A stretch of 64,000 bases of DNA, taken from NCBI RefSeq assembly GCF_011405515.1, contig NZ_AP022671.1:620001-684000 (forward strand), in the 5' to 3' direction. The stretch comes from Nitrospira sp. KM1 (lineage in GTDB: Bacteria; Nitrospirota; Nitrospiria; Nitrospirales; Nitrospiraceae). Of the stretch, positions 1 through 64,000 are shown in pieces (the stretch's first letter is position 1; each line of letters opens with the position of its first letter). The position numbers were made by a program, and so were the translations under genes. Under the pieces are notes generated by a model. That model was not told the DNA's origin, did not search any database, and saw nothing but the letters and a program-made list of their open reading frames with translations.

Positions 1-286
1 CGGCGTTGATGTCCTTGGCGTTGGAAGAGGAAAACCTGCCCTCTGTCGAGGTGCCTGTCCCCTGAATCATCCCGGCAATCTGATTGATATTCCCCGGGAC
101 GGAATAAAAGAAATAATACGTTCCATCACTCAATACGGCGGCCGTCAGCGTCCGGCCACTGCCGGTGCTGCCGGACCACGCTCCTTCGGCGGTCGTTGCC
201 ACCGAGTCCGACTCACCTTGATCGCCACAACCCGCCAGGCTGAGTGCGACGATACAGGCCACGATTCCAGGCACGTTGAATTTCAT
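1..286 (-). CDS. Putative secreted lipoprotein (3' end cut by window edge)
   Basis: The frame starts at an ATG on the minus strand (286) and runs off the left edge, giving the first 95 residues. Residues 1-20 form a lipoprotein signal peptide: a hydrophobic stretch ending in the lipobox LAGC, with Cys at residue 20 as the expected lipidation site. A Ser/Gly/Thr-rich segment follows (GAWSGSTGSGRT), then a beta-type stretch (YYFFYSVPG, GMIQGTG) that resembles the small secreted proteins which scale a measured quantity. I do not recognise a family. It is probably anchored to a membrane facing the periplasm. The function is unknown. Confidence 0.7.
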   Translation of the reverse strand, partial: MKFNVPGIVACIVALSLAGCGDQGESDSVATTAEGAWSGSTGSGRTLTAAVLSDGTYYFFYSVPGNINQIAGMIQGTGTSTEGRFSSSNAKDINA

Positions 287-492
287 GCACGTACCCTACA
301 GCGGCGCCGGTCGTGACATCAAGGGAATACCCTATTAGGTGGGTGATCCGATTCGTTGGATGAGCGGAATGACGCAGAATTGCCGGCTTCTTGACCGTTC
401 ACTGTGGCAAACAATCGATTATGTGCAAGTGTGCGTGCCAAGCATGGAAGGTATGACAATGAGGGGAGTGACCGGCTGGTGCGCAGTCGGAT

Positions 493-969
493 TTAAAAGA
501 AGGAATCCAACCACCCCTTTTCATGCCTTTTTTCAGGGGTGTCTTTGAAGACTTTCCCGACCGTCGTAACCCCCTTTCTCACCGCCTGGTCGAGGACATC
601 TCCCGACGTAAGCGGCTTGCAAAATGCCTGTTGTGCACCATTGGCAATAGCGAGGTTCAAGACTTCCTTATTGTGCAAGCGAGTGAGCACGATGACCGGA
701 ACATTCGGCCTTCTCGCTACCGGAACGAGTTTGATCAAAACTTCGAAACCGCTCATATCCGGAAGATCCAGCTCCAGAATTACGCACTGGACCGGACGAG
801 ACCCATAGATCGCCAGACCGGCCTGGCCGTCGAGCGCCTCGAGAATTCTGTACTCGGGAGAAATAATCCGCAAGCGGTCGACGAAGTAATGCCGGTCCTG
901 ATCATTCCCGTCTATGAACAAGACCGTTGTCGTACCGGTCGATGAGAAACCAGGAGACATGAAGGCCAT
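493..969 (-). CDS. Stand-alone receiver-domain protein, copy 1 (phospho-acceptor Asp is Glu)
   Basis: This 158-residue protein is a single CheY-like receiver without an output domain. Visible landmarks are the first strand VLFIDG at about 16-21, where the usual acidic pair is reduced to one Asp, ILELDLPDMSG at about 64-74, the conserved Thr in VIVLT, and the conserved Lys in CKP. In canonical receivers the phosphorylated Asp lies four residues before the Pro of DxxMP; here that position is Glu66. I infer it is not phosphorylated in the normal way and may act as a constitutive or protein-binding receiver. The ATG at 969 is preferred over an upstream in-frame start at 1086 because a GAGGGTGG stretch precedes it and a good promoter lies at 1019-1047. 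Paralogues are at 2429-2938 and 3168-3659. Confidence 0.8.
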   Translation of the reverse strand: MAFMSPGFSSTGTTTVLFIDGNDQDRHYFVDRLRIISPEYRILEALDGQAGLAIYGSRPVQCVILELDLPDMSGFEVLIKLVPVARRPNVPVIVLTRLHNKEVLNLAIANGAQQAFCKPLTSGDVLDQAVRKGVTTVGKVFKDTPEKRHEKGWLDSFF

Positions 970-1018
970 CGGCGACCACCCTCGGTTCATGATCTGGCGA
1001 TGACTGCGCGGTCCTAGA

Positions 1019-1080
1019 ATCGTAGGCCGTTGCAAAAGTGAGGTCAACAGGGCACAAATGGCCTCTGGTGGCCGATTTGC
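1019..1080 (-). promoter_or_regulatory. Promoter of receiver gene 1 with upstream conserved element
   Basis: Read on the minus strand, TTGACC (1042-1047) and TACGAT (1019-1024) form -35 and -10 boxes separated by 17 nt. The segment upstream of the -35 begins with GCAAATCGGC and is exactly 33 nt long up to TTGACC. The same arrangement precedes the other two receiver genes. The start of transcription would lie about 40 nt before the ATG at 969. Confidence 0.6.
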
Positions 1081-1206
1081 TGCCATTCCTGGCGCTCGAG
1101 AGACAGGCCTTCAGGCCACAATTCGAAGGAGCATCTGACACCGCTTTTAGCTTGGATTCTGGAAGGAAGTGCTTCAGAGAACTTGCTACGGTCCGACCGT
1201 GTTGCC

Positions 1207-1668
1207 TCAAGCCGCGACATTCACCCCATTCTGCTTGAGTACCTCCAATACCTTGGGAATATCCGGAGGGCCGGGGGGAATCTCCTTGCTGATGGCGGTG
1301 AACATCTGTGAAGCCGTGCCACCCTGACCGGTGAGTTCGAGCATTTGGCCGCCGCCGGAGCCGTAGCGAAAACCGTGAATCGTGCCGGCGGGCACGTGCA
1401 CGAGCGTACCGGGCATGCACAGTACGGTCTTGTCTGCGCAACTGAACTCGATCTGGCCTTTGAGGATAAAGAAAGACTCATCCCAGGCGTGGCTATGCAG
1501 CGGCGGACCCGTTCCTTCGTCTCCCTGCTGGAGGCTGATCTCATACGATCGTGTCGCCGCGTTTGACGCGAGCACGGTCACCTTGGTACCGAGCACATCC
1601 AATGCGGGATCGTAGTCCTTGGGTGTCACGATAAACGGCTGGGTCTTCACGGCGGTATGTTCGCTCAT
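1207..1668 (-). CDS. Cupin-domain protein
   Basis: This 153-residue protein has a single small cupin barrel. The first cupin motif is visible as PPLHSHAWDESFFILKG at about 55-71, with two His and a Glu as likely metal ligands, and the second as PAGTIHGFRY at about 93-102. The family binds a metal and either catalyses small-molecule reactions or senses ligands; no substrate can be read here. The ATG at 1668 is preceded by GAGGGGAG at a suitable distance. It stands alone between the first receiver gene and a divergent secreted-protein gene. No signal peptide is present, so it is expected in the cytoplasm. Confidence 0.8.
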   Translation of the reverse strand: MSEHTAVKTQPFIVTPKDYDPALDVLGTKVTVLASNAATRSYEISLQQGDEGTGPPLHSHAWDESFFILKGQIEFSCADKTVLCMPGTLVHVPAGTIHGFRYGSGGGQMLELTGQGGTASQMFTAISKEIPPGPPDIPKVLEVLKQNGVNVAA

Positions 1669-1947
1669 GGCTGGAATCTCCCCTCGTAATCGGGAAACGA
1701 TTGTCGCGGTTCCTCGATTCGCTTGTCAACGCCTGCCCGGACATTCACAGCGGCCAAGGGAAGCTCGGAGGCATCCGTAACACGCGGTCCGTTCGACCCC
1801 TGTTCTGTTCATTTCAATCAAGTTCTCCGTGACCGTCGAAAGTCACTCGTTTCTTGACGCCGGCAAGGTTGTTGGGAACGATAGCAGTCACAGCACGACA
1901 GGTTGTCAGATCAATCCGACCGGCACCGCAGAAATCAGGAGGCCCCG

Positions 1948-2274
1948 TTGAAACCGCATACGTTTACTACTGTGCTCACGTTCGTCCTCATTCTCTCCGT
2001 GAATGCCGCCTCCAATTTGCCTGCCTGCGCACGAGAATTGGACCTTGAGGTGTACGGCATGGTCAGTTATGGAATGACAGAAGCCGAGGTTGCCAGGCGC
2101 ACCGGCTCACCCGATCAGCGGATCGATCAATATGAACCGACCCAGCTTGGACAGCGCGTGGTGAGCTATCAGTATGTTTGGAATGGCGACGCGAGCAAAG
2201 GAGAATGGACAACGACCATTACATTTTCCAGCAATACCAACAAAGTGGTGCAGATTGACCGAAGCCGGCGATAG
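1948..2274 (+). CDS. Small secreted protein, BamE/SmpA-like fold suspected
   Basis: I start this gene at a TTG (1948) because an AGGAGG Shine-Dalgarno sequence lies 5 nt upstream. A frame-extended start at 1903 would put a charged segment before the signal peptide. The product is 108 residues: a signal peptide of about 26 residues (KPHTFTTVLTFVLILSV, cleavage probably near ACA-R), then VYGMVSYGMTEAEVARRTGSP and VVSYQYVW..TITFSSNTNKVVQI. The pattern of a helix with G.PD followed by a strand ending in KVVxI is typical of small BamE/SmpA/DUF2845-type periplasmic proteins. This assignment rests on the pattern only. Confidence 0.65.
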   Translation: MKPHTFTTVLTFVLILSVNAASNLPACARELDLEVYGMVSYGMTEAEVARRTGSPDQRIDQYEPTQLGQRVVSYQYVWNGDASKGEWTTTITFSSNTNKVVQIDRSRR

Positions 2275-2428
2275 TCAACCACCGATGGTTCTCTGCTGGA
2301 CGACACTCTCTCCATATTTCTGCCTCACGGTTGAACATCGATATCCATCGTGAGCCATCGAAGCTCGCATGAACTAAACCTGTGACATCCCTATATACAG
2401 ATCCAGCCCTTACCCATTGCAGGTGAGA

Positions 2429-2938
2429 TCACTGACCGGTGGGAGGTTGGTCCATCTTCCGGCCGGTTGTTTCTCTTCTAGGAAAGTCGAAAACTTCTCT
2501 CTGTTCCTTGCCGGTGCGTGGTACTGCCTCGATTGCTCTGAACACTGCCTTGCTGAGCACATCTCCTGATGTGATTGCCTTATGTAAACAGACCTGTGCC
2601 CCGTTCTTCTCGACAAGCTCACTGAGCATAAAATTGGACAGTGTGGTGAGGACAACGACCGGGACAGTCGGACGACGAGCGATGGGAACCAGCTCGATGA
2701 GAATCTCGAAGCCGCTCATATTAGGAAGATCGAGTTCCAGGACTACGCAATCGATGTGGTGAGTATAGAAGCAGTCGAGACCCGTCTTCCCACTGTCGGC
2801 CAGGAATGTGAAGTACTCGGGTGCAAGGCGGTCGGCAAAATATTCGCGGTCTTCGCGATTTCCGTCAATGATCAGAACGGACTTCCTATCTGAATGTGCT
2901 GGTGAAGATGGAGGCCGGGGAGGAAGCAGATTTATCAT
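2429..2938 (-). CDS. Stand-alone receiver-domain protein, copy 2 (phospho-acceptor Asp is Glu)
   Basis: This 169-residue single receiver is clearly paralogous to the genes at 493-969 and 3168-3659. VLIIDGNREDREYFADRL forms the first strand and helix, with one Asp instead of the usual acidic pair. CVVLELDLPNMSG carries Glu68 in place of the phosphorylatable Asp. The Thr of VVVLTTL and the Lys of LHKA remain. No output domain is present; a short basic tail follows the domain. The start is the ATG at 2938, with only a weak Shine-Dalgarno sequence. A TTGACC/CACAAT promoter lies at 2980-3008. It probably acts by binding a partner protein. Confidence 0.8.
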   Translation of the reverse strand: MINLLPPRPPSSPAHSDRKSVLIIDGNREDREYFADRLAPEYFTFLADSGKTGLDCFYTHHIDCVVLELDLPNMSGFEILIELVPIARRPTVPVVVLTTLSNFMLSELVEKNGAQVCLHKAITSGDVLSKAVFRAIEAVPRTGKEQREVFDFPRRETTGRKMDQPPTGQ

Positions 2939-2979
2939 GACAGCGATCTGAACAGGATGGTCAAAGAGCGTGAAAGGTT

Positions 2980-3041
2980 ATTGTGAGGCGGATGGCATAT
3001 TAGGTCAACAGACCGAGAAGCCCGGGTAGGAGCTGATTTGC
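2980..3041 (-). promoter_or_regulatory. Promoter of receiver gene 2 with upstream conserved element
   Basis: On the minus strand TTGACC (3003-3008) is followed after 17 nt by CACAAT (2980-2985). A 33-nt block starting GCAAATCAGCTCCTA lies directly upstream of the -35 (3009-3041). It matches the block in front of receiver gene 3 closely and that of gene 1 partly. Confidence 0.55.
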
Positions 3042-3167
3042 CGGTCAAGATCATCGGCTTGGCAGGGTCTGCCTATCAAAAGTCCCGTGCTAAATCATCG
3101 TGATGATTTTAGCTCCAGGCCGATTCACTTGGAAATCCACACGGCTGGCACAGCTCGCCCGCGAGCA

Positions 3168-3659
3168 TTAGATGGAAAGTCTGGTCTTAGTTCTAGAGAA
3201 CTTGAACAATTCTTTCTGTTCCTTAGTAGCATACGGGACTGCCGCTATCGCCTTGAACACAGCCTCCCTGAGTTGATCTCCTGACGTGGCCGCTTTATGC
3301 AGCCCTGCTTGAGCGCCGTTCTTCACAGCAAGTTCGGTCAGCATCACGTTCTGTAATCTGGTGAGAACGATGACCGGAACAGTCGGACGACGAGCCACAG
3401 GAACCAGCTCAACGAGTACTTCGAATCCGCTCATATCGGGAAGATCAAGCTCAAGGACTACACAGTCGATTCGGTGGGCGTAAAAACATTCGAGGCCGGC
3501 CTTTCCTCTACCGGCCATGTACAGGAAATACTCTGGCACAAGACGGTCGGCATAATACTCTCGATCATTGAGAATACCGTCAATGATCAGCACAGAGTTC
3601 CTGTCATAGCTTCCGGTGGATGATAATTGCGCAGGAGTGGAGGGTGAGGTAGACGCCAT
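3168..3659 (-). CDS. Stand-alone receiver-domain protein, copy 3 (phospho-acceptor Asp is Glu)
   Basis: This 163-residue receiver protein is the third tandem copy. VLIIDG is the first strand. CVVLELDLPDMSG carries Glu70 at the phospho-acceptor position, and VIVLTRL and LHKAATSGDQL contain the conserved Thr and Lys. The ATG at 3659 has a strong GCAGGAGG Shine-Dalgarno sequence. The N-terminal 22 residues are Ser/Thr/Pro-rich and differ between the copies, whereas the domain and promoter are conserved, pointing to duplication of whole gene-plus-promoter units. Its partner is unknown. Confidence 0.8.
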   Translation of the reverse strand: MASTSPSTPAQLSSTGSYDRNSVLIIDGILNDREYYADRLVPEYFLYMAGRGKAGLECFYAHRIDCVVLELDLPDMSGFEVLVELVPVARRPTVPVIVLTRLQNVMLTELAVKNGAQAGLHKAATSGDQLREAVFKAIAAVPYATKEQKELFKFSRTKTRLSI

Positions 3660-3694
3660 GGAAGACCTCCTGCGTTATATGGTGAAGATGCTGT

Positions 3695-3756
3695 AGTCTG
3701 CGCCGGGTGGGAGATTTGGTCAAGGGACCTGGAAGCCAAGATAGGAGCCGATTTGC
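3695..3756 (-). promoter_or_regulatory. Promoter of receiver gene 3 with upstream conserved element
   Basis: On the minus strand TTGACC (3718-3723) is followed by a weak -10 (CAGACT at 3695-3700, 17-nt spacing). The 33-nt block upstream (3724-3756) starts GCAAATCGGCTCCTA, as in the other two receiver promoters. Confidence 0.5.
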
Positions 3757-3770
3757 CGGCCAGCATCGTC

Positions 3771-3985
3771 TCTGCCCCGCTCGGCACGCCATGAACTAGA
3801 AGTCCTAGACCCCGCCATCATCCGCCGGATTCTGCCAAAGATCGAATCGCTCGCAGACGCTCCTCGTCCACACGGTGCCCGCAAGCTAACCGGCGAGAAA
3901 CACGTGTGGCAAATCCGCATCGGTGTTCTCTGCGTCTCTCCTGATGGAAAGCGTATCAAGAAGATATGTGGGGTGGAATTGCATC
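3771..3985 (+). pseudogene. RelE-family toxin remnant, apparently mosaic
   Basis: One frame of the plus strand reads LPRSARHELEVLDPAIIRR followed by ILPKIESLADAPRPHGARK and then LTGEKHVWQIRIG. This is the first two thirds of a RelE/ParE-type toxin. The expected next strand (DYRVIYEI) is replaced by LCVSPDGKRIKKICG. SPDGKRIKK resembles the middle of the relE copy at 7721 (IPDGKRIKKLQG), suggesting two relE copies joined. No suitable start codon precedes the homologous part and the C-terminus is missing, so I call it a dead gene. It lies just ahead of an intact RelE-like/XRE pair. Boundaries are approximate. Confidence 0.6.
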
Positions 3986-4022
3986 TCACTTCTTGGAGCG
4001 TAAGACAAGAGCTCCTTCGTGC

Positions 4023-4056
4023 TTGAGCTTGGCGAGCCTATATCATATATGGTATA
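4023..4056 (+). promoter_or_regulatory. Promoter with overlapping palindromic operator for the toxin-antitoxin pair
   Basis: TTGAGC (4023-4028) and TATATG (4046-4051) are spaced by 17 nt. The segment 4039-4056 is an 18-bp palindrome with one mismatched pair (TATATCATATATGGTATA), covering the -10. This is the usual layout of an autoregulated toxin-antitoxin operator bound by the HTH antitoxin. Confidence 0.55.
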
Positions 4057-4069
4057 CGTTAATCGCGAC

Positions 4070-4336
4070 ATGTGGGAGATCTTCGAACATCGACGCGCGG
4101 CAAAGCGGCTCGATCGTCTCCCAAAAGAAATCCTCAAACGGTATGAGAAGTGGAAAGATATCGTAAGGGTCTCTGGACCGTCAGGGCTTCGACTGATCAA
4201 GGGATTCCACGATGAGCAGCTGCAGGGAGAGTGGAAGGAACATCGGTCATCGCGCCTTGGCGATCAGTATCGCGTCATCTACAAGATGGACCAAGAACGA
4301 ATTTTGGTTCTTGTAATAGATTTAAACCGCGCATGA
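4070..4336 (+). CDS. RelE/YafQ-type toxin of a type II toxin-antitoxin pair
   Basis: The protein is 88 residues from the ATG at 4070. I prefer this over ATG 4049 because the -10 box and operator cover 4049, but 4049 remains possible. It begins MWEIFEHRRAAKRLDRLP, the usual helical start of RelE-fold toxins. It continues with GLRLIKGFHDEQLQGEWK, EHRSSRLGDQYRVIYKM and RILVLVIDLNRA, which match the beta-sheet core of the RelE/StbE (YafQ-like) mRNA interferases. The frame is complete. The XRE antitoxin gene follows 15 nt downstream, so the order is toxin first, as in higBA. Toxin activity is inferred from family and context. Confidence 0.75.
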   Translation: MWEIFEHRRAAKRLDRLPKEILKRYEKWKDIVRVSGPSGLRLIKGFHDEQLQGEWKEHRSSRLGDQYRVIYKMDQERILVLVIDLNRA

Positions 4337-4351
4337 TTATCGGAGGCAATC

Positions 4352-4618
4352 ATGAGAACTAGAGAATTTCAGCCGGCACGAAAGCGGGTGACCGTATCCG
4401 TCGGTGAATCGGTACGCATCATGCGGGAACTTCAAGGAGTCACACAGAATGAGCTGGCCAGGCTGACTGGAATCCCACAATCCACAATATCTGCCATCGA
4501 AACTGACAGCATCAATCTTGGCGTTGAACGTGCAAAGGTTCTGGCTCGTGCGCTACGTTGCCACCCGGCTGTGCTGGTTTTCCCAGGATGGGACATTCAC
4601 AAGCCGTCTGCCGCGTAA
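4352..4618 (+). CDS. XRE-family helix-turn-helix antitoxin (HigA-like)
   Basis: This 88-residue protein has a helix-turn-helix at about 22-75: ESVRIMRELQGVTQNELARL, then TGIPQSTISAIETDSINLG. The short C-terminus (CHPAVLVFPGWDI) resembles antitoxins of RelE-like toxins. A GGAGG Shine-Dalgarno sequence precedes the ATG at 4352. It is co-transcribed with the upstream toxin gene and is the obvious candidate to bind the palindrome at 4039-4056 and to neutralise the toxin. Confidence 0.8.
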   Translation: MRTREFQPARKRVTVSVGESVRIMRELQGVTQNELARLTGIPQSTISAIETDSINLGVERAKVLARALRCHPAVLVFPGWDIHKPSAA

Positions 4619-4887
4619 AATCCTTGCGCCCGCCGACACGTCGAAGCCCCGCGACTCTGCAATGCAATTTGGAACCAATCAGCAGTAAAGTTCCACCGCA
4701 GCTCGCGAACTTCCGAAAGAATCGCCATCTCGGAGTGCTACTTCATGAAAGCCTTTCTTCTCTCAGTCAACATCAATGCCTACAATAGGAGATGAGGTGG
4801 CAATGGAAAAGCTGAAAAAACGTTAGCTCGTCCATCCTCTGGAAGGCAAGTAACCGAGCAGTCTTGCCGGCTTTGTTTTGTCAGCTC

Positions 4888-5127
4888 TCATCCCACCTTG
4901 GGCAGGTGGAACTCGGCAATTACCGGTAGTGTGACTGGTTCTCCTTTGGCGACACGAGACGAGAAAAACAGAATTTCGAGGTTTTCAAGATCATGCGTCT
5001 GTGGGTTCAGCCGAGCAACGACCCCATAATCTAATTCCTCGGAGTCCTGCTCGGGATACGGTTTCGTTTTTCCGAGATACAATATATCGCCGGCTTTGTC
5101 GTATTCCACCGTCAGGGTCGTTTCCAT
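4888..5127 (-). CDS. DUF2283-family protein, candidate antitoxin
   Basis: This 79-residue protein starts METTLTVEYDKAGDILYLGK, the typical DUF2283 opening with an acidic DxxGDILY motif, followed by VVARLNPQTHDLENLEILFF. The ATG at 5127 has an AGGAGG Shine-Dalgarno sequence 9 nt upstream. The gene overlaps the 3' end of the next gene upstream (stop at 5112) by 16 nt, so the two are translationally coupled. DUF2283 proteins are small and often sit beside toxin-like genes, so I suggest an antitoxin role. Confidence 0.7.
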   Translation of the reverse strand: METTLTVEYDKAGDILYLGKTKPYPEQDSEELDYGVVARLNPQTHDLENLEILFFSSRVAKGEPVTLPVIAEFHLPKVG

Positions 5128-5435
5128 AGCACTACCCCTCCTGAGAGCTGCCGAGCCACATACGCGGTCACGATCCAATGTCGACCGGGGGGAGACGGAT
5201 CAGCGACCACCACAACGACAACAAATTTACCGCCTTTGACATCAGGAAACCAATGGGAAAATAACAGACTGTTGGAGAATCGAACATCCTTCCGCACTTC
5301 ATCAGGATCAGCTAGGGTTTCTTCGATGTGATCTCGGTGTTGGGGCAATAACTCTGGGTGCTTCTCGCGGATATGCGATTCTCGCTCTTCTGTCAATTCG
5401 ACCTGAGTCTTAAGGAACGGACAGCGCAAGTTCAT
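5112..5435 (-). CDS. Small RelE/EndoU-like (PBECR-type) protein, candidate toxin
   Basis: The product is 107 residues from the ATG at 5435 (AAGGGA upstream). It reads CPFLKTQVELTEERESHIRE, KHPELLPQHRDHIEETLADP, NSLLFSHWFPDVKGGKFVVV, WIVTAYVARQLSGGVVLWK. This resembles a widespread small family with a conserved R..HI..KHPE segment, a strand core and a final TAY....GG..LW, which I associate with the phage barnase-EndoU-colicin-RelE-like nuclease group. His and Glu of the H...KHPE segment and Thr-Ala-Tyr are candidate active-site residues. It overlaps the DUF2283 gene, suggesting a toxin-antitoxin pair. The family call is from memory of the pattern. Confidence 0.55.
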   Translation of the reverse strand: MNLRCPFLKTQVELTEERESHIREKHPELLPQHRDHIEETLADPDEVRKDVRFSNSLLFSHWFPDVKGGKFVVVVVVADPSPPGRHWIVTAYVARQLSGGVVLWKRP

Positions 5436-5781
5436 CGCAGCTTTCCCTTGTGCCTCGTCGTGAGGCACTCAATGCTCCCGACCATCAGGCCCAGGAGCAA
5501 CTGCGGCAGGATACATTGGCATGAGGATTTTGGAAAGTGCTGGCATGCGGAAGACGGCGGATCAGAGTTCAGTGGCAGGCACGGTGTGGAAAGATTGGAG
5601 CGACGGCAGAATCCAGCGGATCAGCAGTAAATACCGCCTCAGAAAAAACTTCCGGTACATTTTTCTTTATTCAAGACAATTGTTCACCCCAAAAACTTTG
5701 ACACCGTTTCTCCTATTGAGCGTAATGCAAGGGCAATCTCTTGATGTTGGCTTTGCACCGTAACTCGGTTATTCTTCAGGC
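5436..5781. other. Intergenic stretch without a convincing gene
   Basis: No reading frame here looks like a real protein. The right part contains a promoter for the hicAB remnant (5698-5726). A short motif CTTCCGGTACATTTTTC near 5650 resembles short motifs at 7294 and 8114. Confidence 0.5.
5698..5726 (+). promoter_or_regulatory. Promoter upstream of hicA/hicB
   Basis: TTGACA (5698-5703), a perfect -35 consensus, is followed after 17 nt by CGTAAT (5721-5726) as a -10. The GTG of hicA lies about 55 nt further on. Confidence 0.5.
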
Positions 5782-5978
5782 GTGAAGGTTGGCGATGTAC
5801 TGGATAAGCTACGAGAAGATGGTTGGTTCATTGTTGCCACGAAGGGCAGTCATCGCCAATTTAAGCATGCCAGTAAACCTGGCCGCGTCACTGTGGCTGG
5901 CAAACCAAGCGATGACTTGCCTCCTGGAAACTGAATAGTATCTTTAAGCAAGCTGGCTGGAAAAAAGGAGCACACTGA
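5782..5978 (+). pseudogene. hicA: hicA mRNA interferase, frameshifted near its 3' end
   Basis: From the GTG at 5782 the frame reads KVGDVLDKLREDGWFIVATK, GSHRQFKHASKPGRVTVAGK, PSDDLPPGN and then stops at 5932. The family normally continues with a helix after PPGT. That helix is present in another frame: LNSIFKQAGWKKGAH, ending with the TGA at 5976-5978. A single missing base near 5928-5931 (around GGAAAC) explains the break. The double-stranded-RNA-binding-like fold and the active-site His (GSHRQ) are in the intact part, so the 50-residue product may fold poorly but is not necessarily dead. The hicB start is 2 nt behind the restored stop. Confidence 0.75.
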
Positions 5979-5979
5979 C

Positions 5980-6192
5980 ATGCGTTATGCTGTGGTGATA
6001 GAAAAAGCACCCGCGAATTATGCGGCATATGTTCCGGACCTTCCCGGCTGCATCGCCACGGGTGCCACCGTTGCAGAAACCGAGTCGCTCATCCGTGAAG
6101 CGATTGAGTTTCATTTAGCGGGACTCAAAGAGGATGGCCTTCCTATTCCTCTTCCAAGCAGCCACGTCGAATACGTGGATGTTCCTGCCTAA
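5980..6192 (+). CDS. hicB: HicB-family antitoxin
   Basis: This 70-residue protein reads MRYAVVIEKAPANYAAYVPD, LPGCIATGATVAETESLIRE, AIEFHLAGLKEDGLPIPLPS. It is the compact HicB form: a partially degraded RNase H-like fold with the DLPGC motif, without a separate DNA-binding domain. A GGAG sits upstream of the ATG at 5980. It pairs with the hicA gene directly upstream, whose frame is broken, so this antitoxin may no longer have a functional target here. Confidence 0.85.
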   Translation: MRYAVVIEKAPANYAAYVPDLPGCIATGATVAETESLIREAIEFHLAGLKEDGLPIPLPSSHVEYVDVPA

Positions 6193-6740
6193 CAACCATC
6201 CGATCGACGCAGGCCACCGCAGCGTGTACTACGTGTTAAGCCCTCTCGCAACAAGGACTCTGAACTGGGGTTCTCCAACCCTCATTGCCTCACTCTCCGG
6301 CGGATAGCCCTGCTTCCGGCTGATCGGAAGTCTGGCTATCGGCTGATTGCAAGGTTCAAGGTCGGCTAATTGAAACCTTTCACGCCGGCTGCGCAACAGG
6401 TCTTTACTGATTCAACCCATTCCTATCATGCAGGTTGCATAATGCAGCACGAGGAGTTGGCTAGATTTCAATGCGAATGCGGGCTTTTCAAGTATGCGCC
6501 CTTTAGCAATGGGCACGTGATACACGTGGACTGCGTGCCGGGTGCGGATGAAAACGCTCTACAGATACGTGCGTGCGAATTTCCATCCAGTCGCTCAACT
6601 TCGAGTGGAATCTGCCTGAAAAAAGTAGAATGTCCCCGTTCGCAGCTCTCGTTTTGGCGTCCCTCATGACTCGACTTTTATACAAGATCTTCCGCCTTAC
6701 AAGAGTTGAACCGAAGGAAGGCCACATCGAGGATGCCGAC
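6193..6740. other. Intergenic stretch, no convincing gene
   Basis: Between hicB and the higB remnant no reading frame resembles a known protein. Some frames are open for 80-100 codons but have no Shine-Dalgarno sequence and no family signature. Given the density of broken toxin genes around it, this is probably decayed mobile DNA. Confidence 0.45.
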
Positions 6741-6815
6741 GTAGCAAACTGGCGCGTGATCTTTCGTTTCGAAGATGGACACGCGTGCGACGTCGAACTG
6801 ATTGACTACCACTAA
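6741..6815 (+). pseudogene. higB: higB toxin, C-terminal fragment only
   Basis: The last 24 codons before the stop at 6813-6815 read VANWRVIFRFEDGH and then CDVELIDYH. This is the C-terminal strand pair and tail of HigB toxins (NDQWRICFRWEDG...VDYH). Upstream of codon V the open frame continues to 6573 but no longer resembles HigB. The remaining three quarters of the toxin, including its RNA-binding helices, is missing. The intact higA follows 14 nt downstream. Confidence 0.7.
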
Positions 6816-6829
6816 TGGGAGAATGAACC

Positions 6830-7138
6830 ATGCGTATGAAGAGACCCCCTCATCCGGGACAGATCATTCGGCGGGAGTGCATCGAGCCCTTGAGCCTGAC
6901 AGTCACCGAAGCGGCGGCCCGACTGGGCGTGACGCGGCAGAATCTGAACAATCTGCTGAATGGGAAGTCGGGAATTTCGCCGGAAATGGCGATCCGGCTT
7001 TCCAAGGCCTTTGGCAGCCGGGCGGAAGTGTGGCTTGGGCTTCAGATGGACTACGATTTAGCAGAAGCAGAAAAGTCGGCAAGCAAAATCAGAGTCACGA
7101 GGATCACGCCCAAGAAAGAAGCCGGCGTGGTTGCGTGA
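6830..7138 (+). CDS. higA: HigA-family XRE antitoxin
   Basis: This 102-residue protein opens with [20 protein letters not shown], the typical HigA start, and has a helix-turn-helix at about 25-60 ([34 protein letters not shown]). The C-terminus has the common [15 protein letters not shown] segment. A GGGAGA Shine-Dalgarno sequence precedes the ATG at 6830. The toxin gene in front of it is reduced to its last 24 codons, so this is an orphan antitoxin that probably still regulates its own promoter or neutralises related toxins. Confidence 0.85.
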
Positions 7139-7448
7139 CGCGGTCGGGAGAAGGTCGTGGCGAAGAGTTGAACTGATGATAATTCTCTCATGGGAGGAGG
7201 AGAGGCATCGCGCATTGTCACAGAGGAAACAGGAGGCAGAGGCCGGAACCGGCCGGCCGGAGAGGAACAAGCAGCGGAAGTGACAGGGTCATTTCTTGAC
7301 GGAAAAAGATTCCCGGTACCTTTGTTTTGGACAGTCAGCCTGAGGGCCGTCAATGCGCTCATCGAGCAGAATGTTCCTCTCTTTATCTCTTGACTCCCCC
7401 TGCAAGCCTACTTAGGCTGTAGCCACACTTGCAGCTACGGAGGAGAAC
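7139..7448. other. Intergenic stretch with a short repeated motif and a promoter
   Basis: No protein-coding frame is convincing. A motif TTCTTGACGGAAAAAGATTC at 7293-7312, continuing CCGGTACCTTTGTT, recurs in related form at 8114-8151. A promoter for the phd-relE pair lies at 7390-7418. Confidence 0.45.
7390..7418 (+). promoter_or_regulatory. Promoter of the phd-relE pair
   Basis: TTGACT (7390-7395) and TAGGCT (7413-7418) are separated by 17 nt. They lie about 30 nt upstream of the GTG at 7449. Confidence 0.45.
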
Positions 7449-7724
7449 GTGAAGTTTGCCAACGTACGTGAACTGAAAAGTAAGACATCTGAGATGCTCA
7501 GAACGGTTGAACGGGGCAACACAGTTCTAGTCACCACACATGGGCGGCCGACAGCGATGCTGGTACCGGTAACAGAAGACGACATCGAAGACACCCTCTT
7601 GGCCTATAGTCCCCAGTTGCGAAAGAAAATTGATGAGGGGCTGAAGGATATTCGAGCAGGGAAAACGATGGAATTGTCGGAATACCGCAAATCCCGCTTC
7701 AAGAAAAAGGCGCGCACCAGGTGA
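7449..7724 (+). CDS. Phd/YefM-family antitoxin
   Basis: This 91-residue protein begins at a GTG (7449) with a good GGAGGAG upstream. It reads KFANVRELKSKTSEMLRTVE, RGNTVLVTTHGRPTAMLVPV, the classic Phd/YefM N-terminal DNA-binding and dimerisation domain. The C-terminal half (IDEGLKDIRAGKTMELSEYR) is the flexible toxin-binding segment. Its stop overlaps the GTG of the following relE by 4 nt (GTGA), so the pair is translationally coupled. The antitoxin looks intact; the toxin is frameshifted. Confidence 0.85.
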   Translation: MKFANVRELKSKTSEMLRTVERGNTVLVTTHGRPTAMLVPVTEDDIEDTLLAYSPQLRKKIDEGLKDIRAGKTMELSEYRKSRFKKKARTR

Positions 7725-7986
7725 CCTATCAGGTCTACTTGTCGGCGCATGCGCAACGGGACCTCGACAGATGCTCGGACAAGATAGCCAAGCAGATTCT
7801 CGCCGATTGTGCCCGCCTCGCCGATGATCCGATTCCTGATGGAAAGCGCATCAAGAAGCTGCAAGGGATGAGGGTGCCCTGTATCGATTGCGAGCGGGAG
7901 ACTATCGAGTCGTTTTCTCACGATCAGGAACCCGAATCGACATCGTGCGCGTGCTGAGTAAACCGGACTTCCAAAAGTTCTACTAA
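7721..7986 (+). pseudogene. relE: RelE-family toxin with a one-base frameshift
   Basis: From the GTG at 7721 the frame reads TYQVYLSAHAQRDLDRCSDK, IAKQILADCARLADDPIPDG, KRIKKLQGM, as expected for RelE. It then becomes nonsense (RVPCIDCERET). The true continuation is in the -1 frame: GALYRLRAGDYRVVFSRSGT, then RIDIVRVLSKPDFQKFY, ending at the TAA 7984-7986. The catalytic-type Arg residues of the core strand and the C-terminal Tyr are thus separated from the N-terminus by one missing base near 7870. A sequencing deletion, a real mutation or programmed frameshifting could each explain this. A 103-bp inverted-repeat element starts directly after the stop. Confidence 0.8.
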
Positions 7987-8089
7987 AGGGAAGGTCTGAT
8001 TAATTCAAAGTTTCATACGCGGATCAGTTGAATTCCCCATGTTTTGCGGGCCCGGTTAATCGCAATCGTGAATTATTCAGACCTTCCCT
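7987..8089. repeat. Short inverted-repeat element (MITE-like)
   Basis: The ends are AGGGAAGGTCTGATTAATTC (7987) and its near-perfect inverted copy ending at 8089: 21-bp arms with one mismatch, enclosing about 60 bp. There is no coding capacity. The size and perfect terminal arms suit a miniature transposable element, though a folded RNA or terminator is possible. It begins at the base after the relE stop codon. Confidence 0.6.
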
Positions 8090-8260
8090 AGAAAGCCCCA
8101 CCCTCTACATCATCTCTTGACGGTACCGGAAGAAGTTTCCCGATATTTTGTTATCTCCATGGGGAATGTATGATTGCAAGACTTTACCCTCTCTGTTCCT
8201 CAGTAGACGATTACACCTTCGCAGTCAACTTTCCTGTCCCCTTTTTCTTCTTCTCTTATC

Positions 8261-8707
8261 TTAGGCGCAGCGATCAACAGCATGTGTCACCCATGAAAGT
8301 AAAGCATGTTCCTCAGCATGGACCCTTTCAAGTAGCTCGGCTGATGGCATCTTCAGACTTGTAATTTTTCGGGCTAATTCCTGTGGCGGAAGTCCCTGGT
8401 TCACTAGAGTGGAAACGTCCAATCCCAGCGGTATTGAACCCACTCCCTCCTGAAATTGAGAAAGCATCGGTAGAACGACTTTCCAGCTTTGCCTTTGAGA
8501 TACGTCTGGACAAGCCAGAATCCATAACTTGCAGCTCTTCTCAATTAGATCTTTGGCATGCGGTAATGCTGAGACATCATAGATCAGAGTCGGTTCAATA
8601 CTGCCGGAAGCAATCAGATCTGAAAAATCACAGGCAACGGCATTGGCAGTTTCAATGGCGGCCTTGACCTTGTCAGTCTGCTTTTTCTTGTTGAAGATAC
8701 CAAACAT
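8261..8707 (-). CDS. Hypothetical protein
   Basis: This 148-residue protein starts MFGIFNKKKQTDKVKAAIET at the ATG 8707, which has an excellent GGAGGAGG Shine-Dalgarno sequence. An in-frame ATG further upstream (8740) lacks one. It is predicted to be soluble and mostly helical, with no signal peptide or membrane segment. The N-terminal FGIFNKKK is a common start for small cytoplasmic proteins of unknown role. I recognise no family. It stands alone in a stretch more AT-rich than its surroundings. Confidence 0.6.
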   Translation of the reverse strand: MFGIFNKKKQTDKVKAAIETANAVACDFSDLIASGSIEPTLIYDVSALPHAKDLIEKSCKLWILACPDVSQRQSWKVVLPMLSQFQEGVGSIPLGLDVSTLVNQGLPPQELARKITSLKMPSAELLERVHAEEHALLSWVTHAVDRCA

Positions 8708-9384
8708 GATTCCTCCTCCCCAAGATAATGATGTCATCAATCTTACAGAGATCCGAGAATAGCACCATCAAATGAGTATCATGAGCAATCCTCTGACATC
8801 GCCGAGCTTCCGATATTTAACTTAGGCCAGCGACTTTCCTTCAGCGGCTTTAAGTAACATGAGAGACTGCGGATGTAGAGACCTTGTATCAAGATTTTTT
8901 TGCAACTAGGCCGCTCCGTCCGCCAATCAAGCAGCCTCGTAGCTTTCTCCGAATTGGTCAAATCATTATCTCTCTCTGGTCTCCTTTTCTAGAGGAAGAA
9001 GAAAGGGAGCAGGGTACAGAAGCCATCTATACCTATCTGTATGTGTGGCCCCGCGGCGCCTTCAATGACACAGATCGTCGACATCAGGGCCGTTCGATCG
9101 GACTGGCAGTCGAGAGGATTCAGCTGCTACGCGTTGACAGACCCGCACCCCTGGTTTGGGAGGATTACCGGCCACCCTCTCAATGACAGTATGGCTAAAG
9201 AGGGCGGTGGCTGACTGCTAAAAGTAGGATTGACTGACTTATACTCGTTGAATCACATGTTTTTATAGGAATATGAGCGCTAGCGGTTTCTTTGTCCCGC
9301 CGCACAGGGAACCAGCTTGAGGCTTGCTCTTCGCAAACACATGAACTAATCTTTGCCCCGCCCTGGAAGATTTCTCATCTGCGA
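8708..9384. other. Long intergenic stretch, no convincing gene
   Basis: About 680 nt between two accessory genes. The longest plus-strand frame (8884-9186) has no family signature and no Shine-Dalgarno sequence. A 15-codon frame starts at ATG 9273 behind AGGAAT but ends at once. It could be a leader of the FRG gene. Confidence 0.4.
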
Positions 9385-10257
9385 ATGAAGAATGTAACTC
9401 CATTTCATGCTAGCACTGTTGTCATCAACGACAAGAGTAAAGAATGGATTCCCACATCGTTTGATAACTTTCTCGAAGAACTGAGACATCTTGAAGATCA
9501 ATTCAATACTGATGACCGCTTGCTTATCTTTCGTGGTCATCGAAGAAGACAATGGCTATTGGATTCTACATTTGTTAGATCTTGCAAGGCGGTCTTATTC
9601 GGTCTTAAGGAATATCAACGTTTTTCCACGCGCCTTGCGAATTCAAGTAATCTACATTTCGCCCTTCTAAACCTGTTCCTCTTTAAGTTCGGAATCTTAG
9701 CTCGCCCGTCAGCAGAACTACACACATTGGAAACATCACGCGGCATCGATCCTTGGTTTGAATTCATGAAACGAGTTCAACAACATCCCGATGAAGGCCA
9801 TGACGGTCCTTTTTGCCTAAAAGGAACGAACATTTTAGATTGGACGAAGTCATCCGACGTTGCCTTGTATTTTGCCAATGATAATAGGGCGGGAGACGGA
9901 GCTGTTTTTGTCAGTGACTCGACCGCGACTGGCAAAACATTACAGGTTGTGCCAGTTGGTTCCATTCTCGATAAGATGCATCAAGATGGAAATGCCGGCA
10001 AGGCGCTGGGTGTGCCGTTGATGTTCCATCCAGAACATCAAATCCTAAATCAAAGGGCGAAAAACCAGCAGGCGATTTACTTCGCTCAGATGGAGCTCAG
10101 AGTTGACCTGGAAGTCATTTGGCGCGAACAGGAAAAATGGTTAGAAGACGAAACCATAGTTATCAAGCTTGTCTTGCCAAGCGGTACTGAGACGCAGGTG
10201 AATGAATATCTGCTCAGAAAGGAAATTACTGCGGGATTTCTTTTTCCGATGAGCTAA
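9385..10257 (+). CDS. FRG-domain protein
   Basis: The product is 290 residues from the ATG at 9385; a TTG at 9292 in the same frame would add 31 residues of unlikely sequence. The FRG domain is visible at about 30-60: FDNFLEELRHLEDQF and then RLLIFRGHRRRQWLLDSTFV, with the name-giving F-R-G. A further conserved segment reads LDWTKSSDVALYFANDN, followed by strands and QKNQQAIYFAQ-like sequence near the C-terminus. FRG proteins are frequent in phages and defence islands; their activity is not established. No Shine-Dalgarno sequence is obvious, so the start is uncertain. Confidence 0.75.
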   Translation: MKNVTPFHASTVVINDKSKEWIPTSFDNFLEELRHLEDQFNTDDRLLIFRGHRRRQWLLDSTFVRSCKAVLFGLKEYQRFSTRLANSSNLHFALLNLFLFKFGILARPSAELHTLETSRGIDPWFEFMKRVQQHPDEGHDGPFCLKGTNILDWTKSSDVALYFANDNRAGDGAVFVSDSTATGKTLQVVPVGSILDKMHQDGNAGKALGVPLMFHPEHQILNQRAKNQQAIYFAQMELRVDLEVIWREQEKWLEDETIVIKLVLPSGTETQVNEYLLRKEITAGFLFPMS

Positions 10258-10405
10258 AGATGGTACGCGAGAAATCACTCTTCCAATTCTTATAGCGATG
10301 ATGAGGCATTCGCCTAACCCCACTCGCTGCAGCCTGCCGCAAGCGCGCTTCTTCTTGTTTTTAGCGTTTGAGCCGTTTTTCAGCTTCCATATACTGACGG
10401 CATGC

Positions 10406-10948
10406 TCATTTTTCAGGTTGAGGTGGTGGAGGGCTTGGCTGTTGAGTTCCCGACTGATTCAGTCGGGACCGGTTTCTGAAGGACCACCATATTGTTAAGG
10501 AGTGATTCAGTATCTGTAATCCGCAGTAGGTGACTAGGAAGCAAAGGAATGAAAAGAGAATCTGGGTAATAGGCATTCCATCTGTTATGTATTTACCAAA
10601 TGCCCATAGGGCAAGAGTGTATCCCAGCAGAAAGATGAGACATAAAATAGTCCACACATGCCAATCAACGATTTTGTCAGCAACACGAGCAACACTATTG
10701 GCATTGGACCAAGCAGCCACAGCCTGAATGTAGAATATCAAGGAGGCAATAGCGAAGCCAAAGAGAATACTTGTAGCTGTGAGAAGATCGTTTAGATGAG
10801 CACGAATTGGGGCGATCGCTGTTGGATCATAAAAAAACCAAATGTATGCTCCAACCCAGCTAATGAGAGCAGTCCAAAATTCGCCATCTTTCCAAAGCGC
10901 TTTCCGAAATACGACACGCTGAAGGAAATGACCGAGTTCGTAATACAT
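10406..10948 (-). CDS. Four-helix membrane protein, second gene of a two-gene module
   Basis: This protein of about 180 residues starts MYYELGHFLQRVVFRKALWK. An in-frame ATG at 10990 would add 14 residues and overlap the upstream gene. Four hydrophobic segments are visible: ALISWVGAYIWFFY, LLTATSILFGFAIASLIFYI, WTILCLIFLLGYTLALWAFG and ILFSFLCFLVTYCGLQIL. A polar Pro-rich tail follows (SPPPPQPEK). The ATG lies 2 nt behind the TAG of the upstream gene, so translation is probably coupled. The layout of a membrane protein paired with a soluble partner beside a restriction system suggests a defence role. I do not recognise the family. Confidence 0.65.
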   Translation of the reverse strand: MYYELGHFLQRVVFRKALWKDGEFWTALISWVGAYIWFFYDPTAIAPIRAHLNDLLTATSILFGFAIASLIFYIQAVAAWSNANSVARVADKIVDWHVWTILCLIFLLGYTLALWAFGKYITDGMPITQILFSFLCFLVTYCGLQILNHSLTIWWSFRNRSRLNQSGTQQPSPPPPQPEK

Positions 10949-10950
10949 TG

Positions 10951-11823
10951 CTACTGGAGATCGTCCATCATTCGTGTCATCTTGGTCCATACATCAGTAG
11001 TCGTCACCTGCCCCCTATCGTTGATTTCAAAATCAAGCAAAGCATGTTTCCCCAGCTTTTCCGTGTTAAAACTATCCCTCTCAACACCCCGTCGCCCTTT
11101 GATCGCCGCATAGCCTAGTTCACCTCGGCCTAGCTTACTACGAATCCATTGAATAAAGCCTCCCTGGCGCTTCAAGCTGGACCTACGCCTTGCACGGAGG
11201 GTAACTTCGGCCTTGTGAGCGTCGGACTCTCGAGCAACTATTCCCAGTTCCGTATCCAAATCCTGCCATCCGGGATTGGGACGGACAATCCTCACCGTTG
11301 CCTCAGTGATTCGATCCAGTGTTCCAAGGCGTCGAATGAATTCAGGCCCAGGCTCTGCTTCGAGACTAACTGTAACGGGTTCGGCGGCATTACTAGTATT
11401 CTCGTTATGAAATTTGTCGATCATCCATTGCAGATAATGTTCCACACTGGAAGGCCAAATACCACGCTGATTTCTTTCGATTAGCATCATGTATCGAACT
11501 CCACAGCGCCTTCCTAAAAGGTGTGTCCATTCAACACTAGTTTGCGTGTCCGTTAGCGGATTTGGCTGAACATGAAACGCCTCAGTGTCGAGCACATCAG
11601 GTCGATAACCTTTTGTGAAACTCATGAATCGTAAACGCAAATAATTATGTTCTAACTTTGCCTCGCTCAAGACATAAGACTTGTCCCCGGCTTTCATTGC
11701 CAAATCGGATAGCCGCCGAGCTTTCCTTCGGACATCAAGAACGAATCTTCCATAGTTAGAGTCTTGCTCCAACCCAGAGATTGTCAGTCTGTAAACTTCC
11801 ACCTTGCGCTGTTTTGTCGGCAT
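10951..11823 (-). CDS. Soluble protein of a two-gene module, possibly DUF4747-like
   Basis: This 290-residue protein starts PTKQRKVEVYRLTISGLEQD. Recognisable stretches are RCGVRYMMLIERNQRGIWPS at about 108-127, EPVTVSLEAEPGPEFIRRLG and LDRITEATVRIVRPNPG. The layout (N-terminal VEVYxLxI, central G.RY...E.N..G, then strand-helix repeats) recalls DUF4747-type proteins of defence islands, but this rests on memory of the pattern. No transmembrane segment is present. The gene is the first of a coupled pair with the membrane protein at 10406-10948. Confidence 0.6.
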   Translation of the reverse strand: MPTKQRKVEVYRLTISGLEQDSNYGRFVLDVRRKARRLSDLAMKAGDKSYVLSEAKLEHNYLRLRFMSFTKGYRPDVLDTEAFHVQPNPLTDTQTSVEWTHLLGRRCGVRYMMLIERNQRGIWPSSVEHYLQWMIDKFHNENTSNAAEPVTVSLEAEPGPEFIRRLGTLDRITEATVRIVRPNPGWQDLDTELGIVARESDAHKAEVTLRARRRSSLKRQGGFIQWIRSKLGRGELGYAAIKGRRGVERDSFNTEKLGKHALLDFEINDRGQVTTTDVWTKMTRMMDDLQ

Positions 11824-12150
11824 AACAGACCACCCCTATACATTGGTTAACGTCTCTGATGCTCACAGCTCTCCTTTGAAGGCTTTGGGTAGGATGAAGG
11901 GCAGAAGTACGGCGAGTTCGTTGGAGGTTTCGGCTCGTTGCATTTCACCGAGTCTATTCTAGTTTTGACCTGCCGCAGCTTTACCTGAATAGGCCGTGAA
12001 GGTAGCGACATACGGTAATCAAGAAAGTCCGAGGGATTCAACGCCTACGTCGTGAGGGATGGAGAATGTACCGGGAGTCTTTTGTGAACGCATATTCCTG
12101 CTGGCGCTGATGAATGACGGATGCTCAATCTGCATCGTAACTTCTATCGC
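11824..12150. other. Intergenic stretch between hsdR and the two-gene module
   Basis: About 330 nt. No family-like frame is seen on either strand. It should contain the promoter of the two-gene module and the 3' end of the hsdR transcript. Confidence 0.4.
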
Positions 12151-15100
12151 TTACTTCAGGTGTGAGCCGGGGGAACTTTCGTATGTGATCCGAAAGACCA
12201 TATCCGTCAGCCATCGCTTGAATGAATCGTTATCCATAAATTGCTTGAACAGCTCCGTATCGTCCTTGAGCACTGCGGTCATCACTCTTGCCAACGCCTT
12301 ATCGTGTTCAATTTTCGCGTTCTGCCTGTCCGAGTTCTGTTTCGCATTTTGATAGGCCGTGTCAGCAGCCACACGGTTCGGGATGTCTTCTGTGATCAGC
12401 TTGTGCACCCGGTCGGCGTCCGTCCAGGGAATGTTGCCGAATTGATCGTTGAAAGATTTGAGAATATTAGAAAGCCGGTCAAGTTCCGCTTCGGGCTTAC
12501 TCCCCCCGCCTGTCATGGGTACCGGTTCGATCTCGGCGTTCTCATTCGGCAACTGGATCTTCATCGCCGCTTTCTTCTCAATACGGTAACTGTCCATATC
12601 GATGGCGTCCAGGATGCCCTTGGAGAGATCCTCTTCTTTCGGCGCCGGCAACTTGAGCACGAGGAAGTTGAGAAAGATGGACAATTTCTCCCACTTGGCA
12701 TTCGTGTAGGGCAGGATTGAAGAGAGGAAGCCATACGCCCGCAGAAACGCCTTGGCCTTCCCCTTGAAGTCGACTTGCCCATCTTCGTTGAGCTGCTCAT
12801 TATAGACACCCACGCAGGCGTCCAAGATGGGATCGAGCCTGTCACGGTCGGCTCCGCCGAGATACAGCGTCACAAGCTGCTCGATCTGCGTCGGAGCATA
12901 CACTTGATAACCGTCGAGCGCGGCTTTCAAGTCATGGAGTTTGTTGGGATCAGTCTCTTCAGCAAGAATCGTCATGCGATAGTAGTCGGCGAAAGCCTCC
13001 TGGATCGTGTCGCTATCGTTCATGAAATCAAGTACGAATACATCATGCTTCTGTGGGTGAGAACGATTGAGACGCGAGAGGGTCTGTACGGCCTTGACCC
13101 CGGATAAAACCTTATCCACGTACATCGTGTGGAGCAGCGGCTCGTCGTAGCCGGTTTGGAACTTGTCCGCGCAGATCAGAAACCGATAGGGATCCTCCTG
13201 TATCTTGTCCGCTATCTGACTTGATGGAAAACCGTTCAGCGAAGCTTCCGATACCTTGACGCCGCCGTACTCGTGTTCGCCTGAGAAAGCCACGATGGGC
13301 TTGTGCGGACTCTTCCGTTCTGTCAGATAATCGCGGAAGGCATAGAAATACTGGATCGCCCGCTCGATCCCACTAGTCACCACCATAGCCCGCGCCTGCC
13401 CGCCGATCTTGTTCAACGCCAGGACCTGCTCATGGAAGTGATCCACCATGATTTCGGCCTTGAGGCGGATGGCGTGGTCATGACTTTCGACGTAGCGGCG
13501 TAGCTTCTTCTTTGCCCGCTTGGTGTCGAACTCCGGATCGCCCTCCACCTTCTTGATCAGTTTGTAGTAACTCTCGACCGGGGTGTAGTGCTTAAGCACA
13601 TCCAGGATGAACCCTTCCTGAATTGCCTGTTTCATCGTGTAGCTGTGGAAGGGACGATGTTGAATCTTCCCTTCTGCGTCCGGAGGAAGTGCCGCGCCGA
13701 AAATCTCCAACGTCTTGTTCTTTGGGGTGGCGGTGAAGGCGAAATAACTCGCGTTTGGAAGAAGCTTCTTGGCCTCCATGAGACGGTTGATTTTATCTTC
13801 AATGGTTTCGTCATCCTCCTCAGCTCCGGCAACCGAGAGCGCGATGCTAAGGGCAGCCGCTGTCCGACCACCCTGGCTGGAATGCGCTTCATCGATAATG
13901 ATGGCGAATTTCTTCCCACGTTGCTCATTTCCAATCTCATCCAGGATGAATGGAAACTTCTGCACCGTGGAGATGATGATCTTCTTCTCCTCGGCAATGA
14001 ATTTCCGTAGATCCCCGGAGTGCTCGGCATGCGCCATCGTTGCGCCCACCTGGGCAAACTGTTTAATGGTGTCACGGATTTGCTTATCGAGGATGCGACG
14101 ATCTGTGACCACGATGATCGAGTCAAAGGCCGATCCTTCGTCCTTAGGCAATCCGATGAGCTGATGTGCGAGCCAGGCAATGGAATTCGACTTGCCGCTG
14201 CCCGCTGAATGCTGAATCAAGTAACACCGGCCGACCCCGTGCTGTCGTGCATCGGCAAGGAGCTTGCGCACCGCATCGAGCTGATGAAAGCGGGGCCAGA
14301 TCTGTACCGCCCTCTTCCTGCCTGTCTTCTCATTCTTTTCTTCGACAACCTGAGCGTAGTTCTCCAGAATATCGGTCAGCCCTTCCCGGCTAAGAATCTG
14401 CCGCCATAGATAGTCGGTCTTAATGCCATGTGGGTTAGGCGGATTCCCTGCTCCATCGTTCCAACCTTGATTGAAGGGAAGAAACCATGACCCTTTCCCT
14501 TTGAGATGCGTACAGAAGCGGACTTCGTGATCATCTACCGCGAAGTGTACGATGCAGCGTCCAAACTCGAAGAGCTTCTCGTGCGGATCACGGTCCCGCT
14601 TGTATTGCTCTACCGCATCTTCGACCGTCTGCTTCGTAAGATTGTTCTTGAGCTCGAACGTGGCGATCGGCAAGCCATTGATGAATAGACAGAGATCGAG
14701 CGCTCGTTGTGTTTCATCACGGCTATAACGAAGCTGCCGCGTAACGGAGAAGCGATTGGCGGCATAGAGAGACTCGGCCTTCTCATTGCCCGGCGACGGC
14801 GTACCGCAAAATAAAGAGACATCGTACGGCCCGTCCTTGACGCCGTGCCTAAGCACATCAATAATTCCACGTTTGGTTATCTCCCCCTGAAGTCGAGACA
14901 GAAACTTGCGCCTTGTCGGGCTATCGTTATAGAGGTCCAGTGACTCCGCCGTTTTAGGCTGAGTGGCGTGGAGAAAGGCACGAAGTTGGGTGAGATCGAC
15001 ACAGAACTCGCGGTCGTAGTCTTCGGCTTGACCGACAATCCATCCGGTACCGCCATATCGTTCCCGAATAAGGCTGACGCCCTCACCAGCAGGCGGTGAT

Positions 15101-15174
15101 TCGCCGGATCGCCGGCCAGCCATCGCCGCAACGATAAGGCTTTCGAGACCTTTCTCGCTGGTGTCGGTGTTCAC
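12151..15174 (-). CDS. hsdR: Type I restriction enzyme, R subunit (HsdR)
   Basis: The product is about 1007 residues. I start at a GTG (15174) because GGAGAGG lies just upstream; a TTG at 15195 in frame is the alternative. The N-terminal nuclease domain shows the PD-(D/E)xK pattern (ALDLCLFINGLPIATFELKN at about 158-177). The helicase motor has a Walker A at about 323-328 (HSAGSGKSN), the DEAH box IIIDEAHSSQGG at about 430, motif III FAFTATP and a C-terminal helicase lobe (RFLICADKFQTGYDEPLLHT). It translocates and cuts DNA at unmethylated sites with HsdM and HsdS. It is separated from hsdS by the darTG genes and an IS, and has its own possible regulatory repeats at 15191-15298. Confidence 0.93.
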   Translation of the reverse strand: MNTDTSEKGLESLIVAAMAGRRSGESPPAGEGVSLIRERYGGTGWIVGQAEDYDREFCVDLTQLRAFLHATQPKTAESLDLYNDSPTRRKFLSRLQGEITKRGIIDVLRHGVKDGPYDVSLFCGTPSPGNEKAESLYAANRFSVTRQLRYSRDETQRALDLCLFINGLPIATFELKNNLTKQTVEDAVEQYKRDRDPHEKLFEFGRCIVHFAVDDHEVRFCTHLKGKGSWFLPFNQGWNDGAGNPPNPHGIKTDYLWRQILSREGLTDILENYAQVVEEKNEKTGRKRAVQIWPRFHQLDAVRKLLADARQHGVGRCYLIQHSAGSGKSNSIAWLAHQLIGLPKDEGSAFDSIIVVTDRRILDKQIRDTIKQFAQVGATMAHAEHSGDLRKFIAEEKKIIISTVQKFPFILDEIGNEQRGKKFAIIIDEAHSSQGGRTAAALSIALSVAGAEEDDETIEDKINRLMEAKKLLPNASYFAFTATPKNKTLEIFGAALPPDAEGKIQHRPFHSYTMKQAIQEGFILDVLKHYTPVESYYKLIKKVEGDPEFDTKRAKKKLRRYVESHDHAIRLKAEIMVDHFHEQVLALNKIGGQARAMVVTSGIERAIQYFYAFRDYLTERKSPHKPIVAFSGEHEYGGVKVSEASLNGFPSSQIADKIQEDPYRFLICADKFQTGYDEPLLHTMYVDKVLSGVKAVQTLSRLNRSHPQKHDVFVLDFMNDSDTIQEAFADYYRMTILAEETDPNKLHDLKAALDGYQVYAPTQIEQLVTLYLGGADRDRLDPILDACVGVYNEQLNEDGQVDFKGKAKAFLRAYGFLSSILPYTNAKWEKLSIFLNFLVLKLPAPKEEDLSKGILDAIDMDSYRIEKKAAMKIQLPNENAEIEPVPMTGGGSKPEAELDRLSNILKSFNDQFGNIPWTDADRVHKLITEDIPNRVAADTAYQNAKQNSDRQNAKIEHDKALARVMTAVLKDDTELFKQFMDNDSFKRWLTDMVFRITYESSPGSHLK

Positions 15175-15190
15175 GCTACCTCTCCAATCA

Positions 15191-15298
15191 GTCAAGTGAC
15201 CATCAAGTACTTAAAGGCTCTCTTACCTATGATTTCAAAAGAGTAGGCTCTCGGACTTGCTCATCAGACCCCATTCTAATCAAGTACCCATCAAGTAC
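15191..15298. promoter_or_regulatory. Two pairs of tandem TCAAGTAC repeats upstream of hsdR
   Basis: On the plus strand TCAAGTGAC (15192) and TCAAGTAC (15203) form one pair; TCAAGTAC (15280) and TCAAGTAC (15291) form a second. Within each pair the repeat distance is 11 bp, one helical turn, and the pairs are 88 bp apart. They lie just upstream of the hsdR Shine-Dalgarno sequence, in the only intergenic gap of the restriction locus, and look like binding sites for a dimeric regulator. Confidence 0.5.
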
Positions 15299-15369
15299 CG
15301 GAATGCCGGTCTGATAAATAAGACTTTCAACACTTGACTGGTTCATGTGCTGATAAGGACGACTCGAGC

Positions 15370-16431
15370 CTAGCGCGCGGCAGGTATAACGGATAACCAC
15401 CCCTTGTCCTGAAGCACCTGCCAGGCTAGGCCAATCTGTTGCGGCGAGAATCGACGCTTCCGCTCGTTCCATTCAAACGTCGCTACGGTGGCCTTCTCTA
15501 GTGTGCTCGCACCTTCCTGAGTCGTAACCCAGTGGACGGTAGACAAGAGTTCCAAGCCAAAGGGTGTTTCGAACCCCTTCACCAAATCCGCAACTCGCTC
15601 GAATCGACGTTGGGTGATCGGATGTCCAGTCAGAAATTGCGCGGCTTCCTGGACGGAGCCAGGCACCAGTTCGAGTGGTTTTTCCGGATCATCAATTTCA
15701 TCCGTATAGCCGGATGTCAAATAGCCTTCCACGCTGAGGAGTAGATGGCGAAGATTCTCCGCGTAGGGACCGTACGGAGCCTTGACATACCTGAGCCGCA
15801 GCGTCGTTTCTCCGGCCGCTTGCATGAAGTAGAAAAGCTTGTGGACCTCCAGCAAACTGATGAACGGGTCCATCAGCCCGGCAAGATAGTGCTGCATCAA
15901 AACCACAAGCGCAGCGCGTGCTTCCGTCATCTTCGGTACGGGCCCCGATGATGAGAGCGATTCTGCAGAGACAGGAGAGCCCGCTGGACTGAAAAGCAGT
16001 ACTCGTACATCCGGGACTGCCATCAAGGCCTGCTCGATTCGAGGTCGTACGTCTCCCCAATCGAGCCCTCCTTGTCCACATCCAAGCGGTGGAATAGCGA
16101 TAGAGCGAATGCCTAGCCGTAGGATTTCTGCGACGAGCGCCTTAAGTCCGGACTCGATATCAGTGAGCCGACTCTTCCCTTTCCAATGCCTCTTCGTGGG
16201 AAAATTGATGATGTAGCGAGGATTGGTAAGGCTGTTGATTCCGAAGACGAACATCTTCCCCGGCTGTAATTCCTTGCGCTTGCAGACCGCTTCGTAGGCC
16301 TTGAAGTTGTCTGGGAAGGCTTTGCGAAACTGGAGGGCAATCCCCCGCCCCATGATCCCGACACAGTTGACTGTATTCACCAACGCTTCCGCGTCGGCAG
16401 CCAGAATGTCACCTGATGTAATGGCAATCAT
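15370..16431 (-). CDS. darG: DarG, macrodomain DNA ADP-ribosyl-glycohydrolase antitoxin
   Basis: This 353-residue protein has two parts. Residues 1-150 are a macrodomain: IAITSGDILAADAEALVNTV followed by NCVGIMGRGIALQFRKAFP, then SIAIPPLGCGQGGLDW. This removes ADP-ribose from DNA bases. Residues 165-353 (ALVVLMQHYLAGLMDPFISL, APYGPYAENLRHLLLSVEGY) match the C-terminal domain of DarG that binds and blocks DarT. The ATG at 16431 follows the darT stop by 15 nt, with GAGGAG upstream. The gene is intact although darT is split by an IS, so DarG is now an antitoxin without its own toxin. Confidence 0.9.
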   Translation of the reverse strand: MIAITSGDILAADAEALVNTVNCVGIMGRGIALQFRKAFPDNFKAYEAVCKRKELQPGKMFVFGINSLTNPRYIINFPTKRHWKGKSRLTDIESGLKALVAEILRLGIRSIAIPPLGCGQGGLDWGDVRPRIEQALMAVPDVRVLLFSPAGSPVSAESLSSSGPVPKMTEARAALVVLMQHYLAGLMDPFISLLEVHKLFYFMQAAGETTLRLRYVKAPYGPYAENLRHLLLSVEGYLTSGYTDEIDDPEKPLELVPGSVQEAAQFLTGHPITQRRFERVADLVKGFETPFGLELLSTVHWVTTQEGASTLEKATVATFEWNERKRRFSPQQIGLAWQVLQDKGWLSVIPAAR

Positions 16432-16446
16432 GGGAGCGGCTCCTCT

Positions 16447-16654
16447 TCAATAATACCAATCACGAAGAATTTCAACAGGCGGCCTGTGAGCAGCACCCTG
16501 GAGAGCTGCTTCAGACTCGGCCTTTATCCTTGCAGAATAGACCCCAATCCGGCGAACCAATTCCCATGGAAACGATCCATGAACGAGAAATTCGGCCTGT
16601 TTACCTTCTTTCACATCAGAAGACCGGAAGTCGGTCTCAGCCACAGCAGCCTAG
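16447..16654 (-). pseudogene. darT: darT, C-terminal fragment downstream of the IS
   Basis: The minus-strand frame reads AAVAETDFRSSDVKEGKQAE, FLVHGSFPWELVRRIGVYSA, RIKAESEAALQGAAHRPPVE and ends ILRDWYY. This is the end of DarT proteins. The QAEFLV segment is the region where I place the family's catalytic Glu. It is cut off from the N-terminal part (17487-17981) by an 832-bp insertion sequence. The ATG at 16644 is an accidental start and no functional product is expected. Confidence 0.85.
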
Positions 16655-17490
16655 AACCTATCTCAAAATGGTTGTGTCGATGAAAGAAGTCTCTATAATG
16701 TGCCCGCATGCTGCGGTTGCGCGACGACCAATGGGAACGGATTCGGGAACATTTTCCCGAGGAACACATTCCCGAAGGCCGCCCCGGCCGCAAACCGGTG
16801 CCCGCCCGTGCCGTCTTGGAGGCGGTCTTGTGGATCCTGAACACTGGCGCGCAATGGCACCTGCTGCCGCAGTGCTATCCCAACTACAAAACGGTGCATC
16901 GCCGCTTTCAGCAGTGGTGCGACCGCGAGGTGTTGCGCGACATGCTCACGCAGTTGGCTAATACGTTGCGCGAGGAAGGCGCGATCGACGAGCGCGAGAG
17001 CTTCATTGATGCGACGTTTGCCTCGGCGAAGGGCGGAGGCGACGACATCGGGCCGACCCGCCGGGGCAAAGGCGTGAAGATTCTCGCCATTGTCGATCGG
17101 CATGGGTTGCCGCTCTCGGTGAGTACGCATGCCGCGAATCATCATGAGGTCACCTTAGTGCAACTCAGCTTCAATTTCTACATGCTGGAGGCCAAACCCG
17201 AGCATCTTATTGGCGATCGCGCCTATGACAGTGATGGGCTCGATGACGAGCTGAAGCAGAACGGCGTCAACATGATCGCGCCCCACCGCTCCACGCGAAA
17301 ACTGAAGACCCAAGATGGTCGCCATCTGCGCCGCTACCACCGTCGCTGGCTCGTCGAACGCTTCTTTGCATGGCTGCAATGGAAGCGGCGCTTGCTGATC
17401 CGCTGGGAGTATTACGCCACCAACTTTCTCGGATTTGTGCAGCTTGCATCCATCACCATGCTCCTGAAGCAATTTTGAGATAGGTTCTAG
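16651..17490 (+). mobile_element. IS5-family insertion sequence inserted in darT
   Basis: The element (16655-17486, 832 bp) has inverted ends AACCTATCTCAAAAT (16655-16669) and its reverse complement (17472-17486). CTAG stands on both sides (16651-16654 and 17487-17490), either as a 4-bp target duplication or as part of the ends. It carries one transposase gene. Size, single-frame transposase and YTAR-like target agree with the IS5 family, IS427/IS1031-type groups. Confidence 0.88.
16708..17478 (+). CDS. IS5-family DDE transposase
   Basis: This 256-residue transposase opens LRLRDDQWERIREHFPEEHI and contains VLWILNTGAQWHLLPQCYPN, the typical IS5/DUF4096 N-terminal region. The DDE residues are Asp101 (FIDATFASAKGG), Asp170 (IGDRAYDSDGLD) and Glu217 (RRWLVERFFAWLQ). 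The frame is complete, without the frameshift seen in two-frame members of this family. The ATG at 16708 has little Shine-Dalgarno sequence. Both inverted ends are intact, so the element may still be mobile. Confidence 0.92.
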   Translation: MLRLRDDQWERIREHFPEEHIPEGRPGRKPVPARAVLEAVLWILNTGAQWHLLPQCYPNYKTVHRRFQQWCDREVLRDMLTQLANTLREEGAIDERESFIDATFASAKGGGDDIGPTRRGKGVKILAIVDRHGLPLSVSTHAANHHEVTLVQLSFNFYMLEAKPEHLIGDRAYDSDGLDDELKQNGVNMIAPHRSTRKLKTQDGRHLRRYHRRWLVERFFAWLQWKRRLLIRWEYYATNFLGFVQLASITMLLKQF

Positions 17491-17981
17491 TTAATCTGAT
17501 CGAGCTTATCTAGTCCATCGCAAATCTGAACATAATAGGAACCCGCGTTCGAAAGACTAAACGTCCACAGACGCTCCTTTCTCTCTGCCCATTCCACAAC
17601 CTCGTGCAGATCTGCCTCTAAATGAACAATCGGTTCCTGTCCACCTCGATAACTTAGGTCTGGATGATTGGCACAATGAATCAAGTACAACATTACAGAT
17701 CGTGGGCAGAAATAGAATGGGACATAGTCGCCAACCTTCGTTCCAGCATGGCATGAAACGGAGATCTCTTCGATTCGCCGGCGTTTGATCTCGGACATCC
17801 CAATTGTCACGCTTGGACCACCCCGAGCAGCAATAGTGGCATCACACAAAAGCGTTCCGTCACCCACGATAGTCACCAGATTATCGATATGGGTAATGTG
17901 ATAAATCTTAGGGCGATCAGGGACCGGCTCACGTCTCGGCCTCTTCAGACACCGCGTCGAGGTCTTCGCTTTCCGGATCAT
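17487..17981 (-). pseudogene. darT: darT, N-terminal part, disrupted by the IS
   Basis: The minus-strand frame reads VPDRPKIYHITHIDNLVTIV, GDGTLLCDATIAARGGPSVT, IGMSEIKRRRIEEISVSCHA, GTKVGDYVPFYFCPRSVMLY, LIHCANHPDLSYRGGQEPIV and ends SYYVQICDGLDKLDQIN at a TAG (17487-17489). This is the first two thirds of DarT (DUF4433), an NAD-dependent DNA ADP-ribosyltransferase. No start codon occurs in frame near VPDRP; the nearest ATG is at 17981, inside hsdS, so even the start may be damaged. Removing the IS and one CTAG leaves TAG in frame where relatives have Trp. Confidence 0.85.
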
Positions 17982-19371
17982 TTTCGCGTTCCGCGACCGC
18001 TTCAGCATCATCGAGAGGTCCGGGCTCTTCTGATGCGTCCGGCAGCTTGGCTGCTGCCTCCCGCACATCAAGCTTGCCGGTGACCACGTCGGCGATCAGG
18101 CGAGTGCGGTATTCGCGAAGCAGACAGATCTCGCGTTCTGCGAACTGCAAAGCCGACTCGACTTCCGTGGTAGCGTCCTTTACCCATCCAACGATTTGGT
18201 GTTGCTCGTCGATCGGCGGCAGAGCCACACGAAAGTGACGAAGATCTTCACATGTAAGTGCGCCCTTTGTGCTCCCGGAATCGTCACTCATACGGCGCAG
18301 TTCTGAATATGCAGCACCAAGGAACTTCTGCAAGTACTCTGATGTGGCGATCCTATCGTGCTTACGCGGCGTGATGAACGCGATGTGTTGATTGATCGTT
18401 GCCTCAATCATCAGAACAGCGGCTCTCCCACGCGTCTTTCCCTGCCCTGTGATCGCAACTAGCACGCTGCCTGCGGGAACACGAGGCAAGTGGCACTCCC
18501 GTAGCGCCGAATCGGTGACCAATTGGTCAGACGCCACAATGGAGCCAGCATTTACGCTGCTACTGTTAAGCCACGGGTACGTGCCGTCACTCCAATAAGA
18601 CGTGTTGCCGCGTGATGGCGTTGAGCCATTGCCGATAGCAGCAAAATGTCCAATCTGCCAGACCTCCCAATGTGCCGGCACATCCCCCAACCATTCCACG
18701 CCTGAGGGTTTGAGGCGGACACTGGGGTCGAGACCGCGTGTCACAGCATGGTGAATGATGGCCTGCTTCTGCTCCTCCAGCAGTTTGATTAGCTTCTGCT
18801 TGGTGCGGATATAGCGCTGGATACGTCGGTCGGCATGGTCGAGGAAGTGGACGATGGCGGATTGTTCGGACCCGGGAGGGGCGCAAAACGGGGTCTCCTT
18901 CATCCGAGCTTGTGACAAGTCCCACTGACCAATCCGCACACCATCGGATGCTTGCGTGAAGAATGGAACGTAGGTCTTCGAACGAATTGCTGCATGAAAG
19001 AATTCGCCCTCAACCCCGTTCACATCGAATACAAAGTACGCAGGGCTAACAATGCCATCATGGTGCGACACTCCGTATGAGCCTTGCCATGCCTTCATCT
19101 TGTTCATCGCAAACTGCCCGACACGAACGACCTTGTAGTTGCTCAAATCATCAGGGATGAAGTTGTGGTTCTCGTCCTTGCTTGTCGTGTCTCGTTGAAT
19201 CACGCCTTTCTCTCGCACGACAGAAAGCAGTGGCAGATCAGGTTGATTGCGGTCAGTTACTCGATCCAATACATGTCGTAGTTTTCGTACCTCCCAATGC
19301 TCTGGCACATCCCCTAGCCAGGGCACACCGGAGTCCTTCATGGCTGGATAGGGTTTGAGGCCAGCAATCAT
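17929..19371 (-). CDS. hsdS: Type I restriction enzyme, S (specificity) subunit
   Basis: This 480-residue protein has two target-recognition halves. The first begins DSGVPWLGDVPEHWEVRKLR (about 12-31), the second PSGVEWLGDVPAHWEVWQIG (about 217-236). Each is followed by a variable region and a helical spacer (RYIRTKQKLIKLLEEQKQAI; REICLLREYRTRLIADVVTG). The acidic tail of about 40 residues is unusual. The ATG overlaps the herA stop by 4 nt (ATGA). It sets the DNA sequence recognised by the HsdM/HsdR complex. It is separated from hsdM by two inserted genes. Confidence 0.92.
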   Translation of the reverse strand: MIAGLKPYPAMKDSGVPWLGDVPEHWEVRKLRHVLDRVTDRNQPDLPLLSVVREKGVIQRDTTSKDENHNFIPDDLSNYKVVRVGQFAMNKMKAWQGSYGVSHHDGIVSPAYFVFDVNGVEGEFFHAAIRSKTYVPFFTQASDGVRIGQWDLSQARMKETPFCAPPGSEQSAIVHFLDHADRRIQRYIRTKQKLIKLLEEQKQAIIHHAVTRGLDPSVRLKPSGVEWLGDVPAHWEVWQIGHFAAIGNGSTPSRGNTSYWSDGTYPWLNSSSVNAGSIVASDQLVTDSALRECHLPRVPAGSVLVAITGQGKTRGRAAVLMIEATINQHIAFITPRKHDRIATSEYLQKFLGAAYSELRRMSDDSGSTKGALTCEDLRHFRVALPPIDEQHQIVGWVKDATTEVESALQFAEREICLLREYRTRLIADVVTGKLDVREAAAKLPDASEEPGPLDDAEAVAERENDPESEDLDAVSEEAET

Positions 19372-21464
19372 GCTCCTTCACTCCCTGTCGGGCCAGTCTG
19401 CCAGTCTTGAGCGATCCGTTCCCAATCCGTGTTTCTCGAGATGGGCTGGCTGTCTTCGTCCTTGCCCACCCACACCCCCCAGAACTCCGGGTCGTCGGAG
19501 CGTGGTTGCTGTGACTTCGGTAGATCGTTCATCTTCACAAGGACCGGCAACTCTGACGCCCAACCAAGAAGAATTGCGCTCTGTGACGGTAGGGATGGAA
19601 GCTCGCGGAGCAGGCCTCTCAGATTGTCTGGAACGAGGCGTTGGACCAACTCCTGATCGCGGTCGTTGCTTATCCGGTGGAGAAGAAACGTGTTGCACTG
19701 CGATAGCACAGTGGGTGAAAGCTCAGACGGTCGCTGCGAGGAAAGGACCAATCCGAGTCCAAACTTCCGGCCCTCGCGGGCGATACGCTCGAAGACCTGA
19801 CAACAAACAGATGCCGCGTCCTGATTCTCGATATCCTCCTTGTACCGCTTTATAAAGGTGTGGGCCTCTTCCATGACGAGAACTGTTGGGAGCGCCACAC
19901 CGTTTAATTTCACGTAACGTTGGAGTGCTTCAAAAATCATACGGGCAATCACAGCTGTCACAATATGAACGACTTCCGTTGGCACCAAGGAAAGGTCGAT
20001 CACTGACACACAACCATTCTCGGCATTGTCGGTGCCAACGTAGTTTTCGAGCCATCCTTGGAGTGTTGTGGCAGTCGAGCCGCCCATGATGGGCTTCATG
20101 CGTGTGTCGGTCAATAACGCGCGTATTCGTACGAGCAGGGTTTCGACGTGCTCGGAGACGTTGAGCATCTCCGCTACCGCCTCGATGCAGCGAAGAAGGG
20201 ATGTGCCCTCGAATGGACGAGGGGCATCGACATCCGCAGGGATCACGTCAGCTTCCGTGCCGCCGAATGCTGAATGAGCCTCGCTTGCAGCCGCCAGCAA
20301 TTCTTGGATCTCAGGCCTGGTGAAGTCGTGGTGAGCATATTGGACTCGCCGTGGTACGCAGAGAGCCTCGATTTTTCCAACGAGCGCCTGCAGTTTGGTG
20401 TGCTGATCGCCGCCGAAAGACGGCAAGTCGGATTCAAGCCCCGTTTTCCATTTCTCCAATTTTTCGAAGAACGACTTGGGCTTTGGGAATGCTCCCCAGG
20501 GACTGCCGCTGTTCTGCTCAATCCGAATAGTCGTCACGATCGTACGAAGAAAGCTGCGCATCTCGTGATTGGAGTCGGCTGTAGGCTCTATATCGCTGTC
20601 GCGAATAAAGCGGAGCGCATGCATTAGTGTAGGTCGCTGTGTCTTTGCGCTTGCCTGTGTGAACGAGCACCACTCGGCGCTATTCCAGAACCACAACGGA
20701 ACTTTCAACGCCCTTTCGCCTTCAGCAGGATTCACCTTGAAGATTCTCGCCTTGGCCGAGTCGGCGGCGGCGAAGGCTCGTGAATATTCGCCGTTCGGGT
20801 CGAGGACGATGAACCGGGCATTTGGCTGACCTTGTTGGCGAATCGCATGCGCCTCTTCGAGGCCCCAGCGAATCAACCCGGCAACCGAACAGGATTTCCC
20901 GCTCCCGGTGTTTCCGAGGACGGCTAGGTGCCGCCCGAACAAGCGGTTCGGATCGACGCGTACCTCAGCATCACCGGCAAGAGGGCTTGTCCCAATCTTG
21001 ACGCGCCGACGCTCGCCGGACTCGACAATTGAGCGAAGCTGTAACTCGGTTGGGAGCATGACCGCAGCGCCAATCGATGGCAGCGCATCGGCGCCGCGCG
21101 TGAATACGTAACCCCTCTCTTTACCAGTCTTCTCTGGTCGAACGCGTAAGGTGCCGAGCGGGTTGAGCCGTAGCCTGCGTGATGGAAAGGGTAGATCCAC
21201 GAGGCCAAAGTCCTGCATTCCGCGCCGTTTGGGGAATGCCGACCGTTCCACGGTCAACCATTCAACCTGGCCGACCAATAACCCTTCATCTACAGAGATC
21301 AGCAGATAGCCGTTTACTCGGGGGAAGGGTCGGGGTGCTCCGGCGTTGAGCGCTACCGACCCGGGCGCCTCAATGTCGAGAGCGACCTTGATCTCGTCAG
21401 GCGAGACGAAATCGACAGTGCCGATCAAGAGGCTCCCTGCCTGCTCGAAGGGCGCTTGGCTCAC
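19368..21464 (-). CDS. HerA-like hexameric ATPase (SIR2-HerA module)
   Basis: This 698-residue protein has an N-terminal HAS-barrel-like beta domain (about 1-110), then the ATPase core: Walker A GNTGSGKS at 184-191, a second conserved strand ARFIVLDPNGEYSRAF at about 216-231, Walker B LVMEEAH at 529-535, and the late motif GLGLVLSSQRPSELSPTVLS. This is the HerA/DUF87 family, which forms hexameric rings. The gene overlaps the SIR2-like gene (21461-22897) by 4 nt. In SIR2-HerA defence systems the ATPase assembles with the NADase; the adjacency here supports the same role. Confidence 0.88.
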   Translation of the reverse strand: MSQAPFEQAGSLLIGTVDFVSPDEIKVALDIEAPGSVALNAGAPRPFPRVNGYLLISVDEGLLVGQVEWLTVERSAFPKRRGMQDFGLVDLPFPSRRLRLNPLGTLRVRPEKTGKERGYVFTRGADALPSIGAAVMLPTELQLRSIVESGERRRVKIGTSPLAGDAEVRVDPNRLFGRHLAVLGNTGSGKSCSVAGLIRWGLEEAHAIRQQGQPNARFIVLDPNGEYSRAFAAADSAKARIFKVNPAEGERALKVPLWFWNSAEWCSFTQASAKTQRPTLMHALRFIRDSDIEPTADSNHEMRSFLRTIVTTIRIEQNSGSPWGAFPKPKSFFEKLEKWKTGLESDLPSFGGDQHTKLQALVGKIEALCVPRRVQYAHHDFTRPEIQELLAAASEAHSAFGGTEADVIPADVDAPRPFEGTSLLRCIEAVAEMLNVSEHVETLLVRIRALLTDTRMKPIMGGSTATTLQGWLENYVGTDNAENGCVSVIDLSLVPTEVVHIVTAVIARMIFEALQRYVKLNGVALPTVLVMEEAHTFIKRYKEDIENQDAASVCCQVFERIAREGRKFGLGLVLSSQRPSELSPTVLSQCNTFLLHRISNDRDQELVQRLVPDNLRGLLRELPSLPSQSAILLGWASELPVLVKMNDLPKSQQPRSDDPEFWGVWVGKDEDSQPISRNTDWERIAQDWQTGPTGSEGA

Positions 21465-22897
21465 GACACTGAACCTCCACCATCAGGCACGGCTTCGCTA
21501 ACAGTGTCGTGTTGGGCTTGCTGCGTGCCCCACCTGGCTTTCAGCAACTCCGCCATGCGGAACGTGGTGCGGTCGATGGCCGGTTTCGGCAGGTAGTGTT
21601 CGACGAGAATCGCGAGGTTACCGAGATGATCTCCAAGCAACAGCGTGATTTGAGCATGTCTCCTCAACTTCTCATACGTGCGCATAATTCGGCCGAGGGG
21701 GTCGCCGTAGGCGATGATTACGAGATGTGCCGACGGAATCGTCAGCATGTCCTCGATGACCCGGTTGATGTGGTCGTCGCCGAAGCTATAGCCATAGCAG
21801 ACCAAGGTGCTGTTGGGACGACAAATCCCTGCGGCGAAGTCGCGGAACAGTTCGACATACGGATGCGAGGCCGTCTCCCGGTCCTTAGCGGCATTCGGAT
21901 AGATCATGAACCGCATTGCATCAGCGCCGTTAAGTCCCGGAGCGTTGAGATAAGGCGCGGCATCCTCCGCGCCAAACGGCAGTCCGATCCGCCGGATGGT
22001 GCGTTCCACATCCACCCAATCGACCGATCCATGTAGCTTCGTGAACCGTGCCACGCCTTCAAGATAGCGCGGTTCGCCTCGGATGCCGGGCGGGTTGTAA
22101 TGCAAATCGATATCCAGGCGCGACGCCCGGAATAGCGGCGCAAGGGTTCCGACGAAGCGGTCAATCAGCCGAAGCCCAGCCACATCTGCACCGGCTTCAA
22201 TATAACGGTCGTAGTTCGTCGTGAATAGATTCAGACGATCTCTCGTGCCAGATCGGCTGGCGAAGCTCATCAGAAAGCTGACGAGGTAGTTAAACGCCTC
22301 CTCTCGCTTCACCGTAGCCGTTGCTGCCAGGCTCCGCTCCGCCTTGAGGATCGAATTAGCAAACGAGGCAAGGGCGCTTTTCAGGTCCTTCCGCAGCCCT
22401 TCGACCTGCTCCTGTTCATGGGAATCTCCTGCCTTGGTTGACGCGACGATCTCGAGGCCCCGCAAAAGCTCGTTGGCCGCACGGATCTGGTCCTCAAAGT
22501 TGCCACTGTTCCGCCCTGCCATCGTAGCGACGCGTTTTGCATCCTCCGTGATTTCCGCGGACAGCACGTCGAACTTGACAGCGGTCATACCAGGTAACTC
22601 CGCCTCTGTCGCGAGTCCGTGAATGGCGTGAGTCAACCCGGAGCCGAGAAGCAAAGACAGGTGCTCAGACTGGACGAGGGCCGTCAGCCAAGGTTCGATG
22701 CGCGGTCGTAATTTCTCTGGACCAAAGGTCTCATCGGCCTTCGCCCAGGAGCAGGGGGTGTCAGGAGATACTTTGAAGGCTTTGCTAGGTTCCGTTGTGG
22801 TTGCATCGTACCTGATGAAGATTGGAGCAGGGTCATCGCGAGTCTTGAGAATCTGCCCTTGAGCCCTGATGTGTTGCTGAACTTGCTCCGGCATCAT
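21461..22897 (-). CDS. SIR2-family NADase-type defence protein
   Basis: This 478-residue protein has the Rossmann-type SIR2 core: SLLLGSGLTHAIHG at 82-95 (NAD-binding G-G-T loop), LFTTNYDRYIEAGADVAG at about 224-241 (TTNYD), FTKLHGSVDWVD at 285-296 with the conserved His, and VCYGYSFGDDHINRVIEDML at 367-386. These are the hallmarks of SIR2-like effectors that degrade NAD on infection. The start overlaps the hsdM stop (TAATG) and its end overlaps the herA-like gene. I infer a SIR2-HerA abortive-infection module built into the restriction operon. Confidence 0.88.
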   Translation of the reverse strand: MMPEQVQQHIRAQGQILKTRDDPAPIFIRYDATTTEPSKAFKVSPDTPCSWAKADETFGPEKLRPRIEPWLTALVQSEHLSLLLGSGLTHAIHGLATEAELPGMTAVKFDVLSAEITEDAKRVATMAGRNSGNFEDQIRAANELLRGLEIVASTKAGDSHEQEQVEGLRKDLKSALASFANSILKAERSLAATATVKREEAFNYLVSFLMSFASRSGTRDRLNLFTTNYDRYIEAGADVAGLRLIDRFVGTLAPLFRASRLDIDLHYNPPGIRGEPRYLEGVARFTKLHGSVDWVDVERTIRRIGLPFGAEDAAPYLNAPGLNGADAMRFMIYPNAAKDRETASHPYVELFRDFAAGICRPNSTLVCYGYSFGDDHINRVIEDMLTIPSAHLVIIAYGDPLGRIMRTYEKLRRHAQITLLLGDHLGNLAILVEHYLPKPAIDRTTFRMAELLKARWGTQQAQHDTVSEAVPDGGGSVS

Positions 22898-24876
22898 TAG
22901 TGGCCACCTCCGACAATCTCCCCCAATAACCCCTCTGTCACCTTCTCCAGCGCCAGGATATCCGCCCGAATCTCCTCCAGCGTGCGTAGCGGCTGCGGCT
23001 TGTAGAAGTAACGCGTGAAGCTAATCTCGTAGCCGATTTTGATACTCTCCGGGTCGTACCATGCGTCCGGTACGTGGGGGAGCACCTCTCTACGGATGAA
23101 CGCTTCGATACCGCCTTTTTCCAATAATGGAATTTGCTCTGTGTCACGCAGTTCGGTATCGGGCTCGTATTCCACCACAACGGATTTGCCGCTGATCGTT
23201 GCCTCAAACAAGCCGAACAATGGATCGGACTTCGCCCCTTTCTTATGGATCGTTTTGATCACCGGCTGGGCCTTCTCATCCCGCTCGCCCGTCTCCTTGA
23301 GCGCTTTGATCTCTTTGGGACTGTACACTTTGCCGGAATCAATTCCCTTGAGCCGCAGCGGCCGCTCGACCGTCACTTTCCAATAGCCGAATGCCTCGTT
23401 GCGAAATATCTTCGACTGCTCGGTCTCTTTGAAATCAAGAAATGTCCGACAGATGCGCTGGATGTCGTCGTCCGACAGCTCACAGTTCTTCTTGCCCAGG
23501 TTCTTGCGCAGCGGCTTGAACCACTGTGTGGCGTCGATGAGTTGGGTTTTGCCTTTACGATGATCCGGTTTCCGGTTGGTGAGAACCCAGACATAGGTGG
23601 CGATGTCGGTGTTGTAGAACATGTTCAACGGCAGGGCAACGATGGCTTCCAGCCAATCGTTTTCGATGATCCAGCGACGAATGTTGCTTTCGCCTTGGCC
23701 GGCATCGCCGGTGAAGAGCGATGAGCCGTTGTGTACTTCGGCAATCCGGCTGCCGAGTTTGGTCCTGTGCTTTATCTTGGACAGCATGTTGGCCAGGAAC
23801 AACATCTGTCCGTCGCTCGATCGCGTGATCAGCGAGTATTCGGAATCGCCTCCGTGCTGAATCATGAAGCGCGGATCTTTGAGACCGTCCTTCCCGCCCA
23901 GGCGTTCGAGATCGCTCTTCCAGCTCTTCCCATAAGGTGGATTCGAGAGCATGAAATCGAATTCCCTTGAGGGGAAGGCATCGTTGGACAGCGTGGAGTG
24001 CTCCGGTCCCCCGACAAGATTGTCCGCCGCTTCCCCTTCGCCTTTCAGCAGGAGATCGGCCTTGGCGATGGCATAGGTTTCGGCATTGATCTCCTGCCCA
24101 TAGAGGTGCGTGGCCACTTTCTTCTTATGCTCGGCCGCCAGTTGTTGCAGCGTGTCTTCCGCCACCGTCAACATGCCGCCCGTGCCGCAGGCACCGTCGT
24201 ACAGCAGATACGTCCCTGACTGAATCTTTTCGGCGATCGGCAGGAAGATCAGCTTGGCCATTAATTTCACGGCATCACGCGGTGTCCAGTGTTCGCCGGC
24301 TTCTTCGTTGTTTTCTTCGTTGAACCGGCGAACCAGTTCCTCAAAGATCGTCCCCATTGCGTGGTTGTCCAGTCCTGGATGTTTGACCGATCCGTCGTTG
24401 TTCTTGACTGGATTCGGGCTCAGATTGATGTCCGGCGACAGGAACTTGCTGATCAATGTACCGAGGGCATCAGCTTTGGAGAGGCGCGGGATCTGATTGC
24501 GAAACTCGAAATTGTCCAGGATGTCCTGAACGTTCGGGGAGAATCCATCCAGGTACGCTTCGAAGTCAGCCTTGAGTTGTTGTTGGCTGGATCGGGCGCT
24601 GAGATCGCGAAGCGTAAACTTAGACTTGTTGTAAAAATCTTGGCCGGCCGCCTGCCGCAACGCGGGATCTTGGTGAACTACTTTGGCCTTATTAAGCGAG
24701 GCCTTCATATCCAGCACTGCTTGCTTGGTCGATTCCAATACCGCGTCCAAGCGACGGAGCACGGTCATCGGCAGGATCACGTCCCGATATTTTCCTCGTA
24801 CATAGAGATCGCGCAGCACATCGTCGGCGATTCCCCAAATGAAGTTCGCAATCCAGTTCAAATCTCCATTATTCAT
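22897..24876 (-). CDS. hsdM: Type I restriction enzyme, M (methyltransferase) subunit
   Basis: This 659-residue protein has an HsdM N-terminal helical domain (about 1-170), the SAM-binding motif LLYDGACGTGGML at 224-236 and the catalytic motif NPPYGKSW at 312-319, typical of N6-adenine methylation. GEHWTPRDAVKLMAKL at about 194-209 is also characteristic. A C-terminal extension of about 150 residues follows. The ATG at 24876 is preceded by GGAG. It is the first gene of the composite operon and, with HsdS, protects host DNA. Confidence 0.94.
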   Translation of the reverse strand: MNNGDLNWIANFIWGIADDVLRDLYVRGKYRDVILPMTVLRRLDAVLESTKQAVLDMKASLNKAKVVHQDPALRQAAGQDFYNKSKFTLRDLSARSSQQQLKADFEAYLDGFSPNVQDILDNFEFRNQIPRLSKADALGTLISKFLSPDINLSPNPVKNNDGSVKHPGLDNHAMGTIFEELVRRFNEENNEEAGEHWTPRDAVKLMAKLIFLPIAEKIQSGTYLLYDGACGTGGMLTVAEDTLQQLAAEHKKKVATHLYGQEINAETYAIAKADLLLKGEGEAADNLVGGPEHSTLSNDAFPSREFDFMLSNPPYGKSWKSDLERLGGKDGLKDPRFMIQHGGDSEYSLITRSSDGQMLFLANMLSKIKHRTKLGSRIAEVHNGSSLFTGDAGQGESNIRRWIIENDWLEAIVALPLNMFYNTDIATYVWVLTNRKPDHRKGKTQLIDATQWFKPLRKNLGKKNCELSDDDIQRICRTFLDFKETEQSKIFRNEAFGYWKVTVERPLRLKGIDSGKVYSPKEIKALKETGERDEKAQPVIKTIHKKGAKSDPLFGLFEATISGKSVVVEYEPDTELRDTEQIPLLEKGGIEAFIRREVLPHVPDAWYDPESIKIGYEISFTRYFYKPQPLRTLEEIRADILALEKVTEGLLGEIVGGGH

Positions 24877-25090
24877 TCATCACTCCACTAAGGGTCGATG
24901 GCGCAGTCAATTACGCCATTGGTGGCGGAAAAGCAATCATTCCGAAGGTGGGTTTGGCTGAAAGGACAGGTTTTTTGACAAAGCGCTCGTACTTCTACTG
25001 GACTGGCTGAGAGATTCCAAACATACTCATGGGGTGATCAAGATCCTTTGCTTTCTCACTGATATTGGCTAAGGATATAGGCCGGTTTAG

Positions 25091-25237
25091 GGCCTCGCCC
25101 TTCCGGGATGGAGGGTTCATCGCCTCTCCGGTGATCGGAAAGGGACATGGAGCATCTCCACGTCAGGGAACTGGCGCATCACCTTTGAAGAAGAAGATGG
25201 CTATTTGGATTTGTTAGATTTGGAGGACTATCACTGA
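25091..25237 (+). pseudogene. higB: higB toxin, C-terminal half only
   Basis: The frame ending at the TGA 25235-25237 reads GLALPGWRVHRLSGDRKGTW, SISTSGNWRITFEEEDGYLD, LLDLEDYH. This is the second half of HigB toxins (LPG.RLH.LKG.R.G.WS..SGNWR). An in-frame stop lies just upstream and no N-terminal half is visible in the ~200 nt before it. The TGA overlaps the ATG of higA (TGATG), so the remnant still has its original junction with the antitoxin. Confidence 0.75.
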
Positions 25238-25542
25238 TGGCGCCGAAAGGAATGAAAATCGGGATGAAGCCTGCCCATCCGGGAGGGTTCATCAAGACGG
25301 AAATCTTGGACGAGCTCGGTCTGAACGTGACCCAGGCAGCCGGAATCCTTGGCGTACGCCGTGCGACACTCTCCGACCTGGTGAATGAAAAAGCCTCGCT
25401 GACGCCGGAAATGGCGCTGCGTTTGGAGAAGGCCTTCCGTCTCAGCATGGACATGCTGCTTCAGATGCAGGCCTGGTACGACAGCACCGAGATGCGTAAG
25501 CAAGCCGGGAAAATCAAGATCGAGCCCTTCATCCCGGCCTAG
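25237..25542 (+). CDS. higA: HigA-family XRE antitoxin
   Basis: This 101-residue protein opens MKIGMKPAHPGGFIKTEILD, typical HigA, with a helix-turn-helix at about 34-70 (NVTQAAGILGVRRATLSDLV, LTPEMALRLEKAF) and the common QMQAWYDSTEMRKQAGK tail. The ATG overlaps the stop of the higB remnant. It is a second orphan HigA in the window, together with 6830-7138; the two are similar in layout but not closely identical. Confidence 0.85.
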   Translation: MAPKGMKIGMKPAHPGGFIKTEILDELGLNVTQAAGILGVRRATLSDLVNEKASLTPEMALRLEKAFRLSMDMLLQMQAWYDSTEMRKQAGKIKIEPFIPA

Positions 25543-25625
25543 TCTTATCAGTTGCCCATGTGGCTGCAGATCCGACCATTCTTTTCATTGACCAGCTGCA
25601 GACGGCTGGATCACCAGCCGATAGG

Positions 25626-25901
25626 TCACAGACCGACCTTCCTCAACATTTGTCGGATTTTTTCATAGGACACCGAGCGTTCGGCCCGTCGTTCATACCA
25701 GCGAGCCACATCAATCAGATCCTCTTTGAGCGCTGGATTGGCAAAGAGGTGTTGCAGAACAACTTCCCGTTGTGATCTGGGCAAAGCTTCAAAGGCAGTG
25801 AGGAAGACTTCGGCTGTCGCATTTGCTGGTTCATGAATGGCTACTCTTCCATAAGCGTCGAGGCGTCGTGTCAAAGTTGCCCGTCCCAATTCTGCGTCCA
25901 C
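25626..25901 (-). CDS. Small helical protein of unknown function
   Basis: This 91-residue protein starts at a GTG (25901) placed directly behind the TAA of the upstream antidote gene (TAAGTG), so the two are co-translated. The sequence is mostly helical and charged: VFLTAFEALPRSQREVVLQH, LFANPALKEDLIDVARWYER, SVSYEKIRQMLRKVGL. It does not look like a RelE/HigB toxin. I recognise no family. Position suggests a link to the antidote-type regulator. Confidence 0.6.
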   Translation of the reverse strand: MDAELGRATLTRRLDAYGRVAIHEPANATAEVFLTAFEALPRSQREVVLQHLFANPALKEDLIDVARWYERRAERSVSYEKIRQMLRKVGL

Positions 25902-26195
25902 TTAACGGTTTGCCGTGATAGCGAGTCGGAATCCCAAGGCACGCAATAAGGCATCGAGGCTGCGAAACTCGGGGGTACCCCGCTCGGAGAGCATTTTGTA
26001 CAGGCTCTCGCGATTGAGCTTGGTTTTCTCAGCCAGTCGGGCCACACCGCCTTGAGCCTCCGCTACATTCCTCAGCGCCAACATGAACAGTTCAGGATCT
26101 TCCTCCTCTAACGCAGCATTTAAATAGTCTTCGGCTTCGCCTATATCACGCAGGCTGTCGATCAAGTAGGGTTGATAAGCCTTGCTCTTTTTCAT
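25902..26195 (-). CDS. Addiction-module antidote protein (HigA2-type HTH)
   Basis: The product is 97 residues from the ATG 26195. It reads YLIDSLRDIGEAEDYLNAAL, ELFMLALRNVAEAQGGVARL, AEKTKLNRESLYKMLSERGT, PEFRSLDALLRALGFRL, the conserved architecture of the putative addiction-module antidote family with an HTH at about 55-75. The start codon is 9 nt behind the encoded CCA end of tRNA-Leu on the same strand, with only a weak GGCGG as Shine-Dalgarno sequence, so the mRNA may be released by processing of a tRNA transcript. No toxin gene accompanies it. Confidence 0.8.
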   Translation of the reverse strand: MKKSKAYQPYLIDSLRDIGEAEDYLNAALEEEDPELFMLALRNVAEAQGGVARLAEKTKLNRESLYKMLSERGTPEFRSLDALLRALGFRLAITANR

Positions 26196-26203
26196 AACCG
26201 CCG

Positions 26204-26293
26204 TGGTGCGGATGGCGGGGGTCGAACCCGCACGACCCTTTCGGGTCACAGGATTTTAAGTCCTGTGCGTATGCCTGTTTCGCCACATCCGCA
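26204..26293 (-). tRNA. tRNA-Leu (anticodon TAA), CCA end encoded
   Basis: On the minus strand the acceptor arm TGCGGAT (5' end 26293) pairs with ATCCGCA, followed by an encoded CCA (26204-26206). The anticodon arm is CAGGA-CTTAAAA-TCCTG, giving anticodon TAA for Leu UUA codons. A long variable arm (GACCCGAAAGGGTC) marks it as a class II tRNA. The T arm contains GGTTCGACCCC. It lies at the boundary between accessory and core regions; no integrase or repeated 3' end was seen. Confidence 0.95.
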
Positions 26294-26629
26294 TCGGATG
26301 GAAGAGGATCCGGAGTGTAGCATTTCAATCATAAGGAAAAAAGACGAGGCCGACATCGGTCTTGAACGTGAGCTCTTGACCTGAAGCTTACAGATCGAGG
26401 ATGGAGATTATGCGCCGGAATGCGAGCGTGCGTGAAAATTCTGACCGGCAGGAAGGATACGATCGAAAATCGGAATGATTCATTATGAACTTCGCGGTAC
26501 CGAACCCGAGAGAGCGAGATGTCCTTTCAAACGCAAACAGCCTGTGCCAATTCTGGCATCAGGCCGAGTGCGGTCGGAGATGAACACTGCGCGACGCGTC
26601 AGCAACGGGTCGCGCGCCGACATACTATA
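26294..26629. other. Intergenic stretch upstream of tRNA-Leu
   Basis: About 335 nt without a credible gene on either strand. It should contain the promoter of tRNA-Leu and the 3' end of the ytxH-like gene. I see no clear terminator hairpin with a T run. Confidence 0.4.
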
Positions 26630-26887
26630 TTAGGCCGCTTCTTTCGTATGAAGGTCCCGCTTCTGGACAATGGCCTTGCTGCGGTCCACGACATCTTTCA
26701 CTCCGCTCTGCACGGCGCGGCCCCAGCGCGTTGCATTCACCTGCGCCTTCTTGGCATATCGCCCGATATCGCGCCGCGTTTCTGCGCCGGTCTGCGGTGC
26801 GAACAGCAGCCCGATCCCCGCTCCGACAACCGCCCCGCCCGCGACCAATGCCGCCATCTTTGCCGCATACTTTCCCTGGTCAGACAT
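26630..26887 (-). CDS. YtxH-domain protein
   Basis: This 85-residue protein starts MSDQGKYAAKMAALVAGG at the ATG 26887 behind AGGAGGG. Residues 10-30 form a glycine-rich membrane segment (VAGGAVVGAGIGLLFAPQTG), followed by AETRRDIGRYAKKAQVNATR and a charged helical tail (VVDRSKAIVQKRD). This is the YtxH layout, known from stress-related membrane-anchored proteins. An in-frame upstream start at 26932 lacks a Shine-Dalgarno sequence. The exact role is unknown. Confidence 0.8.
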   Translation of the reverse strand: MSDQGKYAAKMAALVAGGAVVGAGIGLLFAPQTGAETRRDIGRYAKKAQVNATRWGRAVQSGVKDVVDRSKAIVQKRDLHTKEAA

Positions 26888-27228
26888 GTTGCACCCTCCT
26901 TCAGAACGGTTAGTTGAACACTGTTGACGCATCCCTCGACATTCTACGAAGGGCTACAGCATCAACCGTGCCAGGGACTATTTTGCGAGAATCTATGGAA
27001 AACTTTTTCCCCGCCCGGCCGGGGGTTAACGCGAGTTAATCTATGGTCTCGTTTTGTTCACACTCCGCGACACAGTCGTGATGGAAACCCAACAGGAAAA
27101 GTCTGCCCACAACGGTTTTTCGCTACGGAGACCTTGTCTGCATCGGCCGCCGCATAAACTCATGATGGTTGCTTGCTTTGGCCGTATCCCTCCCCTTATG
27201 ATCCGCCACAACGCCACATGAGGCATTC
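26888..27228. other. Intergenic stretch between the divergent ytxH-like gene and lgt
   Basis: About 340 nt that must hold two divergent promoters. No coding frame of interest and no clear regulatory palindrome was found. Confidence 0.4.
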
Positions 27229-28062
27229 ATGATACGAATGAACGCAATTCCTTATCCGAACATCGACCCCGTCTTCCTGGACCTCGGAGTGGTACAGCTT
27301 CGATGGTACGGGCTCATGTACCTGATCGGGCTCACCATCGCCTATTTTGTGATCCGTCAAAAAACTGCCACGTTGGGTCTGGGGCTAACCAAAGACCAGG
27401 TCTATGACATGGTCGTGTGGGCGGCGTTCGGTGTCTTCATCGGCGGGCGCCTCGGCTATACGCTGTTCTATAACCTGTCCTATTACCTCGAACACCCGCT
27501 GAAGATTTTTGCAGTCTGGGAAGGAGGCATGTCGTTTCACGGCGGGCTGATCGGCACGATCGTGGCGTTGATTTGGTTCGCCAAGCGGCAGCACATCCCG
27601 GTCTATACCGTGGCCGACATGGCCGCCGCCGTCACGCCGATCGGACTCGGACTGGGGCGGATGGGAAACTTCATCAACGGTGAGCTCTTCGGAAGAGCAT
27701 CCGATGTCCCCTGGTGCATGGTGTTTCCCTACGGGGGTCCGGTCTGCCGGCACCCGTCGCAGCTGTACGAGGCAGCATTGGAAGGCGTGCTGCTGTTCAC
27801 GGCGCTGTGGCTGATCGGAAGACGGCCGACGCCGCCTGGAACCGTGTTCTGGAGTTTCATCACCGGATACGGCATCTGCCGGATGATCGCCGAGCTCTTC
27901 CGCGAGCCGGACGCTCACATCGGGTTTCTGTTCGGGTCGTTCTCGATGGGGCAGATTCTCTCATTCCCCATGATCGTGATCGGCAGCTTCATGCTGGTGC
28001 TGGGATACCAACGCCGCACGCTCACGAGTGGACCGGCCGGCGGCAAGGTCACGACGGGCTGA
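27229..28062 (+). CDS. lgt: Prolipoprotein diacylglyceryl transferase
   Basis: This 277-residue inner-membrane enzyme transfers diacylglycerol from phosphatidylglycerol to the lipobox Cys of prolipoproteins. Visible landmarks are VQLRWYGLMYLIGL at about 22-35, GRLGYTLFYNLSYY, WEGGMSFHGGLIG with the essential His at about 105, and the Lgt signature GRMGNFINGELFGR at about 143-156. Seven membrane segments are spread over the length. The ATG at 27229 has TGAGG upstream; ATG 27238 is possible. Several lipobox proteins in this window (286, 28875, 43680) are likely substrates. Confidence 0.95.
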   Translation: MIRMNAIPYPNIDPVFLDLGVVQLRWYGLMYLIGLTIAYFVIRQKTATLGLGLTKDQVYDMVVWAAFGVFIGGRLGYTLFYNLSYYLEHPLKIFAVWEGGMSFHGGLIGTIVALIWFAKRQHIPVYTVADMAAAVTPIGLGLGRMGNFINGELFGRASDVPWCMVFPYGGPVCRHPSQLYEAALEGVLLFTALWLIGRRPTPPGTVFWSFITGYGICRMIAELFREPDAHIGFLFGSFSMGQILSFPMIVIGSFMLVLGYQRRTLTSGPAGGKVTTG

Positions 28063-28075
28063 GGGCGCGACGCCT

Positions 28076-28459
28076 TCAATACGGCATTTCGTCGTCGTCC
28101 AAACCGACATGATGGCCCAGCTCGTGAACCACCGTGTCCCGTACTTCCTGCCTGATTTCTTCCGGAGTCCGGCACAACCGTAAAATCGGCCCGCGGTAGA
28201 TGGAGATGCGTGGCGGTTGCTGTCCTCCGGTTTGGAAAAACGCCGGCTCCGCAAGCGAGACCCCTTGGTAGAGTCCCAGCAGGTCGTCCTCCGATTCGAG
28301 TTCCAAATCGCGAAGGACATCTGCGGGCGGCTCTTCCTCGACGACCACCGAGACTTCCTCGATCATCTTGTCGTACGGCGCAGGCAGGTCATCGACGGCC
28401 TGCTCGACCAAAGCGGCAAAGGCCTCCTCTGAGACATGATGGCGGCGCCGGGCGCTCAC
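28076..28459 (-). CDS. Minimal zincin metallopeptidase family protein
   Basis: This 127-residue protein has the zinc motif HELGHHVGLDDDEM at about 112-125 (HExxH plus a downstream Asp), in the setting RQEVRDTVVHELGHHVG. It also shows ISIYRGPILRLC, as in the small soluble zincin-like family (PF06262-type). No signal peptide is present. It is the last gene of the minus-strand run from the zinc-ribbon microgene through addB and addA; the TPR lipoprotein stop lies 2 nt upstream. The substrate is unknown. Confidence 0.85.
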   Translation of the reverse strand: MSARRRHHVSEEAFAALVEQAVDDLPAPYDKMIEEVSVVVEEEPPADVLRDLELESEDDLLGLYQGVSLAEPAFFQTGGQQPPRISIYRGPILRLCRTPEEIRQEVRDTVVHELGHHVGLDDDEMPY

Positions 28460-28461
28460 GG

Positions 28462-28875
28462 TCAGAATCCTTTATAGGTGGGATCCTGGTATGATTTCTT
28501 GCTGATGTCGTGCTGCAGTCCGCCTTGCTGACTCCGGAGCGGAGGGGAGTCCCAGATCACCTTGTTGCCGGGAGCGAGATTCGCGGCCTCCATATAATGC
28601 TTCCGCGCTTCAGCCGGATTGCCCATTCGATCGAGCGTGACACCCAGATTGTAATGCGCTTCGGCCACCGAGGGATCGAGCACGATCGTGTGACGGTACG
28701 CCTGTTCGGCCCCGGACCAGTCGCGCGAGGCGAAGAGCGCATTGCCCTTTTGGAGTTCAGCAGCCACCGCCGGCGTGACGTCCGGTGGCGGCTGCAGTGT
28801 GTTCATCGCCTGCGTGGTTTTGGAACAGCCGGCGATGAGAGTGAACAGAACTAGCAGAATTCCGGGAACTGACAT
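28462..28875 (-). CDS. TPR-repeat lipoprotein
   Basis: This 137-residue protein opens with a lipoprotein signal peptide (VPGILLVLFTLIAGCSK; lipobox Cys17). After a short linker come two tetratricopeptide repeats: LQKGNALFASRDWSGAEQAY followed by AEAHYNLGVTLDRMGNPAEA. The C-terminus (DISKKSYQDPTYKGF) is polar. TPRs mediate protein contacts, here presumably in the periplasm or at the outer membrane. It begins 10 nt after the addA-like stop. Confidence 0.85.
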   Translation of the reverse strand: MSVPGILLVLFTLIAGCSKTTQAMNTLQPPPDVTPAVAAELQKGNALFASRDWSGAEQAYRHTIVLDPSVAEAHYNLGVTLDRMGNPAEARKHYMEAANLAPGNKVIWDSPPLRSQQGGLQHDISKKSYQDPTYKGF

Positions 28876-28885
28876 GGCATCCTCC

Positions 28886-31800
28886 TTAAACGTCCACCGT
28901 CACGCCCGATCTCACAAAAATAAATTGAAACCCGGCATCCGACTCGCCGAGAGATCGTTCGACGGCAGCGCGATAGATCGACGCTTGACCTTCATACTGT
29001 CGAGCCCGCTCGCGGGCCTCGTCGCCCGCCACATCATCGGTCTTATAGTCGGCAATCCAAATTCTCCCGTCAAGACGGTAGATCAGGTCGATGACCCCTT
29101 CCATCACCTGGCCGTTTTCCCACGGCATCAGAAACGGGATCTCCCGTCCCAGGATGGTCGCCGCTCGAAGGCGACCGTACGCCTCCGATTGCACGAAGCC
29201 GGCGAACATCCGCCGGATTTCTTCGGTCAGGGACGGAACCAGCGGCAGCTGCTCGGCCGTCAGGATGGCTTGGGCCGCAGCCATATGGACATCCATATCT
29301 TCCAAACCACCGGCAAACTCCCAGCGCTGGAGAATACGGTGCGCCAGTATGCCGACCAGGCGATTCTGTTCACGATCCCGAGCCGCCCGGGATGATGCCA
29401 TGCGCGGAGATCGCACCGCAGACTCCGGCCGTGACATTCCTGTCGGCGTCACATGCCGCGGCCTCTGCTGCGCGGCCTTCCAACGGCCCGTCCGCTCCTC
29501 CCACAGAGAGGCCATGCCCGCCGGATCGATCGCAGGAATGTCGGATACGATGCCGGATTCACGCCGCTGCCGCTTCCGGACTGTGCCCCTCACAACGACA
29601 TGTGGAATCGCGCTGGCTCCGACCGTGAACGCGGCGGTTGACGGATCGCCGATGTCCCCCTCTCCGATCGCCCGCAGCAATTCAATGACGGATTCACCTA
29701 CTGCACGGGCGGTCTTGCCGCCGGAGAGCACCAGCATGTCCTTGGCGCGTGTCATGCCGACATAGAGCACGCGCCGCCGTTCCGCTTCCTCCCGGATCGC
29801 GGCCTTTTCTTGTACGAGCACGGCGCCGAGCGTCCGATGGCTGCCGAGCGACAGGCCGTACAATCCGGTCGACCAGTCATAGCTCACAGGCGGGACGGAC
29901 CGTTCCCCTCCGCTTCCCTGATGCAGACCGGGCAGGACGACGACCGGGAATTCCAATCCCTTGGCTTTGTGGATGGTCAAGATGTGAATGGCGTCGTGCG
30001 ACTCTTCTGCGAGCGGACTTTCCGCCTCGTCCGGCCGCTCGTCGAGACGCGAGACCATCAATTCGACGAATCCGCCGAGTGTCATGTGCGGACGGTCCGA
30101 CAGCCCGGCGGCCGTCTGTTTGATCTTGACAAGATTGGCAACCGCCTGTTCGCCGTGGATCGAGGCCGCAGCCAATTCCAACATGCACAGCCGGTCGAAG
30201 ACCAACTGGATGGCATCGGCCAGAGGAAACGCGGCGATCTCATGGTGCAGATAGGCCAATTGCTTGAAGAGATCTGCGATTTGATCCTTGCGTGGATGGT
30301 CCCATTGGGTGAGCCGGTCTGGGGCGAGATAGGTAAACAGTCTCCGCTCGCGCAGGTCGAAAAGTTCGCGATCGGTCAATCCGCCCAGCGGCGAGCGCAG
30401 GATGCCAGCCATGGCGACGGAGTCGTGCGGGTTGTCCAGCACGCGAAGAATATTGATGAGGTCGATGACTTCCTGCCGGCGGTAGAAGTGTTTTTCTCCC
30501 TCGATCAGGTACGGGATGCCGTGCCGCTGCAGCGCTTCCAAATACGCATCGGCCTGTGTCAGCTTGCGGAAGAGGAAAGCGACGTGCCCCGGTTTGACTC
30601 CCGGACGTCCAAAGAGATCCTCCTTGAGCCAGCGGGCCAGCATCTCGGATTCCGCTCTGGTCGCTTCCTGGCCGCCGTAGGCTTCAGCGTCCGCATCCGG
30701 TGACACCACGCGCAGATGCACACCGGGATCGACAGCCGGTGAACGCCGCGCGCGGCACACCTCCAGCCGCACGTTCGACGGTTGCACGTGCGGCCGGCGT
30801 TCGAACAGCCGGTCAAACACGTCGTTCACCGGTTCGAGCACGGCCGCATCGCTCCGGAAATTCGTAGTCAACGTGTGAATCATTCCTTGCTGAGATTCGA
30901 TCTTCCGGACGACCCGGTCGAAGGCCTCGATGTCGGCCCGGCGAAAGGCATAGATCGATTGCTTGGGATCGCCGACGATAAACAGCTTTCCATCCTCCAG
31001 TGTCGTCTCATGCCACGTGGATGCATGTCGGCCAAGCCGTTCCGAGACGGCCAGGATGATCTCGTATTGAATCGGATCGGTATCTTGAAATTCGTCCACG
31101 AGCACCGCCCGGTAGGCCTGTTTGATCTGTTCCCGCACTCCGGGATGGTCACGCAGCAGAGATCTGGCTCCTGCCAGCAAGCCATCGAACGATATGCGCC
31201 CTTGTGCGGTAAAGGAGGTGCGAATGTCCTGAATGATTGAAGCCAGTAAGTTAATCAGCTTCTTGAAGAATGCATCATTAACATATAGCAATTGGACGGC
31301 TATACCGATGTACTGGCTGGCTTCCTTTATTTCCGATTTCTCCCATCCCACGATCGTGCCACCGGGATCCTTCTCGAGCCATTCCAGATCGGTTGTAGAG
31401 ATTTTGTCGATCGCATTTGAGCCCTCTTGCCCATAAGCGGACAAGACCGCGACCGCAGCGGCAAGCATGTGCTCGATCTTTTTTCTCTTTGGACGGTCAT
31501 GACGATCGAGGAGCGCCGCAGCCCGATCGCGTGTCTCAACAAGCCAACCCCGTTCAGCAGGTCCCGGCTTGTCCCGCATCAGCTGCGCCTTGATCGCTTC
31601 CAGATCGACGAGATCGCCGGCCAACGCCCTCGCGATATTTCGTATCTCCTCGAGATCAGCGATGCGGAGAATCTCCCGCCACAGCGTATGGTGGCGGCCT
31701 TCACGGCTCAGCTCGCGATCGATCCAGACATCCCAGGCCCTGGCAAAATGTTCTTCGAAGCGCGATCCATCGTCCTCTTCGAAGGAAGGATCGAGGCGCG

Positions 31801-32245
31801 CTTCGAGCGGATAGAGCCTGAGCAAATGGGCGGCAAAGCTGTGGAGCGTCCCGATTTGGGACTTTTCCAGATCGTCGAGCGCGGATTGAGCCCGGGTTGC
31901 CACGGTGTCCCGTGAAATATTGTAGTGCGCGCAGAGCGCCGGCACGGCTACCGCTCCCCCATCGGACACGGACCCCGCATCGCCGCGGGCCTGCTTGATC
32001 AAGGCGGTCAGGCGCTCCCGCAGACGCAGCTTCATTTCAGCTGCAGCCTTGTTCGTGAAGGTCAACGCCACGATCTCGGTGACGGCCACCGGAGCCGGTT
32101 CCTTGACGAGTAAATGCACCATACGGTTGACCAGCAGCGTCGTCTTTCCCGTTCCGGCGCCCGCGACGACGATGACGTTTCGTTCGAACGTCGTTTCCGC
32201 GAGCTCCCGCTGCACGAGGTCGCTGACCGTCTCGGCATCACGCAT
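28886..32245 (-). CDS. addA: AddA-like UvrD-family helicase/exonuclease
   Basis: The product has 1119 residues. The N-terminal Superfamily 1 helicase has Walker A VVAGAGTGKTTL at 26-37, the UvrD motif VLVDEFQDTDPIQYEIILAV at about 385-404, GDPKQSIYAFRRAD, and the late motifs LTIHKAKGLEFPVVVLPGL and RVLYVGMTRAKDMLVL. The C-terminal RecB-type nuclease shows EGVIDLIYRLDGRIWIADYK with the D..D-K catalytic pattern. With AddB it resects double-strand breaks for RecA loading. It overlaps the addB-like stop by 8 nt. Confidence 0.88.
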   Translation of the reverse strand: MRDAETVSDLVQRELAETTFERNVIVVAGAGTGKTTLLVNRMVHLLVKEPAPVAVTEIVALTFTNKAAAEMKLRLRERLTALIKQARGDAGSVSDGGAVAVPALCAHYNISRDTVATRAQSALDDLEKSQIGTLHSFAAHLLRLYPLEARLDPSFEEDDGSRFEEHFARAWDVWIDRELSREGRHHTLWREILRIADLEEIRNIARALAGDLVDLEAIKAQLMRDKPGPAERGWLVETRDRAAALLDRHDRPKRKKIEHMLAAAVAVLSAYGQEGSNAIDKISTTDLEWLEKDPGGTIVGWEKSEIKEASQYIGIAVQLLYVNDAFFKKLINLLASIIQDIRTSFTAQGRISFDGLLAGARSLLRDHPGVREQIKQAYRAVLVDEFQDTDPIQYEIILAVSERLGRHASTWHETTLEDGKLFIVGDPKQSIYAFRRADIEAFDRVVRKIESQQGMIHTLTTNFRSDAAVLEPVNDVFDRLFERRPHVQPSNVRLEVCRARRSPAVDPGVHLRVVSPDADAEAYGGQEATRAESEMLARWLKEDLFGRPGVKPGHVAFLFRKLTQADAYLEALQRHGIPYLIEGEKHFYRRQEVIDLINILRVLDNPHDSVAMAGILRSPLGGLTDRELFDLRERRLFTYLAPDRLTQWDHPRKDQIADLFKQLAYLHHEIAAFPLADAIQLVFDRLCMLELAAASIHGEQAVANLVKIKQTAAGLSDRPHMTLGGFVELMVSRLDERPDEAESPLAEESHDAIHILTIHKAKGLEFPVVVLPGLHQGSGGERSVPPVSYDWSTGLYGLSLGSHRTLGAVLVQEKAAIREEAERRRVLYVGMTRAKDMLVLSGGKTARAVGESVIELLRAIGEGDIGDPSTAAFTVGASAIPHVVVRGTVRKRQRRESGIVSDIPAIDPAGMASLWEERTGRWKAAQQRPRHVTPTGMSRPESAVRSPRMASSRAARDREQNRLVGILAHRILQRWEFAGGLEDMDVHMAAAQAILTAEQLPLVPSLTEEIRRMFAGFVQSEAYGRLRAATILGREIPFLMPWENGQVMEGVIDLIYRLDGRIWIADYKTDDVAGDEARERARQYEGQASIYRAAVERSLGESDAGFQFIFVRSGVTVDV

Positions 32246-35200
32246 CGTTCACCCGCAAGCTTCGAATCCCTTTCAATCCCTTGAATTCATCCGATCGGTA
32301 TGTGCGCCACCAGCTGGGCGAATGCTCCAATCGGCAGGCGGTTCTGTAGTCGCACATGTTGCAATAGGCATCGGGGATCATGAAAAATCGGCCGGCCAGG
32401 ATGCCGTCCAGCAGGATCTGCATCGTGTCATGAAGCCGGCTGTATTGATCCGAGCCGCGCGCAGGCATGTGGAAGGGCACTTTAGTCACCGGTTCCGACC
32501 ATCCGGGCGCCAGAAACATAAATTGCACTTCGTGCGGGATGCGGCCGCCCTCCACGGCCATATGGGCATAGACGGGAGGCTGGAGACGAAATCCCCGAAC
32601 TGCCGCCTGCAGCAGCTGGCGGTCCGTCGCCGTCATCGTGGACCCCATCTTGAATTTGTAATCGACGATTCGTACGGACTGCGTATCCGGCCGGCGGTCG
32701 ATCCGATCCACCCGTCCATGAACTTTCAAATGGACCTTCAACGGAACATCGTCCTTGGATACGACATCCGGCACGACGCCTTCATGTTCGACTTCGAATA
32801 CTTCGGGGATATAGCCGTCTTCGCGAAACGCGTTCAGATCGCTCTCGATCGCGGCCCGCATCAACACTTCAACGGTTTCCTTCGCCAGTTCCCACAGGAG
32901 GTAGGGACCCGCCGGTTTCCGCTCCTCGCATTCCCGGGCGGCCAGTTCGACGGACTCGTGGATCAACGCCGTCAATGCAGGATCCGCCAATGGCTGAAGT
33001 GGCCAGGCCGATGAAATGAGCGACCCGTAACAGAGGCGCAGCGCGGCATGGGCCAGCGTGCCGAGCACGGCGGCATCGACCGCCTGTCGCGTCGGCGGAG
33101 CCAGCGGTTCGAGCTTGAGCACGTCCGAGGAGAAATATTGGAACGGGCAGCGGGCATAGCGTTCCAGCGGTGTCGGCGCCATCCCGCGGCCGGCGATGCG
33201 ATTCCCGTGCGATTGGAGCAGGCCGGTCATTCCATCGAACGGCGTCAGGGCGGAATCCTCGTTTTCGATCTGAGCGAGCACTTCCATGGCATGCAGCAAT
33301 CTCTTGGCGTCTCGGCCCAAGGCCTCGGACAATTGCACGGCACCGCTCCCGTTCAGGGCAGCCCATCGAATCAATTCGTCCGGCGGCAAAAAATGACGCA
33401 GGAACGGCCGCTGGCGGATACGTTCCGTCAAGCGCCTCGGTGAAACTTCCACTGGCGGCTGATCGACGGAAAGAAGGCGTCCCGCCGTCTCGAGGTAGGG
33501 CGATGGAGCCAGCGGCCGCCCCTGCTCGTCCGAACGCTGAAAAGAGAGAAACAGCTTCCGCCCGGCCGACTGGCATAACAGCGCAAACAGCAATGACTCT
33601 TCTTCATAGCCGTCAAGTTTCTCGTCGACTTTGAAGCCGAGCGTGTCGTCGAGCACGGCGCGATGGCGGTCGCGCAGAAACGCATCTTCGCGGATGAAGC
33701 GGGGAAAGATCTTGTCGTTGAGGCCCACGACGAACAATGTCTTAAAGGGTATGCCCCGCGCGGCCATGGCATCCAGCACCGCCACCCCACCGTGCGAACC
33801 CGATTCGACCGGCACTGACGCACGTTCCAGTGCGCGCACCAATAGACTCACGAAGGACTCCCAGGTGAGTTCCTCCCCCATCGGCTCAAGTTCGTGCAGC
33901 TCGGACAGGACTGCATCGATTGCCGCCCACACGGCCCGCTCGTGAATCGTGCCGGCGTCTTCCGATAATTCTTCGCCGGGCCGCTGCACCGTCGTGTCAA
34001 CCAGACCCGCCAGCGCCTCGATCATCACCGTGATGCTTCCCCGTTCCGGGAGTTCCTCGCAAGCCGTAATCAGGTGGTCCACCTCACGGCGCAACTGTTC
34101 GATCACTTCGGCAGCCACGTTCCAGCGTTCGCATCTTCCGGCCAGTTCCGGCGTCTCCTCCATGTCCAGTCCGGAATCATTCACGCGTCTGAGCCTGTCC
34201 CATTCATCGAGTCCGCGCGTGATGTGAAGGATCGCGAGCACGATCTTCCATTGATCGGGACGCCGCTTCAGCTCGTCCCGGTCTCCGGACGCGCCGCGAT
34301 AGCGGTGCGACATGATCACGTCGAGCACGGCCGTTCGGTAGTAGTCGTTCATCCGCAGCGAAGCCAATTGAACCAGCACCTTGCAAACCGGTTCATGAAT
34401 CAGCGTGCGCGAGAGCGTGGTGGTAAAGGGGATGCGATGTCGATCGAGAACGGATTTGAGCTGCGGCGCATAGGGCTCCAGCGTGCGGGCGACAACGCCG
34501 ATCTCATCGAAGCGGTATCCCTGTGTCTCCACCAGATCCAGAATCGTCCGGCAGACGAGCGCGAGTTCCTCATCCGTGCCTGCAGCGCTCCGGACAACGA
34601 GTTCAACCGGTCCCGGTCCCGACGATCCGGAGTGACATATCGGGAGACCTACACGGGTGATGGTTGCCGAGCCTCCAACCATCGGCTGCAAATGCCGCTC
34701 GAAAAAACGGCGCGCAAACTCGAAGGCAGGCTCGTCGTCCAACGGAAATACGATGGTGACGGGCACCGTATGGCTGACGGCTTCGAACAGTGAAAGCTGC
34801 GCCTGCGTCAGATCGTAGACCCCGTAATAGATCACCTCCCGCATCTGCTTGAGAAATATCGAGGACGGCACGGCCGGAGTCACTGCACGGGCGAAATCGT
34901 CCGCCGTCCCGACCTCCAGAGAACGTGCGGCTTCCTTGACGCCGGCATAAACCGTGAACAGCGCACGCAGCCACTCGCCGTCATCCCGGCCGAAGTATTG
35001 TTCGTGAACGGCACGGAGCGCTTCGGGAGCGGCCACCCCGCCGTCGACGAGATCGGAGAGCGTCGCCCAGAGCGCGGTCCACGTCCCGGCAGAATCGGCC
35101 AGATGCTGCAACGGCGTCAGTCCCGTCAGACGATTTCTGACAATGTGCCGGGTGAGATGTTCAAAGAACAGATCCGCAACTATGCGGACAGGCGCGACCG

Positions 35201-35438
35201 GTGCCGGCCCTTCCGCGGCGATGCGAAGCGCGAGCTGATGAAATGTCAGAACATGAACGTTCAGCAGAGCGAGCGACCGGTCGACGGCCAGAAGCTGTTG
35301 AACGCGTTGAAGGAGCGTACGGGAAGGAACGACGATCGCGACCGCGGCAAAGGGATCAGCCCTTTTGGCCCGTGCAATCTGATCGCAAAGCGCGGATTCG
35401 AGATGGGGATGGAATCGGCCGGTCAGCACCAAGGGCAT
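32238..35438 (-). CDS. addB: AddB-like helicase-nuclease subunit
   Basis: The product has 1066 residues. It lacks a Walker A in the N-terminus but keeps the inactive-helicase layout of AddB/RexB (IVVPSRTLLQRVQQLL at about 36-51; GLNDKIFPRFIREDAFLRD). The C-terminal nuclease has HGRVDRIDRRPDTQSVRIVD followed by YKFK. Four Cys are placed as in AddB iron-sulfur proteins: one near residue 764 (RCPFQYFSSDVL) and three at the end (CNMCDYRTAC, about 1026-1035). The gene follows a zinc-ribbon microgene by 11 nt and is coupled to addA. Confidence 0.85.
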   Translation of the reverse strand: MPLVLTGRFHPHLESALCDQIARAKRADPFAAVAIVVPSRTLLQRVQQLLAVDRSLALLNVHVLTFHQLALRIAAEGPAPVAPVRIVADLFFEHLTRHIVRNRLTGLTPLQHLADSAGTWTALWATLSDLVDGGVAAPEALRAVHEQYFGRDDGEWLRALFTVYAGVKEAARSLEVGTADDFARAVTPAVPSSIFLKQMREVIYYGVYDLTQAQLSLFEAVSHTVPVTIVFPLDDEPAFEFARRFFERHLQPMVGGSATITRVGLPICHSGSSGPGPVELVVRSAAGTDEELALVCRTILDLVETQGYRFDEIGVVARTLEPYAPQLKSVLDRHRIPFTTTLSRTLIHEPVCKVLVQLASLRMNDYYRTAVLDVIMSHRYRGASGDRDELKRRPDQWKIVLAILHITRGLDEWDRLRRVNDSGLDMEETPELAGRCERWNVAAEVIEQLRREVDHLITACEELPERGSITVMIEALAGLVDTTVQRPGEELSEDAGTIHERAVWAAIDAVLSELHELEPMGEELTWESFVSLLVRALERASVPVESGSHGGVAVLDAMAARGIPFKTLFVVGLNDKIFPRFIREDAFLRDRHRAVLDDTLGFKVDEKLDGYEEESLLFALLCQSAGRKLFLSFQRSDEQGRPLAPSPYLETAGRLLSVDQPPVEVSPRRLTERIRQRPFLRHFLPPDELIRWAALNGSGAVQLSEALGRDAKRLLHAMEVLAQIENEDSALTPFDGMTGLLQSHGNRIAGRGMAPTPLERYARCPFQYFSSDVLKLEPLAPPTRQAVDAAVLGTLAHAALRLCYGSLISSAWPLQPLADPALTALIHESVELAARECEERKPAGPYLLWELAKETVEVLMRAAIESDLNAFREDGYIPEVFEVEHEGVVPDVVSKDDVPLKVHLKVHGRVDRIDRRPDTQSVRIVDYKFKMGSTMTATDRQLLQAAVRGFRLQPPVYAHMAVEGGRIPHEVQFMFLAPGWSEPVTKVPFHMPARGSDQYSRLHDTMQILLDGILAGRFFMIPDAYCNMCDYRTACRLEHSPSWWRTYRSDEFKGLKGIRSLRVNDA

Positions 35439-35449
35439 GGTCGGACATT

Positions 35450-35605
35450 TTACCCGGTCTCCGGCCCCAAAAGCTCACCGTTGCAATCCACGCAGGCCCA
35501 GTCTCCATCGATGAAGGACATGGGGTCTCCGCAGATCGGACAATCGGGGGGTTCACGATTGATCCGTGGAAGGATCGGCAACTCGATGTCATCTTCATCG
35601 ATCAT
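35450..35605 (-). CDS. Zinc-ribbon microprotein upstream of addB
   Basis: This 51-residue frame, from the ATG 35605 to the TAA 35450, reads MIDEDDIELPILPRINREPP, DCPICGDPMSFIDGDWACVD, CNGELLGPETG. Four Cys in two knuckles (CPIC at 22-25 and CVDC at 38-41) form a zinc ribbon; the N-terminus is acidic. TGAGG is upstream at about 11 nt. It lies 11 nt in front of addB in the same direction, so it is probably the first gene of the addBA operon. The role is unknown. Confidence 0.7.
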   Translation of the reverse strand: MIDEDDIELPILPRINREPPDCPICGDPMSFIDGDWACVDCNGELLGPETG

Positions 35606-35661
35606 ACGGTCTTGACCTCAGGGAATCGAATGGCAGCCGGAGGCTACGGATCGCAAAAGGA

Positions 35662-35928
35662 TCAGGTCTCTCGCGGACGCATCTTGAGTTGAAGGGCTTT
35701 TTCTGCACTCTCCCGACTGGGAACACCCACGAAAGTCAGGCGGCCGTCGATGATCGTCGCCGGTACGGCACGGACGGAATGACGGTTCGCAAGATCTTGA
35801 CCGTCCTGAGTGGTGATGTCGACTTCCCGATAGGAAAAGCTGTACTTCACGCGCAGCTGTTTCCACAGGCTTTTCGCCGACGGGCATGCGCCGCAACTGG
35901 GAGACACAAGCAAGGTAATATTCGGCAT
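35662..35928 (-). CDS. Small thioredoxin/glutaredoxin-like protein
   Basis: This 88-residue protein has a thioredoxin fold: NITLLVSPSCGACPSAKSLW with the redox motif CGAC at 12-15, the cis-Pro strand VRAVPATIIDGRLTFVG at about 52-68, and a final helix ESAEKALQLKMR. It has the size of glutaredoxin-like disulfide proteins, without a signal peptide. GGAGCC precedes the ATG at 35928. It may reduce the neighbouring peroxiredoxin or another disulfide; this is only inferred from proximity. Confidence 0.85.
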   Translation of the reverse strand: MPNITLLVSPSCGACPSAKSLWKQLRVKYSFSYREVDITTQDGQDLANRHSVRAVPATIIDGRLTFVGVPSRESAEKALQLKMRPRET

Positions 35929-36051
35929 GATGAAGGCTCCGGACTGTGATTCAATCGGATCTTAACACCGGCTTTTCAGCCGGTGCAAGAAGGCCATCGA
36001 CAGGTGCCGGAGCCGCACCGGCGTCAGATCACCCTGCTTTAGATCTTGGCT

Positions 36052-36615
36052 TCAGATCTTGCCGACCAGATCCAGGCTGGGGCGCAGCGTGCGATCTCCG
36101 GGCTTCCAACCGGAAGGACACACTTCCGATCCGTTTTCACGCACGAACGCAGAGGCCTGCAGCTTTCGGAGCAGTTCGCCCATGTCACGGCCGACGTTGT
36201 TGGCGTGCACTTCGTAGGCACAGAGGCGTCCGTCCGGATCGAAGATGAAGCTTCCGCGCAACGCCACGCCTTCGCGATGGATATACACACCGAGCGACTG
36301 AGCCAAGCGCCCGCCCATGTCCGCAAGGAGAGGAAAGGGGATGTTCTTAATGGCCTGCGACGTATCGTGCCAGGCCTTGTGCACGTAGACAGAATCCGTG
36401 CTGACGCCGATGATCTGAGCTCCGAGTTTCTTGAATTCAGCGTGACGCTTGCCCAGATCTTCCAATTCCGTCGGGCAGATGAACGTAAAATCGCCTGGAT
36501 AAAATACCAATACCAGCCACTGCCCGCGATAGCTGTCCAATGAAACCGACCGGATCTCCCGATCGTGATACACCTGGTACGTGCCTTCAGGAACCGCCTG
36601 CCCGATCGATGCCAT
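36052..36615 (-). CDS. ahpC: Typical 2-Cys peroxiredoxin (AhpC-type)
   Basis: This 187-residue protein reduces hydrogen peroxide and organic peroxides. The peroxidatic Cys47 is in FYPGDFTFICPTE, the resolving Cys166 in GSEVCPSGWKPGD near the C-terminus, and the catalytic Thr/Arg surroundings are conserved (ADMGGRLAQSLGV). I start at the ATG 36615, which has AGGAGGAG upstream; an in-frame ATG at 36663 would add 16 unlikely residues. No ahpF neighbour is visible; the thioredoxin-like gene at 35662 may supply electrons. Confidence 0.9.
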   Translation of the reverse strand: MASIGQAVPEGTYQVYHDREIRSVSLDSYRGQWLVLVFYPGDFTFICPTELEDLGKRHAEFKKLGAQIIGVSTDSVYVHKAWHDTSQAIKNIPFPLLADMGGRLAQSLGVYIHREGVALRGSFIFDPDGRLCAYEVHANNVGRDMGELLRKLQASAFVRENGSEVCPSGWKPGDRTLRPSLDLVGKI

Positions 36616-36663
36616 AACCGTTCTCCTCCTTGGCTGTGTGATCGTGAACGCTGCGACTTTCAC

Positions 36664-36864
36664 TAACAGGCTGTCGACAAAGTCCTCCTCACGCCGTGCG
36701 CCTCGCTGCGGCCTTGAGGCAAACCGACGCGTCTTGGCGCGGCGGAGCGGGTGGGTGAGAAAAGACGCCTTTCTGAACAGCCTGCAGGGCGTCCTACTGA
36801 CGCCCGTGACCTCAGACAGGACTCCATTTCCGAGGTCATCACGTAGTTTGTCAACACACTGCTA
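36664..36864 (+). repeat. Dispersed repeat with terminal inverted repeats, copy 1
   Basis: The left end TAACAGGCTGTCGACAAAG matches the inverse of the right end (TAGCAGTGTGTTGACAAAC read inward). The block TGACCTCAGACAGGACTCCA, continuing to the right end, is nearly identical to copy 2. There is no coding capacity. The last three bases (CTA) give the TAG stop of the minus-strand gene at 36862-37143. Confidence 0.75.
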
Positions 36865-37143
36865 ATTCCAATTGGTCACTCGTGATGAACTGCGATCTTC
36901 GTTCTGGCCCAGCAGCGCCGTGACCTGGCCGATTGCCGCCTGTTCGGCCTCTTCCCGATTGTCGTACGTGCCGGTCAGAATCGATTCGGTGTCGCGATGT
37001 TCGTGAAGGCCGCACTCCACCGTTCCTTTGACGCTCCACCGGTTATCCTGTTTTCGCACGAACGCGAGACGCACCGCGCACCCGGCTATGTGGATCTCTT
37101 TGACATCGTCTCGACTGTCCGTGTTGGGGTCCTGATCACCCAT
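36862..37143 (-). CDS. Hypothetical protein
   Basis: This 93-residue protein reads DDVKEIHIAGCAVRLAFVRK, QDNRWSVKGTVECGLHEHRD, TYDNREEAEQAAIGQVTALL. It is a small soluble alpha/beta protein with a strand-rich N-terminal half and one helix. I recognise no family. Its stop codon lies in the terminal inverted repeat of the dispersed element at 36664-36864, so the original C-terminus may have been altered by the insertion. It lies 11 nt behind the secreted-protein gene at 37155. Confidence 0.6.
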   Translation of the reverse strand: MGDQDPNTDSRDDVKEIHIAGCAVRLAFVRKQDNRWSVKGTVECGLHEHRDTESILTGTYDNREEAEQAAIGQVTALLGQNEDRSSSRVTNWN

Positions 37144-37154
37144 GTGTCATCACA

Positions 37155-37493
37155 TCAGCGTGGATCGGGTGGATGACTGGGCTTCCTGCCCGGAGGACTC
37201 TCCAGCTTATGCGGAGCGTTGCCTTTATCGCCGTCCCGCTCGTCAGGATTCACGGCCATTCCAGGATCGACGACCGGCGGCGTGACCACGGCGTCCGGAT
37301 TGGGAATTACGTCGGGCTGCTTCACCATGCCGGGATCCCGGGGATCCGGTGGAATATCTTGGCGAGGCGCCGTGGTGCCGGGCGGCGCCGTACCTGGATC
37401 GCGCGGGGCCGGCTGCGCGTCCTGGTCCGCCATCGCGCCGGATGCCATCAGCAAAACCGCCGAGCTCATGAAGACCGCGAGATGTCGTTTCAT
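37155..37493 (-). CDS. Secreted proline-rich protein
   Basis: This 112-residue protein has a classical signal peptide (KRHLAVFMSSAVLLMASGAM, cleavage near AMA-D). The mature part is of low complexity, rich in Pro, Asp and Gly, with repeats such as RDPG, DPRDPGM and VVDPGM. It is probably disordered in the periplasm. No function can be assigned. Confidence 0.65.
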   Translation of the reverse strand: MKRHLAVFMSSAVLLMASGAMADQDAQPAPRDPGTAPPGTTAPRQDIPPDPRDPGMVKQPDVIPNPDAVVTPPVVDPGMAVNPDERDGDKGNAPHKLESPPGRKPSHPPDPR

Positions 37494-37569
37494 AGACTTA
37501 CGTTAACATGCACCCTTCCGATTGCGCCACTGCAAATATGCCGAACACGGTTGCAGCAAGAAACCTTCT

Positions 37570-39183
37570 CTACCGCTTGCCGTCATATCCACGTTCTTGC
37601 CAGCGCTCCAGCAGTTGGATGCGGCGCCTCAATTGTTCGGCGGTGGCCTGATCGACGCGGCTGCCCGTTCGCCCGATCAGCTCCGCGTTCAACCGCCGGT
37701 GATCGATCCCGCTTTTGCGCGCGACGGAGGCCACAAGAAGGCGGTGCAGATCCCGCAAGTCCCGCTTTTCCTCGTGGAGCGAGACCGCGTGTTCCTGCTT
37801 GAGAGGCGATCGTTCCCCTTCTCCCCCGCCCTCATCTTCGCCGATCAGGGCATCGAGCTTGGCCACCGCGTTGAGCGGCACGTATTCCTTCTTTGAGACC
37901 ACCACCCTGCCGAAGAGGTCTCGCGGCACCGCGGGCATGACATCTTCCAAGACATGGTCGCGCTCGGCCTTGATCTGTCTGGCGTAGTGCACGAGCACCG
38001 GATCTTTCGGCAGATACAACCAGGCGCGTTGCGGTTTCGGCACGGAATCCTGCATGCGGACGAACCGTCCGACGACCTGGCGAAAATACATTTCAGTCAG
38101 CACGTTCGTTCCATAGACGCCGACACGCAGGCGCGGGATGTCCACACCCTCGCTGACCATGTTGACCGCCACCAGCCACTGCTGTTTCTGATGCCCGGAA
38201 AACTGTTCGATCGTACGCGACGCCGACGGATCATCCGATACGGCGACGACCGCCTTCGTGCCCGTCACTTTCCCGACCAGATCGGCCACCCACTTCGCAT
38301 GCTCTTGATCCATGCTGACGATGAGCCCGCCCGCGTCGGCTTGTTCGTCTTTTCTGAGCCGGCTCAACTGCGCATGCGCTTCCGTGATGACGGGTCCCAG
38401 CCAGCTTTCCTGCAGCAGCGCGGTCTTGAGCCGTTCCCGCTGAAGATCGAACTTCAATCCATCCTCGAAGGTCGCCGTATGCTCGCGTCCGTCCGACAGC
38501 CAGGTCAGCTCGCCTTCGTAACTGGGGAAAACAATCGGACGGCACACGCTGTCGCGGATGGCGTCCGTATACCCGTACGCAAAATCGGCCCGGCTCTCGC
38601 CGTGTTCATAGCGGATGAACGGAATGGGATTGTTGTCCGAGCGGAACGGCGTACCCGAGAGCACCAGCCGGAACACCGCCGGTTCGAATGCACGGCGGAG
38701 CGCCTTGCCCCAGTTCTTGCCGTCGCCGGCATGGTGCAATTCGTCGAGAATCACCAGCGTCTTTTTGCTCCGGCAACTGCGCTCGAAGACGGCCGGCGCC
38801 AGACAAACCTGTTGGTACGTGACGACGGCGCCGTGATAATCCGGTGCCTCGATGGTTTGTTCGTTGGTCAGAGCCGGATCGACATGGAGGCCGAAGCGCG
38901 CCGCCGCCTCGGACCATTGGGTCCGCAGATGATTCGTCGGACAGATGACCAGGACGCGGGCCGCCGCGCCCTTCATCAGAAAATCATGCGCGACGCGCAA
39001 CGCGAACCGCGTCTTGCCGGCCGCCGGCGTGGCCATCGCCAGGAAGTCGGATGCGCCATGGCCGAGTACGGCGTTCCAGGCGCGCTGCTGCCAGTCGCGC
39101 AACGCGGACGTCCAGACCGGTAATGGCCGCGCAGCCTGCGCGCGGCCCGTACGACGGGGTTCTTGTGTATTGCCCGGCGCCAA
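37570..39183 (-). CDS. Superfamily 2 DEAD/DEAH-type helicase
   Basis: The product has 537 residues. Motifs are the Q-motif-like RDWQQRAWNAVL at about 29-40, Walker A ATPAAGKTRFA at 51-61, motif Ia VLVICPTNHLRTQWSEAA, motif II VILDELHHAGDG at about 145, motif III LVLSGTPFRSD and motif VI VVGRFVRMQDSV. This arrangement resembles the Rad25/type III restriction Res group. It acts on DNA or RNA; the substrate is not readable. A dispersed repeat (39241-39447) separates it from the topoisomerase VI genes upstream. Confidence 0.88.
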   Translation of the reverse strand: MAPGNTQEPRRTGRAQAARPLPVWTSALRDWQQRAWNAVLGHGASDFLAMATPAAGKTRFALRVAHDFLMKGAAARVLVICPTNHLRTQWSEAAARFGLHVDPALTNEQTIEAPDYHGAVVTYQQVCLAPAVFERSCRSKKTLVILDELHHAGDGKNWGKALRRAFEPAVFRLVLSGTPFRSDNNPIPFIRYEHGESRADFAYGYTDAIRDSVCRPIVFPSYEGELTWLSDGREHTATFEDGLKFDLQRERLKTALLQESWLGPVITEAHAQLSRLRKDEQADAGGLIVSMDQEHAKWVADLVGKVTGTKAVVAVSDDPSASRTIEQFSGHQKQQWLVAVNMVSEGVDIPRLRVGVYGTNVLTEMYFRQVVGRFVRMQDSVPKPQRAWLYLPKDPVLVHYARQIKAERDHVLEDVMPAVPRDLFGRVVVSKKEYVPLNAVAKLDALIGEDEGGGEGERSPLKQEHAVSLHEEKRDLRDLHRLLVASVARKSGIDHRRLNAELIGRTGSRVDQATAEQLRRRIQLLERWQERGYDGKR

Positions 39184-39240
39184 CGCTGACCTCGTGTCAC
39201 ACAGTGGATTGTCGAATCTGAGCTCGGCGGATGGATGGCC

Positions 39241-39447
39241 TAGCAGGCTGTTGAGAAAGTCCGCCAGCGGCGTTCTCGCATCGCTCAGAGACTCAACGTA
39301 CGGGACAGAGTACGCTTCGCCTCTTCACTCGCTGCGGCCTTGCTGGACGGCCTTTCTGAACAGCCTGCAGGGCATGCTAATGCCGCCCGTGACCTCAGAC
39401 ATGACTCCATTTCCGAGGTCATCACGTAGTTGATCAACACACTGCTA
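39241..39447 (+). repeat. Dispersed repeat with terminal inverted repeats, copy 2
   Basis: The left end TAGCAGGCTGTTGAGAAAG and the right end (read inward TAGCAGTGTGTTGATCAAC) form imperfect terminal inverted repeats. The internal segment GGCCTTTCTGAACAGCCTGC and the block starting TGACCTCAGACATGACTCCA are shared with copy 1; the left half (CTCAGAGACTCAACGTACG) is shared with copy 3. The last bases CTA give the TAG stop of the topoisomerase VI A gene. Confidence 0.75.
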
Positions 39448-40551
39448 GTCGAGCCAGTCCTTTTCTTTGAGCTTTCTCGGCAGGTACTTCTTCGTCAGAT
39501 ACTGGAAGTCCTTGTTGGCCAGGGCGTCGAGCTCGTACTTGAGCCCGCTGGCGAGCATGCGTTTGATTTCCGCCTGCCAGGCGGGCTTCTGAAACCACTG
39601 GTAGTTCATCAATTCCTTCGCGCGGGCGATATCTTTTTCGTTGAGCTTGATCCCGACATTTCTTGGCAATTCATAGCGTTCCGGATCGGCGCTCGACAAT
39701 CCCATGAACTTGGCTTTGGGGATCGCCATACGCTGGCTTTCGAAGGCCAGGTTGATTGAGCCCTGTTTGACGACCGAATAGATGTAGTAGCCCCATGGAT
39801 CGTTGTCCACCAACACATAAACGGGAAGTTTGTGCTCCTCGTGCAGGCGCCTGGCGAGTCGCCTGACTCCTCTCGGCGGTTGGCCGTTGCCGGTCAGCAG
39901 CACGCAATTATAGCGCCGCCAGAACTTGTCTTCCGACAGCCGGTTCCATTGGGTGCCTTTCTCGACCAGCAGCAGAAAATCGGCCGTGCACCGGCGGATC
40001 TCCAGGTACTCGGGTTCGACAATCGAAGGAACGGAGTAGCCGCCCTTTCCCAACTTCGAACAGTCCACCCGATCGCCGTCGTCACCGAAGACCACCGGAC
40101 CGACGATGCTGCCGCTGTTTTCCGCCCGCACGTGAAGTTCCTCGCGCAACGCCGCGAGCGAGACTTCCAGATCTTCGATCACGGGATCGGATTCATCCTG
40201 CGTATCAAAGGTGTTCTCGTGAGAATCCTTGATCGTATGTTTCGTGCGGTAATAAATTTCACGAAGCGACGTCGTGAGGTCCGCTCTCTGCAATTCCGAC
40301 AAGGCATCGGCGACAAGGACGGTCTGCATGAACTTCTTGGCCATGCCGACATTGAAGAACGAGCGCGCCTGCTTCTTGCCCCCCATCTCGATCAGGCCCC
40401 GTCGTTCGTTGAACGACACGTTGGACAGGGCACGGATGGGAATTGAAAACGTCGGGTCTTTCGACCGGTCCGCGGCGGTGATCACGACGTCGGCCAGCCC
40501 GATGAGCTTCTTTTCGACCGCCGTTGTCTTCTTCTCTTTTGTCGTGGCCAT
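39445..40551 (-). CDS. top6A: DNA topoisomerase VI, subunit A (Spo11-like)
   Basis: This 368-residue protein is the cleavage subunit of the type IIB topoisomerase. It has a winged-helix CAP domain with the catalytic Tyr in LREIYYRTKHTIKDS (about residues 96-110), and a Toprim domain with Glu in LLLVEKGTQWNRLSEDK and the DxD metal site VLVDNDPWGYYIYSVV. The downstream helices GSINLAFESQRMAIPKAKF fit archaeal homologues. It forms an A2B2 complex with the neighbouring B subunit. The stop codon is inside the end of a dispersed repeat. Confidence 0.92.
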   Translation of the reverse strand: MATTKEKKTTAVEKKLIGLADVVITAADRSKDPTFSIPIRALSNVSFNERRGLIEMGGKKQARSFFNVGMAKKFMQTVLVADALSELQRADLTTSLREIYYRTKHTIKDSHENTFDTQDESDPVIEDLEVSLAALREELHVRAENSGSIVGPVVFGDDGDRVDCSKLGKGGYSVPSIVEPEYLEIRRCTADFLLLVEKGTQWNRLSEDKFWRRYNCVLLTGNGQPPRGVRRLARRLHEEHKLPVYVLVDNDPWGYYIYSVVKQGSINLAFESQRMAIPKAKFMGLSSADPERYELPRNVGIKLNEKDIARAKELMNYQWFQKPAWQAEIKRMLASGLKYELDALANKDFQYLTKKYLPRKLKEKDWLD

Positions 40552-40559
40552 GACAGTTC

Positions 40560-42650
40560 CTATTTCTTTCCACGGGGTGCAACAGGTTTTGCGTCTTTAC
40601 CGGCCTTGCGTGACCTGCGCGAACCGCCGGCCGGCTTTTCCGAGAAGAGCGGCATTTGACCCGGCCTGGCCTTCGACGACTTGCTCTTTGCTTTGGCGCC
40701 CGCGCCTTTCTCGTTCATCTTTTCATCTGGAACAGCAATACGATCCTTCTCCGTCGGCGGTTCGCCGGACTCGGAGACGGCCTCCGCATCGGCTTCCACC
40801 TGAGAAGCCAGTTCGGCTTCGCCCTCGACGCCTTCGGCCGTCACGATGATTGAATGCGGGAGGCCCTCCGGACCTGCGCCCGTCTTTCCGAGGGCTTCGT
40901 CGGTCTTCAGTCCGCCGGTTCGCGACGTCGCGATTTTCTGCAACTGCGCCTTCAACTTTTCTTTGGGGAGCTTGCCGCCTTTCAGGCGATTGCAGGCCTC
41001 AACGACTTCTTCGATATACAATTCGAAAATATTCCGCCGCCGGAATTCACTCGCCGCCCGCTCACGACGCCGGAGGAACAGCCCGAGGCGCCGGCCGCAT
41101 TCACGCAGCGCGAGCGTGATCTCTTTCTGGATTTCGTCGTAGTCGGCGATCGCTTCTTTCGATTCGCTGGTGAACGGCACCCACACGGACGCCATGTGCA
41201 CGAAGATCACCATCGGCCCGCCGGGTAACGCTCCCCGGGACTGGCTGACACCATAGTTCTTCCACGTCGTGTTGAGGACGGCCTTGAACGTCGAGCAGGC
41301 CGATTGTTGATAGAGCAAGGGCACGCGATTGGCATAGCGGATCACCCTGGCGAGTTCCGAGTCGCCCTCGTCGTCCTCGCCTTCCGCCTTCGGCATGGCC
41401 GGCTGTTGCGGCTTATTCTGATCTTCCGGTCGGTTGCCGTAGGCCAGACCGGCTTCGATCGCAAACGGATTGCCCCGATACACCGCCGGCGGACGGCTCA
41501 CGGCCGTATAGAATTCGCCTTTGATCTGTTTATACAAACCGGACAAGATCGCCTTCTCGCCGATCGGCGAAATGCAGTTGGTCGGCGGCGCCATGATCTT
41601 GGTGGCCTGGACCGTCTGGTACAGTTTCTCCGCAGCCGGCCCCTTCAAATCGCGCGGCTTCACGTTCGGCGAGACCTTGGCTTCCTTGCACATCTCATCG
41701 GCCAGTTGAGGCGACACGCGGCAAAAGTCGCCCGACAGGAATCCGGACAGAGAATGGCTCTTGGTGTCCTGGAGCATCTTGAGCATCATGCCGAATTCGA
41801 TGCCGTACGGATGCGGCTTGATCTCGCGCGGGGACGGCGGCAGTTCGTGATAGGTGCGAGCGTATTCCTTCGTCTCGCCTTCCGGCGTGTGATACACGAG
41901 CTTGACGTGCGGATTGGCAATCGACGTTTGTTCGAGCCATTCGTCGACGGACGCCCGGCCCTTCTGGTATTTCCCTTCGACCTCGAGTGTGACCTGGGTT
42001 CCCTGCGGCTGCTCCCAGTCGATTTGCTTGTTCTCATGGACGAGCGGCTCGTTCTTCTTGGTGTCGATCTGCACTTCGAAGAAATGGGCGGCCGCGCGCG
42101 GTCCCGTGCGCGAAATGATCTTGACGGGTTTGCCGGTCGTGAGCTGTCCGTACATGCCGGCGGCAGAGATGCCGATCCCCTGCTGGCCCCGGCTCATGCG
42201 GAGCCGATGGAACTTCGACCCGTACAAGAGCTTCGCAAAAATTCGGGGAATCTGCTGGCGCACGATACCGGGTCCGTTATCCGTGACGGTGATGCGGAAT
42301 TTCGTGGCCTGGCTGGGCGCGACCGGCTCTCCGTTCGACACGACTTCGAGGCGCACCGTGACGTCCGGCAAGATCCCGGCTTCCTCGCTTGCATCGAGCG
42401 CGTTATCGACGGCTTCCTTCACGCAGGTCAGCAATGACTTGCGCGGACTGTCGAAGCCGAGCAGGTGCCGGTTCTTCGTGAAAAATTCCGAGACCGAAAT
42501 CTCGCGCTGGCGCGCACCCATTTCGACAGCCGTCACCTGCTGCGCCGGCCTGGCGGAGATTTTCGTTGCAGCGGCTGATTCGGGAGGCGATGGGGCGGAC
42601 GCGGAAACGGATGTTGCCGATGTGGACTTGGACTTATGTGTCTTGGCCAT
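40560..42650 (-). CDS. top6B: DNA topoisomerase VI, subunit B
   Basis: The 696-residue ATPase subunit begins with an extra Ser/Ala/Pro-rich tail (about 1-40). The GHKL ATPase fold follows: VKEAVDNALDASEEAGI (N-box), TVTDNGPGIVRQQIPRIFAK (G1-box) and RGQQGIGISAAGMYGQLTTG (G2-box). Then come the H2TH-like and transducer domains, with the switch Lys region near QSRGALPG. The C-terminal about 150 residues are low-complexity and Lys/Ala-rich. The gene ends 8 nt in front of the A subunit. Confidence 0.92.
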   Translation of the reverse strand: MAKTHKSKSTSATSVSASAPSPPESAAATKISARPAQQVTAVEMGARQREISVSEFFTKNRHLLGFDSPRKSLLTCVKEAVDNALDASEEAGILPDVTVRLEVVSNGEPVAPSQATKFRITVTDNGPGIVRQQIPRIFAKLLYGSKFHRLRMSRGQQGIGISAAGMYGQLTTGKPVKIISRTGPRAAAHFFEVQIDTKKNEPLVHENKQIDWEQPQGTQVTLEVEGKYQKGRASVDEWLEQTSIANPHVKLVYHTPEGETKEYARTYHELPPSPREIKPHPYGIEFGMMLKMLQDTKSHSLSGFLSGDFCRVSPQLADEMCKEAKVSPNVKPRDLKGPAAEKLYQTVQATKIMAPPTNCISPIGEKAILSGLYKQIKGEFYTAVSRPPAVYRGNPFAIEAGLAYGNRPEDQNKPQQPAMPKAEGEDDEGDSELARVIRYANRVPLLYQQSACSTFKAVLNTTWKNYGVSQSRGALPGGPMVIFVHMASVWVPFTSESKEAIADYDEIQKEITLALRECGRRLGLFLRRRERAASEFRRRNIFELYIEEVVEACNRLKGGKLPKEKLKAQLQKIATSRTGGLKTDEALGKTGAGPEGLPHSIIVTAEGVEGEAELASQVEADAEAVSESGEPPTEKDRIAVPDEKMNEKGAGAKAKSKSSKARPGQMPLFSEKPAGGSRRSRKAGKDAKPVAPRGKK

Positions 42651-43235
42651 TCATCCTCTCAGGACAGTGAACGTCATGTGTCTTGGTACCATAAACGCTT
42701 TGCGGATTCCAGCCTGTTGGAAAAACCGCTGCGTCACGGCGGGTGTCGGACATGTGAAATGGCTTGCCGAACGGTGACCATCGGCTTGAGAAATTTTGTT
42801 TCAGACGGTGCAGCGCCACATTCGGAACACATCTTCATGCGGTTGTCGATCAGGAGGGCATAGTGGCGAATGTACTGGAGTTGTTTGCTATGGGAAAACG
42901 AATTCGCTGCAGAGGGCCGGCGGCGTTGCGATGTTTTGGGTGGGAGGAGCACGCACCTAACCGAGGACGATTAGGTACGGCGGAGATCTCGGGAGGACTT
43001 TAGGCTTCCCAGTACAAGCTGGGCCTGCACACCATCCTCAGCGCTCGATCCCCTTATGAACCATATTCCCTCGGGGCGTTAACTCCTCCCACATGTTTAC
43101 GATAGGCTCGGTTGCAGAACCAGTCAAGTAAACTAATTTGCAGCGTCGGCATTCGGACACCTTGTGCGAACGAGTCTGCAGGCCTACACTTGTGTCGATC
43201 CACTCTCCTTCCTTCCATCCATAAGGAGGTGCGCC
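42651..43235. other. Long intergenic stretch, no convincing gene
   Basis: About 585 nt between divergent genes. No frame on either strand resembles a known protein; short minus-strand frames with CSECG-like sequence have no Shine-Dalgarno sequence. It must hold the promoters of top6B and of the GYD gene. Confidence 0.4.
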
Positions 43236-43541
43236 ATGCAAACCTATGTGAGCCTCGTGAAGTTCACACAGCACGGTCTCCAGTCCATGAAAGAAAAGGG
43301 TATGGAGAGGGCCGAGATGGTGAAACATCATGCAAAGACATTGGGTGGAAAGCTGGTCCAGGCCTACTATTGTCTCGGCGAGTACGATGTCGTCGCCGTC
43401 TGGGAATTTCCCGACAACAAAACGGCCATGAAGGCCGCCGTCATGAACGCGGCGATGGGACACATCCAGATTACGACCATGCCGGCCGTTCCCAGGGACG
43501 AGTGGAAGACCCTGCTCAAAGAAAGTCTCGGAAAGCGTTGA
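43236..43541 (+). CDS. GYD-domain protein
   Basis: This 101-residue protein starts MQTYVSLVKFTQHGLQSMKE at the ATG 43236, with a perfect AAGGAGG upstream; the in-frame extension to 43164 is unlikely. The family-defining motif GEYDVVAVWEFPDN is at about 49-62, inside a ferredoxin-like alpha/beta fold (LGGKLVQAYYCL). GYD proteins are small and uncharacterised, probably binding a small ligand as dimers. It stands alone ahead of the Sel1 lipoprotein. Confidence 0.85.
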   Translation: MQTYVSLVKFTQHGLQSMKEKGMERAEMVKHHAKTLGGKLVQAYYCLGEYDVVAVWEFPDNKTAMKAAVMNAAMGHIQITTMPAVPRDEWKTLLKESLGKR

Positions 43542-43679
43542 CCGGATTTCGGCACGAGCACGGCGGCGCGCAGTCAGGCGTGAGCGATTGGTCGATGAAG
43601 CGATATTGACTTCTTCCAGGCCGCACCGTAGGGTGCACGCCTTGATGCAATCGGCACGCTCCGGGGTCACCGACATTTC

Positions 43680-44183
43680 ATGACGCGCACCGCCTCACTT
43701 CTGCTCTTGTTATTGTGCTTCGGCCTTCCTCTTTCAGCCTGTCAGGACCGGCGCGCGGATCGCGCATACCAAAAAGGCAATTACACCAAGACCGCTGCAG
43801 AGTTGCAGTCGCTTGCCTCAATGGGGGAGGCGCGGGCCCAATACGACCTGGCTCTTCTCTACGACAAGGGGCTGGGCGTGCCCCAGAGCGATGAGCAAGC
43901 GCTCCTGTGGTACAAACGAGCGGCCGAACAGGGCGAGCCGCATGCCCAATATAATTTGGCGTTGATGTACATGAACGGTCAGGGCGTACCCGTCGATCTG
44001 GTCCAGGCGTATTATTGGCTCAGCCTTTCAATTGCGCTCGGCAACGAGCACGCGGCCCAGGCGCGCGATTATGTGGAAGCCCGCATGACGACTGTGCAGA
44101 TCACGGAAGGCCAGGGGCTCGCGCGACACCGGTTGGAGAGTGGTCCCGCCATGCCCCGCAAGCCGCAGCACCTGAGCCCGTAA
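43680..44183 (+). CDS. Sel1-repeat lipoprotein
   Basis: This 167-residue protein has a lipoprotein signal peptide (ASLLLLLLCFGLPLSACQ; lipobox Cys21). Three Sel1-like repeats follow: LASMGEARAQYDLALLYDKG, EQALLWYKRAAEQGEPHAQY, NLALMYMNGQGVPVDLVQAY. Sel1 repeats form TPR-like solenoids for protein contacts. It is probably anchored in a membrane facing the periplasm. The last 25 residues are outside the repeats and carry no signature. Confidence 0.88.
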   Translation: MTRTASLLLLLLCFGLPLSACQDRRADRAYQKGNYTKTAAELQSLASMGEARAQYDLALLYDKGLGVPQSDEQALLWYKRAAEQGEPHAQYNLALMYMNGQGVPVDLVQAYYWLSLSIALGNEHAAQARDYVEARMTTVQITEGQGLARHRLESGPAMPRKPQHLSP

Positions 44184-44260
44184 ATCCCGCCCATTTCTCC
44201 CCTCCGATTGATGTTCTGAAGAGTTGACAGCCTGATTGCCAGCGGGCTACACCATAACAA

Positions 44261-45910
44261 ATGGCCCTCCATCCTCTGGCAGGGAAACCCGCCCCGGCAT
44301 CGAGCGTGATGGACACCGCCGCGCTCCTCGCGGCCTATACGTCGGAGCGGCCGGATCCCACCGTCAAGCGGCAGCGGGTTGCCTTTGGCACATCAGGCCA
44401 TCGGGGCTCATCCTTCAAGCAATCGTTTAACGAATTCCATATTCTCGCCGTGGTGCGGGCCATCGTGGAGTATCGCCGCGGGCAGGGCGTCGATGGTCCG
44501 CTCTTTCTCGGCATGGACACGCACGCGCTTTCCAGGCCTGCGTTCATCAGCTCCCTGGAAATCCTCGCGGCGGACGCCATCGATGTCATGATCGACCGGG
44601 ATGAAGGCTATACGCCGACTCCCGTCATTTCTCATGCAATCCTGACATACAATCGCGGCCGGCGCTCTGGGCTCGCAGATGGGATCGTCATCACGCCGTC
44701 TCACAATCCACCGGAGGACGGGGGTATCAAATATAATCCGCCGCAAGGCGGTCCTGCGGATACGCATGTCACCAAATGGATCGAAGACCGTGCCAATGCG
44801 CTGTTGGCCGCCGACCTGGAGGGGATCAAGCGCATTCCCTTTGAGCGCGCGAAACAGGCATCGACCACTCACCGTCATGATTACGTCGGTTCATACGTCG
44901 ACGATCTTCGAAACATCGTCGACGTCGAGATGATTAAACGCGCCAAGTTGAAACTCGGCGTCGATCCGCTCGGAGGCTCCGGTATCGCTTACTGGCAGCC
45001 GATCGCCGATCGCTATGGATTCGACATCGACATCGTGAACCGCACCATCGATCCGACCTTTCGCTTCATGCCGCTGGATTGGGACGGCAAGATCCGAATG
45101 GATTGTTCATCGCCCCATGCGATGGCCAATCTGATCGCGCTCAAGGACCGTTTCGATGTGGCATTTGGGAACGACGCAGACAACGACCGTCATGGAATCG
45201 TGACTCGCTCCGCCGGACTCATGAATCCAAACCATTACCTGGCCACGGCGATTTCCTATCTCTTCTCGAACCGTCCTGGCTGGAAGCCGGGCACCGGAAT
45301 CGGCAAAACATTGGTCAGCAGCAGCCTGATCGACCGGGTGGCAGGCCGCATCGGCCGTCCGCTGGTCGAGGTGCCGGTTGGATTCAAATGGTTCGTGGGC
45401 GGCCTGCTCGACGGCTCGCTGGGGTTCGGCGGCGAAGAAAGTGCGGGCGCCTCATTTTTGCGACATGACGGCACGGTCTGGTCCACCGACAAAGACGGCA
45501 TCATCATGGATCTGTTGGCCGCGGAAATGACGGCACGGTCCGGGAAGGATCCGTCCGAGCTGTATCGAGATCTCACCAAGACTCTAGGCGAACCAATCTA
45601 CGAGCGCATCGACGCGGCCGCCTCGCCCGAGCAAAAAGTTGTCCTCGCCAACTTGTCTCCCGCTCAGGTTACAGCCACGGAGCTGGCAGGTGACAAGATT
45701 CTGGCGATGCTCACAACTGCGCCGGGCAACGGCGCACCGATCGGCGGTCTCAAAGTCGTGACGGATCAGGGTTGGTTTGCTGCGAGGCCTTCGGGGACCG
45801 AAGACGTCTACAAGCTCTACGCGGAAAGCTTCAAAGGGAAGAACCACCTCAAGCGGATCCAGGACGAAGCACAGGCGCTCATCGCCAGAGCACTGTCGGT
45901 TTCTCCATAA
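44261..45910 (+). CDS. pgm: Phosphoglucomutase (alpha-D-glucose phosphate specific)
   Basis: The 549-residue enzyme interconverts glucose 1-phosphate and glucose 6-phosphate. The phospho-Ser is Ser147 in [13 protein letters not shown]; the metal loop is [14 protein letters not shown]; the sugar-binding loop is [14 protein letters not shown]; the phosphate-binding loop near the C-terminus is [17 protein letters not shown]. The N-terminus starts [19 protein letters not shown] after about 40 residues, as in the bacterial Pgm subfamily. The stop overlaps the ATG of the next small gene (TAATG). Confidence 0.93.
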
Positions 45911-46137
45911 TGGGCACACTCGACTTCGTTCAATGGCCTGCGATGGTCGTAACCGTGATCTCCTCCTGGCTTGTGGCCTCGCAGATGAAATGGAAGCGCG
46001 AGGCCGGCTTCTGGTGTTTTCTCTTCAGCAATGTGCTGTGGGTGCTCTGGGGATGGCATGCCGGCGCCTACGCGTTGATCTTGCTTCAGGTCGCTCTTGC
46101 CGCCATAAACATACGAGGCGCTTACAAGAACGAGTGA
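45910..46137 (+). CDS. Small two-helix membrane protein
   Basis: The product is 75 residues from the ATG 45910, which shares its A with the pgm stop codon. Hydrophobic segments are FVQWPAMVVTVISSWLVAS and FWCFLFSNVLWVLWGWHAGA, and a third stretch AYALILLQVALAAINIRGAY ends the protein. The pattern recalls short relatives of PnuC/SemiSWEET-type membrane proteins often annotated as hypothetical. Coupled translation with pgm suggests co-regulation, not necessarily a shared function. Confidence 0.7.
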   Translation: MGTLDFVQWPAMVVTVISSWLVASQMKWKREAGFWCFLFSNVLWVLWGWHAGAYALILLQVALAAINIRGAYKNE

Positions 46138-46199
46138 GTGAGCGATCATCACGACACCGGCCTCTATCGAGTGCGGTTTCCAGCGTCAGTCACCACAAC

Positions 46200-47000
46200 A
46201 TGACCCCGCTTTCTACCAAACAGCTTCTTCCTAAAGACGATTCCTGGTCCACCCCTTTTGCCGAATCGCTGCTGCAACATCTGGATCTGCAAGCGGGATT
46301 ACACATCCTCGATGTCGCCTGCGGCAGCGGCATCCCTGCCTTTTATCTCGCCGAACAAGTCGGGCCGTCCGGACAGGTCCTCGGCCTGGACGTGAATGCT
46401 CACCAAATCGCTTACGCGCGGTCGATCCAGGGATCGCAGATGCCCTGGCTCCGGTTCGAGTGCGCCGACGTCCGCGCTCTTCCCGATACGATCGCCCAGT
46501 TCGATCGTATTACCGGAAATCTCTCGGTCATGTTCTTCCGCCCCGACCGGTTCGACACGGTGAAGGGTTTGATCGACCATCTCAAGTCGGGCGGGCAAAT
46601 TGTGCTGACGTTTCCATCTCAGGGCACCTTTGATTCGCTGTGGGCGTTGATCGACCGCCACATGGTCGAGGAGGGCCTCACGGTCGAGCGAGAACGATTC
46701 CAGACGTACCTTCAGGAGCGCCCGTCGATCGAAGAAGGCCGAGACTGGCTCGAACGGCTCGCGTTGGATCGTATCGTCGCCGCCGACTACCCGTTGCCGG
46801 TGGAAACGGGAACAGGCCGCGACTTTCTCGAACACCCATTGTTACGTCGCGGGTTTCTCGATGATGTCTACGAATGTTTCGACGATCAGCGAGGAGCCGA
46901 ACGATTCATGTCCGGCATCGCCCGGGTACTCCCCGCGTGTTTGCCGTTGATTGCCAGACGCGGGGTGTTGGCAGGATGGAACCGCCAGGCCGCCGAGTGA
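46200..47000 (+). CDS. SAM-dependent class I methyltransferase
   Basis: The product is 266 residues from the ATG 46200 (the frame is open upstream into pgm but lacks a start signal). The SAM-binding motif I is LHILDVACGSGIPAFYLAEQ at about 33-52, with motif II VLGLDVNAHQIAYARS and FECADVRALPDTIAQFDRIT. The C-terminal half is specific and does not show which substrate is modified. It begins 60 nt after the small membrane-protein gene and may be the last member of that transcript. Confidence 0.82.
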   Translation: MTPLSTKQLLPKDDSWSTPFAESLLQHLDLQAGLHILDVACGSGIPAFYLAEQVGPSGQVLGLDVNAHQIAYARSIQGSQMPWLRFECADVRALPDTIAQFDRITGNLSVMFFRPDRFDTVKGLIDHLKSGGQIVLTFPSQGTFDSLWALIDRHMVEEGLTVERERFQTYLQERPSIEEGRDWLERLALDRIVAADYPLPVETGTGRDFLEHPLLRRGFLDDVYECFDDQRGAERFMSGIARVLPACLPLIARRGVLAGWNRQAAE

Positions 47001-47016
47001 ATCGGCGCCCGCCGGA

Positions 47017-47400
47017 CTACCGCAGCTGCGACAGCAGCGCGGACGGATCCCAATAGCCCCACATGATTTGAATCGTTCCCTGCCGGTTGACCTCGAACAC
47101 ATCGATGCCTTCGGCCTTCGCCGAGCGCCCATTCTTTCCTGTTCCGTGCGCAGTGAATTTCACGGCGGCGCGATCGGCGGTGACGACGAGATAATCTTCC
47201 GTAAAGTCGATGGCCGTGAACGCATCCGTCACGCCGATGAAGAACCGGCGCAGCGCCTCCTTGCCTTCGAGCGGTGTCCCGCCGTACGGATCGTGACTGA
47301 CCGCGTCCTCTGCAAAACAGCTCAACCACGCCTCCACGTCCATCTTGCGCGTTGCCGCGAAGTACCGCGCCATGAGCGCCCGTATCGTCTCAGGTGGCAT
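47017..47400 (-). CDS. SnoaL/ketosteroid-isomerase-like protein
   Basis: This 127-residue protein has the NTF2-like cone fold: MARYFAATRKMDVEAWLSCF, AEDAVSHDPYGGTPLEGKEA, LRRFFIGVTDAFTAIDFTED, and GIDVFEVNRQGTIQIMWGYW near the end. Such proteins bind or isomerise small hydrophobic molecules; the Asp-Pro-Tyr surroundings are common in SnoaL-like members. No partner is evident. It is convergent with the methyltransferase gene and ends 17 nt from it. Confidence 0.82.
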   Translation of the reverse strand: MPPETIRALMARYFAATRKMDVEAWLSCFAEDAVSHDPYGGTPLEGKEALRRFFIGVTDAFTAIDFTEDYLVVTADRAAVKFTAHGTGKNGRSAKAEGIDVFEVNRQGTIQIMWGYWDPSALLSQLR

Positions 47401-47473
47401 GTCGATCCTCCTGCTCGCAGGTAAACGTCTCGTTTAACGGACATACTCCCGATTGCCGAGGAGCAGTCAACGA

Positions 47474-48355
47474 TCAGCCCGCCACATGACGTTCGGCGTG
47501 GTAGGAACTGCGGACGAGCGGTCCGGATTCCACGTGGGTGAACCCCATGGCCAGCGCCTCATCTTTTAGCAGGGAAAACTCAGACGGATCGTAAAAGCGT
47601 GCGACCGGCAGATGGTCTCGCGTCGGCTGCAGGTATTGGCCGATCGTCATGATGTCGCACCCGACCGCCCGCAGATCGCGCATGACTTCCCTGGCTTCAT
47701 CCAACGTCTCCCCCATGCCGACGATCAGTCCGGACTTCGTCGTCATCCCCAGTCGCTTGGCCCTCTGCAACAAATCCATCGACCGTTGATACTTTCCTTG
47801 TGGTCTGATCGCTGGAAACAACCTCCGCACGGTTTCAATATTATGGTTCAGGATATCGGGGTTTTCAGCACAGACCAGTGTAAGAGCCGCTTCGCAGCCG
47901 TCGAAATCCGGAATGAGGAGCTCGATGCTGCAGGTCGGGAGACGCGCCCGTATTTCGTGCATCGTTTGGACGAAGACAGCCGCCCCGCCGTCCGGCAGAT
48001 CATCGCGATTAACCGACGTGATGACTGCATGGCGAAGGCCCAGCGCCTGCACGGCTGCCGCCACTTTTCGCGGCTCCCGGTCATCCACCGGCAGCGGCCT
48101 GCCCGTCTGCACCGAACAGTAATGACAGCGTCTCGTGCAGATCCCACCCAGTATGAGGAACGTGGCCGTCCCGGCGTTCCAGCATTCCCAGCGGTTCGGG
48201 CAGCGGGCTTCTTCACAAATCGTGTGCAGACCCAGGCCGTCCATGGTGTTCTTGAGATCAAGATATTTGGCAGTCGTGGAGGTCTCCACTCGAAACCAGG
48301 GTGGCAGTCTGGGACGGGACTGGGACCGAATCTGATCGGGAGAGATCAACTTCAT
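47474..48355 (-). CDS. lipA: Lipoyl synthase
   Basis: The 293-residue radical-SAM enzyme inserts two sulfurs into octanoyl groups on carrier proteins. It has both iron-sulfur clusters: the auxiliary cluster Cys47, Cys52, Cys58 (CEEARCPNRWEC) and the radical-SAM Cys73, Cys77, Cys80 (CTRRCHYC). Further motifs are TSVNRDDLPDGGAAVFVQTM, VGMGETLDEAREVMRDLR and the C-terminal Arg-Ser-Ser-Tyr (VRSSYHAE). No lipB is in the window. The next gene upstream ends 7 nt before its start. Confidence 0.95.
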   Translation of the reverse strand: MKLISPDQIRSQSRPRLPPWFRVETSTTAKYLDLKNTMDGLGLHTICEEARCPNRWECWNAGTATFLILGGICTRRCHYCSVQTGRPLPVDDREPRKVAAAVQALGLRHAVITSVNRDDLPDGGAAVFVQTMHEIRARLPTCSIELLIPDFDGCEAALTLVCAENPDILNHNIETVRRLFPAIRPQGKYQRSMDLLQRAKRLGMTTKSGLIVGMGETLDEAREVMRDLRAVGCDIMTIGQYLQPTRDHLPVARFYDPSEFSLLKDEALAMGFTHVESGPLVRSSYHAERHVAG

Positions 48356-48362
48356 TCACACG

Positions 48363-48725
48363 TCATTTCGCGAGATGGGGACGGAACCACGTGAGCAATT
48401 TGTCCAGCAATCCCGAGGGTTCAGGACTGGGAACAACCGGATCAGGATATTCCACCCAAATTTCCTGCGAGCCGATATAGATGCCCCGGCGATAGGTCAT
48501 CTGAGATTTGAGCTGCCTGTATCCGCGGGCATGAAGGATCTCCACCAATCGGAGCAGAGCCGCATCCTGCGTCAACTGCGAATCGGTATGCAGTCTGGTC
48601 GATTCGTACCTCAGGTTGGCCCGATAGCCTGTTTCGTGATGCTCGAATTCGACCGGACGGCTGAATCCGCGCTCCCGATCGTCCAGACCGGCAAGTTGGA
48701 ATGTGTCCAGCGTCTCGTGATCCAT
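48363..48725 (-). CDS. Hypothetical protein, co-located with lipA
   Basis: This 120-residue protein reads RPVEFEHHETGYRANLRYES, LLRLVEILHARGYRQLKSQM, YRRGIYIGSQEIWVEYPDP. It is a soluble alpha/beta protein with a pattern of two strands, one long helix and two strands. I recognise no family. It precedes lipA by 7 nt in the same direction, so it is co-transcribed, but no functional link to lipoylation is visible. Confidence 0.65.
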   Translation of the reverse strand: MDHETLDTFQLAGLDDRERGFSRPVEFEHHETGYRANLRYESTRLHTDSQLTQDAALLRLVEILHARGYRQLKSQMTYRRGIYIGSQEIWVEYPDPVVPSPEPSGLLDKLLTWFRPHLAK

Positions 48726-48842
48726 GGGCCCTCGACAGGCGCGCTACAATCCGACGTACAGGTCGGCCATCTGCAGAGTGGAGATGGTACGGACGGTACG
48801 GCGCGCAGCCGGCACCTTTTTATTGTCCGACCGGACGCCGCA

Positions 48843-49205
48843 TTATTCCAGTGCCCTATAGACCGCGACCAAGTCGCTCAACGCCGTGGTCTTATTCTTG
48901 AGGATCGCGCGCTCAGCCTGAATGGCCTCACGGTGCTGGGGATGACTGCCGTTTTTCAGACAACTTGCGCCCAATCCCAGAATCCGATCGCATTCCTCGG
49001 TCAGCTTCTTTTGCACCACGGGATTGACCTCGAGGATGTTCATCAGCTCGCGGCGCGTCGAGCTCAGATGGGCTTGCAGATCCGCATCCGGATAGGTCTT
49101 GCGCGCGGATTCATCGAAACAGCGGTCCAGGTAATTTGCCAGAAACACGTAGAGCCGAACGAGCGCGGCGGCGACTTCAATCTGGTCTTTGGCCGTAGCG
49201 GGCAT
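48843..49205 (-). CDS. Hypothetical helical protein
   Basis: This 120-residue helical protein reads QIEVAAALVRLYVFLANYLD, DLQAHLSSTRRELMNILEVN, EECDRILGLGASCLKNGSHP, ILKNKTTALSDLVAVYRALE. It looks like a four-helix bundle of unknown function, without a signal peptide. AGGAACGGCT lies in front of the ATG at 49205. It follows the Rieske gene by 29 nt and is probably in one transcript with it. Confidence 0.6.
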   Translation of the reverse strand: MPATAKDQIEVAAALVRLYVFLANYLDRCFDESARKTYPDADLQAHLSSTRRELMNILEVNPVVQKKLTEECDRILGLGASCLKNGSHPQHREAIQAERAILKNKTTALSDLVAVYRALE

Positions 49206-49234
49206 AGCCGTTCCTTTCTATCTCGATCCGGGTG

Positions 49235-49540
49235 TCAGAGAAGGACCTTGATGTCCGCTCCTTCCACCTGAACCTGATACGATTCCACCTTACCGGACGG
49301 GTTGTTCTTGCAGACACCGGATGTGACGTCGAATCTCCAGCCGTGCCAGGGACAGGTCACGACGCTGCCTTCGAGTTCACCTTCCCCAAGCGGCCCTCCC
49401 CGATGGATGCAGACATTGTCGATCGCGTAAAACGTCCCGTCTACGTTAAAGACGGCGAGCGTCTTTCCATTCGATTCGGCCACGATCCCGCTGCCCGGCT
49501 TGACGTCGCCGGTCCCTGCGACACGCACGAACTCACCCAT
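49235..49540 (-). CDS. Rieske [2Fe-2S] ferredoxin
   Basis: This 101-residue protein has the two Rieske motifs: CIHRGGPLGEGEL at about 44-56 (C-x-H) and CPWHGWRFDVTSG at about 63-75 (C-x2-H). These bind a [2Fe-2S] cluster with two Cys and two His. The single-domain layout without membrane anchor is that of soluble ferredoxins serving oxygenases or NirD-like subunits. No oxygenase gene is adjacent. A dispersed repeat lies just upstream of its start. Confidence 0.88.
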   Translation of the reverse strand: MGEFVRVAGTGDVKPGSGIVAESNGKTLAVFNVDGTFYAIDNVCIHRGGPLGEGELEGSVVTCPWHGWRFDVTSGVCKNNPSGKVESYQVQVEGADIKVLL

Positions 49541-49556
49541 GAAATTCCTCCACCAA

Positions 49557-49762
49557 TAGCAGGATGTTGAAAAAGTCCTCCGGCTGCGTTCTCGCGTTAC
49601 TCAGAGGCTCAGCGTACGACAGAGAGTACGATTCGCCTCTTCGTTCGCTGCGGCCTTGCCGAAAGGCCTTTTTGAACATCCTGCGAGCTTTTCCGACTCG
49701 ATCAGCGATCATGCCCAGTTTTGTGTTTTCCGGGGTCCAAAACAGTTTTCAACAGCCTGATA
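49557..49762 (+). repeat. Dispersed repeat with terminal inverted repeats, copy 3
   Basis: The left end TAGCAGGATGTTGAAAAAG and the right end (read inward TATCAGGCTGTTGAAAAC) form terminal inverted repeats. The left half (CTCAGAGGCTCAGCGTACG; TTCGCTGCGGCCTTG) is shared with copy 2, while the right half (GTTTTCCGGGGTCCAAAACA) differs. It ends 10 nt from the stop codon of the Mrp gene. Confidence 0.7.
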
Positions 49763-49771
49763 GTGATACCG

Positions 49772-50644
49772 CTAGTTTTGTGTAAATGGTTCTTTGATTT
49801 TCTTGAGCAGGCTGTCGATCGATCGGCCTTCCTTCTTCCCGCCCAATGTCCCGATGATCTTGTCGGCGATATCCCTGAATGCCTTGGATTGGGGTGATTC
49901 CGGATGAGCCACGACGATCGGATGGCCGGTGTCGCCGCCGTCACGGATCGCAGGATCAATCGGAATGCTCCCCAGGAACGGAACGCCGACCTTTTCCGCG
50001 GCGCGCTCTCCGCCACCATGAGAAAAAATATCCGTCCGCTCGCCGCAGTGGCCGCAGACGAAGAAGCTCATGTTTTCGATGATCCCCAGCAGCGGGACGT
50101 TCACCTTGGTAAACATCGCCATACCTTTCCGGACGTCGTACAGCGCAACCTCCTGGGGCGTCGTCACGGTGATCGCGCCAGCCAGCGGGACCATTTGCGA
50201 CAGCGACAGCTGCACGTCGCCGGTGCCGGGAGGCAGATCGATCATCAGGTAATCCAATTCACCCCACAGCACGTCGCGGAAAAACGCCTGCAGGTATTGG
50301 TGCACCATCGGCCCCCGCCATACGAGCGGGGCTTCTTCGGGGACCAAGAACGCCATGGATATCAGCTTGACGCCGTAGTTTTCGACCGGAATGATTTTCC
50401 CATCCTGCTGCTCCGGACCTTTCGTGCTGCCCATCATCATCGGAATGTTCGGGCCGTATAAATCCGCATCCAGCAATCCGACTTTTGCACCCGTCAGAGC
50501 CAGGGCACAGGCCAGATTCGCGGCCACGGTGGACTTACCCACGCCGCCTTTCCCGCTGCTGACGGCAATCACGTGTTTGACGCCTGGAATGAGCTGCTCT
50601 TTCGGCTGGGCCTGCTGGCCGGGATGTGAATGTTCGTCCGCCAT
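49772..50644 (-). CDS. mrp: Mrp/NBP35-family iron-sulfur carrier ATPase
   Basis: The product is 290 residues from the ATG 50644, which has GGAGGAGGG upstream; an in-frame ATG at 50794 lies 50 codons further up. The deviant Walker A is VSSGKGGVGKSTVAANLACA at about 28-47. MIDLPPGTGDVQLSLSQM (switch II) and CGHCGERTDIFSHGG, with a CxxC that can hold a bridging [4Fe-4S] cluster, follow. These are the features of ApbC/Mrp scaffolds that pass Fe-S clusters to apoproteins. A Rieske protein gene and lipA lie close by. Confidence 0.9.
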   Translation of the reverse strand: MADEHSHPGQQAQPKEQLIPGVKHVIAVSSGKGGVGKSTVAANLACALALTGAKVGLLDADLYGPNIPMMMGSTKGPEQQDGKIIPVENYGVKLISMAFLVPEEAPLVWRGPMVHQYLQAFFRDVLWGELDYLMIDLPPGTGDVQLSLSQMVPLAGAITVTTPQEVALYDVRKGMAMFTKVNVPLLGIIENMSFFVCGHCGERTDIFSHGGGERAAEKVGVPFLGSIPIDPAIRDGGDTGHPIVVAHPESPQSKAFRDIADKIIGTLGGKKEGRSIDSLLKKIKEPFTQN

Positions 50645-50768
50645 CTGAAGCCCTCCTCCTAAGGGTGCATGAAGGCCATGCACGCGTGCACGATGCCTCT
50701 CCGCATCATACGAGATCGACGGATGCAAAGGAAATGGGTCAATAGACCCACTGTGACGGCCGCGGGGT

Positions 50769-51626
50769 TTACTCGGAAAGAACGGTGGAGTCAAGACGTC
50801 GCAGATTGGTCGCCAGGCCGAGCAGCGAAAGCGTGTAAATGATCCACTTCGACGGATCGAAGTTATACCATTTCGGCCCGTTGCGGTAATCGCGGGCGTA
50901 GGTGTGATGGTAATTGTGATAACCCTCTCCGAAGCTCACCAACGAGATGAGCCAGTTATCCTTGCTGCTGTCCTGTGTGCCGTGCGGTTGATCGCCGAAC
51001 ATGTGACACAGCGAGTTGATGGCGAAGGTCGAATTCAGCACCATGAACATGCGGAACATCCCGGCGAGAAAGAAGCAGCCGATACCGCCCATGATCCCTC
51101 CGTGCAGGAAGCCCAGCACAAGGGGGAACGCCAGACCGGAGATCACGATCGCATGATAATTCTTGTGCTGCCACATGACCATCGGATCTCTCCGGAGCTG
51201 CCGCTCATATTTTTCCAGCCGGTGGGGCGTGTTGATGAATAACCAGCCACAGTGGCTGTGCCAGAATCCCTTCTGGGCATTGTACGGATCTTCCTCCTGG
51301 TCCGTCCGAGCGTGATGCCTGATGTGGTCGGAGCACCATCGGAGCGCCGAGTTCTGCAACGCCCATCCGCCTCCGATCAGAAAAATGGCTTTGACCCAAG
51401 GGTGGCACTCGAAGCTACGATGGGAGATGAGCCGGTGGTACCCAACTGTAATTCCCATGCCGGTGAACACATACAGGATGCCGAAGACGATCCAGTCAAA
51501 AAGCGTATAGCCGTAGAGAAATCCGAAGAGCGGCGTGCCGACGAGTGTGACGATTGCAACCAGGCAAAACAGGATGAACGTCTTGTAGGCAAACGGCGAA
51601 GTACCGATAGCGTCGGGCATCCCCAC
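50769..51626 (-). CDS. Fatty-acid (acyl-CoA/acyl-lipid) desaturase
   Basis: The 285-residue integral membrane di-iron enzyme has three His boxes: HRLISH at 64-69, HIRHH at 101-105 and HNYHH at about 241-245 (GEGYHNYHHTYARDYRNG). Hydrophobic segments flank them (FILFCLVAIVTLVGTPLFGF; IVFGILYVFTGMGITVGY). The arrangement is that of delta-9-type desaturases using stearoyl-CoA- or acyl-lipid-type substrates. It would keep the membrane fluid. It stands alone between mrp and the divergent putA. Confidence 0.9.
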   Translation of the reverse strand: MGMPDAIGTSPFAYKTFILFCLVAIVTLVGTPLFGFLYGYTLFDWIVFGILYVFTGMGITVGYHRLISHRSFECHPWVKAIFLIGGGWALQNSALRWCSDHIRHHARTDQEEDPYNAQKGFWHSHCGWLFINTPHRLEKYERQLRRDPMVMWQHKNYHAIVISGLAFPLVLGFLHGGIMGGIGCFFLAGMFRMFMVLNSTFAINSLCHMFGDQPHGTQDSSKDNWLISLVSFGEGYHNYHHTYARDYRNGPKWYNFDPSKWIIYTLSLLGLATNLRRLDSTVLSE

Positions 51627-51783
51627 TCCTTAGGTAAATCAGGTAAAAACGAATCAGATCAGCGGTGCTGGCAGTGCTGCTTCGTTCGAAGCATATGCTA
51701 ACGAAACCTTACGGATTTTTCAACAAAATCCTCACGGTGTATACTGAAGTCGGTGCGAGCGTTCAACGGGAGGCGCATATCCC

Positions 51784-54735
51784 GTGAGGCATCCCCCGCC
51801 TGACCAACGGACCGTCATATCCATCGGCAAACACCTGGCGCATCTTGCCGCCGGACGTACGCCTTGGCTCTTCGAACGGCGCTGGTGGTCCCAGGCGGCG
51901 ATGAATCTCGCCATGCACGACCCGGCCTTCAAGACGCAGCTGTTTCGGTTCATCGATATGCTCCCCTCCGCCACGTCCGACGCCCGTGTGGTGGACCTCG
52001 CCAAGGAATATTTCGGGCCGATGACCGATCACACGTTTGCGCTTCGGTGGGGACTCAAAGTGCTCGCTGCCACGAGCGTCGGAGCCAGTCTCACCGGGCA
52101 CGCCATCAAGGCCCATGTCGAGCAGCTGGCCAAAACGTTCATTGCCGGCTCCGCCATAGACGATGCACTTCCCGTCTTGCAGGGGCTCTGGAAGGACGGA
52201 AAAGCCTGGTCGGTGGATCTCCTGGGAGAGGCCACGATCAGCGACCGAGAGGCCGACCGTTATCGTGATCGCTGTCTGGAAGCATTGCAGACGCTCGCTC
52301 CGTCGGCGGCGTCCTGGCCGTTCGTGCCGCATCTCGAACGGGATCATCTCGGTTCTATTCCACGCGTGCAGCTCTCTTTGAAGATCTCCGCCCTCTCCCC
52401 GCACCTGGATCCGATCGATCCGGAAGGCAGCTACCGGTCGGTTGCGGCGAGGCTGCGCCCCGTCATCGAAGAGGCCATGCGGTTGCCGGCTTCGCTCATT
52501 TTCGACATGGAACAGGCCGCGACCAAGGATCTGTTGATCGCCATCTTCGTTCGTCTCTTCTCTGAACCGGCCTTTCGATCATTTCCCTACGCCGGGTTGG
52601 CGGTACAGGCCTATCACAGAGACACCGCCCGCGATGTCCAATCGCTGATCGAATGGGCCGAAGCACGAGACGTCCCAATTACCATCAGACTGGTGAAAGG
52701 CGCCTACTGGGATTCAGATACCATCCGCTATCGACAGCTGGGCTGGCCCGTGCCGCTCTTTGAAAAGAAACCGGAGACGGATGCCAATTATGAAACACTC
52801 GTCCACTCTCTGTTGAACCGGACCTCGGTGATTCGACCGGCGTTCGGCACCCACAATCTCCGCACTCTGGCTTATATCGAGGCCGTCGCCGAGTCCCTTC
52901 GGATCGCACCCGAGACCTGGGAATACCAAATGATCTATGGGATGGCGGAACCCTTCCAGCATGCCATGTGGCGCCGCGGGCGGCGCCTGCGTCTCTATAC
53001 GCCGGTCGGTGAACTGCTGCCCGGCATGGCTTACCTCGTCCGACGCCTTCTCGAAAATACATCGAACGAATCGTTCCTGCGGAAGGAGTATGTGGAATCC
53101 CAATCTCTGGACACGTTATTGACTGCGCCTGCCGTTGATCGTACAGCCGCCGCACCTCGGCCGGATGGAGACGGTGACACGTTTCACAATGAGCCGCCCC
53201 GCGACTTTTCCAGAGAGACGGTTCGCGAGGCCATGCAGGACGCGATCGCCTCAGTCAGAAAACAGTTGGGCCGCCAATGGCTCCCGTTGCCCGGATCACC
53301 CATCCTTTCAGGTCCGGCAGTCACCTCCCAGAATCCCGCCAGGCCGGGCGAAACCATAGCCATACTTCCCGGCGGCTCGCCGGCCGATATCGACGCAATC
53401 GTCGAACGCGCGCGCGCGGCCTGGCCGCAGTGGAGCAATCGGCCGCCGCACGAGCGAGTCAACATTCTTCGGGCGGCAGCGGCCCTCATGCGTGAACGCC
53501 GCGAACTCCTTGCGGCATGGGAGATTCTCGAATGCGGAAAGCCTTGGCGCGAAGCGGATGCGGATATCGCGGAAGCAATCGACTTCCTGGAATTCTATGC
53601 ACTCGAATGGCTTCGTCTTGGTCCTCCCAAGCAGCTTGGACGGATCGCCGGAGAATTGAATCATCGCATGTTGAGCCCGCGAGGCGTGACTGCCGTGATT
53701 TCGCCCTGGAATTTTCCGTTGGCCATTCCGGCCGGCATGGTCTCGGCGGCATTGGTGACCGGGAATCCGGTCATCTTCAAACCGTCCGAGCGTTCGTCGA
53801 TGATCGGACGGCTTCTGGCGGAAATTCTGGTCGAAGCCGGTTTACCGGAAGGAATCTTGACTTTCGTGCCCGGGGCTTCAGAGGTTGGAAACAGGCTGGT
53901 GCGGCATCCCGATATTGTGACCATTGCCTTTACCGGATCGAAGGAAACCGGCATGGCCATCCTCAAAGAAACGGCGGCGCCCGCCGGAGGCTGCCGCCTG
54001 ATCAAGCGGGTTATTGCGGAGATGGGCGGAAAGAACGCCATCATCGTCGATGAGACGGCGGATCTCGACGACGCAATCACTGGTGTGATCACGTCATTCA
54101 CCGGGTACTCAGGGCAGAAATGTTCCGCCTGCTCCCGAGTCATCGTGCATGCCTCGGTCTATGACCTGTTTGTCAGCCGGCTGAAGGACGCCGTGCGGAG
54201 TCTCCGGATGGGACCACCGGACGATCCTGGAACTCAGATCGGACCGGTCGTCGATGAAAGGGCCCGCGCCAAGATTCTTGACTACCTTGAGATCGGCCGA
54301 CGGGAAGCCCGGCCGCTGATCGACGGGCGTATCGAACAACCTGGATGGTATGTTGGCCCTACGGTGTTCGAAGACGTGCCCCCAACGGCGCGCATCGCCA
54401 CTGAGGAAATCTTCGGGCCCGTTTTGGCCGTCATCAAGGCTGTTTCATTCGACGACGCGATCACCATCGCCAATGGGACGGACTATGCGTTGACCGGCGG
54501 GGTCTACTCGCGCAGCCCTGCGAATCTTGAAACGGCCAGAGCAAGATTCGACGTGGGAAACCTCTATCTCAATCGGCCGATCACCGGCGCGCTGGTCGGA
54601 CGGCAGCCGTTCGGCGGCCATCGCCTGTCAGGAGTCGGAGCCAAGGCTGGAGGGGAAGAGTACCTGCTGCAGTTTGTGATCACGCGCATCGTCAGTGAAC
54701 AGACCCTGCGGCGCGGGTTTGCTCCCGTCGAATGA
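51784..54735 (+). CDS. putA: Bifunctional proline dehydrogenase / delta-1-pyrroline-5-carboxylate dehydrogenase
   Basis: The 983-residue enzyme oxidises proline to glutamate. The N-terminal FAD-dependent proline dehydrogenase shows VQLSLKISALSPHLDPIDPE, VTIRLVKGAYWDSD-like VPITIRLVKGAYWDSDTIRY, and YQMIYGMAEPFQHAMWRRGR near residue 380-400. The C-terminal aldehyde dehydrogenase has the NAD-binding ISPWNFPLAIPAGMVSAAL, IAFTGSKETGMAI and the catalytic Cys780 (SGQKCSACSRVI). No DNA-binding domain precedes it. The GTG start at 51784 has GGGAGG upstream. Its 3' end overlaps the convergent gene by 108 nt. Confidence 0.93.
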   Translation: MRHPPPDQRTVISIGKHLAHLAAGRTPWLFERRWWSQAAMNLAMHDPAFKTQLFRFIDMLPSATSDARVVDLAKEYFGPMTDHTFALRWGLKVLAATSVGASLTGHAIKAHVEQLAKTFIAGSAIDDALPVLQGLWKDGKAWSVDLLGEATISDREADRYRDRCLEALQTLAPSAASWPFVPHLERDHLGSIPRVQLSLKISALSPHLDPIDPEGSYRSVAARLRPVIEEAMRLPASLIFDMEQAATKDLLIAIFVRLFSEPAFRSFPYAGLAVQAYHRDTARDVQSLIEWAEARDVPITIRLVKGAYWDSDTIRYRQLGWPVPLFEKKPETDANYETLVHSLLNRTSVIRPAFGTHNLRTLAYIEAVAESLRIAPETWEYQMIYGMAEPFQHAMWRRGRRLRLYTPVGELLPGMAYLVRRLLENTSNESFLRKEYVESQSLDTLLTAPAVDRTAAAPRPDGDGDTFHNEPPRDFSRETVREAMQDAIASVRKQLGRQWLPLPGSPILSGPAVTSQNPARPGETIAILPGGSPADIDAIVERARAAWPQWSNRPPHERVNILRAAAALMRERRELLAAWEILECGKPWREADADIAEAIDFLEFYALEWLRLGPPKQLGRIAGELNHRMLSPRGVTAVISPWNFPLAIPAGMVSAALVTGNPVIFKPSERSSMIGRLLAEILVEAGLPEGILTFVPGASEVGNRLVRHPDIVTIAFTGSKETGMAILKETAAPAGGCRLIKRVIAEMGGKNAIIVDETADLDDAITGVITSFTGYSGQKCSACSRVIVHASVYDLFVSRLKDAVRSLRMGPPDDPGTQIGPVVDERARAKILDYLEIGRREARPLIDGRIEQPGWYVGPTVFEDVPPTARIATEEIFGPVLAVIKAVSFDDAITIANGTDYALTGGVYSRSPANLETARARFDVGNLYLNRPITGALVGRQPFGGHRLSGVGAKAGGEEYLLQFVITRIVSEQTLRRGFAPVE

Positions 54736-55518
54736 CGTCTTCAACGGTTTGATTTCGTACGATTCCAATTCCTCTGTGATCTCGGTAATGACCCCACGGT
54801 CCTCAAGCGGCGACAGCTCTTGCCGTTCGACGTACTTCACGAGGCCGACGCCCTTCGCGAACCACGCCGTCATCACGTCCGTGCCGGTCACGACCTTGTT
54901 CGATCCCGATAATCGGATCTTCATTTTCATGCGGGCTTCGACGCGAACGGCATCCTGAAACGTTCCCGCCGGGACCGTCACCGGTTCCTGCCCCACGACC
55001 GTCGAATCCCCTTGCGCGTCCGCCTTTTCATTCACGCCGTCACGGTCCATGTCGGTACCGAAATCCAAGTCTTTTTTATCGAACTGGGCAAACGACGTCG
55101 CAACCTTCATCGGGAACCGCACGATTTGATAGGGAATCAATTGCTTCTCCAATGGAGTTCCCGGCTCAGAGCCGTAATACACGATCCCGACCGAGTCTCG
55201 GCGATAAAAGCTGTCCGAGACGCCGTGATTGCCCGGATTCGTATCGTGGAAGACCATCACTGTCACGCCGCGCAATGTCTTGGTTCCAACCACGGAGGAC
55301 ACGTTTGAAAAGAACTTATGTTCGATGGTCTGCAACGGACCTTCGGTGATCTGTCCCCGATATTCCCAATGACTTCCGGTCGTGTCGGGGAAGAACTCGT
55401 CCGACCGGTCGATCCCAATCGGATCATCCGCTGCAGGCACCGCCGATGGAGCTCCCACGAAGAACGGCAAACAGAGAATTATAAAAAAAGATATCCGAAA
55501 AACCGCTGGCTTCATCAT
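54628..55518 (-). CDS. Secreted protein of unknown function
   Basis: This 296-residue protein has a signal peptide (FRISFFIILCLPFFVGAPSA). The mature part reads FFPDTTGSHWEYRGQITEGP, then beta-rich sequence with VFHDTNPGNHGVSDSFYRRD and VTVPAGTFQDAVRVEARMKM, followed by VGLVKYVERQELSPLEDRGV. The HWEYRG....VPAGTF(D)AVRVE..W(F)A.GVGLVKY layout is common in uncharacterised secreted bacterial proteins. It overlaps the convergent putA by 108 nt, so the last 35 residues are encoded opposite the putA end. Confidence 0.78.
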   Translation of the reverse strand: MMKPAVFRISFFIILCLPFFVGAPSAVPAADDPIGIDRSDEFFPDTTGSHWEYRGQITEGPLQTIEHKFFSNVSSVVGTKTLRGVTVMVFHDTNPGNHGVSDSFYRRDSVGIVYYGSEPGTPLEKQLIPYQIVRFPMKVATSFAQFDKKDLDFGTDMDRDGVNEKADAQGDSTVVGQEPVTVPAGTFQDAVRVEARMKMKIRLSGSNKVVTGTDVMTAWFAKGVGLVKYVERQELSPLEDRGVITEITEELESYEIKPLKTSFDGSKPAPQGLFTDDARDHKLQQVLFPSSLGSDS

Positions 55519-55652
55519 AAGTTCTGACCTCCACTATCCGATTGTGACCGTATCATAGCATTCGAGGGGGCGGCAACACCGGGAGGCGGTACGGCGTCGG
55601 ACGATGAAAACCTGCTTGCCTTCGACCCGGATCGTCACCATAATCCGCCTCC

Positions 55653-56405
55653 ATGCACACAATTCCTCATCCATCTGCCGAGGGAAGCCGTGCGGCCGTT
55701 CTCGTCACAGGTGCGTCGGGCGGCATCGGACGAGCCGTCAGTTTGGCCTTTGCCGGCGCCGGCTATTTCGTCGGAATCCACTATCGCTCGAACAAAACCG
55801 CCGCAGCGGAAACGCTGGACCTCGTTCGTCACGCCGGAGCAGAGGGACGGCTATACGAAGCGGACGTACGGCTATCTCCATCCGTTCGCCTCATGATAGA
55901 CGCTATGGCTCGTGACGCTTCCGGGCTGAACACGCTGGTGTGTAGCGCGGGCATTGCAGGCAGCCGTCTTCTTCTACGAGAGGAAGAAGACCGGTGGGCA
56001 GATATCGTGGCAACGAACCTGACTGGCACCTTTCATTGCCTGCGGGCGATCGGTCCCCTCTTTGCCTCTTGCGGTGGAGGGTCCATCGTTGTGATAGGTT
56101 CGTTTTCCGGATTCCACGGGTCGGCGGGGCAAGCGGCCTATGCCGCTTCCAAAGCCGGACTCGTCGGCCTCGTCAAGACGGCCGCATTGGAGTGGGGGCC
56201 GAGCAATATTCGTGTCAATCTTCTATTGCCGGGGTGGCATCTCACGGGTCTTTCAGGTGATGCATTCCCTTCGCCGGACCAATACATCGACCATGCTCTT
56301 CAACGCCCGCCCTCGCTCAAGGAAGCGGCTCATACGGTCCTTCATATGGCTCGATCACAAGACCTGTCAGGTCAGGTATGGAACTGTGACAGTAGGAGTC
56401 TCTGA
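55653..56405 (+). CDS. Short-chain dehydrogenase/reductase (FabG-like)
   Basis: This 250-residue oxidoreductase has an NAD(P)-binding start ASGGIGRAVSLAFAGAG with TGASGGIG at 19-26, the strand NTLVCSAGIAG (NAG-type motif with Cys-Ser), the catalytic Ser of VVIGSFSGF and the Tyr-x3-Lys pair in AAYAASKAGLVGLVKTAALE. RVNLLLPGWHLTG replaces the usual RVNxIAPG. The sequence resembles 3-oxoacyl-ACP reductases. Its stop is adjacent to the bioD start (56406), so the pair may act together, for example in building or using a biotin precursor, but this is inferred only from position. Confidence 0.85.
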   Translation: MHTIPHPSAEGSRAAVLVTGASGGIGRAVSLAFAGAGYFVGIHYRSNKTAAAETLDLVRHAGAEGRLYEADVRLSPSVRLMIDAMARDASGLNTLVCSAGIAGSRLLLREEEDRWADIVATNLTGTFHCLRAIGPLFASCGGGSIVVIGSFSGFHGSAGQAAYAASKAGLVGLVKTAALEWGPSNIRVNLLLPGWHLTGLSGDAFPSPDQYIDHALQRPPSLKEAAHTVLHMARSQDLSGQVWNCDSRSL

Positions 56406-57774
<1,369 letters not shown>

Positions 57775-57806
57775 CGCGGGATTGTACCTGGCGCGGTCAC
57801 AGACGG

Positions 57807-59147
57807 CTAGCCGGCCAGAAAACGGTCGAGAAACGTCGTGGAGACGTGGCCCTTCTGGAAGTCCGGATCGTTGAGAATCCGTTTGTGAAGGGGGATCGTC
57901 GTCTTGATGCCTTCGATGAGAAATTCGTCGAGCGCGCGCCGCATGCGGGCGATGGATTCCTGCCTGGTCCGGCCGTGTGTAATGACCTTCGCAATCATCG
58001 AATCGTAATGGGGAACGACCAAGGCGTTGGTTTCCATGGCGGAATCGACCCGGACGCCGTACCCTCCCGGAGCGCTGTACTTGGTGATCAATCCAGGGGA
58101 AGGGGTAAATTTTTCAGGGTCCTCGGCATTGATGCGGCATTCCAAACTGTGCCCGTTGATCTTGATGTCCTGCTGCTTGACCGAAAGGGGCTGGCCGTCG
58201 GCAAGTTGAATCTGCTCTTTAATGAGATCGACTCCCGTGACCATTTCGGTAATCGGATGCTCGACCTGGATCCGCGTATTCACCTCCATAAAAAAGAAAT
58301 TCTGGTCCTTGTCGAGCAGAAATTCGACCGTGCCGACGTTGCGATAATGCACGGCTTTGACGGCTTCGACCGCCGTGCGGCCGATTTCCCGTCGCAGCTT
58401 TTCGTCCACGGCCGGAGAAGGCGTCTCTTCGACGAGTTTCTGATGGCGTCGCTGAATCGAACAATCCCGCTCCCCGAGATGGACGACGTGGCCCCGATGG
58501 TCGGCGGCAATCTGCACTTCGATATGACGAGGCTCCAGAAAGTATCGCTCGAGATAGACACTGTCGTTTCCGAATGTGGACTTCGCTTCAGCTTGGGCCG
58601 CCTGGAACGCGCGCGCAAGATCCTCCGCCTTGTTCACGACGCGCATGCCGCGCCCGCCACCACCGGCGGCAGCCTTGATGATGACCGGATAGCCGATTTT
58701 CGTGGCGGCTTCAAGCGCTTCCTGCTCGCTCTTGAGCCCCCCCGGGCTTCCCGGTGTCACGGGCAGGCCTCGCCTGGCGACGATCTCACGGGCCTTCGCT
58801 TTGTCTCCCATCAGCGCGATGTTCTCCGACGTCGGACCGATAAACTTGACACCGATCGATTCACAGACTTCGGCAAAGTGGGCGTTTTCCGAAAGGAACC
58901 CATAGCCGGGATGAATGGCGTCCGCGCCGGTAATTTCTGCGGCGCTGAGCACGTTGGGAATGTTGCGGTAACTGAGCGCGGCTTCGGCCGGTCCCACGCA
59001 AATTTTTTCATCGGCGGCGCGGACATGAAGACCGTTGACATCGGCCTCGGAATGAATGGCGACTGTCTTGATTCCAAGCTCTTTGCAGGCCCGGATCACG
59101 CGCAGTGCGATCTCTCCGCGATTGGCGACCAATACTTTTTTAAACAC
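57807..59147 (-). CDS. accC: Acetyl-CoA carboxylase, biotin carboxylase subunit
   Basis: The 446-residue ATP-grasp enzyme carboxylates biotin on AccB. It begins FKKVLVANRGEIALRVIRAC. The ATP-binding loop is IKAAAGGGGRGMRVVNKAED at about 154-173. The active-site region reads FFFMEVNTRIQVEHPITEMV (about 277-296), with the biotin-binding Arg. GHSLECRINAEDPEKFTPSP follows. The gene lies about 57 nt downstream of accB in the same direction, forming the common accBC pair. Confidence 0.95.
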   Translation of the reverse strand: MFKKVLVANRGEIALRVIRACKELGIKTVAIHSEADVNGLHVRAADEKICVGPAEAALSYRNIPNVLSAAEITGADAIHPGYGFLSENAHFAEVCESIGVKFIGPTSENIALMGDKAKAREIVARRGLPVTPGSPGGLKSEQEALEAATKIGYPVIIKAAAGGGGRGMRVVNKAEDLARAFQAAQAEAKSTFGNDSVYLERYFLEPRHIEVQIAADHRGHVVHLGERDCSIQRRHQKLVEETPSPAVDEKLRREIGRTAVEAVKAVHYRNVGTVEFLLDKDQNFFFMEVNTRIQVEHPITEMVTGVDLIKEQIQLADGQPLSVKQQDIKINGHSLECRINAEDPEKFTPSPGLITKYSAPGGYGVRVDSAMETNALVVPHYDSMIAKVITHGRTRQESIARMRRALDEFLIEGIKTTIPLHKRILNDPDFQKGHVSTTFLDRFLAG

Positions 59148-59204
59148 GAACCATCTCCGGTATGAACTGAGGGCTACACATGCTCGGGACGGGCTGTGAC
59201 TGGG

Positions 59205-59765
59205 CTAGGCGGTCGCTTTCGGATCGATGTGGAAGAGCGCCTGGCCGTATTCGACCGGCTTCGTGCTTTCAGCCAGTATCTTGACGATTCTCCCGTCCAC
59301 TTCCGATTCGATCTCATTCATCAACTTCATCGCTTCAACAATGCAGAGGACTTGTCCCTTTCTCACGAAATCACCCTCCTCGACGTACGGATCGGCATCG
59401 GGAGATGGAGAGCGGTAAAACGTCCCGACGATCGGAGACGTGATCGTGACCAAGCCCGTCGCATCGGCCGACGGCGCGCTGGCCTGCGTTGGAGCCTGAC
59501 TCGCTGCAGCGGCCGGTGAGAAATCGGGCACCGAGGCCGTCACGGTCTTCATCCCCACCTCATGGCGGAGACGAATACGAATCCCGTCGCGCTCCAGTTC
59601 CAACTCGGTCAGATTGTTCCGCTTGAGCAGATCGACCAATTCCTGGATGTGCTTGGACTGGCTCCCGGTCAGAAACAGTGAAGGGCCACCTTCCGTCTGC
59701 TCGACAAGCGGCAGTACGATCGGCGCTGCACGCTTCTTGGACTTGCGAGGTTTACTCCCGCTCAC
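59205..59765 (-). CDS. accB: Acetyl-CoA carboxylase, biotin carboxyl carrier protein
   Basis: The product is 186 residues with a GTG start that overlaps the efp stop by 4 nt (GTGA). The N-terminus (about 1-30) is basic and longer than in most homologues. The AccB N-terminal helix pair [20 protein letters not shown] and a Pro/Ala linker follow. The biotinyl domain has the thumb-like [12 protein letters not shown] and the biotinylation site [14 protein letters not shown] with Lys147. It carries biotin between AccC and the carboxyltransferase. Confidence 0.93.
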
Positions 59766-60322
59766 CGAACACGCTCCACATAGGCCCTCGTACGGGTATC
59801 GATCTTGATCGTGGTGCCCACCTCAAGATACAGCGGGACTTTGATCGTTGCCCCGGTTTCGACGATCGCGGGTTTGGTCCCCCCGGAAGCCGTATCGCCG
59901 CGAACCCCTGGTTCGGCCTCGACGACTTTCAATTCGATGAAGATCGGCAGTTCGACATCGATCGGCCGGTGCTCATAAATGAGAATCTTGGCGTTCATGT
60001 TTTCCTTCAACAAGTCGGCATTGTCACCCAACTGCTGCTTTTCAAAGGTCAACTGCTCGTAACTATCGGTATCCATGAACGTATAGTCGTCGCCTGTCGC
60101 ATACAGAAACTGCATCTCGCGCTCTTCGAGATCCGGTTCTTCGAAACGCTCGCCTGAGCGAAACGTCCGGTCCAGGACGTTGCCTGACAGATAGCTTTTT
60201 AGTTTGGTGCGGACAAATGCGCCGCCCTTTCCCGGCTTCACATGCTGAAATTCGACGATATAAAACGGTTCCCCGTCAACCATCAATCGCACACCGCCTC
60301 GAAAATCCGTGGTAGAAATCAC
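59762..60322 (-). CDS. efp: Elongation factor P
   Basis: The 186-residue tRNA-mimicking factor rescues ribosomes stalled at proline runs. It shows [20 protein letters not shown] followed by [20 protein letters not shown], with Lys32 at the tip that is often modified in other bacteria. The KOW, OB and C-terminal domains are complete ([20 protein letters not shown]). The efp-accB-accC order is common in bacteria. No epmA-like modification gene is in the window. Confidence 0.95.
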
Positions 60323-60377
60323 TGCGTACTCCCTTCACATATTTGGCAGACACCACTGTCCTACCGTTTGAAGATGC

Positions 60378-60872
60378 TCATCTGCCGCGTTTTTTCCTGA
60401 CCGGCGCCGATGTCTTTCTCGGACGGCGAGACGAGGTGAGATGCGCGTGCAGACCCCGCAGACCGAGGAAGTAGCTCTCGGCGCCGAATCCGGATACCTG
60501 TCCAACCGCCACATCGGCCACGTGCGAATGATGCCGAAACGCTTCGCGGCCCTGAATATTTGAAAGATGGACCTCTACCGTTGGCAGCGCCACCGCCAGG
60601 ACGGCATCCCGAATCGCCACACTAGTATGGGTGTACGCCGCCGGATTGATCAGAATCCCGTCATACCCGCTTCGTGCTTCCTGGATCCATGTCACCAATT
60701 CGCCTTCGGCATTTGATTGCCGGATATCCACGTCCACGGTCAGTTCGTCTGCGAGTTTGGTCAACCCGGCATCGATGGCATCCAGAGAGGTGGTGCCGTA
60801 AATCGACTGCTCCCGACTGCCCAAGAGATTGAGATTTGGACCGTGTAGCACCAATATCCGCAGCATGCACAA
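60378..60872 (-). CDS. aroQ: Type II 3-dehydroquinate dehydratase
   Basis: The 164-residue enzyme converts 3-dehydroquinate to 3-dehydroshikimate. Visible features are [20 protein letters not shown] with the catalytic Tyr at about residue 25, [20 protein letters not shown], and [20 protein letters not shown] with the catalytic His of EVHLSN. A basic tail of about 15 residues ([16 protein letters not shown]) is longer than usual. The start is the ATG 60872 or the second ATG two codons in. It begins the run aroQ-efp-accB-accC. Confidence 0.93.
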
Positions 60873-60973
60873 CCCGCCTACCCATCGAAATAATCACTCG
60901 CACGGCTCCCAAAAGTGCGAGCAGGGCGGCATTGTAACAGGCCACTCAAGACCGGTCAAACGCTCGAAATGTC

Positions 60974-61798
60974 TCAGGAAGTTGAGGAAGCGGCGCCTGT
61001 AGAGGTTGCGTCTTTGCGCCGGTTTTGCCCGATCGCGCGCAGCCAGGACTCCAGTTGAGCGATCGTTTCCGCATGAGGTGACGGTTTGGAGGGAGGCGGA
61101 GTTGCTTCAGTTTCAGGGCTCCCCGTGGCCGACTGCCCAGCGGGTTTTCCGCCATCCGCCTGCAAGGCAGATTGGATGATCGAGCCGGCTCTTCCTAGTG
61201 GAGAAGACGTTTCACCTGTTTCATCGGAGGCGGAGCCGGAGAGGTCCTCCCGATCCTGCAGGCCAACAGGAGTGCCGCGCTCGGGTGTCGGCTCAACGGA
61301 CGGGGACGCGTGAACAGGCTGTTCAACCGAGGGTGCTTGGACGTCTTTACTCCGTGGGACCGGACCTTCCTTGGCAGGCATGCCTAGTCGAGCTTGAATG
61401 GAAAGCGCTTCCTCATCGCGTGGATTCAGAGCCAGAATCACGGCGCATGATTTCAACGCCGCACCCGTCTGCCCCTGACTCGCATAGATCTTGACCAGTG
61501 TTCGATGCGCCCGCAGATTTTCAGGACTGACCTTGATCGCTTCTTCCAGAACAGCCTTCGCTTTGACCGGTTGTCCCAGTTGATCATATGCCCTGCCAAG
61601 CACGACCATTGCGGTGATGAACCCCGGATACCGCTTGAGGCCGTCTTCCAAAACCCCCGTGGCTTCCTTCCACATACCGGCCTTGCAGTATTCTTCGGCC
61701 AAGGGCAGAAAGGCCTTGGAATGGGGATCCTTAGCCAATTGGAGGGCTAATCGATCGATTTCAAGAGCTGAGTCCGCGTTCTTTTGATTCGGCCGCAT
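60974..61798 (-). CDS. TPR-repeat protein with a disordered C-terminal half
   Basis: This 274-residue protein has no signal peptide. Residues 10-140 hold about three tetratricopeptide repeats: KAFLPLAEEYCKAGMWKEAT, ITAMVVLGRAYDQLGQPVKA, LRAHRTLVKIYASQGQTGAA. The rest is rich in Ser, Pro, Glu and Thr (KEGPVPRSKDVQAPSVEQPV) with a short helix ETIAQLESWLRAIGQNR at the end. It is probably a scaffold. Its start lies 3 nt behind the coaBC stop, so it is co-transcribed with coaBC-rpoZ-gmk. Confidence 0.85.
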   Translation of the reverse strand: MRPNQKNADSALEIDRLALQLAKDPHSKAFLPLAEEYCKAGMWKEATGVLEDGLKRYPGFITAMVVLGRAYDQLGQPVKAKAVLEEAIKVSPENLRAHRTLVKIYASQGQTGAALKSCAVILALNPRDEEALSIQARLGMPAKEGPVPRSKDVQAPSVEQPVHASPSVEPTPERGTPVGLQDREDLSGSASDETGETSSPLGRAGSIIQSALQADGGKPAGQSATGSPETEATPPPSKPSPHAETIAQLESWLRAIGQNRRKDATSTGAASSTS

Positions 61799-61801
61799 AC
61801 G

Positions 61802-63064
61802 CTATCTCATCTTCGAACCGAGATCGGTCGCTCGGGCATGCACGGCATCAGGCACGAGGCGCGCCGCTGCATCCAGGATTTCATCAGCCAATCGGCGTTT
61901 GGACTTCAGAGGCAATTCGCTGATCGTTCCGTGGCGGTCGATCAGGGTCGCAGCATTCTGCTCGCTGCCGAATCCGGCGCCGGGAGCCGTCACGTCGTTT
62001 GCGACGATCAGGTCCAGACCCTTGGATTTCAACTTTTCCATCGCATGGGGGATGAGATTCTGAGTTTCCGCGGCAAATCCAACCAGCAATTGGCGATCCC
62101 GGAGGGCGGACACCGTCGATAAGATATCTACGGTACGTTCCAGATCCAAGGTCGTGTCACACTGCGCTTGCTTCTTGAGTTTCTGGTTCGCCGCCTGCTT
62201 CGGACGGAAATCAGCCACTGCGGCGGCCATGATGACCACGCTACTCCAAGCCAACCGCGCGATGATGGCGTTGGTCATCTGTTCCGCCGATTCCACGGCA
62301 ATCATCTCTACGCCGCTCGGCGGAACGAGCGCGGTCGGCCCACTGACCAGCACAACCTGCGCACCGCGGGATCTCGCAGCTTCAGCCAGCGCATAACCCA
62401 TTTTCCCCGATGAACGATTTGAGATAAACCGTACAGGATCGATGGGTTCATGAGTCGGTCCGGCCGAAATCAGAAAGCGATGCCCCGACCAGTCCTTGCG
62501 GGAGAAGATCGCCGATCCGACGGCTCCGAGAATTGATGCCTCATCGGCGAGTCGGCCGGCACCTGTCCTGCCCGACGCCAGCGGTCCTTCTTCCGGATCT
62601 ACGATGACGACGCCGCGCGCGCGCAAGGTTTGCACATGAGCCGTCACTGCGGGATGAGTCCACATGCCTCCGTCCATCGCGGGAGCGCAGACGACAGGGC
62701 ATTGCGCGGTCAGGATCATGGTCGATAGCAGATCATCCCCGAGTCCCAAGGCCATCTTCGCCAGGAAATTGGCCGTCGCAGGGGCGATACAGATGACATC
62801 CGCCTGCTCAGGGACCGTGAGATGCTTCATTTCCTGGTGGGCCTCAAAGAGATCCGTCGCCACGGGTCGTCCGGAGAGAACTTCAAAGGTCAGGGGTGTG
62901 ACGAATCGTGTCGCCGATCCGGTCATGACGACTTCAACGGTGGCGCCGTCGCGCAGAAACGCCCGGACAAGACCCGCCGCCTTGTATGCGGCAATGCTGC
63001 CGGTCACTCCGAGAACGACCCGCTTACCGGTCAGCGACACCCCTTGGCCTTTCGGAATCATCAC
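61802..63064 (-). CDS. coaBC: Bifunctional phosphopantothenoylcysteine synthetase/decarboxylase
   Basis: The 420-residue enzyme performs two steps of coenzyme A synthesis. The N-terminal CoaC flavoprotein has VVLGVTGSIAAYKAAGLVRA at about 17-36, the conserved His region (EAHQEMKHLTVPEQADVICI), IAPATANFLAKMALGLGDDL and PAMDGGMWTHPAV. The C-terminal CoaB part reads FLISAGPTHEPIDPVRFISN, RSSGKMGYALAEAARSRGAQ, and KLKSKGLDLIVANDVTAPGA. The stop of rpoZ overlaps its start by 4 nt. Confidence 0.95.
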   Translation of the reverse strand: MMIPKGQGVSLTGKRVVLGVTGSIAAYKAAGLVRAFLRDGATVEVVMTGSATRFVTPLTFEVLSGRPVATDLFEAHQEMKHLTVPEQADVICIAPATANFLAKMALGLGDDLLSTMILTAQCPVVCAPAMDGGMWTHPAVTAHVQTLRARGVVIVDPEEGPLASGRTGAGRLADEASILGAVGSAIFSRKDWSGHRFLISAGPTHEPIDPVRFISNRSSGKMGYALAEAARSRGAQVVLVSGPTALVPPSGVEMIAVESAEQMTNAIIARLAWSSVVIMAAAVADFRPKQAANQKLKKQAQCDTTLDLERTVDILSTVSALRDRQLLVGFAAETQNLIPHAMEKLKSKGLDLIVANDVTAPGAGFGSEQNAATLIDRHGTISELPLKSKRRLADEILDAAARLVPDAVHARATDLGSKMR

Positions 63065-63420
63065 TCTTCAGCTTCAGCCTCCGGAGCCTTGGGCGTATCA
63101 TCGACGTACACGCTCAATTCCTTCTTGATCTCGCGTGCATCCTCGCCCGTCATCATGGCAATGCGTTCGGTCTCGCCTTCCTTGCCGCGTTTGGCTTCCT
63201 TCATGGCGTCACGCGCCTCTTTTCCGGTGAGATATTTCGCCTCACCGCGAAGCACCTCATCGAGCGCCACGGTTGTTTCCTTCGTGAATCGGGACGTGCC
63301 AAAGGGCCTGGAACCTTGCAGGATATGCTTTGCGCGTTGGGCCGCGACGATGACCAAACGGTGGCGGGAATCAAATTGATCCGGCGTATACTGCGGCAGC
63401 AAACTCAACATGTCGATCAT
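63061..63420 (-). CDS. rpoZ: RNA polymerase omega subunit
   Basis: The 119-residue protein reads DSRHRLVIVAAQRAKHILQG, then TSRFTKETTVALDEVLRGEA, the omega core that helps assemble RNA polymerase around beta-prime. The C-terminal about 50 residues are charged and acidic (DAMKEAKRGKEGETERIAMM), longer than in E. coli. The gmk-rpoZ-coaBC order is a well-known bacterial cluster and supports the call. The stop overlaps coaBC by 4 nt. Confidence 0.92.
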   Translation of the reverse strand: MIDMLSLLPQYTPDQFDSRHRLVIVAAQRAKHILQGSRPFGTSRFTKETTVALDEVLRGEAKYLTGKEARDAMKEAKRGKEGETERIAMMTGEDAREIKKELSVYVDDTPKAPEAEAEE

Positions 63421-63444
63421 GGGGACCTCGTCTCCTTCTGTTTG

Positions 63445-64000
63445 TTATGAAAGATCTTTGCGACCTTCGGGTTTTCCGTTTTCATCGATCAGAAAATTAT
63501 TCTCGATCCATGCCGTGTCCATGCGTCCGGTCTTTAACTGCTCGGCCAGGAACACATGCTCAAGATCTCGCAATGAGCGCGTCAAATCGTCATTGCGGAC
63601 AATATACGCGTATTCTCTGTAATTCCAGACTTCTTCCTTGACCTTTTGCATCCGGCGCTGGATTTCATCGGGGGAATCCGAGGCCCGGGACTGCAGTCTG
63701 GACTTCAGCGCGGTCATGGATGGCGGCAGGATAAAAATGGGCACCGCGTCGCTGAACTTCTGCTTGACCTGGAGAGCGCCCTGAACATCGATTTCCAACA
63801 GGACGTCCACCCCTTGCGCCATCTTATCGGCGAGAACTTTGCGCGGAGTGCCGTAGAGATGTCCGTACACTCGGGCCCATTCTACAAATTCATGGCGGTC
63901 GATCATGTCCTGAAATTCGGATTCGTCCATGAAAAAATATTCCCGGCCGTGCTCCTCTCCGGGACGCGGTTTTCGGGTCGTACAGGAAATCGAGTGCCAG
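63445..64000 (-). CDS. gmk: Guanylate kinase (5' end cut by window edge)
   Basis: The frame continues to the right edge beyond the internal ATG at 63930. It reads SISCTTRKPRPGEEHGREYF from the edge, then FMDESEFQDMIDRHEFVEWA and LLEIDVQGALQVKQKFSDAV, and the lid region RLQSRASDSPDEIQRRMQKV. This is guanylate kinase, which makes GDP from GMP. The P-loop lies outside the window. The C-terminal ending (IDENGKPEGRKDLS) is normal in length. It heads the gmk-rpoZ-coaBC cluster. Confidence 0.94.
   Translation of the reverse strand, partial: WHSISCTTRKPRPGEEHGREYFFMDESEFQDMIDRHEFVEWARVYGHLYGTPRKVLADKMAQGVDVLLEIDVQGALQVKQKFSDAVPIFILPPSMTALKSRLQSRASDSPDEIQRRMQKVKEEVWNYREYAYIVRNDDLTRSLRDLEHVFLAEQLKTGRMDTAWIENNFLIDENGKPEGRKDLS

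Follow-up and report, generated by a model that had tools for sequence, protein, structure and literature searches.

The aspartate-less receivers characterised so far are individual proteins, most of which carry an output domain. Across aspartate-less receivers in general, Glu is the commonest replacement of the phospho-acceptor Asp (26%), and the second residue of the acidic pair is acidic in only 29% (PMC4395418). Glu alone is often non-activating, and replacing it does not abolish the activity of ChxR (PMC4395418, PMC12632262). A 2025 review calls the switching of bacterial pseudo-receivers a mystery, with mechanisms that are unsolved (PMC12632262). Here, we analyzed three receivers of this type in one window, the whole 64,000-nucleotide stretch of DNA under study, together with their relatives.

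Active sites and upstream regions of the window receivers

The three receiver genes are all on the minus strand, their reading frames are intact, and each encodes a Glu-type stand-alone receiver. Copy 1 (493..969) is 158 residues in length, copy 2 (2429..2938) is 169 and copy 3 (3168..3659), assigned by Pfam and the family alignment, is 163. Pfam Response_reg scores the three ORFs at 48.9, 45.8 and 42.8 bits (cut-off 30.2); no domain other than the receiver was found in them, and they stop after the receiver, without the fused kinase core of the PPHK type. The first-pass annotation had described three tandem receivers. Three receiver ORFs are indeed present, but only copies 2 and 3 are in tandem, because copy 1 is set apart by one cupin gene (1207-1668, minus strand) and one ORF on the plus strand (1903-2274).

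The acceptor motifs of the three ORFs read VILELDLPDMSG, VVLELDLPNMSG and VVLELDLPDMSG. When aligned with the family, all three copies carry Glu in the acceptor column and Asp-Gly at the acidic pair, while the active-site Thr and Lys (T98 and K120 in copy 2, with equivalents in copies 1 and 3) are kept; the alignment thus bears out both the Glu replacement and the reduced acidic pair that the annotation had read from the window. Compared to a canonical receiver, the copies retain the conserved Thr/Ser and Lys and lack the intact acidic pair and the acceptor Asp; like aspartate-less receivers, they combine a receiver fold, seen in sequence and structure, with an acceptor position that is not Asp. 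The annotation had named another Asp alignable at the acceptor position as one finding that would overturn it. No such Asp can be shifted into the column: the Asp found two residues later occupies D+2, and the motif of canonical sister paralogues lines up as VVLDLDMP. A chance origin of the Glu is excluded, as it is common to 24 of 25 paralogues and both GAA and GAG are used.

The longest ORF of copy 1 begins at 1086. We place its start most likely at the ATG at 969, judging from the sequence, because one sigma70-like promoter (TTGACC-17-TACGAT, 1018..1046, minus strand; found by inspection as a consensus match only) sits within the longer ORF; the SD-like GAGGGTGG precedes the ATG at 969. Copy 2 has one putative promoter (TTGACC-17-CACAAT, 2980..3008, minus strand, by eye), and the conserved block upstream of it, GGCAAATCAGCTCCTACCCGGGCTTCTCGGTC (3009..3045, minus strand), contains the shared core and is an operator candidate. 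For copy 3, comparison with the DNA of two distant copies defined the promoter region and conserved upstream block (3695..3764, minus strand). The block, ∼35 bp in length, precedes a promoter-like site with TTGACC and a 17-bp spacer at copies 2 and 3 and at two further copies (1.757 and 3.237 Mb), and these are exactly the four places in the genome that match its core with three or fewer mismatches. Upstream of copy 1, the arrangement is similar and weaker (by eye). Between copy 3 and the 1.757 and 3.237 Mb copies, DNA similarity spans the gene and about 105 bp upstream; in both comparisons it ends at the same base, 3764.

Several other features of the window were noted by eye. Toxin-antitoxin-like pairs of HigB-like and XRE/HigA-like genes (4019-4618 and 6573-7138) adjoin the receivers. 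The stretch 12151-24876 contains type I restriction-modification genes and looks like a defence island; one HerA-like ATPase gene (19368-21464) and one SIR2-like gene (21461-22897) lie between the restriction-modification subunits, and one macro-domain-like gene (15370-16431) lies inside the stretch.

Extent and phylogeny of the family

In the complete genome (4.51 Mb), our search identified 25 family loci, 36-100% identical to copy 2. The family is clearly delimited, with the last member at 54 bits and the next receiver at 38. The acceptor is Glu at 24 loci, including one pseudogene at 2.203 Mb, and Asp at one (1.7587 Mb), which has Asp-Ala at the acidic pair; 24 of the 25 loci are free of internal stop codons. 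The genome contains 145 receivers in total, 17% of which are family loci, and the three relatives that have at most one family member contain 66-85 receivers. Counting clear members only, the six other genomes of the genus carry 12 (some cut by contig ends), 6 plus a fragment, 3, 1, 0 and 0. At a threshold of 1e-25, matches were found in 8 of 175 genomes of the taxonomic family, belonging to 3 of its 22 genera, and in a phylum-level sample 6 of 395 genomes had one. The plasmid search gave no match, and plasmid carriage was rejected. Scanning genome contigs with one peptide pattern, an approach that cannot prove absence elsewhere, returned just one distant cyanobacterial locus. No earlier description of the expansion was found in the freely accessible literature searched.

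The canonical type is represented by seven paralogues in two relatives within the genus; they carry Asp and an intact acidic pair, and form one clade (100/99). In a tree computed without the two trait columns, this Asp-type clade nests with the Glu type in one larger clade, with support of 95/92. Glu coincides with a non-acidic second residue in all 37 family members in which both sites are readable, and the canonical relatives have Asp and both acids of the pair in 10 of 10 cases. Two odd members are also without an intact pair: one in the same genome combines Ala at the pair with Asp, and one in another genus combines Gly with Ala. One distant receiver (74.8 bits) combines Glu with Asp-Glu. 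A single origin of Glu was not rejected (p-AU 0.30) and is no more than possible, the deep branches being weak.

The annotation had treated the three window copies as one local set. The AU test rejected them as one clade (p 0.0025), and with it a local triplication; copy 3 groups closer to the 1.757 and 3.237 Mb copies than to its neighbouring copy. The annotation's two statements on history fared better. That the change predates the duplications agrees with the Glu being common to 24 of 25 paralogues here and to paralogues in four congeneric genomes, and that it is kept by selection agrees with purifying dN/dS values of 0.10-0.22 among paralogues (dS is saturated for the deep pairs) and with the interchange of GAA and GAG. 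Taken together, the expansion of Glu-type pseudo-receivers is real, at the level of the genus, and under selection.

Four paralogues have an unusual start region. L008, L015, L016 and L024 (genome positions 3250866, 1062156, 3258769 and 2203177) lack an in-frame ATG, GTG or TTG at the expected place; instead, ATG GGR TAA stands one base out of frame, mostly preceded by a Shine-Dalgarno-like site, and the receiver carries on in the -1 frame. Exact matches to this motif occur in the genome only at these four loci. Pairs among the three intact ones have dN/dS of 0.17-0.20, with dS near saturation. A slip on the G run at the stop codon, or a rare start codon, is possible.

Pocket conservation and candidate roles

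AlphaFold2 modelled copy 2 as a full receiver fold with a mean pLDDT of 88.2. By profile, its best solved relative is 6oap, the N-terminal receiver of the receiver-controlled dual-sensor histidine kinase PPHK, at E 4e-31 (next best 1e-17) and 34-37% identity. Foldseek also ranks the PPHK receiver first; in VIA-align, 6oap is tied with many receivers at Z 19-20, so that structural similarity by itself does not set 6oap apart. Across the 35 Glu-type sequences compared, L22, D25, E68, L71, L80, G113, A114 and K120 are invariant, and D73, S75, G76, L97 and T98 are nearly so. In 32 of the 35, the Thr is followed by Arg, His or Lys. The conserved pocket face is built by the start of helix 1 (D-R-x-Y-F/Y), the acceptor loop (L-E-L-D-L-P-D-M-S-G), T-R-L-x-N and K-x-x-T-S-G-D, and most of the variation falls on outward-facing positions of helices 2, 4 and 5.

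As far as sequences go, relatives of the N-terminal input receivers of receiver-controlled histidine kinases were multiplied within the genus, reaching 25 loci in this genome under purifying selection, and nearly all of these have lost the acceptor Asp (to Glu) and the second metal-binding acid together, both of which the sister paralogues keep. We favour, with about even confidence, the reading that they are genus-specific, stand-alone aspartate-less (pseudo-)receivers which, free of phosphate, probably serve as docking adaptors and signal through their abundance. With neither an Asp at the acceptor position nor the residue that directly binds Mg2+, such a protein would not take up phosphate, and the Glu, together with the retained Thr and Lys, may hold the pocket in one fixed state. 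Since conservation is on the pocket face and variation on the outside of helices 2, 4 and 5, docking would probably occur through the face by which receivers contact kinases. The effect would be set by the amount made of each copy, not by phosphorylation. We count the separate promoter-like sites with their shared upstream block, and the restriction of the family to few genomes, toward this reading. It seems that a signal switch was turned into an always-set adaptor and kept by selection.

Several observations count against the adaptor reading. Neighbour clustering around the copies found no gene, and so no partner, that recurs at most of them. The Asp paralogue at 1.7587 Mb could still be phosphorylated, conservation of the pocket face could come partly from folding constraints, and not every copy would act as a bare adaptor, since some carry additional domains. 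The partner candidates were rejected: genes of CheB/CheR type and hybrid kinases are near only a few clusters, and one 78-residue protein stands beside three copies, yet exists in nine scattered copies. A link to the KaiB/KaiC clock was likewise rejected, as none of the seven genomes of the genus has a KaiB match. That link had been suggested by one canonical relative in another genus (L108:2677-7050), which, by eye, adjoins KaiB-like genes and a large hybrid kinase. Among the fusions, a PhyH-type 2-oxoglutarate dioxygenase domain with the HxD motif is joined to two Glu-type receivers (L080:9053-10159 and L082:8882-10147; Pfam was tested for L080). One species-specific domain of ∼85 residues, unmatched in Pfam, has four occurrences in the genome (L073:8986-9759, L084:143-937, L084:11522-11968 and genome position 1791542): one precedes and another follows a Glu-type receiver within the same ORF, and the other two lie within about 13 kb of such a receiver.

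The Glu may instead be a putative mimic of phospho-Asp, with the copies constitutively "on" and permanently activating the target of a phosphorylated receiver. Glu with Thr and Lys kept is the classical arrangement of such a mimic, and the exchange of Asp for Glu partly activates many receivers (PMC12632262). However, the exchange by itself is often insufficient, and ChxR stays active with its Glu replaced (PMC4395418). Moreover, in most copies of this genome Cys, Ala or Gly occupies the aromatic switch position beside the Lys, and the usual Thr-Tyr coupling is therefore missing; we consider this explanation unlikely. We give similarly little credence to the copies being decoys, a special case of the adaptor reading in which they occupy histidine kinases without taking phosphate and damp signalling. 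The conserved pocket face, the kinship to receivers that sit on kinases and the hybrid kinases in the vicinity of the 3.23-3.34 Mb cluster would suit decoys, but the copies have no recurring kinase neighbour; with a separate kinase for each copy, the kinase-contact residues of helix 1 should differ, and several are uniform.

Still less probable is a proliferating gene family without a strong cellular role, in which a short gene-plus-promoter unit duplicates and slowly decays. The copies are scattered, one being the pseudogene at 2.203 Mb, their number differs greatly between species, and similarity has a sharp boundary around the trio that copy 3 forms with its relatives at 1.757 and 3.237 Mb. 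Decay is at odds with the dN/dS of 0.10-0.22, the 24 of 25 loci without internal stops and the retention of Glu, Thr and Lys, and the copies inspected showed neither a transposase nor a terminal repeat. Phosphorylation after all, on the Glu itself (possible in principle, as remarked in PMC4395418) or on the neighbouring Asp that most copies have at D+2, is highly improbable with the direct Mg2+ ligand gone from every Glu-type copy of the family.

Returning to docking adaptors, we can offer only as a doubtful possibility the wider picture that one species made a phosphorylated receiver into a family of some 25 docking proteins that work without phosphate, many of them under promoters of their own, and so gained a two-component layer set by expression of decoys or adaptors instead of phosphorylation. 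If so, the Asp-type sister copies within the genus would form a before-and-after pair. The order of the changes, and what the Glu does, can be tested directly on the available series of close relatives, which comprises canonical copies with Asp, copies with Glu, one copy that has Asp but no metal site and, in another genus, one copy with Ala. Pseudo-receivers can also form a fast-growing share of a two-component network, here 25 of 145 receivers.

Comparison with known receivers

Like single-domain response regulators (CheY, DivK, Spo0F and MrrA), the window copies are stand-alone receivers with no output domain; different from these, which are phosphorylated on Asp, the window family has lost both the acceptor and the metal site. 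The PPHK receiver (PDB 6oap, 6oaq and 6ob8), the closest solved sequence, is canonical, with Asp-Asp and Asp, and is fused to further sensor and kinase parts, whereas the window copies have no kinase attached. The aspartate-less or pseudo-receivers (ALR, PsR), such as ChxR, RitR, FrzS and the plant PRRs, resemble the window family in having a receiver fold with the acceptor Asp replaced, and also in keeping the first acid and the Lys and losing the second acid (PMC4395418). Different from the characterised members of that class, the window family has expanded to 25 loci within a single genome, as stand-alone receivers. Its residue pattern is typical of aspartate-less receivers; what is unusual is how many stand-alone copies there are, and that canonical sisters exist.
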